64,000 nucleotides of DNA from Warburgia ugandensis. Its lineage: Eukaryota > Streptophyta > Magnoliopsida > Canellales > Canellaceae. The position numbers and the translations under genes are program-made. Positions 1 through 64,000 of this stretch are shown in pieces. Location: the NCBI GenBank assembly GCA_035236585.1, contig CP141132.1, positions 55,369,880 to 55,433,879 of the forward strand. Direction: 5' to 3'. The notes beneath the pieces were generated by a model. The model was not told the DNA's origin. It made no database searches and saw only the letters and a list, made by a program, of their open reading frames with translations. Numbering within the stretch: position 1 is the first letter of the stretch; each line of letters opens with the position of its first letter.

Positions 1-20
1 TTTTCTCTACTCATCTGTGA

Positions 21-85
21 TACCCTTGTGGTCCGCCCTGTCCCTGGACCCCCCATAGGTGGGAGCTTCGTGCACTGGGGCTGCC
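21..85 (+). mobile_element. Au-type SINE, 3' fragment
   Basis: The stretch carries CCCTTGTGGTCCGCCC, then GGGAGCTTCGTGCACTG and GCTGCC, matching the 3' half of the two fuller Au-like SINEs at 13531 and 14591. The tRNA-related half is absent, so this is a truncated copy lying in an intron of the P4H gene. Confidence 0.7.
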
Positions 86-309
86 TAAAAAATCTGTGCT
101 AGTTTCTGCTGGGATCTGATAGAATCTTATCTACATACTTCTGTATTTCAATTTTGTCTTCTTTGTTTGACAACAATAATATCTGCAAACAATTACTTGC
201 ATTATTGTTGTTAACTTTGATTTCTGCACCACAAAGTACATGCCATGATGACATCAAATGTCCCTTCCATAATTATCTTGATGCAGTTATCAACTGGATT
301 TGATAGCAG

Positions 310-406
310 AAAAGTCAAAATGGGAACCCATGATACAATTGGGCCATTCAACTAAACCCAGTGGATTCGATCCTTCTCGTGTAGTCCAACTTTCTTGGCA
401 TCCAAG
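310..406 (+). CDS. P4H exon (stem region and start of catalytic domain)
   Basis: Acceptor is the AG ending at 309 and donor GT begins at 407. The exon encodes a charged linker followed by SGFDPSRVVQLSWHPR, the block that precedes the catalytic domain in plant P4Hs. It starts in a split codon, so a 5' exon is required. An alternative acceptor AG at 305-306 would add three bases. The terminal arginine codon is split with the next exon. Confidence 0.85.
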
Positions 407-3400
407 GTTGGCTGCTTTAGTTCACTTTCTTCATGGCATAGACATGTTTAGTGCCTATGAACAGTATAATATCAATATCCATTGTGTACACTGCTAATGA
501 GCTATAATTACTGAAACATATCTTGAAGTCTCTTTGAGAAAGTATAATACATTTCCTTGTTAGTGTCAAATTTCTTTTTCTTTTTAATGATCCTGTTAGT
601 GTTGCAGTTGACTAGAGTTTAACTTAGCAAGCATATAATAAATGCCTTTTTTTTTTAAATGGTAATGATGAATACTATGAATGTTGTAATCTACTCAATA
701 TCAATGTTGTATTTTAAGTTATACATAATTAATATTTGTAATGTCTTTCACTCGTACATATCTGATGTCTTGTTTCATGTTATTGATAACTATACCTATA
801 CCCATGTCCTATTTTTTGTGAAATTCCAAGCCTTATCTTGATGCCACTGTTCCCTACTGTATCTGTATTCAGTATCCTGGCGTCATAAGGGTTTCTATCT
901 GTGCGATTAGATGTGCATTCATTTCAATTCCTATTGTATTTTCTTTAAAGAAAGAGATCCATGAATGGTGGAGTGTCACAAGGAGCCTCCTCTGTGGTAG
1001 GTTACCAGTTAGATGATGCTTGTGGGCGAGAGTGTAACTTTCAGAGAAAAAATAAATAAATAAAAAGTTCCTTTACGATATGCGTCATGTTAAAAATAGA
1101 GTTTCATAAGTTAATAACTGTGTTCACCGATTAATATTAGAGGATTTCGGATTTGATTTTGGGTAATAAGAATCAAGCTTAGAAATGTATAAGCGAACCT
1201 TATGTTTGATTTTTATTTATCATTTCTGCTTAACCATTTTGCATCACTTTTCTTGAGATAGGGCCTTCTTGTATAAAGGTTTTCTTACCAATGAGGAATG
1301 TGACCACCTTATTTCTTTGGTAATTTCTTCCCCTCCCACTTGCATGATCAAAATGATTCTATTTTTTCACACTGTTTCTCCAAGTATGTTTTCTGGGTGC
1401 AGTCACGTGGTAAGCTAAAGAAATCGTTGGTGCTGGATGGTGATTCAGGAAAAGGTGTTCCATCCAAGCATCGTACAAGTTCGGGAATGTTCTTGGATAT
1501 GGATCAAGTGAGTGAGTGTAGCTGGAGACAAATTCAATGCTAAGCTTTATTATCTGTAGTAGTTAATGGTACTACCCAGTTGCTTGTGAATAAAGTAGTA
1601 AGTTGCAACTTCATGGAAGCCTTTATGTGAACATTTGTAGTATGAAAGCATGATTCAGGTCCCCTCATGATTAAGGTTGTTAAATTTGATATTCAAATTT
1701 GTTTGACATAGTATGACATTGCTAATAAGCATGCATGGAGTGAAATATGAAATCTCAAGAAGAGGCATAAATAAAGAGCGAGGATGTTCTACTGATAGGG
1801 GTTGTTTGCTATAAGATTGGAGTTCTTAAGTTCAAGCAATACAGATCTTTGCTAAGTTAGATGTTTAGCTAGGTCTTGAGACCTCCCTTCAGTGGGCAGG
1901 GATTTGCCTTTCTGTTTTCAATTAACAAATGCAGGTTAAAAGTATCTCGCTTGCAACATAACTACAGTACTTAGTATTATAAAAAGGAATGAGAGAATCT
2001 TGACTTGCGTCTGAATTAGATCATGGAAGAGGTCGAGAAGTACCTTCGGTTCCTTGGATCAGCTTCTTGCTCATTATGAGATTTGGGCAGCCTTAAGTGT
2101 TTTAAATAATAATAAAAATTGTTTGTTCTCCTTTTTCCCTTTTTCTTTTATGGTTTTTTAAGTGAAAACAGAAACTTATTGGAGAAAGAGAAAATTGTAA
2201 TTGCATTAAGGGCAACAAATTTTTTTTTTTTTGGCTAATTTAAATAAGGGCAACGGTCACACAATGACTAATGACTTCCTTATAGGCCTTCTTTCTTGAT
2301 TGTGAGGTGACTTCCGTAGTAAATTTCTTGATTACTTATTTGTTTCCTTAGATATGTGAATGGAAGTCATCTTGCTGTCCATACTGCTTCTCCAGAGCCA
2401 CTACATCCACCAGATGCCCACGCCGTGAGATGGCTTAAATTGACCTCTGAAACTATAACCCAAGAAGAAGTTTCCTCCCTTCATCTTTAGAATAATCTAA
2501 ACTAATTGGTCCTGGATAAGCAAGGATCACGACTCCATAATTTCCACTTACACTTTTGATGGCTGAGAGGCCTGGTTTCTCTGAGCAACACCAAGTAAAA
2601 TCAGTTTTCCAAATTAGCCTTGTTAGGAAATTGTCTTGAATATCTAGAACCTTTATTCTATATCCTACCAGGATCCTTTCTATTTTCTGAAGAAGTCTTT
2701 TCAGTAACTCCTAGCTACTGTTTCAAACAAGATGTAGCAGTGGCATTCAAGGGATGCTACTTCATCCAGTATCTCATGACTGTTTCCTTCATAGAAAGTT
2801 TACAGCTGGTACATTGATCCATTGAATTGTCATTATGAGAATCTATAATGCAATTGAACCCAAATATATCACAGTGTTACCATCAGAAAACAGCCCACCG
2901 TCTCTTAATGGAGACCTAGGTTGTCAAAACAGTTATTGCTGAAGTTAGTTTGATGATGTGCAACAATAGTGGCTCCGACATTATTCTTTTCTTCTTTGTT
3001 TGCTAAACCTCATTCCTGTTTCCTCTTTGTGCACTCTTAGTGTTGTCCTAGAAAATGAATCAATCGCAAACCTTTAGGATTAGCTATACTTTGTTTCTCA
3101 AATGCAAATTACCCAACCCTAACACATGCTTGTTTTAAACTACACTTGCCCAGCAAATATCAGTTGGAATTTGTCTAACATTCTTGCAATCTCCATGAAT
3201 TTGTGAGAAAGGAATCTCCATGAATTTGTGAAAAAGGAAGTATGACTGAGGATAGCAAGAGTGGCATTGATCAATGGATTCCTATCACCAAAGGAAAGAA
3301 AATGTTTCTTTCAACTTGGTAATTTCTTCTTCAGCACTTGAGTGCAAAGACTCTGGAAGCCAAGCAACACCAAGATGAGAATTTGTGCCCCAACCATTGA

Positions 3401-6400
3401 GCTACATGCCCAATCCTTGCAAACAATTTATCCTTTATGTTGGAAATAACTTGCTTATTCAGTAGTTCACAGAATATTATAATGAGCATTCAAGAAATCA
3501 TTGATATTTGTCATTAGACCTGAAATAATGTCAGCATTCTCAGGTTTAACTGCATATTTTATTATTTTGCAATGAATCCCTGTAGGACACTGAAGGTGAG
3601 AAAGTGACCCTGCTACTCCCAACTGAACTCCCTTGACTGAAACTTCTGTCAGCCCCTAAAATGCTACTAACACTGTTTAAAACTTCATCATAGAAAGGGA
3701 TTTATTGATGGCAAACTGATTTCGTGAAGAACACAAATCAAGAAGGGAAGAAAGAGAGTTTGCATAGAATGAAATGATGGAACTTTCCAATGTTAGCATA
3801 GACACTTTCCTACATTGGCATGTTCAACCTGAATGGTATACAAGTAAACAATAACCTATACACATCTGATTTTAGTAGATGACGTTTTGGGTATTTCCTA
3901 CACTTTCTGTAAGAGATGTAATCTGTGTTTGAAAGCCTCCTTTTTTGGATGAAAATCTGCTTTTGTGTTTGTTGGCAACAAATTTTGATGGGAATCTGGG
4001 TTTCTTTCTATTAGGTAATTAGTTACTGCTGATTTTCTTAATCCATAAAGGTTTAGAGGCCAAAGGAACAAAAAAAACTGGAGTATCTCATTGTTTGAAG
4101 AGTGTTGCTCTTGTCAACCTTTTCCTACACTTGGTTGTTGTTCTTGTTGATTTTGGCTCACTTGTGGTATACACTATTTTTTAGGTGTCACTTTTGTTGC
4201 CCGAGTTGACTGATTATAATAATCTCTTTAAAGTAATGATTTGAGAGTCAACCCATGTCTTTTATGCGATGTAAGTCATATAGGTAGTTTAGTTTTCTCT
4301 ACTTTAGGAATACATTCTTGAGTAAACAACAAAGAAGATAAAGGCAACAATACACATAATAGAATTAGAGATACGAGCCCCCACTCTGTTTATGAAACAG
4401 GGAGCTAGAAAACTGCATCACTTCATGTGGTAAGAATGCTGATTATTAAGGAAATTTCAAGAGGTTTACAACTTGCTTTAACTTTCTAACAAAGATTCAA
4501 CATCATACCAGCTTCCAGTTGGATGTGCCCTATGAAATTCCAGCAAAAATTTCGGTAGGAGCTCCACTAGGATGCTTTTTACTCTTGGAGGTATGAAGAT
4601 TTATAGGTAGAAATGGAATTTTTGAGGGTGAACTTGAAGAAGGGGAATGATAAATTCTCATTGCTTACATATGTGGAAATATTTGTTTCTGGTTTAATTT
4701 AGCCAAATCAACAGTTAAACTATGATTAGTTAGGTGAATATGGTCTAACCTAAGATTTGCTTAAGTGGCTAGTAGCCCTTGTTAGAATATTGCACCTCCA
4801 GTTGTGGTGTTTGGCTTTTTATAGGAATATGTTTCTGCTTATTGTTACAGAGAAGAAGAATCGTTTTGGTTGGAAAGTAAAGGGCTGCGGGCTCTTTGTA
4901 TAACCCACTCTATAGATCCCTATGATTGTTACAAAAAATTGAGACCACCTTTTCATATGAATACTTGATCGTGAGTCATCTTCATTTCCTAGACGTTCTC
5001 TACATTCCGTTTAGATTTGATTGTCTTCACCTATATAATTCTTCTATATTCTTTGGCTGGCTGCATCTTGTTCTTTGATTAATGTTCTTTGCTGCTTACA
5101 CCCACGATTGCTTTTGATTACTTTTTCAATGAATAATCCAAAAATTGGAGGTATGAAGATTTATAGGTAGAAATGGAATTTTTGAGGGTGAACTTGAAGA
5201 AGGGGAATGATAAATTCTCATTGCTTACATATGTGGAAATATTTGTTTCTGGTTTAATTTAGCCAAATCAACAGTTAAACTATGATTAGTTAGGTGAATA
5301 TGGTCTAACCTAAGATTTGCTTAAGTGGCTAGTAGCCCTTGTTAGAATATTGCACCTCCAGTTGTGGTGTTTGGCTTTTTATAGGAATATGTTTCTGCTT
5401 ATTGTTACAGAGAAGAAGAATCGTTTTGGTTGGAAAGTAAAGGGCTGCGGGCTCTTTGTATAACCCACTCTATAGATCCCTATGATTGTTACAAAAAATT
5501 GAGACCACCTTTTCATATGAATACTTGATCGTGAGTCATCTTCATTTCCTAGACGTTCTCTACATTCCGTTTAGATTTGATTGTCTTCACCTATATAATT
5601 CTTCTATATTCTTTGGCTGGCTGCATCTTGTTCTTTGATTAATGTTCTTTGCTGCTTACACCCACGATTGCTTTTGATTACTTTTTCAATGAATAATCCA
5701 AAAATTGGAGGTATGAAGATTTATAGGTAGAAATGGAATTTTTGAGGGTGAACTTGAAGAAGGGGAATGATAAATTCTCATTGCTTACATATGTGGAAAT
5801 ATTTGTTTCTGGTTTAATTTAGCCAAATCAACAGTTAAACTATGATTAGTTAGGTGAATATGGTCTAACCTAAGATTTGCTTAAGTGGCTAGTAGCCCTT
5901 GTTAGAATATTGCACCTCCAGTTGTGGTGTTTGGCTTTTTATAGGAATATGTTTCTGCTTATTGTTACAGAGAAGAAGAATCGTTTTGGTTGGAAAGTAA
6001 AGGGCTGCGGGCTCTTTGTATAACCCACTCTATAGATCCCTATGATTGTTACAAAAAATTGAGACCACCTTTTCATATGAATACTTGATCGTGAGTCATC
6101 TTCATTTCCTAGACGTTCTCTACATTCCGTTTAGATTTGATTGTCTTCACCTATATAATTCTTCTATATTCTTTGGCTGGCTGCATCTTGTTCTTTGATT
6201 AATGTTCTTTGCTGCTTACACCCACGATTGCTTTTGATTACTTTTTCAATGAATAATCCAAAAATTGGAGGTATGAAGATTTATAGGTAGAAATGGAATT
6301 TTTGAGGGTGAACTTGAAGAAGGGGAATGATAAATTCTCATTGCTTACATATGTGGAAATATTTGTTTCTGGTTTAATTTAGCCAAATCAACAGTTAAAC

Positions 6401-9400
6401 TATGATTAGTTAGGTGAATATGGTCTAACCTAAGATTTGCTTAAGTGGCTAGTAGCCCTTGTTAGAATATTGCACCTCCAGTTGTGGTGTTTGGCTTTTT
6501 ATAGGAATATGTTTCTGCTTATTGTTACAGAGAAGAAGAATCGTTTTGGTTGGAAAGTAAAGGGCTGCGGGCTCTTTGTATAACCCACTCTATAGATCCC
6601 TATGATTGTTACAAAAAATTGAGACCACCTTTTCATATGAATACTTGATCGTGAGTCATCTTCATTTCCTAGACGTTCTCTACATTCCGTTTAGATTTGA
6701 TTGTCTTCACCTATATAATTCTTCTATATTCTTTGGCTGGCTGCATCTTGTTCTTTGATTAATGTTCTTTGCTGCTTACACCCACGATTGCTTTTGATTA
6801 CTTTTTCAATGAATAATCCAAAAATTGTAGGCCCTTGATAAGTCTTGATTCTCATCATTGGCTACTCTTTGATCCTTTCAAGAATATGTTTATCTGGCCA
6901 TTTTGATGAAAATCTGACACTAAATCAGATTCTTGGTTGATCTGACATGTCTCATTAAGTTGTAGGTTCTGTGAATTACTCTAATGGATCCTTTACTTTT
7001 CATGAAACTTTTGTGTCTCATCCTTTTTCTGTATTTAGTCAGAGCTCTCCACAAATTTGACCTGAAGATATAAAATGCTTGGGTGGGCTCATAAGCTAGT
7101 TAAATGAGCCTTTAATTAAAAATGGAGCCCACATATTGATTTGTGAAAATGGATATGTTTGGCCCATGTAAGCAAAACATGCTTTGTTATATTTTACTAT
7201 CGTTACTAAAGTGGACCAGGAAAATTCTAATGGTGGAAAGCTTTTACATTATTATTTGAATGTCAAAAGACAACAAAACATAAATATTTTAATATCCACA
7301 AAAAGACAAACATTTGAGAGTAGGCAAAATAGATGAAGATTTGAGAGGGTTAAATGTTTAAGCTATTTTAACTAGTGAGCAAGGCAAATGCTAAATACTT
7401 GCGTTGAATATGCCAGGGTTGGTTCGTAAGAGTTTAGGAGACTAATTGCGTAGGTTTGGAATTTTGGAAGTAGCCGAGTACTTGACTAAGATGATCAAGT
7501 GAGCCGGGGTTAACTCTAAAAATCCAGGGGACGAAAATAGTGTTAAAAGGGTATCTATCAATGACAGAAAATCATCCAAAGATTTTCAGCTGAAATTCAT
7601 AAGTTTGTCCAACCGTGGTTGATATAGAAAACCTGAAAAAAGAAATTGCAGAGAAAGAAGAAAACAGCTCAAGTATCCAATATCATTCTCCAAAAGTGCA
7701 TATGCCTTTACAACCTTTATATGAGTTCTTAGGCTTTTTCTCCTAGAAATAGAAACTTTAATCTTAGCAACTTCTATTCAAATCAGGACCCAATATAGGA
7801 AACTTTTAGTAATTAAGAAATTTTCCTAAACAGACTCCTAATTAAAATGGTAGCTTCCAATAGTAATAGGACACCTTCCATGTAGGACTCAAACTGAATT
7901 ATAAACTTTAAAGAAAGACCAATTAAATTTCTAAATAGTTCAAACTTCTTAAACATAAGTCTATGATACTGTTCTCGTGAATGGTAACCACATAACTGTT
8001 CACACGGTTACTTTTCATGTGAACAGTGCATGTGGATCGTGCTCAAACTGCACTGCATCATCAGGGAAGTTTGACATTGAGGGGGTTAAACAACATGGAT
8101 CTTGCGTGTGCATTTCAAAGCTCTATAGAGATTGTGGAGAAACTTGTTATTGATTGTGGACACTTCAAAATACATGGATATTTTGGCCAATGCATCCATT
8201 TCATTGGCAGTGGATACTGTGAAGGATGGAGTTTGGACATATAAAAACTAAAAAGTGGCAAATGCAAAGGGAAGTGGTAGGAAAAGGTAGAAGTTTGCTA
8301 CTTGCAGAAACCCAATTCATGATTTGTCTGTACAAATATTTTTTGTGTCTCTGTAACTTGCAAATTTGTCAAGCACCATTAACCCTATAGTTCTGTAGTG
8401 CTTCCTATAAGTTTGAAGTGATGCTTATTACATAAATTTTCTTTATCCACAAGGATTTGTGGACTTGTACAGATACTGTACCTAGATCGTGGGCTAGCGT
8501 CACGAGTGTGTAATGTTTGTTTTATTAGATGCCAAGGGTACCCAAAGAGAAATTCGTAACCCCATTAGCTGAGTTCAAGGTAAAAATAGTAATGAATCCG
8601 GCTAGAAGAAGGAAAATGGTTAAGGATTTCAAATCATGAACCAATGATGAAGAAGCTTACATTATTGAACTTTTTTTTGAAGACAAAATCTGGGCTGTTA
8701 GAATTGAAAGGGAGCTTGCTGATAACAAGTGTGTCCACTAGGGTGCTTAAAATGTTTAATCCAAAGTTTAGTAAGGCTGTAACTTACACACACACCTACT
8801 TGTTCAGAGAGCAGGCTGGTGCATGACTCTCCCACATATGCGGGAACCAAGGAAGGGATGGACTACAAAGTGTCTATGGTATGCAGCCTTACCTTGCATT
8901 TTTGGCAAGAGGCTGTTTCCTCGAACTTGTGACCTCTACATCACATGATGACCTACTTGTTCAGAGCATTGTGAAAATTTTATAAATCTAGTCTCAGATC
9001 CTTTGGTATAATTGACACATTCCCAGATCCTATGTACACCATCATCACAAGCTTACAAACCATCTTGTACAATTAGGTTCAAGATATGTGCACAGCATTA
9101 TACGTGGAAGAAATGACCAATACACAAGAAAGAATCTTGCACACAAAGTTGGCTTCTTGAAATTTCATGCATATTATCATTGTTAGTGACATTATCCAAA
9201 TCATCATCATCATCAAGACCTTATCCCGATTGGGGGTTGGTCACATGAATCTTATTCCTCCATTCCCCTCCTTTATGTGTCATGGCTTCATTGAGTCCCA
9301 AATTTTAATTCTTTTCTTGCCACTTCAATCCATGTTCTTTTGAGCCTTCCCCTTGCTCATTTAGAACCTTTGAATTGGATCGCCGCACTCCTAACTGATG

Positions 9401-10916
9401 TTGTTTTTGGTCTCTATTGGATATGTCCAAACCATCTAAGTGACTAGGTCTAAACTCCCTCATCTTGTTACCTATTGGCACTACTCCTTAAGTTTCCTCT
9501 AATGTTTTCATTTTTAATTATATCCTTTCTTGTCTTGCCAGTCATCTATCTCAACATCTGCATTTTGGTGACACTCATCCTATGTATATGTTGTTCCTTA
9601 ACTGCCCAACACTATGATCTATAGAGCATGCTCGGCCTTACAACCATCCTATAGAATTTTCCCTTTGGTTTGAGTGACATTATCCAAAGTAAGAGAAAAA
9701 TTATCTTCTCTATTCCTCAATCACTCGAGAACTTAAAAAAACTTCTTGGCAAAAAGTATATCTTGTATGTGGAAGAGGGAAGTGAGTATAATTAAGAATC
9801 TTATCGTGCAACACCTAATTCCCATCCACAAAGTGTGTAGTTAAATAAATATCACACTCAGTTATGCAATATGACTACACATTAGAACTAGAAGTGAGAC
9901 ATATATTACTATAAACATTGCCCAAAACATGCTTCAATTTTGGCTTCTCGTATTCTTATGCAATCAATCCTGGCAGCATTTGTAGATTATGGCTTAACAT
10001 CCTCGTTCAAATAGTTATGAATTTCCTTAGTTCATTCATCTCCACCATCTTCAATGGGTGGTTATGCTTTATACTTGGAAATGTCATTTTCTCATGATAA
10101 ATATTTTGACCCAATGTTTGCTTAGGCATTTTCATCTCAGAACCTAATGCAACTAATTTGTATCAGTATTGGATTTTCTTGGACACTTCTAGTATGCCAT
10201 TTCAAATATATTATCTCATGACTACTACCTATTGCATAATTCTTAGGGCAATAACTAGTTTGCCTTTGTGACCCATCCTTATCAACATATATTGCAAAAT
10301 CATCAAACTTCTGAAGTGGCAGTACATTTTCTAGAACTTATAATAGTTGGTGTAGTGTTATATGTCTTGGAATTTGTCATAGTGTCCCACTCCATTATCC
10401 GTAAGTACTTGGTGAGATAGAATTTTTGAAGCAACAGCAGCAAAATCCTCTTCTATGCCAGAAGAGAATCTGAGAGGAAGAGAGGGCCTGGAGTCAAGAG
10501 GTGGTCGAGGCTTGAGAGTCTCAGCTATCTAGATCTGAGAAGCTCAAGATATGAGAGAGTAAAGTTAGAGAGGGTGACATCGGCATGGAAGAGAGATAGA
10601 AATTAGGGCTCGTGTCTGTAAAATATAGATGATTATCAAATAAACCAATTATCACAAAAACCTATAATTTATTTGTATATTGAGACAAGCAAAAGCAAAG
10701 AGAAGAAGAGAATTTTAAGTTATTTTAATTACAAATCAACTTGTAGAAATAATGACTAAGAGATCAAAATAAACTAGATCTTAAAAGTTTGGACAATTCT
10801 TAGCAATCATAGTTCAGACAATGTCATTTGAGTGTGATTTCAGACCACATAGCATAGTGTTTAATCTAAAATTTAGAATTTTAAAGCGACATGTGCATGT
10901 ATATACATACATACAC

Positions 10917-10969
<53 letters not shown>

Positions 10970-13900
10970 GAAGTCCATTATCTATTGATTATATTCTTTG
11001 AGATTTTATTTTCATTTTGAAGGATCTACAAACGAAAATGGCATAGGAAAGAGTCACAAGGCGTGAGATAATTCTTCTATTATAATAGTAAATAGTTCAT
11101 ATGTCTAGTAGCTCACAAAATTTGGATGTAAGACTCAGGTCACTATTCTATGCATGTAATATTTAATTAAGAATGTGAGGTGAGAGACAAGTGAGAGATG
11201 TCAGTCATAGTTTGTCTTCTGGCAGAACTTTTTATTATTAAAAATGGCACAGCAATGAAATAAATAAGAACTTGCCCAGTTTGAACATATTTTATTAAAA
11301 TAAGAGATTCCTTTACTCTTCTTTAATTTCATGACCTGGAAGGAAGTTCAAGGATAATGACAGAAACAGAAAATGAAGACATAAATAACAAGTGTAGCTA
11401 TCAATTATTGGCTCTTTAGTCTTATATCTCAAACCTTTAAGTGCCAAACTCTTCGCAGCAAAAGTCCATCTTCGTTTGAATTTGTTCAACTTGGAAGAGA
11501 GAGAACTAGCAAAGTCCAATGGGTTGTCAATGGTTTTGTTTTACTTATTTGGTTGTTGGAATTACCCAAAAAAAGTCAATAGCATATATCTTTTCTGATT
11601 CTTGGAGTTTCTAATTATGTGGGTAAAACATGCAGATACGACTAACCCCACCCATAAATTAAACAGGTGGGCTGGTTATGCTCTGTTTTCATCAGGTCGT
11701 CAAACCCAGGGTTATACAGGTGCACTGAAATTGTCCCCTCTATTTTTTTCTTAAAAGTGGGCCACGCATTATTTTGTTGATGTTTACTTCTTCTTTTTTC
11801 TTTTTCTTTTTAAGTATGAAAATGCCACAAACCAAGCAAATAGAGATGTTGAATCTCTATGAAAAGACACAAATTCAAGCTCCATGAAGAATGGACATAG
11901 AAAGCCAAACTTTTAATTCCATTAACAATGCTATGATACATACAAAAACTACATTAACTTTGCAAGATACACACAAAATCCATGGAGTTTTTCCATTATA
12001 CTCCATGCAAGAATTTCAATTGGGTTAAATGATCCATCAAAATAATTGAGTGGAGTGTGACATTCATTGGATTGCTCTAGGTAAACCAGGGACCACTGAT
12101 CATCGGTAAAATTTTCATTGAGAAGTCCTAAAGAAGATATTGAAGATGATTGAGCCTGATGGAGAGTTGCAAGTCAATTGATGAGGATGAGATACTACCA
12201 GATAGCATCACTTAATACGAATCAAACTGTAGATGAAAAATGAGGTTTATCAAAACCATCAAACGTTGAAAGGATGATTAAAATCATACGTTGGTACAAT
12301 CACAATAAGAAAACATTGATCAAAGAATTTGATATTGCTATCAAGGATAATACAAGGTTATATTGGTGAAGATAAGTCAAATCCCAATATGATGTACAAT
12401 ATATCCCAAATCAAATCATATACATACTCTTGACATTTGTAATTAGATGGTGGCTTGTCAAACCTGTCACAAAACCCTATTTATAGAGGTTGACATAGAG
12501 TCAACTGTCCATATTTCATCCCTATGGTTGGCAAATGACCAAATGGTCCTTGCTTTCAGATCAGATGCCCTTTATAGTCCCTTATGTATCCATAAGTGCA
12601 TCCATATTCCCTACAACCACCAAATGTCATGAAATCCAATGCAATATTCTTACAAGAGTTCCTTAACCTTTAAAAAAAGAGTCTTAGGTCATTTTATATA
12701 TTGTCTTGACTAGGCTAGTCATGGTTCAACCATTGGTTTGGTCAAACTAAACCAAAAGACAAAGATGGGCTGTAAATAGCCAATGGGAATGTGCTTTTCT
12801 CCAGATTTCGAAGTTTACCTCTAGACTTCACATTTCCTAGAGAAAGTGACATCTCTCAAGTAACTTATTGGCAAATCCCTCTACATAGTTCTGAAAATTC
12901 CTTAATCCTGAAGCACAAGAAACAATTATTAGTACCCTTACCACCTTAATCCATCACCCTAATCATCATCCAGCAAATGAAGAGCAAGACACTCTTCAGG
13001 GTGCATCAATTGTCACTATTTCAATATGATCATAGTTAAGATCAGTATCTAAAGTAAAGAAGCTTCGACTTTTCTGTGGGGCGGTTCAGATAAAACTTTT
13101 GGTCAAATTTTACAAAGTCTCATTCAATTTAAATTTTCCATCTGTCGAATTAAGTTAGAAGGGTAATGTATGATCCTTCAATCGCCTTCATTACTGTCTG
13201 GACCTAGTCCTTTGGTTTTTTTATTTACTGTAGTTTTGACTCTATATCCTGTCTTGCTTATGTAGATGGTTCTACTTATCATTTTACCTTTCAAGAGAAC
13301 CCTCCATCCCCAATTTGAAGGAGATTAACATGCCTGCATTACTTACATTGTGTAAAAACTTAGTAGTAGCTCTAAAATTCTGTAAAAAGAGATTTTCGTG
13401 GTTGATCTGCAGCTCATGTAGGCTGTGCTTGCAGACTCACGTTCTCTATACTCCATCTTGAAGGAAATCATAAGATATATTTTGGAGAATTTATGTGTAG
13501 AATTTTGACTCACGTTCTCTGTTACCACAAGGGGAGCCTTGGCACAATGGTAAAAGTAGTCGTCATGTGACCTTGAGGTCACGGGTTCAAGCCGTGGAAC
13601 AGCCTCTTGTAAAAAATACAAGGAAAGTCTGCATACTATAGGCCCTTGTAGTCCACTCCTTTCCCAGACCCTGCATAAGCGGGAGCTTTGTGCACTGGTG
13701 CTACCCCTTTTATGAGTAGAATGTAAATTCATACCGATGGAAATTCTTTTGAACATTGATTCTAAAGGGCCATGATAAAGATTGCTCTTGAGCACATCTA
13801 TCCTCGGGGATTCTTTTGCCGATTATGAATGTTTTGAAACATTTCTTGTTTGGGTTGTCCTCTTTGGCTCTTCAAAAATGGTTTGGGAATGCCTATTAAT

Positions 13901-16169
13901 AACTTTTAACTTCCTTTCAAAAACTTAACCCTTCATACAGCTCTCACTTGACAACCCTTTCACCAGTCTAGCACTTATCAGAGTTTCACATTTCCAACTG
14001 CATGTTCTCACAACCTGCAAGGACAGGGACATCTGTGCAATTCTGGCAAAGGATCTTGACGATAAGGAGGATTCTTAGAAGAGCTTCTCCACATGACTTC
14101 TGTTTGCTGTAGGAAATGAAATAAATGCTTTCAATTTTGATTGCTCATCCAAGATTCTTTTCTAATTTTTGGAATTCAATCGTCTCTAATGAGTACTTAC
14201 AGGGTGTGAGTTTGGGTGCATTAATACAAGAGGCTTTTCATTAGGATGCTAAGATGATTGCCTTTAGTTTCATATTATCCCGATGGAACTGTAGGTTGGT
14301 TAAATCTTTTTCTTTAAATTCTTTTGAGCTAAACTTTATTGTAGGTCCAGATTTATATTCAGCCTGCTGATTTTAAGGGCCTTAATGAATTGTAACTCTC
14401 AGCTCTCCTCGTGGTCTCCGATTTTCAAGAGTTAGTTGTTGGTGATCTGTTGGAGAACTCTTTCAATGGTGTTCTCCTAGATAATAGATTGAGTCTAGGG
14501 CTGTGAAGATCAGCTAATGTAATATGACTAATGCTTGATCAAAATAGGGAGTCAATTCATTTATTGTTTATACGCATTCTAGTAAGTGAAGGGGAGCCTT
14601 GACACAATGGTAAAGTTATTGTTGTGTAACCTTGAGGTCACGGGTTCGAGGCATGGAAACAGCCTCTTGCAAAATGCAAGGTAAGGCTGAGTACTATATA
14701 CCCTTGTGGTCCGCCCCTTCACGGGACCTCGCATACGCGAGAGCTTCATGCACCGGGCTGCCCTTTACACATTCTACCAAGTGCAGACAACACAAGTACT
14801 CTCTCTCTCTCTCTCTTCCCCACTAGCTTTATTATCTATAATTTTCCTACATAAAAGCAAAACAGAAATAAATAAAAACCTTCAATTCTTAGAAAATTTT
14901 ATTGATAGGTTATTGGTGAGAAAGTTTGGGGGTAGCAGTCTTAGACATGCGGTTAGCACATGTATTTTATAAAGATCACAGATTTGGATCATAGCTTCTT
15001 GATTGGAGGGCATTGGATGGTGATTGTAAAACATGAGATGGTTACTTGAGGGCTTCACCAAAATGACTTGTGTATGTAAAGGTACAATAATTTGTTGAAA
15101 TTTTAAAGTTTTTATAGTGGAGTTTCCTTTATTACCCTCGTCTTTGTGCATATACTCTCTCCCTATAATCAGAATGCCATCAGTAAAATGATTTACGTGT
15201 TGGATTTTTTCTTCTGAATGATGCGGATAGATGATACTTGCTTGCTTCCGGTCATTACCAGTGGCATGTCTTTATCCAACTGTTTGCAATAATGTTATGT
15301 ATGTCTTTCTATCATTTAGCCACCAAATTAGTTGCCAACTTGACGTTATAGGAACTACTCATTTTCTTTGCGATGTTTCTTTTTGCTTAGAAGGATGAAG
15401 TTGTCGAGAGGATTGAAGACCGGATTGCTGCGTGGACCTTTCTTCCAAAAGGTTTTGTTTATTGTCATACTCCTATATTTTGACTCGTTCAATCAATGTT
15501 TCTTGATGTATTACTTTTCGTGCAATACATCTGAATGCTTTCGGTCTTCAGAAAATGGTGAGCCTATGCAGATACTGCGTTATGAACGTGGGGAGGGGTA
15601 TGAACCACATTATGATTACTACTATGATAAATTTCGATTGGTGTTTGGAGGGCACAGGGTTGCCTCAGTTCTAATGTATTTGTCTGATGTCACCGGTGGT
15701 GGTGAGACTAAGTTTCCCAAATCAGAGGTGAGAGAACTTTGTTAATATCTGCTTCGCTGCTCCCAAATTGCCACTGACTGAAAGGATCTACCACAAAATA
15801 CAGCTCAAAGATGCTCAAACTAAGGACAGTACTTGGTCCTCGTGTGCAATGACGGGTTATGCTGTGAAACCCATGAAGGGAACTGCACTGCTCTTTTTCA
15901 GTCTCCATCTCAATGCAACCACTGACGAGGGTAGTCTCCACGGAAGCTGTCCTGTGCTAAAGGGAGAGAAGTGGTCCGCAACCAAATGGATACATGTGAA
16001 AGCCTTTGGGATCGGGAAACAGTCATCGCCGTCGGATGGTGACTGCACAGATGAAGATGACAATTGTCCAGAATGGGCTGCACTTGGGGAGTGCCAGAAG
16101 AATCCTGTATACATGGTGGGTACTCCTGATTATTATGGCACATGTAGGAAGAGTTGTAATGTATGCTGA
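310..16169 (+). CDS. Prolyl 4-hydroxylase with C-terminal ShK-like domain, partial (5' exon outside window)
   Basis: Exons seen: 310-406, 1262-1319, 1403-1507, 15391-15451, 15552-15727, 15804-16169; every intron is GT-AG and the frame is kept across all junctions, giving about 287 residues. Family knowledge: plant P4Hs are ER/Golgi type II membrane 2-oxoglutarate dioxygenases (Fe2+, O2, ascorbate) that hydroxylate prolines of extensins, arabinogalactan proteins and other secreted hydroxyproline-rich proteins. Seen here: the family block FDPSRVVQLSW, the FLYKGFLTNEECDHLISL block, the RTSSGMF block, the HYD iron-binding pair (codons at 15608-15616), the distal His in LHGSCPV (15939-15941), and Lys in GEKWSATKW ten residues later, the 2-oxoglutarate-binding position. 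The last about 41 residues hold six cysteines in ShK spacing. The N-terminal anchor must lie on an upstream exon outside the window. The fourth visible exon is separated from the third by a 13.9-kb intron. Nothing in the visible coding sequence is broken, so I read it as functional. Confidence 0.93.
407..1261 (+). other. P4H intron, nothing further recognised
   Basis: AT-rich intron of 855 bp between two P4H exons. I see no repeat family or extra exon in it; a short open frame at 659-841 has no recognisable product. Confidence 0.7.
1262..1319 (+). CDS. P4H exon (FLYKGFL..ECDHLISL block)
   Basis: A 58-bp exon between an AG at 1260-1261 and a GT at 1320-1321. It encodes the highly conserved plant P4H block with the ECDHLI motif at the start of the catalytic fold. 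It joins in frame to the previous exon by one base. Confidence 0.92.
1403..1507 (+). CDS. P4H exon (DGDSGKG..RTSSGMF block)
   Basis: A 105-bp, 35-codon exon, acceptor GTGCAG and donor GTGAGT. The RTSSGMF motif is a family hallmark. The following intron is 13.9 kb. Confidence 0.92.
4585..6828. repeat. Tandem repeat, 560-bp unit x 4, apparently identical
   Basis: The anchor TTGGAGGTATGAAGAT recurs at 4585, 5145, 5705 and 6265, exactly 560 bp apart, and the fourth unit closes at about 6828 where TTGTAG replaces TTGGAG. By eye the copies are identical base for base. The unit has no long open frame and does not resemble a transposon end. It lies wholly in the giant P4H intron. Identity implies very recent amplification, or an assembly error that duplicated one unit. 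Confidence 0.95.
7995..8028. repeat. Short perfect inverted repeat (10-bp stem, 14-nt loop)
   Basis: ACTGTTCACA at 7995-8004 faces TGTGAACAGT at 8019-8028. Similar GTGAACAGT-type palindromes occur in plant LTRs, so this may mark a decayed LTR, but nothing else around it supports that. Confidence 0.5.
8810..8950 (-). mobile_element. Au-type SINE, 5'-truncated, with 16-bp target-site duplication
   Basis: On the minus strand it reads from the box B region (GGTCACAAGTTCGAGGAAAC) through AACAGCCTCTTGC and GCTGCATACCATAG to GGGAGAGTCATGCACC, matching the Au-like SINEs at 13531 and 14591. The box A part is missing. The perfect 16-bp direct repeat ACCTACTTGTTCAGAG at 8794-8809 and 8951-8966 brackets it, and that repeat is hAT transposase sequence, so it inserted after the hAT element. 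Confidence 0.88.
9201..9672 (-). mobile_element. LINE 3' fragment (RTE-like reverse-transcriptase C-terminus), 5'-truncated
   Basis: Minus-strand translation gives GKFYRMVVRPSMLYRS, then VTKMQMLR, GKTRKDIIKNENIRG, LRWFGHIQ and RGRLKRTWIEVARKE, the well-known C-terminal blocks of plant non-LTR retrotransposons, here with scattered stops. The 3' end (left side) is a (TCA)n tail at about 9201-9213. A perfect 16-bp direct repeat, AGTGACATTATCCAAA, flanks it at 9185-9200 and 9673-9688. Only about 470 bp inserted, a typical 5' truncation by target-primed reverse transcription. The clade (RTE) is inferred from memory of the C-terminal motifs and the trinucleotide tail. Confidence 0.87.
10919..10966. 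repeat. (AT)24 microsatellite
   Basis: Perfect AT dinucleotide run of 48 bp in the giant P4H intron. Confidence 0.98.
13531..13711 (+). mobile_element. Au-type SINE, near full length
   Basis: Begins GGGGAGCCTTGGCACAATGG, with an RNA polymerase III box A-like stretch at 13540-13550 and box B GGGTTCAAGCC at 13583-13593, then AACAGCCTCTTG, the GTAGTCC block and GGGAGCTTTGTGCACTGG, ending in a short T run. This is the structure of the tRNA-derived Au SINE of angiosperms. No convincing target-site duplication was found. It lies in the P4H intron in sense orientation. Confidence 0.9.
14591..14769 (+). mobile_element. Au-type SINE, near full length, with 14-bp imperfect target-site duplication
   Basis: Starts GGGGAGCCTTGACACAATGG, box B GGGTTCGAGGC at 14642-14652, and ends GGGCTGCCCTTT. 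It is bracketed by CATTCTAGTAAGTG (14575-14588) and CATTCTACCAAGTG (14770-14783), 12 of 14 bases alike, which I take as its target-site duplication. It sits about 880 bp downstream of the other copy, in the same orientation. A (CT)9 run follows at 14799-14816. Confidence 0.9.
15391..15451 (+). CDS. P4H exon (VVERIEDRIAAWTFLPK)
   Basis: A 61-bp exon following acceptor GCTTAG and ending before GTTTTG. It encodes the helix that in the family reads D-E-hydrophobic..IE.RIA.WTFLP. The last base starts a Glu codon completed in the next exon. Confidence 0.92.
15552..15727 (+). CDS. P4H exon (HxD iron-binding motif)
   Basis: A 176-bp exon with ENGEPMQILRYERGEGYEPHYD and then GGHRVASVLMYLSDV and GGETKFPKSE. 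The His and Asp of HYD are two of the three Fe(II) ligands by family comparison. Confidence 0.94.
15804..16169 (+). CDS. P4H last exon (distal His, 2-oxoglutarate Lys, ShK-like domain)
   Basis: Encodes YAVKP.KG.ALLFFSLH, LHGSCPV, GEKWSATKWIHVKAFG and then a C-terminal cysteine-rich tail from 16044 to 16166 with six cysteines, ending at TGA 16167-16169. The preceding intron is only 76 bp; the acceptor TACAG at 15799-15803 is the one that keeps frame. ShK-like tails occur in a subset of plant P4Hs; their role is not established. Confidence 0.93.
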   Translation, partial: LKDAQTKDSTWSSCAMTGYAVKPMKGTALLFFSLHLNATTDEGSLHGSCPVLKGEKWSATKWIHVKAFGIGKQSSPSDGDCTDEDDNCPEWAALGECQKNPVYMVGTPDYYGTCRKSCNVC

Positions 16170-17026
16170 CAGTTACAGATTGTTGATACCCTAACGAGCT
16201 GTAGTATTTTGTCCGAGGTCTGGTCTTACTGGTTTTTTTTAGCTTCAATAGCAGTTTTGAGATGTATACCAAAGGCGCATCAGTGTAAATTAAGGATTAT
16301 TGTACCCACCATGGAATGCAGACGTCTGGAGGGGATCGTTGGGCAATCACGCAAGGCTAAGCAACAATCAGCTGCAGTCTTCTTTTCTTTTCTTTTCTTT
16401 ATTTTGAATGATGGTGAAATTTTATTAGGAAAGGGAAATATAAGATCGAGGTGATCATAATTAGTCCCACACCCAACGATGAACATTAGAGAGCAAAGGA
16501 AAACCAACTCTCAAGAGACAGCGAAACAATACAAAACGACTGCTGTCTTCTTTTCTCAATTAGCGCTAGTGCCAGAAGATCTTTCCCATAATGACGGACC
16601 AATTAGTTAGTATATCACCCAAGGGGGAAAAGGAAATAGTCTTCCACCAAAAGAATTGGTAAATTTGGTCATACATCAAGCTTTTCTAAAAAAGCCATTT
16701 AAGATTCCTAATGAGATGATCGAAATGTGGGTTAGAAGCTTTACGCAAACTTTCATGGTGTCTTTAATCAGAACAAATGAAACTCAATGCCTCCACCCAA
16801 TTATAAACTTAATGTGGTCAGTTACAAAGGGCAGATCGAGTTTATTAATTATTGACTCACTCGAGCGGTGGTCTAAAAGATGCATCGCCAAACAAAGACG
16901 AGAAGGTCCATCTTTGATCAACCAAGTACTGGCACCAGTGCCTTGCAATGCCGCAAGAAGTCTTACACCTAGGTGACTATGATTTGAGAATGCGCATGGG
17001 TATGGCCTACCATTAAAATAAAAAAA
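16170..17026 (+). other. P4H 3' flank, including the presumed 3' UTR
   Basis: Follows the P4H stop codon. No classical AATAAA signal stands out, so the polyadenylation site is not placed. A short (TTTTC)n run lies at about 16381-16400. The stretch 16400-17000 has no recognisable gene on either strand. Confidence 0.5.
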
Positions 17027-19126
17027 GGGTGTTTGGCTGATTTATTGCGTTTTTGCTAAAATATCCAGACATTTTAAGTTTTTGCTATTTTGCCATTAAG
17101 TTTTGCAGAACTTTGCTAAAATGCCATTCTATTAGTGTTTCACCGTCACAATTTTCAAATTGACGAAAATGCCCTTCCATCCTCTCCCTGTCTAAACACT
17201 ATACTGAGAAACAGATCTGTATATGTGTTTTACCCTTGTGGAAGAAGACCGATGATTTGTCTGTGTCCCTGCTCATCCACTGCCAGCCCGCGCTCCGCCC
17301 AGCTTCCCCCGGTCTCAGCCACGCCTCTGCCCAGATCTGCATATCTGTGTTGACCGTTGTGGAAGAAGACCGACGATCTGACGGTGAAGCATCCCCATGC
17401 ACGCTCCTTGCCCATGTCCCTGCTCATCCTCTGCCCGTGCTCTGCCCACGCTCAGCCATGCCTCTTGCCTAGATCTGGCGTGCATTTTTGTGTTTGCCAT
17501 TGTAGAAGAAGACCGACGATATAATGGTGAAGCATCCCACACAGTGCTGGCTCGTATCCCTGCTCATCCTCTGCACGCGCGCCGCCCATGCTCAGCCACG
17601 CCTCCTACCCAGATCTGGCATGCATCTCTGTAGAACTCTACAAGAGTCTTTCTGTGATCCCAAGGTCTGGCCTTCACTTTCAGGCATTCTCATTGTTGTT
17701 TCATATTCACTATGTGCTAAAAATGAGGAATAACTCTTGGCATAAAGCAAATGCAAAGTGATAACAACATGGGCAGCATCATAGATGCAGAAGCAACTCC
17801 TGATTTGTCTCAGACATAATTTCATGACCCAAGATTATGTAGAATGCCATACAGCAATCGAATCCCCAGCTTTATATGGACGGTCTACCACCAATTGAAC
17901 AGAACCATCTATGGCAGTCAGCACTGCTTTGCTTGCAGTTACTTCTGTAAACCAATAGGGGGGGAGGCAAGTGGAACTAAAGCAAATCTTCTAGCCAAAC
18001 TCACCAAAATGAACAATAACAACTCAAATTTCCAATGAAAAATATACTGTATACTATCCAAATCCCAATGAATTACAACTCAAATTTCTAATGAATCCTG
18101 AACGGCCCAAGTCATGAAAAGTAACTACACGCTAACAAGAACACAAAGCACAAGACAGTAATAGGTAAAGGTTTGGCCTTCACTTCCACACATTTCAATT
18201 GGTGGTAGACCGTACATATAAAGCTGGGGATTCAATTGCTGTATCTTATTCTACATAATGAATTACAACTCAAATTTCTAATGAATCCTGAACGGCCCAA
18301 GTCATGAAAAGTAACTACACGCTAACAAGAACACAAAGCACAAGACAGTAATAGGTAAAGGTCTGGCCTTCACTTCCACACATTTCAATTGGTGATTTAT
18401 TCCTCATTTTTAGCACAGTGAATATGAAACAACAATAAGAATGCTTGGAAGTGAAGGCCAGACCTTGGGATCACAGAAAGGCTCTTATAGAGTTTTACAG
18501 AGATGCACGCCAGATCTGGGCAGGAGGCGTGGCTGAGCTTGGGTGGAGTGCGTGCAGAGGTTGAGCAGGGACACGAGCTAGCAGAGTGCGTGGGATGCTT
18601 CACCGCTAGATCGTCGGTCTTCTTCTACAGCGGCAAACACAGAAATGCACGTCAGATCTGGGCAGGAGGCGTGGCTGCTCGTGGGCGGAGTGCGAGCAGA
18701 GGATGAGCAGGGACACGAGCAAGCAGAGTGCGTGGAAATGCTTCACCGTTAGATCGTCGGTCTTCTTCCACAATGGTCAGCACAAAAGCGCAGATCTGGG
18801 CAGAGGCGTGGGTGAGCATGGGGGGAGCTGGGCGGAGCGCGGGCTGGCAGTGGATGAGCAGGGACACAGACGCAGATCTGCAGATCGTCGGTCTTCTTCC
18901 ACAAGGGTAAACAACGATGCAGATCTGTTTCTCAGTGTAGTGTTTAGACAGGGAGAAGACGGAGGGGCATTTTCGTCATTTTAAAAATCGTGACGGCGAA
19001 ATACTAACGGAATGACATTTCAGCAAAGTTTTGCAAAAATTTAATGACAAAACAGCAAAAACTTAAAATGTCTGGATATTTTAGCAAAAAAGAAATAAAT
19101 CAGTGGCAAATCAGCAAAAAACCCCC
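17027..19126. mobile_element. Foldback (long terminal inverted repeat) DNA transposon, Mutator-like, non-autonomous
   Basis: Left arm 17027-17731 and right arm 18396-19126 are inverted copies of each other. The outer ends GGCTGATTT and AAATCAGC, the block AATATCCAGACATTTTAAG and its complement at about 19060-19085, and the inner ends ATGAGGAATAA and TTATTCCTCAT all correspond. Inside each arm a GC-richer unit of about 130 bp, with GAAGAAGACCGACGATCTG and CAGATCTG, recurs about three times. Both ends abut runs of seven A, so a target-site duplication cannot be read with certainty. No transposase is present; the short open frames are arm repeats seen in several frames. Long arms with subterminal repeats fit foldback MULEs, but the superfamily call is inference. 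Confidence 0.75.
17732..18395. repeat. Core of the foldback element with a 138-bp direct duplication and a nested inverted copy
   Basis: AATGAATTACAACTC starts nearly identical copies at 18067 and 18257, 190 bp apart, each running about 137 bp to CATTTCAATTGGTG. Between them, 18190-18256 is the reverse complement of 17840-17897 (GGTAGACCG..AAGCTGGGGATTC). The core has therefore been rearranged since formation. It encodes nothing recognisable. Confidence 0.8.
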
Positions 19127-19209
19127 AAAAAAATGAAACTCCACCAATTCTGGTCGGATCAAAATTTTTGAATCAAACATATAAACACGGCTTCGGTGTC
19201 CAGGTGAAC

Positions 19210-19325
19210 CTGACTTTAGTTTTAGAAACCCTATACTTTATCTTGCGCGTCCTTAGGTTGCCTTCATCTTCTAAAATTTCCTTAAGTAGCCCAACATTTA
19301 AAATCCAGCTTTAAGTGGCCAATAT
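19210..19325 (+). repeat. Orphan copy of the terminal arm of the 19488-20533 element
   Basis: The run TTAGTTTTAG, then TTAGGTTGCC, TTCCTTAAGTAGCCC and CTTTAAGTGGCC follows the same order as the left arm of the neighbouring inverted-repeat element, in direct orientation. It may be the remnant of a second, truncated copy. Confidence 0.5.
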
Positions 19326-19487
19326 ATATATTGCAATCTAAAATCAAAGAATTATGGCAATCTAAGCACCTACCAAGCTCGGGTGCTGTTGGTGAAGGTC
19401 TTTTTCCTTTTTGTGAGGACATGAAAAGCAAACTGATTTTGATGGCATTGAAATAATTAAGTTTAAACTATCCAGACTGGGTAACTA

Positions 19488-20533
19488 CTTAGCACCTTAG
19501 TTTTGGTTTCATTTTTTAAGTTGCCCCATCTTTTGCTTTTTTCCTTACGTGGCCCTCTAATTTACGAAGTTGAATTTAAGTTGTCCACCATTGAATTTGG
19601 CCACCAACCGTATTATTGGGGAGGGTAAAGTGGGTATTTCACCCATTTCTACTCTTTCAAACCCGAAATGAATTTGATCAGGTCGAAAATGCCCTTAAGC
19701 AACAGACATCTCATAAAAACCAAATCAACATGTCTTTTAGATTTCATAATTTTGCTTCCCAATTCCTCATAGCAAGGTAGGTTCTCATCATTCGATTTAT
19801 GAGGACAACAATGGAGCTTCTGCAAATGGTAGTACTAATGACTAAACATGATAAAAACAAAGCCACTAATAGTATATAATCATGTGGAGTATGCGCAGTA
19901 AGTTCTAAAGTTACAATCCATTGCCATTTTTGTTATTATGCTTGTTTCATACGTATCCACAGAAGTAGAGTAGTGTGCTCACGAATATGGTAGCTAATGA
20001 TAAAATTATATAGTTAAGTCTGGTCTTGTTTTTAGGTTTAGAGGTGGAAAGGATAATTTTTTTTCCAGACACAATCTCACTATCAAGCAAAAGAACAAGC
20101 AAATTAAGGCTCCATGCTTACTTTTCACATAGTAGAAAAACCAAAAGAAACCCTCCCTCTTCCTGCCTAGCCCAAGTCCACAGACAGCTCCAACTGTAGA
20201 TTTTCCTCCTTTCTTCATTGAATTTTCAAAAAGAATGAAAACACAACTCCATTTCCTTTTATTTCATTTGATTTCAGCCAGCACATTGAATCCTAGCAGC
20301 AGCTAGGGTTCTTGGCTTCTTTACCCGCATCAAAACTATGACACAACATATTGATTTCAGGTTCGAGGAAGAAGATATGGATGAAATGCCCATTTTACCC
20401 ACACTGATATTCCATCCAATAGTTGGATTTGGCATTAGAGGCTACTTAAAGCCGGTTGTGCAAATCAAGGGGACACCCGACAATAAAAGATGGGGCCTAC
20501 TAAAAAAAAATTGGAAACTAGAAGTGGACTAGC
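19488..20533. mobile_element. Non-autonomous inverted-repeat DNA transposon, about 1.05 kb
   Basis: The left arm of about 200 bp (19488-19685) and the right arm (20336-20533) are diverged reverse complements. The shared series runs CTTAGTTTTGG / CTAGTTTCC, GCCCCATCTTTT in both, TTTAAGT, then GGGTATTTCACCCAT facing GGCATTTCATCCAT, and AACCCGAAAT facing AACCTGAAAT. The core of about 650 bp has no recognisable transposase. Mutator-like is the best guess from arm length; no clear target-site duplication was found. Confidence 0.62.
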
Positions 20534-22301
20534 ACACCATTGTATTGCCAGTGAAACGTCGATATGATTAAAGAACGATTTTCATGTTTTAGGCGGCAGA
20601 TATTTCGGTTTGAGAGTTTGACTTCTTTATTCCTTTCTAGAGGGTTTCGATAGAGTTGTGCGATTTCCATGGATGAGGTTGCTTCATCATTTAGCCCATT
20701 CTTTTTTATTTTCAATACCCATGAATATCAATGCCTTTAAACAATCTTAACATGACAAATGGCTTAGATCTAGAAAATAATGTTACCATACATGAAAAAA
20801 GTGACATGTACACCTTTATCCCATAGAGCATGTATTCGTAGCGAATTCTATAAGTTAGAAGTACGGAAAGTTAAAAAGAATACCTCAAACGAAGCATGAG
20901 TTCTTGGCACTAGCAAACCCATTTGGTAAAATAGCAAAACCTTTAAGTGGTGTCAATGCTGCCACAAACAAAGAGTTTACCACCCAACAAAGGTTACAAG
21001 CAAATGTTGAAAATAATATATCCACTAGGTGTTTGAAAGGCCTCTAATTGGGATTTAACTCCAAGTCAAAAAGGAAAATCATGGACATGGGCTGCAACTA
21101 ACACAACCAATACATGTCCCGGATCTCCAATTAAAGACTAAAGGAGCATCAAACTTGGGTCATGAAACGCTCACCAAATAAACCCCTAAATACTGACATA
21201 ATTAGGACCCTATAAGTCCTCAAACTCGAGCGGTAAGACACTCATCAATAAGCCTCTAGGATAGAAAGATTAGAAAGCCAAATGTGCCCCTTGAATCCAG
21301 TAAAACTTGAGCTACAAATTGCACTTAGAATGAAGGGCTTGACAAGCAATAGGAAAAAAACTAGTCTCAAAGCTATGCAAGAAATACAACCCAAGCCCCA
21401 CAAAATTTCAAATTAGGACTGGGGTGGGCGCTGAAAATTGCACCCCATGTATACAAGAAAGGGGTGTGAGTCACGACACCTACCTATGCAAAAGAAATTG
21501 TATTTTTCAAATTAAGAATGCAAAAGAAAAAGAAAAAAAATCTCCCACACCAAAGGTCTATAAGGAGTGGAACTAGATGAGAATGAATGCAAGGAGTGAG
21601 ATTTCTATGGCTTGAGTTGCTTTTACATAGGAAAAGCTAGTTCCCTTCAAACTCTAAAGTTCAATGAATGTAGGAATGTTAGTTCGTTCAACTTTTAAAA
21701 GATTCAAAATTTCTAGAGTTACCCATTGAGGGAAACTTCCAAAATTTTGGAGGGGCATATGTTGGAGGGCTAATTTTGGTAATCTCCCTCCTTCCCCTAG
21801 ATGAAAAAATTGCCTCCCACGGGGTCCTCTTTTTCTAAAATAAATTAAGATTCTCTTAGAAGAGTCCTTTATGTTTAGTTTTCTAGAAGTGTCTATCTTC
21901 AAAAGGAGCTTTTGGAGTCTCCTGTAAGCTAAGTATTCTTCTTAGATTACTTGAAATAGGACCAAATTTGGTTACAAATGGGACCTATAAAAATAAAAAG
22001 CTCCCTAAGGGAGTACTATGTGTTGGAAATGTTCAGGACTCTTTGAAAGAGAGCCCCTTGTATTTTAAAATCTTTAGAAAACATATTAAGTGGGAAGGGC
22101 TCTTAGAGTTGCCTAAGACTTTAGGACCCTTTGGATCTCTAGAAAGGACCCACTTTATCCAAATAAGTGGGATCCAACAATAAAAAAAAAGACCCTTAAG
22201 GGGTATTTTATATATTCAAAAAGGTTTAGGGTTCTCTTAGAGAGTCCATCATTATAATTTTCTAAGTGTTTCTTAATTAAAAGATTATCTAGGATGAAAC
22301 T
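20534..22301. other. Unassigned AT-rich sequence
   Basis: No gene or named element recognised. At about 22003-22250 there is a weak, diverged tandem repetition of a unit of about 190 bp around TCCCTAAGGGAG and CCCTTAAGGGG. Confidence 0.5.
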
Positions 22302-22758
22302 TGATGTATTTTAAATTTAATTGCAAACACACGTTTCTATTGAAGTATAGATGTGCAATTACGAGACGATCCCATGATGACTCAATTTATGAATTTGGAA
22401 TTTCAATCAAAATATATTTTAAATCACTTTTAACCTACCCAATGAATTTAAACAAATAAATCAAATAAACTCAATAACACTAAAAGAGATAAAATTAACC
22501 AAACTTCTGTACTCTAGGGTTTTAGATTTTACCACACTAAATTCACTTACATCCAAACTTAAGCAAACTTAGATCTATTACCAGATATGTTAATAAAGCA
22601 TTGACATATTAAAAACATGAAATATGTGTTGTTAAAAGCCTTAATTTTAAAATTTCTTAGTTCTAGGATTTTTCCTAATTTAGTATATTTTTCAAAGTAT
22701 AAATTGTCTTCTCAGGGCACAAATTATCTAATAAAAGCATAAAACATCTAACTAAAGT
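22302..22758 (-). mobile_element. LTR fragment, family C copy 1
   Basis: Starts TGATGTATTTTAAA and is collinear with 43371-43800, through CTCAATTTATGA, GAGATAAAATTA and CACAAATTATCT. The motif CGATCCCA lies near the start. On the minus strand this would be the 3' end of an LTR, of the sort seen in Athila/Tat-type Ty3/gypsy elements; the family is inferred. The copy is fossil and is cut by a SINE at 22759. Confidence 0.6.
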
Positions 22759-22841
22759 GGGCAGCTTGATGGACGAAGCTCCCACATGTGCAAGGTCTGG
22801 GGAAAGGGTGGACCACAAGGGTCTATATATAGTATGTAGCC
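22759..22841 (-). mobile_element. Au-type SINE, 3' fragment
   Basis: Minus-strand match to the Au 3' half: GGCAGC, GAAGCTCCCACATGTGC, GGTGGACCACAAGG. TAACTAAAGT before it and TTACTAAAGT after it may be an imperfect target-site duplication. The tRNA-related half is missing. Confidence 0.75.
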
Positions 22842-25520
22842 TTACTAAAGTAAATAACAAATCACTAACTAATGAAAAGAAAAGAGAACTTTTATTATAT
22901 TCAAATTTAAAGTCAAAATAAAGCATAAATAAAATAAAGAGTCCTATGGTATGGATTGATGTCACCAGCTTTCCCGTGTCACACAATGAAAGTTCGATGA
23001 ACACCCTTCAACCTGTGCTACTACTTTCATCATCTACACAGTGCCTACTACTTGTTGTGTCACTTTAAAAGCACATGAGACACCACCCAACAACCGCAAA
23101 CCCAAGGAACACTCACTACTCTATCTCCTTCTCAATGCCCAACATCAACTTCTCTTAAATGTTTTTCAAGCATTGCCCAGAATCCAACGTATTTTGGACA
23201 CCATACTCTTTCCAAAATTTCACGCACCAGCCTTAAAAGGGAGCTGCTTGAAGAAGATAACCAAGCAACTCTCTCTCTCTCTCTTTTAATTATACGAAGA
23301 GCACGTTTTTTTTTTTTTCCCCCTCTTTAGGGTCTTAGGCAGGTGCTTGTATAAGACAAGCCACAACCAAGGTTTTACGCACACAACTCTTTTCTCACAC
23401 AGATTCACGACTTGTCCAAGCTTAGGCAGCTGCTTATGGACAGCTACTTGATGAGGACAAAATAGAACCAATTAAGCACCACATCATATTTTAATGTGTT
23501 TAAGAGGGAGAGCTGCTTGCTTCACCTGCTGGATACTGGATACTAACAAAACTAGCAGCCCTCTCTCTCATTTATTTAACGTACAAAAGAAAGCTACTAG
23601 CTCTCTCTCTCTTTCCTTTTAATTTCACGTGGAATATAAAGTTTAAGAGGGAGAGCTGCTTGATGAAGACAAGAAGTAGGTCCTTCTCTCTTTTGATTAG
23701 AATGTGATGATGTTAAGAAAATTTACCTCTTTCCTTTGATTTCAATACACCACGCTCTTCCACTACCAAATTTTAATGCACATCAAACTCTTCTTGGGAT
23801 CTGATGTTTTTCCTTCAGCCTCCTTTAATTAGACCCATCACTTAAGCTTGTTCCCCATGGATTTCAATGTGAAAGCACTAGGGGAATGAGGGACTTTGGA
23901 CGTTTCCTCCCTTTTAGTTTATTTTTCCTCTCTTATTTCCTTTCTAAAAGATATCATGTAGATCATTTATTTTCTTCTCCCAATCTTTCTAAAGATCATG
24001 CCTCATGCTCCTAGGAATAAAAATAATGCATACCCCTATATTATCTTGTTTTTCCTTCTCTTAAAGAGTTCACATCCTTGGAAACGTCCTTCTTTCTTTT
24101 TTTCTATCCTTAGGATCATGCATAATGCTAGGATGGATGGTGTGGATTTCCTTTATCTTTTCCCTCTTCAAAAACATATTTTTCCTTCCTTTATTCTCTC
24201 CTCAGACAACCATTTTTCTCTCCCCCAATAGCATTTTATGTTTCACTTTAGCCCACCTTTATCTTCTCCTTGAAAACACATTTCTACTCCCTTGTAAATA
24301 TACTGGATGCTCCTTGAAAAATCATGGGCAGCCCACTAAAAATTTCTCCACCAGTCACTTGCTACTCTATCTCTCTTGCATGCTTCATTCTCGTTGGTCC
24401 ACCCGCATTCCCTTGATCCTCTTATGGCAAATACTTCTCATTCGATGATTCCTAAGATAGCCCTAATTGAGAATGGATCTTGTTCATTGCTTCTTTAAAT
24501 GTTTGGATGAAGGAGAACCTTAGATTTGCTGTTTATTTTAGTTCACTCTTCAACATTTTTCTTCCTTAAATTTCTCTTCATTTTCTCCACTTTTTCCTCA
24601 TGTATTACATGCATAAGATAAGTAGTGATACGTGCCTTAGAAAAATCATATCAACCATGTGTCTCTCTCTCTTTGGTTCAAGTGAGTAAATGAGAAAGTA
24701 AGACTGCTCCGCATGTGGTCCCTACTTCTAACTTATTTTTCTTTAGAAAAGGATGTTGTATGTGTGGCTCCATTGTATGTAAATCTAGCTTCACTTAGAA
24801 ACTCTCCAAGGTGGTGGTTTGCATGTATACATGCATGATAAGTTTGTAACCTTATCTTGTGATATTAACACCCTCTTTAGTGCAAATACGATTGTCATAT
24901 GCATGAGGTTGCTAACAGTATTAAATTTGATAATGACACCCCCATAATATTTTGAACTTCTTGACTTCTTGGTTTCAAGCATGTGGGTCCATGACTTTGC
25001 TCGAAGACAGGATATATCTATTTTAGGATTTCAAGTTGCCAAAGATATGCAATTTTCTCATTTCAATCATAATCATGTAAAATGTAAAATAGCCCTTAAT
25101 TAATGTTAAATTAAGTAAGTATAGGGTTACAAATGCTAATTCTAGGAATATCATTTGTAATATTTATGTGTATATCAAAAGTATATCTCTCCAATATGTC
25201 TTTAAAATCTCCATTAATTGGTTAAAAGTTTAGATAATGTGTTGGGGGTTTAATTATAGCTAGAAAATATAGTGAGAAGTGGGGCCTACTTTCATTGAAA
25301 CTCCTAATCCCTTTCAAACTCTTGCTTTTTCCTAAAATTAAAGGGATGCCTACATAAACTAGGCACCCCATTTTCCTCACTTTCTCTTCAAAATTTATCT
25401 AATTTAAAGAGAGAAAATGCAGAAGAGGTGGTCCCACTTAAGAGGACTACCCTTTTAACTTTTATCTTTTAGAAAGACTTCACATTTCCTAAGGTAATTG
25501 TATTTTAATTATTAAAACTC
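22842..25520. other. Unassigned sequence with CT runs
   Basis: No gene recognised. Local (CT)n runs occur at about 23270-23283 and 23600-23612. A diverged direct repeat, TTTAAGAGGGAGAGCTGCTT, occurs at about 23499 and 23641. Pyrimidine-rich stretches in 23900-24300 produce short open frames that I do not regard as genes. Confidence 0.5.
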
Positions 25521-27459
25521 TATTACTGGTCGACGACCCGTCAATGAAAAAATCCAACTGGCTCGAATGGAAACCATGGCCAGGACAACTTGGATGAAAA
25601 ATCTAAGCTGTCCGATGAAAACGTGGGGCCTCAAAACCCTAAGATATGTTGAAATAGTTGGTATCTAATGATCCAGACTGGAGATTTGGATGGAAAAAGA
25701 ACTGAGGGTCGAGATTGCACCATTTGAATTGTTCCCATCTGGATGGTAACCAAGACATGCGTTGCAAATGCATTTAAAGAATGTAAGTGCTGGCGGATTC
25801 CTGCGCATGCGCTATGCATGTGGAATAGTCTCTGACTATTCTAGACGTTGATGCATCCTAAGGAATGGGACACACTCCGATGCATTCTGGAGACCATGAC
25901 TCACCGAGCATTTTGGAACGTGTGTTACATTCTGAAGCGTTTTAGTGACATTGTTTTAATCCCTGTTTTCACCAGATTTGATTTGAACCCATTAAAATTC
26001 ATCTAAAAATTAGAATTTCAATTTGGAAAGCAATATGATTCTAAATTTTGATCCAGGATATCTGTTGGATTTGCCTCCATGACACAAACATAATTGTCAA
26101 AAAAATTTAGGATCAGAATACATTTTAAATTGACCCAAACTCAAAAATCATATAATAAATCAAATCCGTTAGTTCAAAAGTGACTAGACTTTAGAATTTG
26201 ATTAATTAAATAATTTAGAAAAATAAATAGATTTATTTAATAGTTAGATTATCCAAATAAACTTGAATACAGATCTAGACCATTGAATAAAATGGAAACC
26301 ATGGATCTTATCAATCATAATTAGATTTGACCATCCATCATCAGCTAGCCCATGTCCAATCCGTGATCCAATCCACAAAACCCCACATAATCCAAATGTT
26401 AATCAATCATCAAAACTCAGATCTACAACCGATCTGACCTTTTTATCAAGATCTAATCGTAGATTGGCCATTAGATGCTAGATCTGCAACTGATCCATCC
26501 TTTTAAGATGATCCAACCCGTGGTCAATTATCTAACACCTAGATTAGCCAATGATTTGAGCTTCCATTTAGATTTGACTATAGATATATCACTTGATCTT
26601 AGCCATTCATTCTTGAATTTTTTTATCAAACTCGATCAGGCCACATCAGACACAACATTTAAGTGATCAGAGATAAGACTGCTACTGAGTCTTATTTAAA
26701 TTAGTCACATTTCATTTTATCTTAGTTATGCCTAATAAATTATAGAAAATTTAGAAAATCAACAAGATTAGAATGGGTTAAACCTCAATAAGAACTATTG
26801 GACTATTTATGTTATTAATTGGAAAAAATCTAACAGTTAGATTGTTTTGATGACCTTAGATTCAAGGATTTGATGTTAGAATGACTTGGAACTATTGATT
26901 TGACCAATCATAATTTAATCTGACCATTGGATCAACATGTCAAACATTGAGATATGAAATAAACTATCTAAAATCAGAGATTAATAGGAATTGAGGACAA
27001 TTAGATTATCTAGACCCTTGATCTTTAATCAACGACTAAGATTTGATATTATACCAAAAATAAAGAGGAATATCTATATGAGAAAACAGTAAAGGTAGGA
27101 TCACCATGTTAATGGGGATCAGAGGCTAAATGAGTCATACTTAAGAAATGATAAGTAAGATAAATGACATTCTAATGTACATGCGTTGACAGAGACATTG
27201 ACTGGTACGAACTAAGCCCATTGAGCATTCTGAGGATAGGAATGGTGGTGTTTGAGGTAAGTAGCTTTAACATCTATTAGCCATTAAGATTTTGAGAATG
27301 TTATTGGTTTTAGGAAACTATATATTTTTTAAATAATTAGACCATTTGATTATCATGCTTTCGATTTGAAATTGCTTAACTATCATAAAACTGATATTTT
27401 GTCATGTTGCATTATTTTAGCCTTTAAAGAATTCAATATTTGCAAATGAGGCATGTGAA

Positions 27460-27523
<64 letters not shown>

Positions 27524-28921
27524 CTTCAAAAACGTGATGCATGCTTTTATATATAAAATGAAAAAGATGTTGCTCATTTTATTACACCCAGTTGTATGTT
27601 TTTTAAAGAAATGATTATACTTGAAATTGCATCAATCCTATGCTTTGAGATGAGTTAAAGAAGTGCATAGTTTTGTATGAGATATATATATTATATGATT
27701 TAATGACATTTGAATTGAGTTACATGTTTGTTTAGGCTAATAAACCTGGTGGACACTATGCTAAGAGGTTGTACGGGTTTGGCCTCCCAACCTCTAACCA
27801 CCAAAGGTGGTAGGTATCCATGTTCAAAGAGGCACTTATTTTTCTTGACTATTGTGGTAGGGAAATAACCACCAGAGGTGTTCATGACACCCTTTTGGAG
27901 ATATATCCACAGTCGCCATGGAGGCTATGGTGGTTGGTCTCTAGATACTAGAAACACACGATGTCAGTGAGTTGGTTGTGAGCATAGTGTTCCATGAGAT
28001 GCTTATTTTGAGATATTATGTATGAGGAGATTGATGCTGGCCTTTAGATGAGTACTCATGAACAACCAGCTGATGTGTTTACTGGGGTGTACATATGCAC
28101 ATGATGATGTTGTTTATTTGGGATTGTCGATGTTCGCAATTTAATCGATTACTACTTTAATATTTTGAGGATCTTATGACATTTGATTTATCAAATTAGA
28201 TGATGGGTCTTCCACATAGTTTACAATTTATGCATAAATGTGATTTTGTGTTATATTATATATGACATTTTATGTGAGAATACATGAGGATTCAATCATT
28301 TGAAAAATAGACATTTAAAGTCGTGCATGTTTCATATTGAAATTATCTGAAATGTTTTAGCATGAAACTGTTTTCATACATTTCTTATGTTTGATTTGAT
28401 CATTAGAACTGTAGGAAAGACTGCTTGAAATATTGTTTAGGCTTAAATTTCAAAATGTGGTATAGTAGATGTCAAGCTACCTACACAAGCGTAAGCTTGC
28501 TGATATATTGTAAATTGTTTACAATATCTCAGGTCTTCAAATAATTTGACTTGAGGAAAAGCAAATCGAGGTGGATGCAAAATTGGATGAACACAATAAT
28601 GTAGCAGATTATATAAAAAATGTAACTATATGACTTATCCTTTTTGGACATGTATATGTAATGATACAGTTGGACTATGAGCTGTGACTGGCTAGATGTA
28701 GGATGCATGTAATTCTATTTTAGTTTCATGATAAAAATAAAATTCAGTTATTTTGTCTTCTTAGAAGTAAATGACACTCAAGATTTTCAAAATGAATTTA
28801 AAAGAAAAATATTCTTATGTTGCACTACATTATTTTCATAATTTTTTTTCAAATATGGATCGATCCACATTAGGAATTAGTTTTATATTTAAAAATGCAT
28901 ATGAAAACTTGAGTCATCACA
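25521..28921 (+). repeat. First LTR (5' part missing)
   Basis: Collinear with 32335-35565. It ends TCATCACA at 28914-28921, three bases before the primer-binding-like site. The first 820 bp or so present in the other LTR are not found upstream of 25521, so this copy is truncated or was replaced at its 5' side. Confidence 0.7.
27465..27520. repeat. (TG)28 microsatellite inside the first LTR
   Basis: A perfect 56-bp run. At the matching place in the second LTR (about 34293-34310) there is only a short TATATATATG stretch, so the run expanded after the LTRs separated. Confidence 0.97.
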
Positions 28922-28924
28922 AGC

Positions 28925-28936
28925 TATTATCAGAGC
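28925..28936 (+). other. Primer-binding-site-like sequence (initiator Met tRNA type)
   Basis: TATTATCAGAGC resembles TGGTATCAGAGC, the usual plant LTR-element site complementary to initiator tRNA-Met, and lies just downstream of the LTR end. Confidence 0.7.
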
Positions 28937-31510
28937 CCAGGTTTAGCCTTTCATAGCTAGTCTTGCATGTCCAAAATTTATATATGATTAAAACAATTAA
29001 AAAGAATTTTCTGAGTATGAGTTATGGAGATGACTAGTATAGGAAATGATAATGAATGAGAAAGAAATATATCATAAGTAAGTTGACAGAAAAACAGTTG
29101 GATTTAACAAATACTTAGGCATTGGAAGATGCTAACCCTAAGAAGTCATGAGTAGTGGAGTAAATAAGAAAACTATTAACCCTTGTAGGTATGAAAATAA
29201 ACAGATAAATAATCCTATGAGATTAATATAATTATAAGAGTGAATAATGAGAATATAAGATCATACTAATGATATCTTGAGTAAATAATTCTAACTTATA
29301 TTAGATCTTTTGTATTGATAATCCTAAAGAACTTAGCTTAATCCTAGATGAATTATATGGAACTTTGCTGAAAGTAATTGCTATCTTACAATAACAACCC
29401 GAGTATAATAGAATAGATTAGAAAATAATTATAGTAAATGAGATTTAATGTAAATAAGACAATTAGGACTTAAGCATGACCAATGTTAATGTATATAATC
29501 TACTGAATTATGGTGGTGTTATAAGGGTTTGATGAAAGTATCAATACTAAAAGATTCTAAAGTTATTTTGGATGAAAGTATTTGAATTATTAAGATAAAT
29601 TGATCAGTGATTTTGATACAATTATGAATGAACCCAGAAGGTAGAGAAGAGTAGTGTGGAAGTAATATAATAAGTTCCATAGGTTTCTTAAGATATTATA
29701 AGGGCTCATTGGAAATACGAACATTTGAGGATTTAGGTATTATTATTAGGAAGTCTAACGTTATTTTGAAGTATTTGATTCATAATATTTGTTGACCAAA
29801 AGTATAAACATGGTGTCTATTATGTGCAACAAATCAAATGGAAACATTGATCCCAGTAGACAAAAAGGAAGAATTTTACTGCAAAGAAACATAAAGATGT
29901 AAGTAATCATATTCGATGGACATTGAATAATCAGAACATGAAGATCATGAATTTAACATATATAAGACAGATAGACATGGATTAAGCTTAGACATCAAAG
30001 ATGAAGGATCTTGAATTATTTTTCCAAATTGAGAAATGAACTAGTGAAATTGAAAGGTTAAACAAGATCAAGTTAGTTATTGCTAAAGGATAGTGTATTT
30101 TAAAGAATTTCTAGAATTACCATTAAGGAATTGTGTTCAATGAGGAAATAAACTTTAAAACAAAATTGATCATTATATGATGCTTACCTAATTAAAAAGT
30201 CTTAAGAGAATGATGAGATGAAGTATTGAAATTAGAATTTCATTAGATCCATTGTTTTTACTAAGAGACATGAGTTATTCTTGTCAATAAGAGGATAAGT
30301 TGGTAATACCTTACATTACTATTGCGATTCAATGGAGTTATAATGAAGAATAAGAACCATATATATTCAAGATAAGTGACTTGTCTAATCAATCTTCACC
30401 AACTAGAGTATTATCAAGAATCAATTTGAGGTCTTGGTATCTTAGATGAGGATTAGCATAAGAAATATCTCAAGGTCAATACTTAGCAATGAATTTAAGT
30501 GTCATTACCTTAGAATAATGCCATTTAGGTTGACAAATATTTCAACTAAATTTAAAGGTCGCACGAACTAGGTATTTCAACAATTTTTTAAACTTGTTAC
30601 TATATTAGTAAACAGCACCCTAAACTATATAATACATTAATAGGAACATGATGGATACTTATACATGAGTCTTCAGTAAAGGAAGTTGACCTATTAGGCT
30701 AAGTCATTTTGGAATTTATAATCATGTTATATCCAATGATAGCTGAGGCAGAAATGAAATAAGAAAACATCTAAAACAGTGATGAAACTATAGAATTTCC
30801 TAAACCTTACTAAATATTACAATAGCGTAATGAATTATTATTTTACCATTAATTGAGATAACAATTAAGGATATAAGAAAGGTATGAGGATACATGAGCA
30901 ACAAGTTTTTAGAAATTGAAGGAACCAACCATTGCACTTATACTTATGCTACCTCCTAATAATTGAGGTTTAATGATTGTCAACAATATCTTTGATAAAT
31001 GATTGAAGAGTGTGCTGAATAGGATAAGAAAAGAGAAAACATGCTTTCGAGATGTAAAAAGAAGTAGCTTGAAATAAGCAAAGTGGTAACAAGGTAAAGC
31101 ATTCACTACAAACCTAACACTGACATCCATCATCAAAAACACTTTAGATACAGATAGATAGTGATTGAGACACAAGCTTTGGTTGAGGAATCAAGTCTCA
31201 TTTAAAAAGTGAAAGATAGCATTTGAATACATTGAAGATTGTAGTGTCGACAAATGTAAACAATAATAATAATGGTAATAATAATCAAATGTTAAAGTTG
31301 GAAATTATGATTTCTTAAGAGAGATATTAACTAAAGAGTTATAGGATTTGGAATAAAATGAAAGAACAAGTATAATCTCTTGAGTGGAATGTTCGTTGTA
31401 AAATAATTTAATCGAAATTAATGGTGAAGTAAGGAAGACATATGCATACTTGTTTGAGGAATGACATAGAAAGAAATTTTAGGACAAAAATTTCCTTAAG
31501 GGAGAAAAGA
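28937..31510 (+). mobile_element. Internal region of the Ty3/gypsy fossil
   Basis: About 2.6 kb, much shorter than an intact gag-pol region, so large parts are lost. A reverse-transcriptase-like palm stretch is faintly recognisable around 30490-30700 (MPFRLTN at about 30518). A purine-rich tract (AAGGGAGAAAAGA) precedes the second LTR. Confidence 0.65.
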
Positions 31511-34500
31511 TGTAATAACTCTAATTTTAAAAGCTTATTTTATGTAATTTTTATTGAAAATAAATAAGGTTTTGAGTTTTGAAGTTTTGATAAATGAGCT
31601 TATTTTATAAGCCAAATAAAGTGTTGAGATCTTAATAAGTGGATTGTACTTAGAAAAACAAATCCAACACACTAAGAACACTAAAAATGGAGTTCGAATA
31701 AGAAAGTTACATAATTTTTAATAGTATGAGCATTTTAGTAATTTTAAAAAGGGACCCAATTTATGTTTTTGAAAAAAAAAAATGCCTCAAATGAAGGGGC
31801 CATTTTTTATAATGACACCCCCCATGCAACAAATCTACCATGCATCGCCTCCTCCTTTCCCGCTAATGGTGCACATCATCATGGTCAACGGTGGCTTGAA
31901 AGAACACACCATCGTCACGCGTTGCTAGCAGAAATGCTGAAGTAGCCAGCAATAAACTCCTCCACGTGATCTTTCCTTCTCCCTCTCCCTTCCCCTCCAG
32001 CATTGTGTAGGGAATCTAGTCGGCGACTATGCCCCCAATCTCTCTCATCCCCTCTAGTCGGCTACCAAGAAAACCCCTTTGCCTAGCTTGACCAAAATAG
32101 CTTCTCTGGTGATCAGCATGCAACCAAGCCACCTGCGCCCTATGCCTGCCTCACCCCCTCGGTCTCTCTCTCCCCTTGCTCCCACCGGTTTCCCTTCTTT
32201 TCTTCTTCCCTCTCTGAGCGGCCTTGCTATGCACCCACTCCTCTCCCCTTGCCACCAGCATCCCACTTCTCTCCCTCTACCGGGTGATCACTAATACACC
32301 ACCACCAGACCTAGGTAAGCCTCCTTCTCATTTAGAATCTGACTGTAGTATCGGACAGTGACCCGTCGGTGAATGGATTCGACCAGCTCGAATGGGAACC
32401 ACAGTCAGGACAGCTCGGATAAAAATCTGAGTAGTCTGATGGAAACGTGGGCCTCAAAACCCTCGGATATGTTAAAATAGCAGGTATTTGACGATCCAAA
32501 TAGGATTTGGATGGGCAATTAATAGACGGTCGTGATCACACCATCCGAACTGTTCCCGTCTAAACGGTGACCAAGATGCACGCTACAAATGCACTTTAAG
32601 AACACACGCGCCTGGCGCGTGAGCCACTCATGTGAAACGGTCTCCGACAATTGTAGACATCCGTGTGTCATAGGGAATGGGACACGCTCTGGTGCATTTT
32701 GGGGACCAAGATGTATTGAGCATTTTGGAATGTGTGTTATGTTTTGGAGCATCCTGATGATGTTGTTTTAATCCCTATTTTGCCTCAATTTGATTTGAAT
32801 TGTTAAAATTCATCTCAAACTTAGATTTTCAATTTAGAAAATAATATAACTCCAAAATTTGATCCGAGACATCTATTGGATTCATTTCAATGATACGAAC
32901 ATAATTATGCAATAAAATTTAGGATTAGAATACATTCGAAATTGATCCAAACTTAAAAATCATAGAATAACTCAAATCCATCATATCAAAATTGATCAGA
33001 CCTTAGAATTTGATTAAATAAATGATTTATAAAAGTAAATAGATTGATTTAATAGTTAGATCATCCAAATAAACTGAATATTTAGATATAGACTGTTGAA
33101 TAAAATGAAAACCATGGATATGATTAATTAGAATCAGATCTAACCATCCATCATCATCTAGCCCATGATCTATCACCTAATTTCGATCCATGATTAAATC
33201 CCCAAATCCCCAAATGATCCAACTATTAATCAATCACCAAAACTCAGATCTTCGATCAATCTGACCTTTTTATGATGATCTAACCATTGGTCGGCCACCA
33301 GATTCTAGATCTGCAATAGTTCCATCCTTTCAAGATGATCTAACTATTGATCAACTACTTAACACTAGATCAACCAGCAGTTTGAGCTTCCATTTAGATT
33401 TGACCATGAATATAGCACTTGATGTAAGCCATTTGTTCTTGAATTCTTTTATCAAAGGCGATCAAACCTGATCAGGCCACATTAGCCACAATGTCATTAA
33501 TGGATTTAAGTGATCAAAGATAAGAAAGCTACTGAGTCTTATTTAAATTTAATTTTATCTTAGTTATGCCTAATAGATTATAGAAAATTTAGAAAATCAA
33601 CAAGATTAGAATGAGTTAAACCTCAATAAGAACTATTGGACTATTTATATTATTAATTGGATAAATCTAGTAGTTAGATTGTTCTAATGTCCTTAGATTC
33701 AAGGATTTGATGTTAGGATGACTTGACACTATTGATTTGACCTAACAGAATTTAATTTGACTTTTGGATCAATAGATCAAATATTTAGATATCAAATAAA
33801 CTATCTATAAGTTAGAGATTAATAGGAATTGAGGATAATTAGATTATTTAGACCCTTAAACTTTAATCAATGACCAAGATTTGATATTATAACAAAAATA
33901 AAGAGGAATACCTATGATCAGAACACGGTAATGGCAGGATCATCATGTTAATAGGGATCAGAGGCTAAATGAATCATAATTAAGAAATGGTAACTAAGAT
34001 AAATGACATTGAATGTACATGTGTTGACAGAGTTGTTGCCTGGTATGAACTAAGCCTATTGAGCATTCAGAGGATAGGGATGGCAGTGTTAGAGGTAGGC
34101 AGTTTTAACATCTATTTTCCATTGAGATTTTGAGCATGTTATCATTTACTAATATATATAATTTAAATAATTAGATAATTTGATTATTATGCTTTCAATT
34201 TGAGACTACTTGACTATCATAAAATTGATATTTTGTCATGTTGTATTATTTTATCTTTTAAAGAATGCAATATTTGCAAATGAGGCATGTGAATTATATA
34301 TATGTACCTTCATAACTAGGATGCATGCTTTTATATGGAAAATGAAAACGATGTTGCTCATTTTATTACTCGTCGTTGTATGTTTTTGAAAGAAATGATT
34401 ATATTTGAAATTACATCAATCCCATACTTTGAACTGAGTTAAAGAAATGCATAGTTTTGCATGAGATATATGTTATTTGATTTAATAACATTTGGATTGA

Positions 34501-35565
34501 GATATACGTTTGTTCAGGCTAATGAGCCTAGTGGGCATTGTGTTAAGAGGTTGTAAGAGTTTGGCTTCTCTTCCTCCAACCACCAAAGGTGGTAGGTATC
34601 CATGGCCAAAGAGGCACCTATTTTTCTTGACTATTGTGGTAGGGAAACGACCACTAGAGGTGTTCATTAAACCCTTTTCAAGACATATTCATAGTCACCA
34701 TGGAGGTTGTGAGGGCTAGTCACTAGATATGAGAGACACGGTTTTAGTGAGCTGGTCATGAGCACAGTGTTCCATGAGATTTCTTTTTTGAGATATTGTG
34801 TATGATAAGATTGATGTTGGTCTTTAGATGAGTACTCATAACAAATGGACTGATGTGTTCACTGCGGTGCATATGTGCACATGATGATGCTGTCGATTTA
34901 GGATTGCTGATGTTCACGATTTAATCAATTACTACTTTATTATTTTAAAGATCTTGTGGCATTTGATTTTATGAAGTTAGATGATGGGTCTTCACATAGT
35001 TTACAAGTTATGCATACATGTGATTTTGTGTTATATTATATATTATAATTTATGTGAGATTACATGAGGATTCAATCATTTGAAAAATAGACATTTAAAG
35101 TTGTGCATGTTTCATATTGATATTATCTAAAATGTTTTAGCATGAAACTATAAACTGAAATTTACATGTGGTTTCATCTACATTTCTTGTGTTTGATTTG
35201 ATCATTAGAACTGCATGAAAAACTACCTAAAATATTTTTTAGACTTGGATTTCAAAATGTAATATAGTAGATGTCAAACTACCTACACAAGCACAAGTTG
35301 TAGATATTTTGTAAATTGTTTACAATATTTTAGGTCTTTGAAGAATTTGACTTGAGGAAAGGAAAATCTAGGTGGATGCAAAACTGGATGAACACAATAA
35401 TGTAGTAGACTATATAAACAATGTAAGTATATGTCTTATCCTTTTTGGACATGTATATGTAATTATTATAGTTGAATTGTGAGCTGTGACTGGCTAGATC
35501 TGGGATGCATGTAATTCTATTTTAGTTTCATCATAAAAAGAAAATTTAGTTATTTTATTTTCTTG
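31511..35565 (+). repeat. Second LTR, about 4.06 kb
   Basis: Starts TGTAATAACTCT after the purine tract and matches the first LTR from 32335 on. The stretch 31760-32300 is GC- and pyrimidine-rich, as in transcribed leaders of some long plant LTRs, and gives spurious short open frames. Its 3' tail and the following primer-binding region are missing relative to the first copy. Confidence 0.7.
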
Positions 35566-36770
35566 GAAATGCATCATAAGTAAGTTGGTAGAAAAATAGT
35601 TAGATTTAACAAATACTTAGGCATTGGAAGATGCAAACCCTAAGAAGTCATGAGTAGTGGTATAAACAAGAAAACTATTAACCCTTGTAGGTATGCAAAT
35701 AAACAGATAAATAATCCTATGAGATTAATATAATTATGAGAGTGAAGAATGAGAATATAATTATGAGAGTTAAGAATGAGAATATAAGATCATACTAATG
35801 ATATCTCGGGTAAATAATTCTAACTTATATTAGATCTTTTATATTGATAATCCTAGAGAACTTTGCTTGATCCTGGATGAATTACATGGAACTTTTTCAG
35901 AAGTAATTACTATCTTACAATAATGACCTGAGTATAATATAATAAATCAAAAAATAATTATAGTAAATGGGATTTTATGTAAGTAAGACAATTAAGGCAT
36001 AAGCATGACCAATGTTAATGTATATAATCTATTGAATTATGGTAGTGTTAGAAGGGTTTGATGAAAGTATCAATACTAGAAGATTCTAAAGTTATTCTGG
36101 ATGAAAGTATTTGAATTATTAAGATAAATTGATCAAGGATTTTGATACAATTATGAATGAACCTAGAAGGAAGAGAAGCGTAGTGTGGAAGTAATATAAT
36201 AAGTTCAATGGATTTCTTAAGATATTATAAGGGCTCATTGGAGATACGAACATTTAATGATTTAGACATTGTTATTTGAGAAGTCTAATGTTATTTGGAA
36301 TTATTCGATTCATAATATCTACTGGCCAAAAGTATAGACGTGGTGTTTGTTATGTGCAACAAATCAAATGGAGACATTGATCCAAGTGGATAAAAAGGAA
36401 GAATTTTACTATAAGGAAACATAAGATGTAAGTAATCATATTCGGTGGACATTGAATAGTCAGAACAAGAAGATCTGGATTTAACATATATAAGGAAGAT
36501 AGACGTGGATTAAGCCCAGACATCAAAGATGAAGGATCTTGAATTGTTTTTTCAAATTGAGAAATGAACTAGTGAAATTGAAAGGTTAAAAAAGATCAAG
36601 TTAGTTATTGCTAATGGATAGTGTATTTTAAAGAATTTTTAGAACTACCATAAAGGGATTGTGTTCAATGAGGAAATAAACTCTAAAATTAGTTTTGATT
36701 TGGATGCTAACCTAATTCAAAAATCTAAGCAAACGATGAGTTGAACTATTGTAATTGGAATTCCAAGATT
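35566..36770 (+). mobile_element. Second, truncated internal region of the same family
   Basis: Collinear with 29068-30230 at roughly 90% similarity by eye and in the same orientation, directly following the second LTR. It ends near 36770, where similarity stops. Confidence 0.7.
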
Positions 36771-37212
36771 AGTGGCGAGTTGAAGAAAATCAATGGTGAT
36801 CTAAGCTACCTTTGTTTAAATGGTCAAGATCTCTCTAAAATGTATTTTAGAATGATTAGTCATGTATGTGATGGTATCATCAAGATAGACACGATCAATG
36901 GTTTGGATAATTTAAAATTATCATTTTTTGGCCAAGAACAAAAGACTTTATTGGACGTCTTGGATTGAATCATGATAATTCCATTGGAGATGAAAGATCA
37001 TATGGGTAAGATAGCATTAGAAATAAATTGATTGATAAATCTTAACTAATGGATAGTTATGATCATCATAATCCATAAGATATTATGGCAAACAATATAA
37101 ATGGTTTTGATGATCAACTGGCTACTTTAGCTTGTAAGATTGCTAACTCAATAGGTCCTGTGCAGTTAAAAGTAATTCTTGATTGTATTACACATGTCAT
37201 GAGGAAGTTCTT
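36771..37212. other. Unassigned; one 75-codon open frame
   Basis: An open frame at 36741-36968 (+) gives a protein with no family I recognise, and its start overlaps decayed retroelement sequence. I do not call it a gene. Confidence 0.4.
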
Positions 37213-37217
37213 GGAAG

Positions 37218-39380
37218 TGGTGTAGCTTTAATATTACTCACAAGCACATATACCAATGTAGTACTTGTATGTGACGGAGGTCGATCCCACGAGGAATCTT
37301 ACAGATTTTTAATGCAATTGGATTTTAATTAAATTACTTATCCTAGATAAAGAGAGATTGTATTTGATTAAACTCGGATGTAAATAACATGGAAATGGAA
37401 ACATGCATGGAATTAGAAACTACAATTAAGGAAACTTTCTAAAAACAGAAATTAGAAACTATTTAAAACTAATCTAAGATCAACTCACTCAAACAATGAA
37501 ATCTAAAGAAGAACTAAACAGTGAAACAAGCATGCAATCTAAAGATGAAAAACCAACATGGTGCGCATGGAACTTTATGATGAAATTTATGCATGACTTA
37601 GTCAAGAAAGATGTGCATGGAATTTAGAGTATGAAAACTAAGCAAGAAACATTGGATTCAATGGACTACTTGCATTACAAACAAACATGGAAATTATCCA
37701 TAAAACATGATGGAATCAAACTTTATTGATTGAATGAGAATCATTACAAAATTGATGCACATGAATCTTAAACATCTACTCTTGACTTTAACCTTCAAGT
37801 TGAATGCAATCCAGCAAGGTCCATGCATGTGAACTAAGAAAGAGAATTGCATTGGAGGATGAAATCAAGTTAGGAACCAAAACAAGGGAAAAATAAGGAA
37901 GAACAAGCAAGCAATGTAAAGGCAACCAAGTAAGGAATTCAAAGGACAACTAACTTGATCCTAAGGTTACTATCTCTTTCTTGTCACTACAAGATATTGA
38001 TGGCCTTAGGATGCAAGGATGTATAACAAACTTGCATAAAAAACACTAGGAAATAAACCAAATGAATAGTGTGCACAAAATCAAAGAACAAAACATTCCA
38101 AAAAGAAAAGAACATGGAGAACTTAGGTTGATGTGTTGAACACCATGGAAAGAATGTATGGAAAGGTCTTGAAGATGACATGAAGAACCTCAAAGGATGG
38201 TGCATTTAGAAGCTTAGAGGGAGAGAGGCATGGTGTAACTTTGGTGGAGGTTGAAGGAGGCATGATGAAGATGCTAGGGAAGATGAGGTTTGGCATGGAG
38301 AACCAGCCTTATGAGGGGGAGTGATTCTCCTTCTATTCCCATTGCATGGAAACCCTATGTGGTTTTATAGGTCAGTTGCACTTTCTAAAGAGTTTAGATT
38401 TGCTAGAAGTCTATCCTCAAAAAGATAAGAAAGAGGAGATAAGAATAGGAAAGGAGACAGTGAGGAAGTAGAACCTAGGAAGGAGTGGGATGTGGGAACT
38501 TAGGAAGGGGAATTAGAAGGGAAAAATCATGGGAAACCCCCTTAGGAAATTGTGGGGAAGCCCTTCCTAAGTTGTTCATGATGGAAGGTGGGAAAAGAGA
38601 GGTAGAGATGGAGAGAGAAAGATAGAAGAATAAGAATGTTTAAAGATTAAGGCTCTTCTCCTTTTGGTCCACCTTATCATGCCACCTACCCTTATTTGAC
38701 AAGTCAACTTTCCTCTATTTTCTTTTGTTCAATTCACATTTTCTTCTAGTGGAATTTGCATGGAAAGTTCCCAAAATGTGTGGACCGATGTTGACTTGGC
38801 TTAAGTGGCTCAATTGGCTTCCTTTGATGGCTTCTAACTTGGTGCCTTAATTGCTCACATCCTTGGCTTCATGTTTTACATTGTTCCTAGCTTTTCCTTG
38901 ATGGCTCCTATGGCTTAGGTGGCTTGCATGGCTTGAATTCTCATGTAAAGGTGGTAGAATTGAATGGATTTTGCATGGGTCCAATTAAGTAACATTTGAT
39001 TCTTCCAATTTCTTTCTTGAACTCATTTGCTTGCCTTCTAATGATATTAACCATTGCTTGATCTTTGGAATGATAAAATTTAGTCTGGCTCTTTGATTTG
39101 ATCTTGATCCTCGATTCTCATCTAAAGCGATATTGGCCGTTGGATCCTTCTTTCAATAACTACAAAAGATAAAAAACCCTAATTAATACTTAGAAAGTTA
39201 TGACAATTCACATACTTAGTTTGAATTAGCTTTTAAACCTACAAAACATCAAACTTTTGGATCATTAGATCTGAACTGCAAATGCCATGAATTTTTGGAG
39301 AAACCCTAGGATAATGCCTATAATTTACAATATATGAGCTACTAATTGGGTACCTTTTATGAAAAATTGACTACTTATTA
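37218..39380 (-). mobile_element. Probable solo LTR, family B copy 1, 2.16 kb, with 5-bp target-site duplication
   Basis: The left edge TGGTGTAGCTTTAA is shared with the second copy at 43923, and GGAAG flanks both edges (37213-37217 and 39381-39385). The right edge ends in TA rather than the usual CA, so the boundary is a proposal. Read on the minus strand it ends in GTGGGATCGACCTCC and GTGAGTAATATTAAAGCTACACCA, the style of Athila/Tat Ty3/gypsy LTR ends. No internal domain lies next to it. Fossil; the family is inferred. Confidence 0.55.
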
Positions 39381-39385
39381 GGAAG

Positions 39386-41174
39386 CTTCCCCTAAAGATA
39401 AAAATAATAAAATTGTTGAAGATAGAAGCTGTTGGAGATAGAGATGATCATAAAATAAGGTGATTGGAGGTCTATTTCTATAAAGGGAAGAGCAATCTAG
39501 CAAAAAGGACGAGTTGTGCTAGAATGTTAATGAAAAGGAGTACAAACATATTAGATTTTTTCAGATGTGTTTTTTTTGGAGGAATAAGAAGCGAGTTATC
39601 TTGTGAGTAGGGGTACTTTGTGCGATGATTCCCACTCCGATACTAGATGAAAATCCATTGAACTTATTTAGCTTTTTTATATAAGACATCATGAAGAAAA
39701 AGACCCGGGTATTTGATAGTCAATTTTCATTCCAAATTTTGTAAATTGAATTAATTAAAAAATATTATTTTAAATTGTGGTATGCACTATTGACAATATT
39801 TTTGTTTAAGTTTTGCATCATTACTCTAGTTGATTTATTGTGTATTTTGAATGATCTAATCCATTTCTTATGTTTTAATTTGAGTTAGGTAGAGTTTGAT
39901 TTAAGTTTTGTTGAAAGTTAACTAATGATTGGTTTAAATTTACGAAGTAAGTCTGAAAGGTACTATTCTGCAGGTTGGTTAACAATTAATGTTTGGGATC
40001 AAATATTTCTTTTTTTAAAATACAATTGTAAAAATAAATTTATTTGATGTTTTATTGTGCCAACGACCAAATTTTATTCAAAATTTTTATTGTAAAGGGA
40101 TTCAACTAAGTGTCCCAAATATTCTAGTTAGTCACACATAGTGACTATCAAGTGAAGAAAATGAACCCGACTTTTTCTTTTGCTAGTGTTATTTGCGATA
40201 GCAATGCAAGTGCAGGACTACAATTCAACTATTTATTATTGACACTCTCGCACTTCCAAACACGATGTTGCTTTATTATTCTAATTAGAAAATAGATCGT
40301 TATGAACGATTTGGAAATTTTTTTTTTAATATTTTAATTATTTTTAAGGAATAAAGTAAAATTAGAAAAAGGTTTTGCTTAGATTTTTAATTTTCCTTTT
40401 ATATTACATTTTATAATTTGTTTTAGATTATTATTGGCTAGTTTTATGTTAGAATATTTAGAGAGCACTTTTTCTTAATTAATTATAAATTTAAATTTTA
40501 AAAATTGTTATTTAATTTAGAAAATCTCATTTTAGTTTTAATTTTAGGATAATTAGGAACTTAGGTGCTTTAAATTATTATTAAATCCTCCGTGTGAATT
40601 TGACGCTGTATCATTACAATTGACTCCTTTATGCTTGCAGGAAAACCATTAAACACCCACCCGTCTTGTTTGGGTTTGTCGATCAATTGAAACTTCTCTC
40701 TCAAACTTTTAAAACTCACATCAAAATGAAAAAATAAGCAGGCCCCAATTGACAACCAAGACTAAACCCCAAAATAAAGTGTTAAACTAACAAAGATTCC
40801 TAAAGTTTAATGAGACTACTAAATGAATGAAAGTCCTTAAGGGCCCAAAATAAAAGAATTCTAAATTGGCTCAGACTAAAATCTAAAACTTCTTAGAGAT
40901 CTTGACTCACAACCCGTAAAAATAAAAAATCCTATGGGGCCCAATTATGTCCAAAACTGAGAACCCACTTTAGTTCAAAGGGCAGGGGGTACCAATTCAA
41001 ATCCAAAGTTGGAAGCCTCTGAAGTCCTAAAACAGTTCAAGGTCCTTGTCTATCAACTAGTGGGCCCTAGTTGAAACCTGAACCTTTTCTTCTAGGACTT
41101 ATAAAACCCTAAGGACACAAGTGGGCTCCTGTTGACTACTAAAACTAGGTGCCTACTTAGTCCTCTTCTCCTGT
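39386..41174. other. Unassigned AT-rich sequence
   Basis: No gene recognised. A minus-strand open frame of 61 codons at 40570-40755 resembles nothing I know. The stretch 40780-41160 has loosely repeating CCTA/GGGCCC phrases and may be a worn extension of the minisatellites that follow. Confidence 0.45.
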
Positions 41175-41385
41175 GGTCTAAGACTCTCAAATCTAGTCAA
41201 AATGCTACAGCCAAAGACTCCTAAATCTACTCAAATTCGTATGGCCTAAGACTCTCAGATCCAGTTAAAATCTTACAGCCAAAGATTCCCAAAATCCTAT
41301 TAGAATCCTGTGGACTAAGATTCCCAAATCATGTCCAAGTCCTCTAGCTTTAGATACCCAAGTCCACTTGATGTTTAAAAACATA
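41175..41385. repeat. Minisatellite, 34-35-bp unit, about 6 copies, diverged
   Basis: AAGACTC/AAGATTC anchors fall at 41180, 41214, 41248, 41282 and 41317, with a worn sixth at about 41352, giving spacings of 34, 34, 34, 35 and 35. Confidence 0.85.
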
Positions 41386-41389
41386 AATT

Positions 41390-42010
41390 GAGGACTTTAC
41401 CCAAATGACCCCATAGCTTGGAGAGTTTCAGAGATTGATGACTCTAGCTAAACATGCCTTACAATTTGAATAGTCTAAAATTAAGGACTCTAACTAAATG
41501 GACCTCTCAATTCGAATTCCATAGAACTGAGGACTCCAACGAAATGAACCCAAATCTCCAAGAGTCCTAAAGATGGATGACTCTAGCTATATAGGCCCTA
41601 AAACTTGAAGATTCCTACAAATCAAGGACATTAGCTAAACAGGTGTTGTAGCTTAAGAGTCCCAGAAATTACAGATTCTAGACAGATAGGCATCTCAACT
41701 CAAAGAGTCTAGAAATCAAGGACCATAGCTGAATGGGCCCACAACTAGAAGAGTCTTTGAAATCCAAGACTCTAGCTAGACATACTCGTAACTCAAAGAG
41801 TCCCTCAAATTAATGACTATAACTAAATGAGCCTTGTAGCTCAAAGAGTCCTAGAAATAATGGACTCTAGCTAGATACGCTTTGTAGCTCAAAGAATCTC
41901 AAAAATCAAGGACTATAGCTAAGCAGGGCCTTACTAGCTCAAAGAGTGTTGAAGATCAATCACACTGGAAAGATGGGCCCCATAGATGGACATGATCAAG
42001 ACTTTAGTTA
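41390..42010. repeat. Minisatellite, 47-bp unit, about 12 copies, diverged
   Basis: The ACTCTAGCTA-like anchor recurs at 41441, 41487, 41533, 41580, 41628, 41675, 41722, 41769, 41816, 41864 and 41912, spacing 46-48. A second anchor, TCAAAGAGTC, lies between them. Worn copies may continue to about 42140. Confidence 0.88.
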
Positions 42011-42139
42011 AACAAGCTAGGCCAACTCGAAAATTTCTAAAGATCAAGGACTCTAATCGTATGGGACTTATCGACTAAAAAAGCCTCAAAATAAGAAAGG
42101 GTTTTAATTGAAAAGATTTCATCAACTTAGAAGACTTGA

Positions 42140-43370
42140 ACGGTGGAAATCCTAATTAGATACAATTTACATGTGTTTGAAAAGATATGCCATGCCTCTA
42201 ACAGAGTTAAGCCTCATCCCTCTTGATGTTAATCTGTTAATGATAGTTCCAACATTAGATGACTAAAGAGACACAAAATCTTTGCATAATGCTACTACAC
42301 ACATCCTATTATACATATAAAATGATATTGCTATGAACTTGATGCTATGATAAAGCTAGCTATGCCTAAGCAATTAAAGTGAGAACATGTTCATGCTACA
42401 CCTAATAATAGACAAAGAGGCTCTAAAGGCCATACACTCTCATCGAGTCTATGTGATAGTTTTGAAACATGCTTACATTAGTTATTGACCATCTCACATA
42501 ATAAATCTAATTCAACAAACTAACCACATTGTAAAAATGATCCATGCTAGCCTATAAAGGTAATTGAAGCCATAGATTGTCATATTTTGGTCATACAAAA
42601 TCAATCTCTAATCAAGGGTCTTTTCTTTATGTGTCTATATGTATCCTGTAATATGAGATTGTTCGTATGTATTTAGTGGTTGAAAGATTGTCTGTATGTA
42701 TTCAATTGTCAAATAAATCTAATTGAGAGTCACATGTAACTAAAAAGGTAATTAGTACTTGATGTAACCAAACAAATGTACCTCACAATCACTTGATAAA
42801 TATAAGAACCCATTTTTCCTAGGGAAAATTGGCTCTCAATTTTCCATTGTGAGAATGTTTATATACATTATGCATAGTGCAAAATTTAACACAAACACTT
42901 CAATTAGTTTGTAAAATCAAAACAAAACAAAAAACAAAGGGTTCTACGTGGATATAAGGTCTCAATGGTCAAGTCTAGATCTAGAAACCATCATGATGGA
43001 GATCCCTGTGGAGATTTTTCCAATCTTTTCATTGGAGAAGATAAAGAGTTGTTCAGGAAACAAAGGCAATGATCCATCACCAATTCCTAAACCCAACTAT
43101 CAAAGTCCACTGAGTCCAACTCAACATTTAATATTCTCTTAAATTCTGCCATAAACTTAGAAAAAGGTAGACAACTCAGATTTGGGGCATGCCATTCCTC
43201 CAGGATTCAACAGAGTATCAAGTATGCCTTGATCCTCAAATCCAAAAACAAAAAAGAAGAGGTGAGATGCATGAAAACACTAAGCCATCCAAATTATACA
43301 AATTCAGAAGACATCATAGATAAGAATAATTAGAATGTTATGATTAAATGGAAAAAAGAGTTATGATGGA
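42140..43370. other. Unassigned AT-rich sequence
   Basis: No recognisable gene; a 64-codon open frame at 42948-43142 (+) has no known match and no gene context. Confidence 0.45.
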
Positions 43371-43922
43371 TGATGTGTTTTAAACTTATCTTCAAGCACA
43401 CGAGTTCATTTAAATAGAGTTTGTACAAATACGGTCGATCCCACAAAGACTCAATTTATGATTTTTAAACTTCAATAAAAATCCCTATTAAATCACTTTA
43501 CCCTAGCCAATGAATTTATGCAAATACTTCAAATAAACTTAAAAACACTGAAAGAGATAAAATTATCAAAACTTTTAAATCTAAGTTTTAAAATCCACCA
43601 CTCTAAATTCACACATATTCAATATTAAGCAAATTATATTTTTAGACCACATGTTAATAAATCTTAAGAATTAGAAACACAAAATATATTATCATTAAAT
43701 GCCCTAATTTTTAAATTTTCTCAAATTTAGGGTTTCACCCAGTTTAGTACATCATTCAAAGCATAACTTAGCTTCTTAGGGCACAAATTATCTGAAATTC
43801 TCTATACCTAATTAATTAGTCTGACTTATTTAGTTTCTAAACTATACGAGATATATAATATTTTCTATGAAAAGAATACTAAACACATAAATTAACTTGC
43901 TAATCCTAAAATGATATTTAAG
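43371..43922 (-). mobile_element. LTR fragment, family C copy 2
   Basis: Starts TGATGTGTTTTAAA and is collinear with 22302-22735; it carries GGTCGATCCCAC at 43433-43444. Interrupted at about 43922 by the family B LTR. Fossil. Confidence 0.6.
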
Positions 43923-44825
43923 CATGGTGTAGCTTTAAAATTACTCACAAGAGCAAGAATCAATGTAGTAATTGCATACGAGTGAGGTTGACTCCATTAG
44001 AAATCTCATGGGATTTCAATCAATTGGATCTTAGTTAAAATTACTTATCTTTAGCCAAAGACATATGGTTTTGATTAAACTAGGAAACCAAATAACATCT
44101 AAAAGGAAACATCCATGGAAATGGAAACTACTAATAAGGAACTTACCAAAATTAACCCTTTCTAAAAATTGAAAATAGAAACTATCTAAATCTCAGATGC
44201 AAGCAAGTAATCAAAGAATGCTAAACTATAATGAAACAAGGAAACAATTAACCTTTTAAAGGAAAACCACCCAATTACCATGTGCATGACCCTTGGAGTT
44301 GTGTGCATGGATCTTGAAGGTGGTGAATGTGAAACTTATGTGCAAATTAACCTAGGATGATATGCATGAAATTAATAGACTTTCACGTATTGAACTACAA
44401 TGATGTGCATGGATATTAAAGAGAAGGGTGTGCATGGGAACTAAGCATGGGCAATCAACATGATAACCCAAGTTAAGGTACTCAAATCAACCATGGAAAT
44501 TGCGTGTGAACATAGACCTTTATTGAATTGAGACTCATACAAAAGTGTATGCATAATTACATAAGTGTGGAAAAAAAATTGTTCCTTCTTTGTTGCATAA
44601 AATTAAACCAAATTCCAATTTGATATTCCTTAAGTAGTATGCATATGGTCCAAATAGAAATAAAGTGAAAAGAGATGAAACAAACTCAAAGATAGGTAAG
44701 GAAAGAGAAATAATAGAAAGACAAGGATTTGGAGCAAGAATAACTAACTTGATCCTAAGATTACCATCTCTTGACTATCACAACAAGAGATTAATAGCCT
44801 TAGGATGCAAAGCTCTAAAGCACAC
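43923..44825 (-). mobile_element. LTR fragment, family B copy 2, cut by the satellite array
   Basis: Collinear with 37218-38020: TGGTGTAGCTTTAA at the left edge, TTGGAT/ATTACTTATC, and near its end ACTTGATCCTAAG and GCCTTAGGATGCAA. The match ends where the satellite begins. Fossil, oriented as copy 1. Confidence 0.65.
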
Positions 44826-46454
44826 AACGACCTGATCATGGAATTGTAAAATATTAAGGTTGTTGCACTAGCGAGCCTTGCCATTATCGAAATGGCTTCC
44901 TGAGGTTTCTATGTTTTCTTTCTTTCTTTTTTTCACTTTCAATTAAAGAAATAGCCCTGCATTTGAAGTCCCATAACTCCTTCATACGGACTCTATTTTC
45001 GGCATTCCTTACCTCGTTGTATTCGATTTTCTGAGTATTTTCTAATGGTTTTAGTTTTAATTCCAAATTATTATGCAATTAAAAGATATACTTCTTGAAA
45101 GCTCATGACCTGATCATGGAATAGTAAAATATTAAGGTTGTTACACCAGTAAGCCTCGCCACTATCAAAACTGCCCCATGAGGTTTCTATGTTTTTTTCC
45201 TCACTTTCAATTAATGAAATAGCCCTGCCTGTGAAGTCCCATAGCTCCTTCATATGAACTCTATTTTCTGCGTTCCTTGGCTCGGTGGATTCCATTTTCT
45301 GTGTATTATCTAATGGTTCCAGTTTTAATACTAAATTATTATGCAATTAAAAGATATACTCCTTCAAAGCTCATGACCTGATCATGGAATAGTAAAGTAT
45401 TAAGGTTGTCACACCAGTAAGCCTCGCCACTATCAAAATTGCCCCATGAGGTTTCTATGGGTTTTTTTTCACTGTTAATTAATGAAACAGCCCTGGCTAT
45501 GAAGTCCCATAACTCCTTCATACGAACTCTATTTTCAGCTTTCCTTGGCTAGTTGGATTCCATTTTCTAAGTATTATCTTATGGTTTAAGTGTAAATTCC
45601 AAATTATTACGTAATTAAAAGATATACTTCTTGAAAGCTCATGACCTGATCATGGAATAGTAAAATATTAAGGTTGTTACACCAGTGAGGCCTGCCATTA
45701 TCAAAATGGCTTCTTGAGGGTTCTATGTTTTTTTTTTTTTTCACTTTCAATTAATGAAATAGCCCTGCCTTTGAAGTCCCATAACTCCTTCATACGGACT
45801 CTATTTTCAGCATTCCTTGCCTTGTTGTATTCTATTTTCTAAGTATTAGCTAATGGTTTTAGTTTTAATTTCAAATTATTATGCAATTAAAAGATATACT
45901 TCTTGAAATCTCATGACCTGATCATGGAATAGTAAAATATTAAGGTTGTTACACCAGTAAGCCCTGCCATTATCAAAATGGCTCCTTGAGGTTTCCATGT
46001 TTTTTTTTTTTCACTCTCAATTAATGAAATAGCCTTGCATTTGAAGTCCCATAACTCCTTCATATGCGCTCTATTTTCTACGTCCCTTGGCTCGGTGGAT
46101 TCCATTTTTTGTGTATTATCTAATGGTTCCAGTTTTAATACTAAATTATGATGCAATGAAAAGATATACTTATTGGAAGCTCATGACCTGATCATGGAAT
46201 AGTAAAATATTAACGTTGTTACACCAGTAAGCCTCGCCAATATCAAAATTTCCTCATGAGGTTTGTATGGTTTTTTTTTTTCACTTTTAATTAATGAAAT
46301 AGCCCTGACTATGAAGTCCCATAACTCCTTCATACGGACTCTATTTTCAGCATTCCTTGGCTCGTTGTATTCTATTTTCTGAGTATTATCTAATGGTTCT
46401 AGTTTTAATTCCAAATTATTATGCAATTAAAAGATATACTTCTTGAAAGCTCTT

Positions 46455-48852
46455 GACTTGATCATGGAATAGTAAAATATTAAGGCTGTTGCACCCGCGA
46501 GCCTTGCCATTATTGAAATGGCTCCTAGAGGTTTCTATGTTTTTTTTTTTTCACTTTCAATTAATGGAATAGCCCTGCTTTTGAAGTCCCATAACTCCTT
46601 CATTTGAACTCTATTTTCTGCGTTCCTTGGTTCGGTGGATTCCATTTTCTATATATTATCTAATGGTTCCAGTTTTAATACTAAATTATGATGCAATTAA
46701 AAGATATATATCTTGGATGCTCATGACCTGATCATGGAATAGTAAAATATTAAGGTTGTTACACTAATAAGCCTCACCAATATCAAAATTTCCCCATGAG
46801 GTTTGCATGGTTTTCTTTACAATTTTAATTAATGAAACAGAGTCCCATAACTCCTACATATGGACTCTATTTTCAGCATTCCTTGGCTCGTTGTAGTCTA
46901 TTTTCTGAGTATTATCTAATGGTTCTAGTTTTAATTCCAAATTATTACGCAATTAAAAGATATACTTCTTGAAAGCTCATGACCTAATCATGGAATAGTA
47001 AAGTATTAAGGTTGTTACACCCGCGAGCCATGCCATTATCGAAATGGCTCCTTGAGGTTTCTATGTTTTCTTTTTTTCACTATTAATTAATGAAACAACC
47101 CTGCCTTTGAAGTCCTATAACTCCTTCATATGAACTCTATTTTCTGCGTTCCTTGGCACGGTGGATTCCATTTTTTGAGTTTTATATAATGGTTTCAGTT
47201 TTAATTCCAGATTATTATACAATTAAAAGATATACTTCTTGAAAGCTCTTGACCTGATCATGGAATAGTAAAATATTAAGGCTGTTGCACCCGCGAGCCT
47301 TGCCATTATTGAAATGGCTCCTAGAGGTTTCTATGTATTTTTTTTTTCACTTTCAATTAATGGAATAGCCCTGCTTTTGAAGTCCCATAACTCCTTCATT
47401 TGAACTCTATTTTCTGTGTTCCTTGGTTTGGTGGATTCCATTTTCTATATATTATCTAATGGTTCTAGTTTTAATACTAAATTATGATGCAATTAAAAGA
47501 TATATATCTTGGAAGCTCATGACCTGATCATGGAATAGTAAAATATTAAGGTTGTTACACCAATAAGCCTCACCAATATCAAAATTTCCCCATGAGATTT
47601 GCATTGTTTTTCTTACACTTTTAATTAATGAAACAGAGTCCCATAACTTCTACATATGGACTCTATTTTCAGCATTCCTTGGCTCGTTGTAGTCTATTTT
47701 CTGAGTATTATCTAATGGTTCTAGTTTTAATTCCAAATTATTACGCAATTAAAAGATATACTTCTTGAAAGCTCATGACCTAATCATGGAATAGTAAAGT
47801 ATTAAGGTTGTTACACCCGCGAGCCATGCCATTATCGAAATGGCTCCTTGAGGTTTCTATGTTTTCTTTTTTTCACTATTAATTAATGAAACAACCCTGC
47901 CTTTGAAGTCCTATAACTCCTTCATATGAACTCTATTTTCTGCGTTCCTTGGCACGGTGGATTCCATTTTTTGAGTTTTATATAATGGTTTCAGTTTTAA
48001 TTCCAGATTATCATACAATTAAAAGATATACTTCTTGAAAGCTCTTGACCTGATCATGGAATAGTAAAATATTAAGGCTGTTGCACCCGCGAGCCTTGCC
48101 ATTATTGAAATGGCTCCTAGAGGTTTATATGTTTTTTTTTTTTTTCACTTTCAATTAATGGAATAGCCCTGCTTTTGAAGTCCCATAACTCCTTCATTTG
48201 AACTCTATTTTCTGTGTTCCTTGGTTTGGTGGATTCCATTTTCTATATATTATCTAATGGTTCTAGTTTTAATACTAAATTATGATGCAATTAAAAGATA
48301 TATATCTTGGAAGCTCATGACCTGATCATGGAATAGTAAAATATTAAGGTTGTTACACCAATAAGCCTCACCAATATCAAAATTTCCCCATGAGATTTGC
48401 ATGGTTTTTCTTACACTTTTAATTAATGAAACAGAGTCCCATAACTCCTACATATGGACTCTATTTTCAGCATTCCTTGGCTCGTTGTAGTCTATTTTCT
48501 GAGTATTATCTAATGGTTCTAGTTTTAATTCCAAATTATTACGCAATTAAAAGATATACTTCTTGAAAGCTCATGACCTAATCATGGAATAGTAAAGTAT
48601 TAAGGTTGTTACACCCGCGAGCCATGCCATTATCGAAATGGCTCCTTGCGGTTTCTATGTTTTTTTTTCTTTTTCTTTTCACTTTTAATTACTGAAATAG
48701 TCCTGCCGTTGAAGTCCCATAACACCTTCATTAGGACTCTTATTTTTGCATTCCTTGGCTCGGTGGATTCCATTTTCTGTGTATTATCTAATGGTTCCAA
48801 TTTTTATTCCAAATTATTATGCAATTAAAAGATATACTTCTTGAAAGCTCAT
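46455..48852. repeat. Higher-order repeat, 3-monomer unit of 796 bp
   Basis: Monomer anchors 46455, 47251 and 48047 are each 796 bp apart, as are 46725/47521 (then 48319) and 46981/47777 (then 48575). The variant text, including the 256-bp monomer that lacks about 12 bases, recurs in step. Two full trimers are followed by a third that ends in different monomers. Confidence 0.88.
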
Positions 48853-49121
48853 GACCTAATCATGGAATAGTAAAGTATTAAGGTTGTTACACCCGCGAGC
48901 CATGCCATTATCGAAATGGCTCCTTGAGGTTTCTATGTTTTTTTTTTTCACTTTTAATTAATGAAACAACCCTGCCTTTGATGTCCTATAACTCCTTCAT
49001 ATGAACTCTATTTTTTGCGTTCCTTGGCACGGTGGATTCCATTTTTTGAGTTTTATATAATGGTTTCAGTTTTAATTCCAGATTATTATACAATTAAAAG
49101 ATATACTTCTTGAAAGCTCTT

Positions 49122-51531
49122 GACCTGATCATGGAATAGTAAAATATTAAGGCTGTTGCACCCGCGAGCCTTGCCATTATTGACATGGCTCCTAGAGGTT
49201 TCTATGTTTTTTTTTTTTTTTTCACTTTCAATTAATGGAATAGCCCTGCTTTTGATGTCCCATAACTCCTTCATTTGAACTCTATTTTCTGCGTTGCTTG
49301 GTTCGGTGGATTCCATTTTCTATATATTATCTAATGGTTCCAGTTTTAATACTAAATTATTATGCAATTAAAAGATATACTTCTTGGAAGCTCATGACCT
49401 GATCATGGAATAGTAAAATATTAAGGTTGTTACACCAGTAAGCCTTGCCAATATCAAAATTGCCCCATGAGGTTTCTCTGGTTTTTTTTTCACTTTTAAT
49501 TAATGAAACAGCCTTGACTATGAAGTCCCATAACTCCTTCATACGAACACTATTTTCAGCGTTCCTTGCCTCGTTGGAGTCCATTTTCTGAGTATTTTCT
49601 AGTGGGTTAGTTTTAATTCCAAATTATTATTCAATTAAAATGTATACTTCCTGATTGCTCATGACCTGATCATGGAATAGGAAAATATTAAGGTTGTTAC
49701 TCCAGCGAGCCCTGCCATTATCGAAATGGCTCCTTGAGGTTTCCAGTTTTTTTCACTTTTAATTAATGAAATAGCCCTGCCTGTGAAGTCCCATAGTTCC
49801 TTCATACGAACCCTATTTTCTGCGTTCCTTGGCTCGGGTTATTCCATTTTCTGTGTATTATCTAAAGGTTCCAGTTTTAATACTAAATTATTATGCAATT
49901 AAAAGATATACTTCTTCAAAGCTCATGACCTGATCATGGAAGAGTAAAATATTAAGGTTGTCACACCAGTAAGCCTCGCCAATATCAAAATTGCACCATG
50001 AGGTTTCTATGGATTTTTGTTCACTTTTAATTAATGAAACAGCCCTGACTATGAAGTCCCATAACTCCGTCATACGAACTCTATTTTCAGCTTTCCTTGG
50101 CTAGTTGGATTCCATTTTTTGAGTATTATCTTATGGTTTCAGTTTTAATTCCAAATTATTACGCAATTAAAAGTTATATTTCTTGAAAGCTCATGACCTG
50201 ATCATGGAATAGTAAAATATTAAGGTTGTTACACCAGCGAGCCCTGCCATTATCGAAATGGCTCCTTCAGGTTTCTATTTATTTTTTACTTTTAATTAAT
50301 GAAATAAGCCAACCTTTGAAGTCCCATAGCTCCTTCATATGAACTCTATTTTTTGTGTCCCTTGGCTCGGTGGATTCCATTTTCTGTGTATTATTTAATG
50401 GTTCCAGTTTTAATACTAAATTATTATGCAATTAAAAGATATACTTCTTCAAAGCTCATGACCTGATCATGGAATAGTAAAATATTAAGGTTGTCACACC
50501 AGTAAGCCTCGCCAATATCAAAATTTCCCCTTGTGGTTTGTATGGTTTTTTTTTCACTTTTAATTAAAGAAACAACCCTGACTATGAAGTCCCATAACAC
50601 CTTCATACGGACTCTCTTTTCAGCATTCCTTGGCTCGTTGTATTCTATTTTCTGATTATTATCTAATGGTTCTAGTTTTAATTCAAAATTATTATGCAAT
50701 TAAAAGATATACTTCTTGAAAGTTCATGACCTGATCATGGAATAGTAAAATATTAAGGTGGTTACACTAGCGAGCCCTGCCATTATCGAAATGGCTCCTT
50801 GAGGTTTCTATGTTTTTTTTCTCACTTTAAATTAATGAAATAGCCCTACCTATGAAGTCCCATAGCTCCTTCATATGAACTCTATTTTTTTTGTCCCTTG
50901 GCTCGGTGGATTCCATTTTCTATGTATTATTTAATGGTTCCAGTTTTAATACTAAATTATTACTCAATTAAAAGATATACTTCCTCAAGGCTCATGACCT
51001 GATCATGGAATAGTAAAATATTAAGGTTGTCACACCAGTATGCCTCGCCAATATCAAAATTGCCCCATGAGATTTCTATGTTTGTTTTTTCACTGTTAAT
51101 TAATGATATAGCCCTAACTATGAAGTCCCATAACTCCTTCATACGAACTCTATTTTCAGTATTCCTTGGCTCGTTGGATTCCACTTTCTGAGTATTATCT
51201 TATGGTTTCAATTTTAACTCCAATTTATTACGCAATTAAAAGATATACTTCTTGAAAGCTCATGACAGGATCATGGAATAGTAAAATATTAAGGTTGTTA
51301 CACCAGTGAGCCCTGCCATTATCGAAATGGCTCCTAGAGGTTTCTATGTTTTTTTCTTCATTTTTAGTTAATGAAATAGCCCTAACTATGAAGTCCCATA
51401 ACTCCTTCATACGAACTCTATTTTCAGTATTCCTTGGCTTGTTGGATTCCACTTTCTGAGTATTATCTTATGGTTTCAGTTTTAACTCCAATTTATTACG
51501 CAATTAAAAGATATACTTCTTGAAAGCTCAT
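49122..51531. repeat. Alternating A/B monomer dimers
   Basis: Nine successive monomers (49122, 49396, 49663, 49927, 50195, 50460, 50728, 50996, 51264) alternate strictly between type A (GCCATTATCGAAATGGCTCC) and type B (GCCAATATCAAAATTGCCCC), giving a dimer period of about 535 bp. Confidence 0.85.
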
Positions 51532-51784
51532 GACCTGATCATGGAATAGTAAAATATTAAGGTTGTTACACCAGCAAGTCCTGCCATTATCAAAATGGCA
51601 CCTTGTGGTTTCTATGTTTTTTTTTTTTTTTTTTCTTACTTTCAATTAATGAAATAGCCTTACCTTTGAAGTCCCATAAGTCCTTCATATGAGCTCTATT
51701 AACTGCGTTCCTTGGCTTGGTGGATTCCATTTTCTGTGTATTATCTAATGGTTCTAGTTTTAATACTAAATTATGATGCAATTA

Positions 51785-54700
51785 AAAGAAATATTTCTTG
51801 GAAGCTCATGACCTGATCGTGGAATAGTAAAATATTAAGGTTGTTACACCAGTAAGCCTCACCAATATCAAAATTTCCCCATGAGGTTTGTATGGTTTTT
51901 TTTTACACTTTTAATTAATGAAACAGAGTCCCATAACTCCGACATATGGACTCTATTTTCAGCATTCCTTGGCTCATTGTATTCTATTTTCTGAGTATTA
52001 TCTAATGGTTCTAGTTTTAATTCCAAATTATTATGCAATTAAAAGATATACTTCTTGAATGCTCATGACCTAATCATGGAATAGTAAAGTATTAAGGTTG
52101 TTACACCGTGAGCCATGCCATTATCGAAATGGCTCCTTGAGGTTTCTATGTATTTTTTTACACTTTTAATTAATGAAACAACCTTGCCTTTGATGTCCCA
52201 TAACTCCTTCATATGAACTCTATTTTCTGCATTTCTTGGCTCGGTGGATTCCATTTTTTGAGTATTTTATAATGGTTTTAGTTTTAATTGCAAATTATTA
52301 TGCAATTAAAATATATACTTCTTGAAAGCTCTTGACCTGATCATGGAATAATAAAATATTAAGGTTGTTGCACCAGCGAGCCCTGCCTTTATTGAAATGG
52401 CTCCTTGAGGTTTCTATGTTTTTTTTTTTTACTTTCAATTAATGTAATAGCCCTGCCTTTGAAGTCCCACAACTCCTTCATACGAACTCTATTTTCTGCT
52501 TTCCTTGGCTCGGTGGATTCCATTGTTTATGTATTATCTAATGGTTCCAGTTTTAATACTAAATTATTAAGCAATTAAAAGATATACTTCTTGGAAGCTC
52601 ATGACCTGATCATGGTATAGTAAAATATTAAGGTTGTTATACCAGTAAGGCTTGACAATATCAAAATTGCTCCTTGAGGTTTCTATGGTTTTTTTTTTTT
52701 CACTTTTAATTAATGAAATAGCCCTGACTATGAAGTCCCATAACCCCTTCATACGAACTCTATTTTCTACGTTCCTTGGCTTGGTGGATTTCATTTTTTG
52801 TGTATTATCAAATGGTTCTAGTTTTAATTCCAAATTATTATGCAATTAAAAGAAATACTTCTTGAAAGCTCATCACCTGATCATGGAATAGTAAAATATT
52901 AGGGTTGTTACACTAGTAAGCCTTGCTAATATCAAAATTTCCACATGAGGTTTGTATGGTTTTTTTTTTTTTTTACTTTTAATTAATGAAACAGCCCTGA
53001 CTATGAAGTCCCATAACTCCTTCAAACGAACTCTATTTTCAGTGTTCCTTGGCTCGTTGGATTCCATTTTCTGTGTATTATCTAATGGTTCCAGCTTTAA
53101 TTCCAAATTATCATGCAATTAAAAGATATAATTCTTGAAAAATCATGACCTGATCATGGAATAGGAAAATTTTAAGGTTGTTACACTAGTGAGCCTTGCC
53201 ATTATCGAAATGGCTCCTTGAGGTTTCTATGTTTTTTTTCTCACTTTCAATAACTAAAATAGCCTTGCCTTTGCAGTCCCATAACTCCTTCATATGAGCT
53301 CTATTTTTTGCGTTCCTTGGCTCGGTGGATTCCATTTTCTATGTATTATATAATGGTTCTTGTTTTTATTCCCAATTATTATGCAATTAAAAGATATACT
53401 TCTTGAACGCTCATGACCTGATCATGGAATAGTAAAGTATTAAGGTTGTAACACCGGTGAGTAATGCCATTATCGAAATGGCTCCTTGGGGTTTCTATGT
53501 TTTTTTTTTTTTTTTTTTTTTCACTTTCAATTGCTAAAATAGCCCTGCCTTTGAAGTCCCATAACTCCTTCATATGAACTCTATTTTTTGCGTTCCTTGC
53601 CTCGGTGGTTTCCATTTTCTGCGTACTATCGAATGGTTCTATTTTTTATTCCAAATTATTATGCAATTAAAAGATATACTTCTTGAAAGCTCACGACCTG
53701 ATCATGGAATAATAAAGTATTAAGGTTGTTACACCCACAAGCCATGCCGTTATCGAAATGGCTCCTTGAGGTTTCTATGTTTTTTTTTTTTTCACTTTTA
53801 ATTACTGAAATAGCCCTGTCGTCGAAGTCCCATAACTCCTTCATTAGAACTCTATTTTTTGCGTTCCTTGGCTCGGTGGATTCCATTTTATGTGTATTAT
53901 CTAATGGTTCCAGTTTTTATTCCAAATTATTATGCAATTAAAAGAAATATTTCTTGGAAGCTCATGACCTGATCGTGGAATAGTAAAATATTAAGGTTGT
54001 TACACCAGTAAGCCTCACCAATATCAAAATTTCCCCATGAGGTTTGTATGGTTTTTTTTTACACTTTTAATTAATGAAACAGAGTCCCATAACTCCGACA
54101 TATGGACTCTATTTTCAGCATTCCTTGGCTCATTGTATTCTATTTTCTGAGTATTATCTAATGGTTCTAGTTTTAATTCCAAATTATTATGCAATTAAAA
54201 GATATACTTCTTGAATGCTCATGACCTAATCATGGAATAGTAAAGTATTAAGGTTGTTACACCCGCGTGCCATGCCATTATCGAAATGGCTCCTTGAGGT
54301 TTCTATGTATTTTTTTTCACTTTTAATTAATGAAACAACCTTGCCTTTGAAGTCCCATAACTCCTTCATATGAACTCTATTTTCTGCATTTCTTGGCTCG
54401 GTGGATTCCATTTTTTGAGTATTTTATAATGGTTTTAGTTTTAATTGCAAATTATTATGCAATTAAAATATATACTTCTTGAAAGCTCTTGACCTGATCA
54501 TGGAATAATAAAATATTAAGGTTGTTGCACCAGCGAGCCCTGCCTTTATTGAAATGGCTCCTTGAGGTTTCTATGTTTTTTTTTTTACTTTCAATTAATG
54601 TAATAGCCCTGCCTTTGAAGTCCCACAACTCCATTTGAACTCTATTTTCTGCTTTCCTTGGCTCGGTGGATTCCATTTTCTATGTATTATCTAATGGTTC

Positions 54701-56097
54701 CAGTTTTAATACTAAATTATTAAGCAATTAAAAGATATACTTCTTGGAAGCTCATGACCTGATCATGGTATAGTAAAATATTAAGGTTGTTACACCAGTA
54801 AGGCTTGACAATATCAAAATTGCCCCACGAGGTTTCTATGGTTTTTTTTTTTTCACTTTTAATTAATGAAATAGCCCTGACTATGAAGTCCCATAACCCC
54901 TTCATACGAACTCTATTTTCTACGTTCCTTGGCTTGGTGGATTTCATTTTTTGTGTATTATCAAATGGTTCTAGTTTTAATTCCAAATTATTATGCAATT
55001 AAAAGAAATACTTCTTGAAAGCTCATCACCTGATCATGGAATAGTAAAATATTAGGGTTGTTACACTAGTAAGCCTTGCCAATATCAAAATTTCCACATG
55101 AGGTTTGTATGGTTTTTTTTTTTTTACTTTTAATTAATGAAACAGCCCTGACTATGAAGTCCCATAACTCCTTCAAACGAACTCTATTTTCAGTGTTCCT
55201 TGGCTCGTTGGATTCCATTTTCTGAGTATTATCTAATGGTTCCAGCTTTAATTCCAAATTATCATGCAATTAAAAGATATAATTCTTGAAAAATCATGAC
55301 CTGATCATGGAATAGGAAAATTTTAAGGTTGTTACACTAGTGAGCCTTGCCATTATCGAAATGGCTCCTTGAGGTTTCTATGTTTTTTTTCTCACTTTCA
55401 ATAACTAAAATAGCCTTGCCTTTGCAGTCCCATAACTCCTTCATATGAGCTCTATTTTTTGCGTTCCTTGGCTCGGTGGATTCCATTTTCTATGTATTAT
55501 ATAATGGTTCTTGTTTTTATTCCCAATTATTATGCAATTAAAAGATATACTTCTTGAACGCTCATGACCTGATCATGGAATAGTAAAGTATTAAGGTTGT
55601 AACACCGGCGAGTAATGCCATTATCGAAATGGCTCCTTGGGGTTTCTATGTTTTTTTTTTTTTTTTTTTCACTTTCAATTGCTAAAATAGCCCTGCCTTT
55701 GAAGTCCCATAACTCCTTCATATGAACTCTATTTTTTGCGTTCCTTGCCTCGGTGGTTTCCATTTTCTGCGTACTATCGAATGGTTCTATTTTTTATTCC
55801 AAATTATTATGCAATTAAAAGATATACTTCTTGAAAGCTCATGACCTGATCATGGAATAATAAAGTATTAAGGTTGTTACACCCACAAGCCATGCCGTTA
55901 TCGAAATGGCTCCTTGAGGTTTCTATGTTTTTTTTTTTTTCACTTTTAATTACTGAAATAGCCCTGTCATCGAAGTCCCATAACTCCTTCATTAGAACTC
56001 TATTTTTTGCGTTCCTTGGCTCGGTGGATTCCATTTTATGTGTATTATCTAATGGTTCCAGTTTTTATTCCAAATTATTATGCAATTAAAAGATATA
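51785..56097. repeat. Higher-order repeat: an 8-monomer block of about 2.15 kb present twice in tandem
   Basis: AAAGAAATATTTCTTGGAAG starts at about 51785 and again at 53941, and eight variant monomers follow in the same order with offsets of 2148-2156 bp. The copies are nearly identical apart from T-tract lengths and scattered bases. Confidence 0.9.
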
Positions 56098-56739
56098 CTT
56101 CTTGAAAGCTCATGACCTCATCATGGAATAGTAAAGTATTAAGGTTGTTACACCTGTGAGCCATGCCATTATCGAAATGGCTCCTTGAGGTTTCTATGTT
56201 TTTTTTTCACTTTTAATTAATGAAACAACCCTGCCTTTGAAGTCCCATAACTCCTTCATATGAACTCTATTTTATGCGTTCCTTGGCTCGGTGGATTCCA
56301 TTTTTTGAGTTTTATATAATGGTTTCAGTTTTAATTCCAGATTATTATGCAATGAAAACATATACTTCTTGGAAGCTCATGACCTGATCATGGAATAGTA
56401 AAATATTAAGGTTGTTGCACCCACGAGCCCTGCCTTTATTGAAATGGCTCCTTGAGGTTTCTATGTTTTTTTTTTCACTTTCAATTAATGGAATAGCCCT
56501 GCCTTTGAAGTCCCATAACTCCTTCATTTGAACTCTATTTTCTGCGTTCCTTGGTTCGGTGGATTTCATTTTCTATGTATTATCAAATGGTTCCAGTTTT
56601 AATACTAAATTATTGTGCAATTAAAAGATATACTTCTTGGAAGCTCATGACCTGATCATGGAATTGTAAAATATTAAGGTTGTTACACTAGTAAGCCTTG
56701 CTAATATCAAAATTGCACCATGAGGTTTCTATGTTTTTT

Positions 56740-59700
56740 TTTTCACTTTTAATTAATGAAACAGCCCTGACTATGAAGTCCCATAACTCCTTCATACGAA
56801 CTTTATTTTCAGTGTTCCTTGGCTCGTTGGATTCCATTTTTTGAGTATTATCTTGTGGTCCCATTTTTAATTCCAAATTATTATGCAATTAAAAGATATA
56901 CTTCTTGAAAGCTCATGGCCTGATCATGGAATAGTAAAATGTTAAGGTTGTTACATTGGCGAGCCCTGCCATTATTGAAATGGCTCCTTGAGGTTTCTAT
57001 GTTTTTTTTCTCACTTTCAATTAATGAAATAGCCCTGCCTGTGAAGTCCCATAGTTCCTTCATATGAACCCTATTTTCCACGTTCCTTGGCTCGGGTTAT
57101 TCCATTTTCTGTGTATTATGTAAAGGATCCTGTTTTAATACTAAATTATTATGCAATTGAAAGATATACTTCTTCAAAGCTCATGACCTGATCATGGAAT
57201 AGTAAAATATTAAGGTTGTCACACCAATAAGCCTCGCCAATATCAAAATTGCAACATGAGGTTTCTGTGGATTTTTGTTCACTGTTAATTAACGAAACAT
57301 CCATGACTATGAAGTCCCATAACTCCTTCATATGAACTCTATTTTCAGCGTTCCTTGGCTAGTTGGATTCCATTTTTTGAGTATTATCTTATGGTTTCAG
57401 TTTTATTTCCAAATTATTACGCAATTAAAAGTTATACTTCTTGAAAGCTCATGACCTGATCATGGAATAGTAAAATATTAAGGTTGTTACACCAGCAAGC
57501 CCTGCCATTATCGAAATGGCTCCTTGAGGTTTCTACTTTTTTTTTTTTTTACTTTTAATTAATGAAATAGCCCTGCCTTTGATGTCCCATAACTTCTTTG
57601 TATGAACTCAATTTTTTGCGTTCCTTGCCTCGGTGGACTCCATTTTCTATTTATTATCTAATAGTTCTAGTTTTAATTCCAAATTATTATGCAATTAAAG
57701 GATATACTTCTTGAATGCTCATGACCTCATCATGGAATAGAAAAGTATTAAGGTTATTACACCCACGAGCCATGCCATTATCGAAATGGCTCCTTGAGGT
57801 TTCAATGCTTTTTTTTTTTTTCTTTTTTTTTTTTTCACTTTTTATTAATGAAATAGCCCTGATTTTGAAGTCCCATAACTCCTTCATACGAACTCCATTT
57901 TTTGCGTTCCTTGGCTCGGTGGATTCCATTTTCTGTGTATTACCAAATGGTTCAAGTTTCTATTCAAAATTATTATGCAATTAAAAGATATACTTCTCGA
58001 AAGCTCATGACCTGATCATGGAATAGAAAAGTATTAATGTTGTTACGCCCGCGAGCCATGCCATTATCGAAATGGCTCCATGAGGTTTCTACGCTTTTTT
58101 TTTTTTTTTTTTCACTTTTAATTAATGATACGACCCTGATTTTGAAGTCCCATAACTCCTTCATACGAACTCTATTTTTTGCGTTCCTTCGCTCTGCGGA
58201 TTCCATTTTCCGTGTATTATCGAATGGTTCTAGTTTTTATTCCAAATTATTACACAATTAAAAGATATACTTCTCGAAGGCTCATGACCTGATCATGGAA
58301 TAGTAAAGTATTAAGGTTGTTACACCCGCGAGCCATGCCATTATCAAAATGGTTCCTTGAGGTTTCTATGTTTTTTTTTTCACATTTAATTACTGAAATA
58401 GCCCTGCCTTTGAAGTCCCATAACTCCTTCATATGAACTCTATTTTTAGCGTTCCTTGGCTCGGTGGATTCCTTTTTCTGTGTATTATCTAATGGTTCTA
58501 GTTTTTATTCGAAATTATAATGCAATTAAAAGATATACTTCTTGAAAGCTCATGACCTAATCATGGAATAGTAAAGTATTAAGGTTGTTACACCCGCAAG
58601 CCATGCCATTATCGGAATGGCTCCTTGAGGTTTCTATGTTTTTTTTTTTTTTTCACTTTTAATTAATGAAACAGCCCTGACTATGAAGTCCCATAACTCC
58701 TTCATACGAACTTTATTTTCAGTGTTCCTTGGCTCGTTGGATTCCATTTTTTGAGTATTATCTTGTGGTCCCATTTTTAAATCCAAATTATTATGCAATT
58801 AAAAGATATACTTCTTGAAAGCTCATGGCCTGATCATGGACTAGTAAAATGTTAAGGTTGTTACATTGGCGAGCCCTGCCATTATTGAAATGGCTCCTTG
58901 AGGTTTCTATGTTTTTTTTCTCACTTTCAATTAATGAAATAGCCCTGCCTGTGAAGTCCCATAGTTCCTTCATATGAACCCTATTTTCCACGTTCCTTGG
59001 CTCGGGTTATTCCATTTTCTGTGTATTATGTAAAGGATCCTGTTTTAATACTAAATTATTATGCAATTAAAAGATATACTTCTTCAAAGCTCATGACCTG
59101 ATCATGGAATAGTAAAATATTAAGGTTGTCACACCAATAAGCCTCGCCAATATCAAAATTGCAACATGAGGTTTCTGTGGATTTTTGTTCACTATTAATT
59201 AACGAAACATCCATGACTATGAAGTCCCATAACTCCTTCATATGAACTCTATTTTCAGCGTTCCTTGGCTAGTTGGATTCCATTTTTTGAGTATTATCTT
59301 ATGGTTTCAGTTTTATTTCCAAATTATTACGCAATTAAAAGTTATACTTCTTGAAAGCTCATGACCTGATCATGGAATAGTAAAATATTAAGGTTGTTAC
59401 ACCAGCAAGCCCTGCCATTATCGAAATGGCTCCTTGAGGTTTCTACTTTTTTTTTTTTTACTTTTAATTAATGAAATAGCCCTGCCTTTGATGTCCCATA
59501 ACTTCTTCGTATGAACTCAATTTTTTGCGTTCCTTGCCTCGGTGGAGTCCATTTTCTATTTATTATCTAATGGTTCTAGTTTTAATTCCAAATTATTATG
59601 CAATTAAAGGATATACTTCTTGAATGCTCATGACCTCATCATGGAATAGAAAAGTATTAAGGTTATTACACCCACGAGCCATGCCATTATCGAAATGGCT

Positions 59701-60555
59701 CCTTGAGGTTTCAATGCTTTTTTTTTTTTTTTTTTTTTTTTCACTTTTTATTAATGAAATAGCCCTGATTTTGAAGTCCCATAACTCCTTCATACGAACT
59801 CCATTTTTTGCGTTCCTTGGCTCGGTGGATTCCATTTTCTGTGTATTACCAAATGGTTCAAGTTTCTATTCAAAATTATTATGCAATTAAAAGATATACT
59901 TCTCGAAAGCTCATGACCTGATCATGGAATAGAAAAGTATTAATGTTGTTACGCCCGCGAGCCATGCCATTATCGAAATGGCTCCATGAGGTTTCTACGC
60001 TTTTTTTTTTTTTTTTTTTTTTTTCACTTTTAATTAATGATACGACCTTGATTTTGAAGTCCCATAACTCCATACGAACTCTATTTTTTGCGTTCCTTGG
60101 CTCTGCGGATTCCATTTTCCGTGTATTATCGAATGGTTCTAGTTTTTATTCCAAATTATTACACAATTAAAAGATATACTTCTCGAAGGCTCATGACCTG
60201 ATCATGGAATAGTAAAGTATTAAGGTTGTTACACCCGCGAGCCATGCCATTATCAAAATGGCTCCTTGAGGTTTCTATGTTTTTTTTTTCACATTTAATT
60301 ACTGAAATAGCCCTGCCTTTGAAGTCCCATAACTCCTTCATATGAACTCTATTTTTTGCGTTCCTTGGCTCGGTGGATTCCATTTTCTGTGTATTATCTA
60401 ATGGTTCTAGTTTTTATTCGAAATTATAATGCAATTAAAAGATATACTTCTTGAAAGGTCATGACCTAATCATGGAATAGTAAAGTATTAAGGTTGTTAC
60501 ACCCGCAAGCCATGCCATTATCGGAATGGCTCCTTGAGGTTTCTATGCTTTTTTT
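56740..60555. repeat. Higher-order repeat: a 7-monomer block of about 1.91 kb present twice in tandem
   Basis: Seven variant monomers in 56740-58650 recur at 58650-60555 with offsets of 1906-1910 bp. Both visible breakpoints fall in or beside a T tract: upstream of it the first copy has a type B monomer and the junction has a type A monomer. Confidence 0.9.
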
Positions 60556-63500
60556 TTTTCACTTTTAATTAAGGAAACAACCGTACCTTTGAAGTCCCAT
60601 AACTCTTTCATATGAACTCTATTTTCTGCGTTCCTTGGCTTGGTGGATTCCATTTTTTTAGCATTATATAATGGTTTCAGTTTTAATTCCAAATTATTAT
60701 TCAAATAAAGATATACTTCTTGGAAGCTCATGACCTGATCATGGAATAGTAAAATATTAAGGTTGTTACACCAGTATGCATCGCCAATATCAAAATTGTC
60801 CCATGAGGTTTCTATGTTTTTTTTTTTTCACTTTTAATTAATGAAACAGGCCTGATTATGAAGTCCCATAACTCCTTCTGAAGAACTCTATTTTCAGCGT
60901 TCCTTAGCACGTTGGATTGCATTTTGTGACTATTATCTAATGGTTCTAGCTTTAATTCCAAATTATTATGCAATTAAAAGATATACTTCTTGAAAGCTCA
61001 TGACCTGATCATGGAATAGTAAAATATTAAGGTTGTTACACTGGCGAGCCCTGCCATTATTGAAATGGCTCCTTGAGATTGCTATGTTTTTTTTCTCACT
61101 TTCAATTAATGAAATAGCCCTGCCTGTGATGTCCTATAGCTCCTTCATATGAACTCTATTTTCTGCGTTCCTTGGCTCAGTCGATTCCATTTTTTGTGTA
61201 TTATCTATTGGTTGCAGTTTTGATAGTAAATTATTATGCAATTAAAAGATATACTTCTTGAAACCTCATGACCTGATCATGGAATAGTAAAATATAAAGG
61301 TTGTTACACTAGCGAGCCCTGCCATTATTGAAATGGCTCCTTGAGGTTTCTATTTTTTTTTCACTTTTAATTAATGAAATAGCCCTGCCTGTGAAGTCCC
61401 ATAACTCCTTCATATGAACTCTATTTTCTGCGTTCCTTGGCTAGGTGGATTCCATTTTTTGTGTATTATCTATTGGTTACAGTTTTGATACTAAATTATT
61501 ATGCAATTAAAAGATATACTTCTTAAAAGATCATGACCTGATCATGGAATAGTAAAATATTAAGGTTGTTACACTAGTAAGCCTTGCCAATATCAAAATT
61601 GCCCCATGAGGTTTCTATGGTTTTTTTTTCACTTTTAATTAATGAAACAACCCTGACTATGAAGTCCCATAACTCCTTCATACGAACACTATTTTTTGCG
61701 TTCCTTGGTTCGTTGGATTCCATTTTTTGAGTATCATCTAATGGTTCCATGTTTAAACCCAAATTATTACGCAATTAAAAGATATACTTCTTGAAAGCTC
61801 ATGACCTAATCATGGAATAGTAAAGTATTAAGGTTGCCACACCCGCGAGCGATGCCATTATCAAAATGGCTGCTTGAGGTTTCTATGTTTTTCTTTTCAC
61901 TTTTAGTTACTGAAATAGCCGTCCCTTTGAAGTCCCATAACTCCTTCATATGAACTCTATTTTCTGCGTTCCTTGGCTAGGTGGATTCCATTTTCTTTGT
62001 ATTATCTAATGGTTCCAATTTTAATTCCAAATTATTATGCAATTAAAAGATATACTTCTTCAAAGATCGTGACCTGATCATGGAATAGACAAGTATTAAG
62101 TTGTTAGACCCGCGAGCCATGCCATTATCGAAATGGATCCTCGAGGTTTCTATGTTTTTTTTTTTTTTTTTTTTTCTTTTCACTTTTAATTACTGAAATA
62201 GCCCTGCCGTTGAAGTCCCATAACTCCTTCATACGTACTCTATTTTTTGTGTTCATTGGCTTGGTGGGTTCCATTTTCTGTGTATTATCTAATGGTTCCA
62301 GTGTTAATTTCAAATTATTATGCAATTAAAGGATATACTTCTTGAAAGCTCATGACCTAATCATGGAATAGTAAAATATTAAGGTTGTTACCCCTGCGGG
62401 CCATGCCATTATCGAAATGGCCGCTTGAGGTTTCTATGTTTTTTTTTTTTTTTTTTTTTTCACTTTTAATTTGTGAAACAGCCTTGATTTTGAAGTCCCA
62501 TAACTCCTTCATATGAACTCTATTTTCTGCGTACCTTAGCTCCTTGTATTCCATTTTCTGGGTATTATCTAATGGTTACAGTTTTAATTCCAATTACTAT
62601 GCAAGTAAAAGATATACTTCTTGAAAGCTCATGACCTGATCATGGAATAGTAGAATATTAAGGCTGTTACACCATGGAGGCCTGCCATTATTGAAATGTC
62701 CCCTTGAGGTTTCTATGTTTTTTTTCACTTCCAATTAATGAAATCGCCCTGCCTTTGATGTCCCATATTTGCTTCATACGAACTCTATTTTTAGCATTCC
62801 TTGCCTCGTTGTATTCTATTTTCTGAGTATTATCTAATGGTTTTAGTTTTAATTCCAAATTATTTTGCAATTAAAAGATATACTTCTTGGAAGCTCATGA
62901 CCGGATCATGGAATTGTAAAATATTAAGGTTGTTACACCAGTAAGCCTTGCCAATATCAAAATTTCCCCATGAGGTTTCTATGGTTTTTTTTTCACCATT
63001 AATTAATGAAACAACCCTGATTATGAAGTCCCATAACTCCTTCATACGAACTCTATTTCCAGCGTTCCTTGGATCGTTGTATTTTATTTTCTCAGTATTA
63101 TCTAATGGTTCCAATTTTAATTCCAAATTATTATGCAATTAAAAGATATACTTCTTGAAAGCTCATGACCAGATCATGGAATAGAAAAATATTAAGGTTG
63201 CTACACAAGCGAGCCCTGCCATTATCGAAATGGTTCCTTGAGGTTTCTATGTTTTTTTTCTCACTTTCAATTAATGAAATAGCCCTGCCTATGAAGTCCC
63301 ATAGGTCCTTCATATGAACTCTATTTTCTACGTTCCTTGGCTCAGTGGATTCCATTTTCTAATATTATCTAATGGTTCCAGTTTTAATACCAAATTATTA
63401 TGCAAATAAAAGATATACTTCTTCAAAGCTCATGACCTGATCATGGAATCGTAAAGTATTAAGGTTGTCACACTAGTAATCCTCGCTAATATCAAAATTG

Positions 63501-64000
63501 CCCCATGAGGTTTCTATGGATTTTCGTTCATTGTTAATTAATGAAACATCCCTGACTATGAAGTCCCATAACTCCTTCAAACGACCTATATTTTCAGCGT
63601 TCCTTGGCTAGTTGGATTCCATTTTTTGAGTATTATCTTATGGTTTGAGTTTTAATTCCAAATTATTACACAATTAAAATATATACTTCTTGAAAGCTCA
63701 AGACCAGATCATGGAATAGTGAAATATTAACGTTGTTACACCATCGAGCCCTGCCATTATCGAAATGGCTCCTTGAGGTTTCTATTTTTTTTTACTTTTA
63801 ATTAATGAAATAGCCCTGGCTTTGAAGTCCCATAACTCCTTCATATGAACTCTATTTTTTGCGTTCCTTGGCTCGGTGGATTCTATTTTCTATATATTAT
63901 CTAATGGTTCCAGTTTTAATTCCAAATTATTATGCAATTAAAAGATATACTTCAGGAAAGCTCATGACCAGATCGTGGAATAGAAAAGTATTAAGGTTGT

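Follow-up and report, generated by a model that had tools for sequence, protein, structure and literature searches.

A 268-bp satellite array on contig C7 of Warburgia ugandensis with a probable partial origin from the U3 end of Ty3/gypsy LTRs

Introduction

CRM1TR and CRM4TR of maize are tandem repeats formed from LTR parts of Ty3/gypsy elements and are found at few loci (PMC3648361). The two loci of CRM1TR are both on maize chromosome 9, separated by about 1.4 Mb, and its arrays are cut by later LTR-retrotransposons (PMC3648361). In wild potato, the Sobo repeat is similar to retrotransposon LTRs and lies at the pericentromere of one chromosome, and potato centromeres carry repeats that are chromosome-specific and related to retrotransposons (PMC3648361, PMC9659126). 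The FabTR satellites of Lathyrus sativus originated from parts of Ty3/gypsy elements, and these elements are still dispersed in the genome (PMC7004042). In rodents, the RPCS satellite has a 348-bp monomer that is similar to the U3 region of an LTR (PMC3648361).

The stretch of DNA analyzed here, referred to as the window, comprises 64,000 nucleotides of contig C7 (C7:55369880-55433879). The genome totals 1.12 Gb and is assembled in 14 contigs, each 54.9-106.1 Mb long. The right-hand end of the window is a satellite array that is probably LTR-derived and locally amplified, of the CRM1TR/Sobo kind, and now most likely a local passenger repeat. The derivation from an LTR would be partial, as it covers 182 of the 268 bp of the unit and leaves 76 bp for which no source was detected. 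The sample read beyond the window amounts to about 259 kb and consists of 20 stretches of C7, 30 pieces of 3 kb at sites on C3, and a few small pieces.

The array in the window and its continuation on C7

TRF reports a single array with a period of 268, 71.1 copies, 83% matches, and 2% indels (Table 1). An anchor search of the window finds 72 monomer starts and hence 71 complete monomers, which are spaced 256-286 bp apart (mean 269.6 bp), so the original prediction of a real array of about 71 monomers over more than 19 kb is borne out by both counts. Pairwise identity among the window monomers averages 86.4% and ranges from 77.5 to 100%. The window part of the array is even in composition along its length and uninterrupted, since the monomer spacings are too tight to admit an insertion. 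The earlier statement that no transposon lies inside is therefore correct for the window part but not for the array in its entirety: about 15.8 kb past the window edge, a 17.9-kb LTR-retrotransposon complex splits it. The array continues past the window up to C7:55449700, where it has reached a length of 35.0 kb, resumes after the insertion, and ends at C7:55481578, which gives about 49 kb of satellite for the two sides of the insertion together (in about 5.2 kb of the second part, C7:55473800-55478999, it is marked by pattern sites). The observed/expected ratio of CpG is 0.52 in the array, 0.34 in the left flank, and 0.50 in the insertion and gives no special signal. The window has no match to an RNA gene in Rfam at gathering thresholds, and a known RNA gene was therefore rejected as the identity of the repeat.

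Table 1. Positions of the array, its recent duplications, and a related single copy in the window
Feature	Position	Strand	Evidence
Array of the 268-bp satellite (the window includes 71 complete monomers)	44829-64000	+	TRF, anchor search, neighbouring stretches
Degenerate single copy of the LTR block	31639-31819	-	nhmmer with the monomer profile, E 6.6e-6
Recent duplication at a distance of three monomers (46451-47772 = 47247-48570), five overlapping pairs, 97-99.6% identical	46451-48570	+	Monomer identities, permutation test
Recent tandem duplication of an eight-monomer block (51806-53961 = 53962-56109), 98-100% identical	51806-56109	+	Monomer identities, permutation test
Recent duplication at a distance of seven monomers (56913-58549 = 58823-60458), six monomers, 98.5-100% identical	56913-60458	+	Monomer identities, permutation test

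The inserted complex measures 17,864 bp (C7:55449701-55467564), begins with TG, ends with CA, and is flanked by a 5-bp duplication, ATACT. Self-comparison and the junctions are consistent with two elements, an outer one with an LTR of 2.7 kb and a second one, with LTRs of 2.5 kb, that interrupts the 3' LTR of the outer one. Identity between LTR copies is 84.5% and 93.4% for the two pieces of the outer LTR and 90.6% for the nested element, and this divergence indicates that the insertions are not recent and that the array is older still. A Ty3/gypsy chromovirus is expected to encode gag, protease, RT, RNase H, and an integrase with chromodomain. Open stretches of the nested element, which lies on the minus strand, exceed the Pfam cut-offs for gag, RVP_2 aspartic protease, RT, RNase H, and SH3_Tf2-1; its Chromo match (20.4 versus a cut-off of 25.1 bits) and its integrase zinc-binding match fall below them. 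Genes were not found in the outer element of this insertion. The sequence GTTGGTATCAGAGCC behind the outer 5' LTR is presumably the primer site for the initiator-methionine tRNA.

Monomer types and order

A layered higher-order structure had been proposed for the array. Its local part stands, in the form of three recent block duplications (Table 1) and two monomer types, but an array-wide higher-order repeat on C7 was rejected because no lag is prominent when all monomers of the array are compared. In the window, up to 8 consecutive monomer pairs are at least 97% identical, compared with at most 2 in 500 permutations of monomer order. The homogenization that the original prediction described as ongoing is likewise visible only locally, in the block duplications; the mean identity of the window monomers argues against it across the array.

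K-means clustering of 295 monomers (155 from C7 and 140 from C3) separates two types that occur on both contigs. Type 1 is marked by GTAAGCC and CAAAATTGCCCC and type 2 by GCGAGCC and CGAAATGGCTCC, and the clusters are soft (silhouette 0.12-0.20). In a C7 stretch of 146 monomers, type-1 monomers are neighbours 3 times versus 12.2 expected, and none of 5000 shuffles gives a value as low. The window alone has 3 such neighbours versus 5.9 expected, which is not significant (P 0.08; 6 of the 71 monomers are unassigned).

On C3, a strict 535-bp dimer dominates at 25.54-25.55 Mb, where mean identity is 96.6% at lag 2 versus 78.1% at lag 1. Pattern sites on C3 are spaced about 956 bp apart at 34.11 Mb and about 1.85 kb apart at 25.63 Mb, and those at 24.755-24.760 Mb come in pairs of about 0.83 and 0.91 kb, which suggests further higher-order units. 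The spacing of about 956 bp is not a multiple of 268, and the cluster at C3:34.08-34.23 Mb is therefore probably made of a higher-order unit that contains a truncated monomer. Among the 295 monomers, mean identity is 85.9% within C7, 83.0% within C3, and 81.6% between the two. The closest C3-C7 pair is 90.7% identical, so exchange between the contigs is old among the monomers read.

Distribution of the satellite in the genome

The satellite also forms clusters elsewhere in the genome, on C3, which supports that side of the original prediction. An exact 34-mer has 109 sites; the 100 listed are all on C3 or C7, and of the other nine, eight were read on C7 and one is unplaced. Two patterns could be listed in full, an exact 28-mer with 51 sites (39 on C3 and 12 on C7) and a second pattern with 40 sites (38 on C7 and 2 on C3). 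A further exact 28-mer has 126 sites, and the 100 listed are all on C3. When up to three mismatches are allowed, a 40-mer of type 1 has 169 sites, and the 100 listed are all on C3 or C7; the 52 sites at up to two mismatches include all 30 such sites known from reading. The best 40 of 1943 candidates from a DNA query are also all on C3 or C7, as are the 100 listed sites (not a full ranking) of the 667 found with another 40-mer at up to three mismatches. The search patterns were built from C7 and C3 monomers, and diverged copies on other contigs could escape them.

The C3 sites fall into clusters at 24.69-24.89 Mb on the plus strand and at 25.51-25.65, 34.08-34.23, and 53.94-54.05 Mb on the minus strand, with one site at 34.76 Mb, so that the extremes (24.7 and 54.1 Mb) are 29 Mb apart. 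The first two clusters, which are less than 1 Mb apart and face in opposite directions, may be the trace of an inversion. Two of the C3 stretches that lie 7.6 kb apart (L008 and L009) are 98.5% identical over 2.5 kb and hold about two satellite monomers each; they represent a larger duplicated unit that carries pieces of the satellite. The 40-mer with 667 sites is carried by 118 of the 146 monomers read on C7 and by 70 of the 140 read on C3. Scaling of its sites by the share of monomers that carry it gives, very roughly, 1,200 monomers or 0.3 Mb of satellite in the genome, provided that the C3 stretches read are typical (the cluster at 34 Mb, located by pattern sites, may differ).

Relation of the monomer to the U3 end of LTRs

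A blastn search with the monomer consensus detects single copies of positions 55-236 in non-satellite DNA. Positions 55-235 match positions 93-274 of the LTR of the element inserted in the array with about 71% identity over 182-183 bp (E ~1e-19). About 182 of the 268 bp of the monomer are related, in antisense, to the U3 end of dispersed Ty3/gypsy LTRs, with low identities of about 69-71%. The original prediction had set a match to a named satellite or LTR against its own reading; such a match was found in part, as two thirds of the monomer match the U3 part of dispersed LTRs. A profile of the 295 monomers has 11 matches (E 2.4e-23 to 6.6e-6) in 225,012 bases of non-satellite DNA, which comprise the left part of the window, the insertion, and stretches of C7 and are not a random sample of the genome. 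Four of the matches lie inside the insertion and one inside the window (Table 1), and the reversed control of the same bases has no match at E up to 1.

The block is antisense in all three LTRs whose bounds could be set, at 93-274 of 2722 bp, 114-228 of 2502 bp, and 198-352 of 3058 bp (for the second and third LTR, 1 and about 8 bases ahead of the TG, respectively, are counted in), and its place near the 5' end of each assigns it to U3. The elements that carry it may, as a guess from LTR length, be Tekay-like. At up to three mismatches, the genome contains 3926 sites of the LTR form of the block and none of the reversed pattern; the LTR form differs from the satellite consensus at about seven places and should not count satellite. 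An intermediate form has 1197 sites, some of which, at three mismatches, may be satellite, and the 51 one-mismatch sites listed for it are spread over all 14 contigs.

The profile matches form groups that are alike over the block and differ in their flanks, and related matches have common flanks too. LTR groups with differing neighbouring sequence (L032, L033, L034, L043, L046, and L047) have in common about 190 bp near the U3 end, and this block is thus better conserved than its surroundings. The ends of similarity recur in several matches, running from monomer positions 42-55 to 212-241. When the remaining 76 of the 268 bp are compared with four sequences, their scores do not exceed those of shuffles, so an LTR parent does not account for the whole monomer in that comparison, although a parent that holds the 76 bp may exist. 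No LTR that holds the full monomer or the 76-bp remainder was seen in the 225 kb examined, and a single parent LTR family was not found. Constraint on the LTR-derived part was not seen, with a mean column conservation of 0.88 versus 0.90 for the rest of the monomer.

Other features of the left flank

Domains were sought in 5 of the 31 open stretches of at least 80 amino acids in the left flank. Open stretches at window positions 15344-16166, about 29 kb from the array, match 2OG-Fe(II) oxygenase and ShK domains and resemble a prolyl 4-hydroxylase gene or its remains. Positions 4585-6831 hold four head-to-tail copies of a 560-bp unit that show no differences and that TRF, run with a longest period of 500, missed. 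Further copies of this unit are absent from the other non-satellite DNA that was read, and the four copies reflect either an amplification in the very recent past or an artefact of the assembly. A long direct duplication at 25535-30242 and 32360-36765, which is 80.6% and 87.5% identical in two pieces, perhaps represents the LTRs of an old element.

Discussion

A role at the centromere is unlikely for this satellite. Some points do favor a satellite that functions at centromeres or pericentromeres, perhaps those of two chromosomes only: tandem satellites in this class of unit length are found at centromeres, the long C3 arrays have regular higher-order units, and potato provides a precedent of centromere repeats that are chromosome-specific and retrotransposon-derived (PMC3648361). 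However, a general centromeric satellite is expected on most or all chromosomes and is disfavored by the finding of sites on C3 or C7 only (2 of 14 contigs) among the matches listed. The C3 sites are scattered over 24.7-54.1 Mb, and the C7 array is about 49 kb long, averages 85.9% identity among its monomers, and holds an old insertion. The idea that strong homogenization keeps this satellite uniform at a centromere, pericentromere, or knob is not supported, given the 86.4% identity in the window, the old 18-kb insertion, the listed sites on two contigs, and the C3 clusters 29 Mb apart. More doubtful still is the idea that the U3 block is prone to tandem amplification by its own sequence or chromatin and that the C3 clusters, each with its own higher-order spacing and together spread over 29 Mb, mark centromere sites, former or shifting, that LTR fragments had seeded.

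The homology of block and monomer would be equal if an LTR had captured a fragment of an old satellite, which then dispersed along with the elements, an alternative that is discussed for the grass pea satellites (PMC7004042) and that would fit a block common to LTR groups with differing flanks. This direction is nevertheless improbable, slightly more so than the centromere reading: the block occurs as single copies in several LTR groups, with one orientation and a similar place in the three bounded LTRs; its sites number in the thousands against listed satellite sites on two contigs; and no LTR with the full monomer or its 76-bp remainder was seen in the 225 kb examined. A third source for both, such as a small mobile element inserted into LTRs, would explain the recurring ends of similarity and the differing flanks between groups. 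It is very improbable given the identical orientation and similar place in three of three bounded LTRs and the common flanks beyond the block in related LTRs.

The derivation of the satellite from LTRs, the preferred reading, may have proceeded as follows. An LTR fragment and 76 bp of other DNA would have been joined into a tandem unit, and the two monomer types would have arisen before the spread to C3 and C7. The arrays would then have grown and shrunk by unequal exchange of misaligned monomers or by a similar duplication of blocks, which could account for the block duplications as well as for the regular higher-order units on C3. Some C3 arrays would have amplified such regular units, and the order on C7 would have become scrambled. 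Nothing points to a function of the satellite, and it probably has none, because the LTR-derived part shows no extra conservation over the remainder of the monomer, the C7 array contains an 18-kb insertion, and the listed sites are on two contigs.

Comparison with known systems

Satellites made from LTR parts are already known, and the array described here seems to add a further case. Literature searches with unit lengths and with literal strings of the monomer and the block returned, in listings and the beginnings of abstracts, nothing that was recognised as this satellite; the only literal monomer string found there was the 13-letter GACCTGATCATGG, under medical and cell-biology titles, and block strings had no hits. 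The genome displays several stages side by side, from a single block at thousands of LTR sites to arrays with regular higher-order units on C3 and, on C7, an array of scrambled order that has fresh block duplications and an old retrotransposon insertion. It is therefore a usable test case for the start and spread of a satellite and leaves the general picture unchanged.

RPCS belongs to an animal genome and involves another element, and it is likened to the present satellite by description and not by sequence. The FabTR satellites come from short arrays that are already tandem within the 3' UTR of Ogre elements, whereas the source here is probably the U3 of an LTR and no tandem array was seen inside an element. 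Sobo and the potato repeats have an established centromere location and units of 1 to 5.4 kb, compared with 268 bp here. CRM1TR and CRM4TR have monomers of about 700-1370 nt that comprise LTR plus UTR and are 95-98% similar to their parent (PMC3648361). The satellite here differs from them in its 268-bp unit, in its relation to U3 only, at about 71% identity with 76 bp unexplained, and in having no proven centromeric retrotransposon as a parent. CRM1TR, with two loci on one chromosome and arrays interrupted by later retrotransposons, is the nearest known system.
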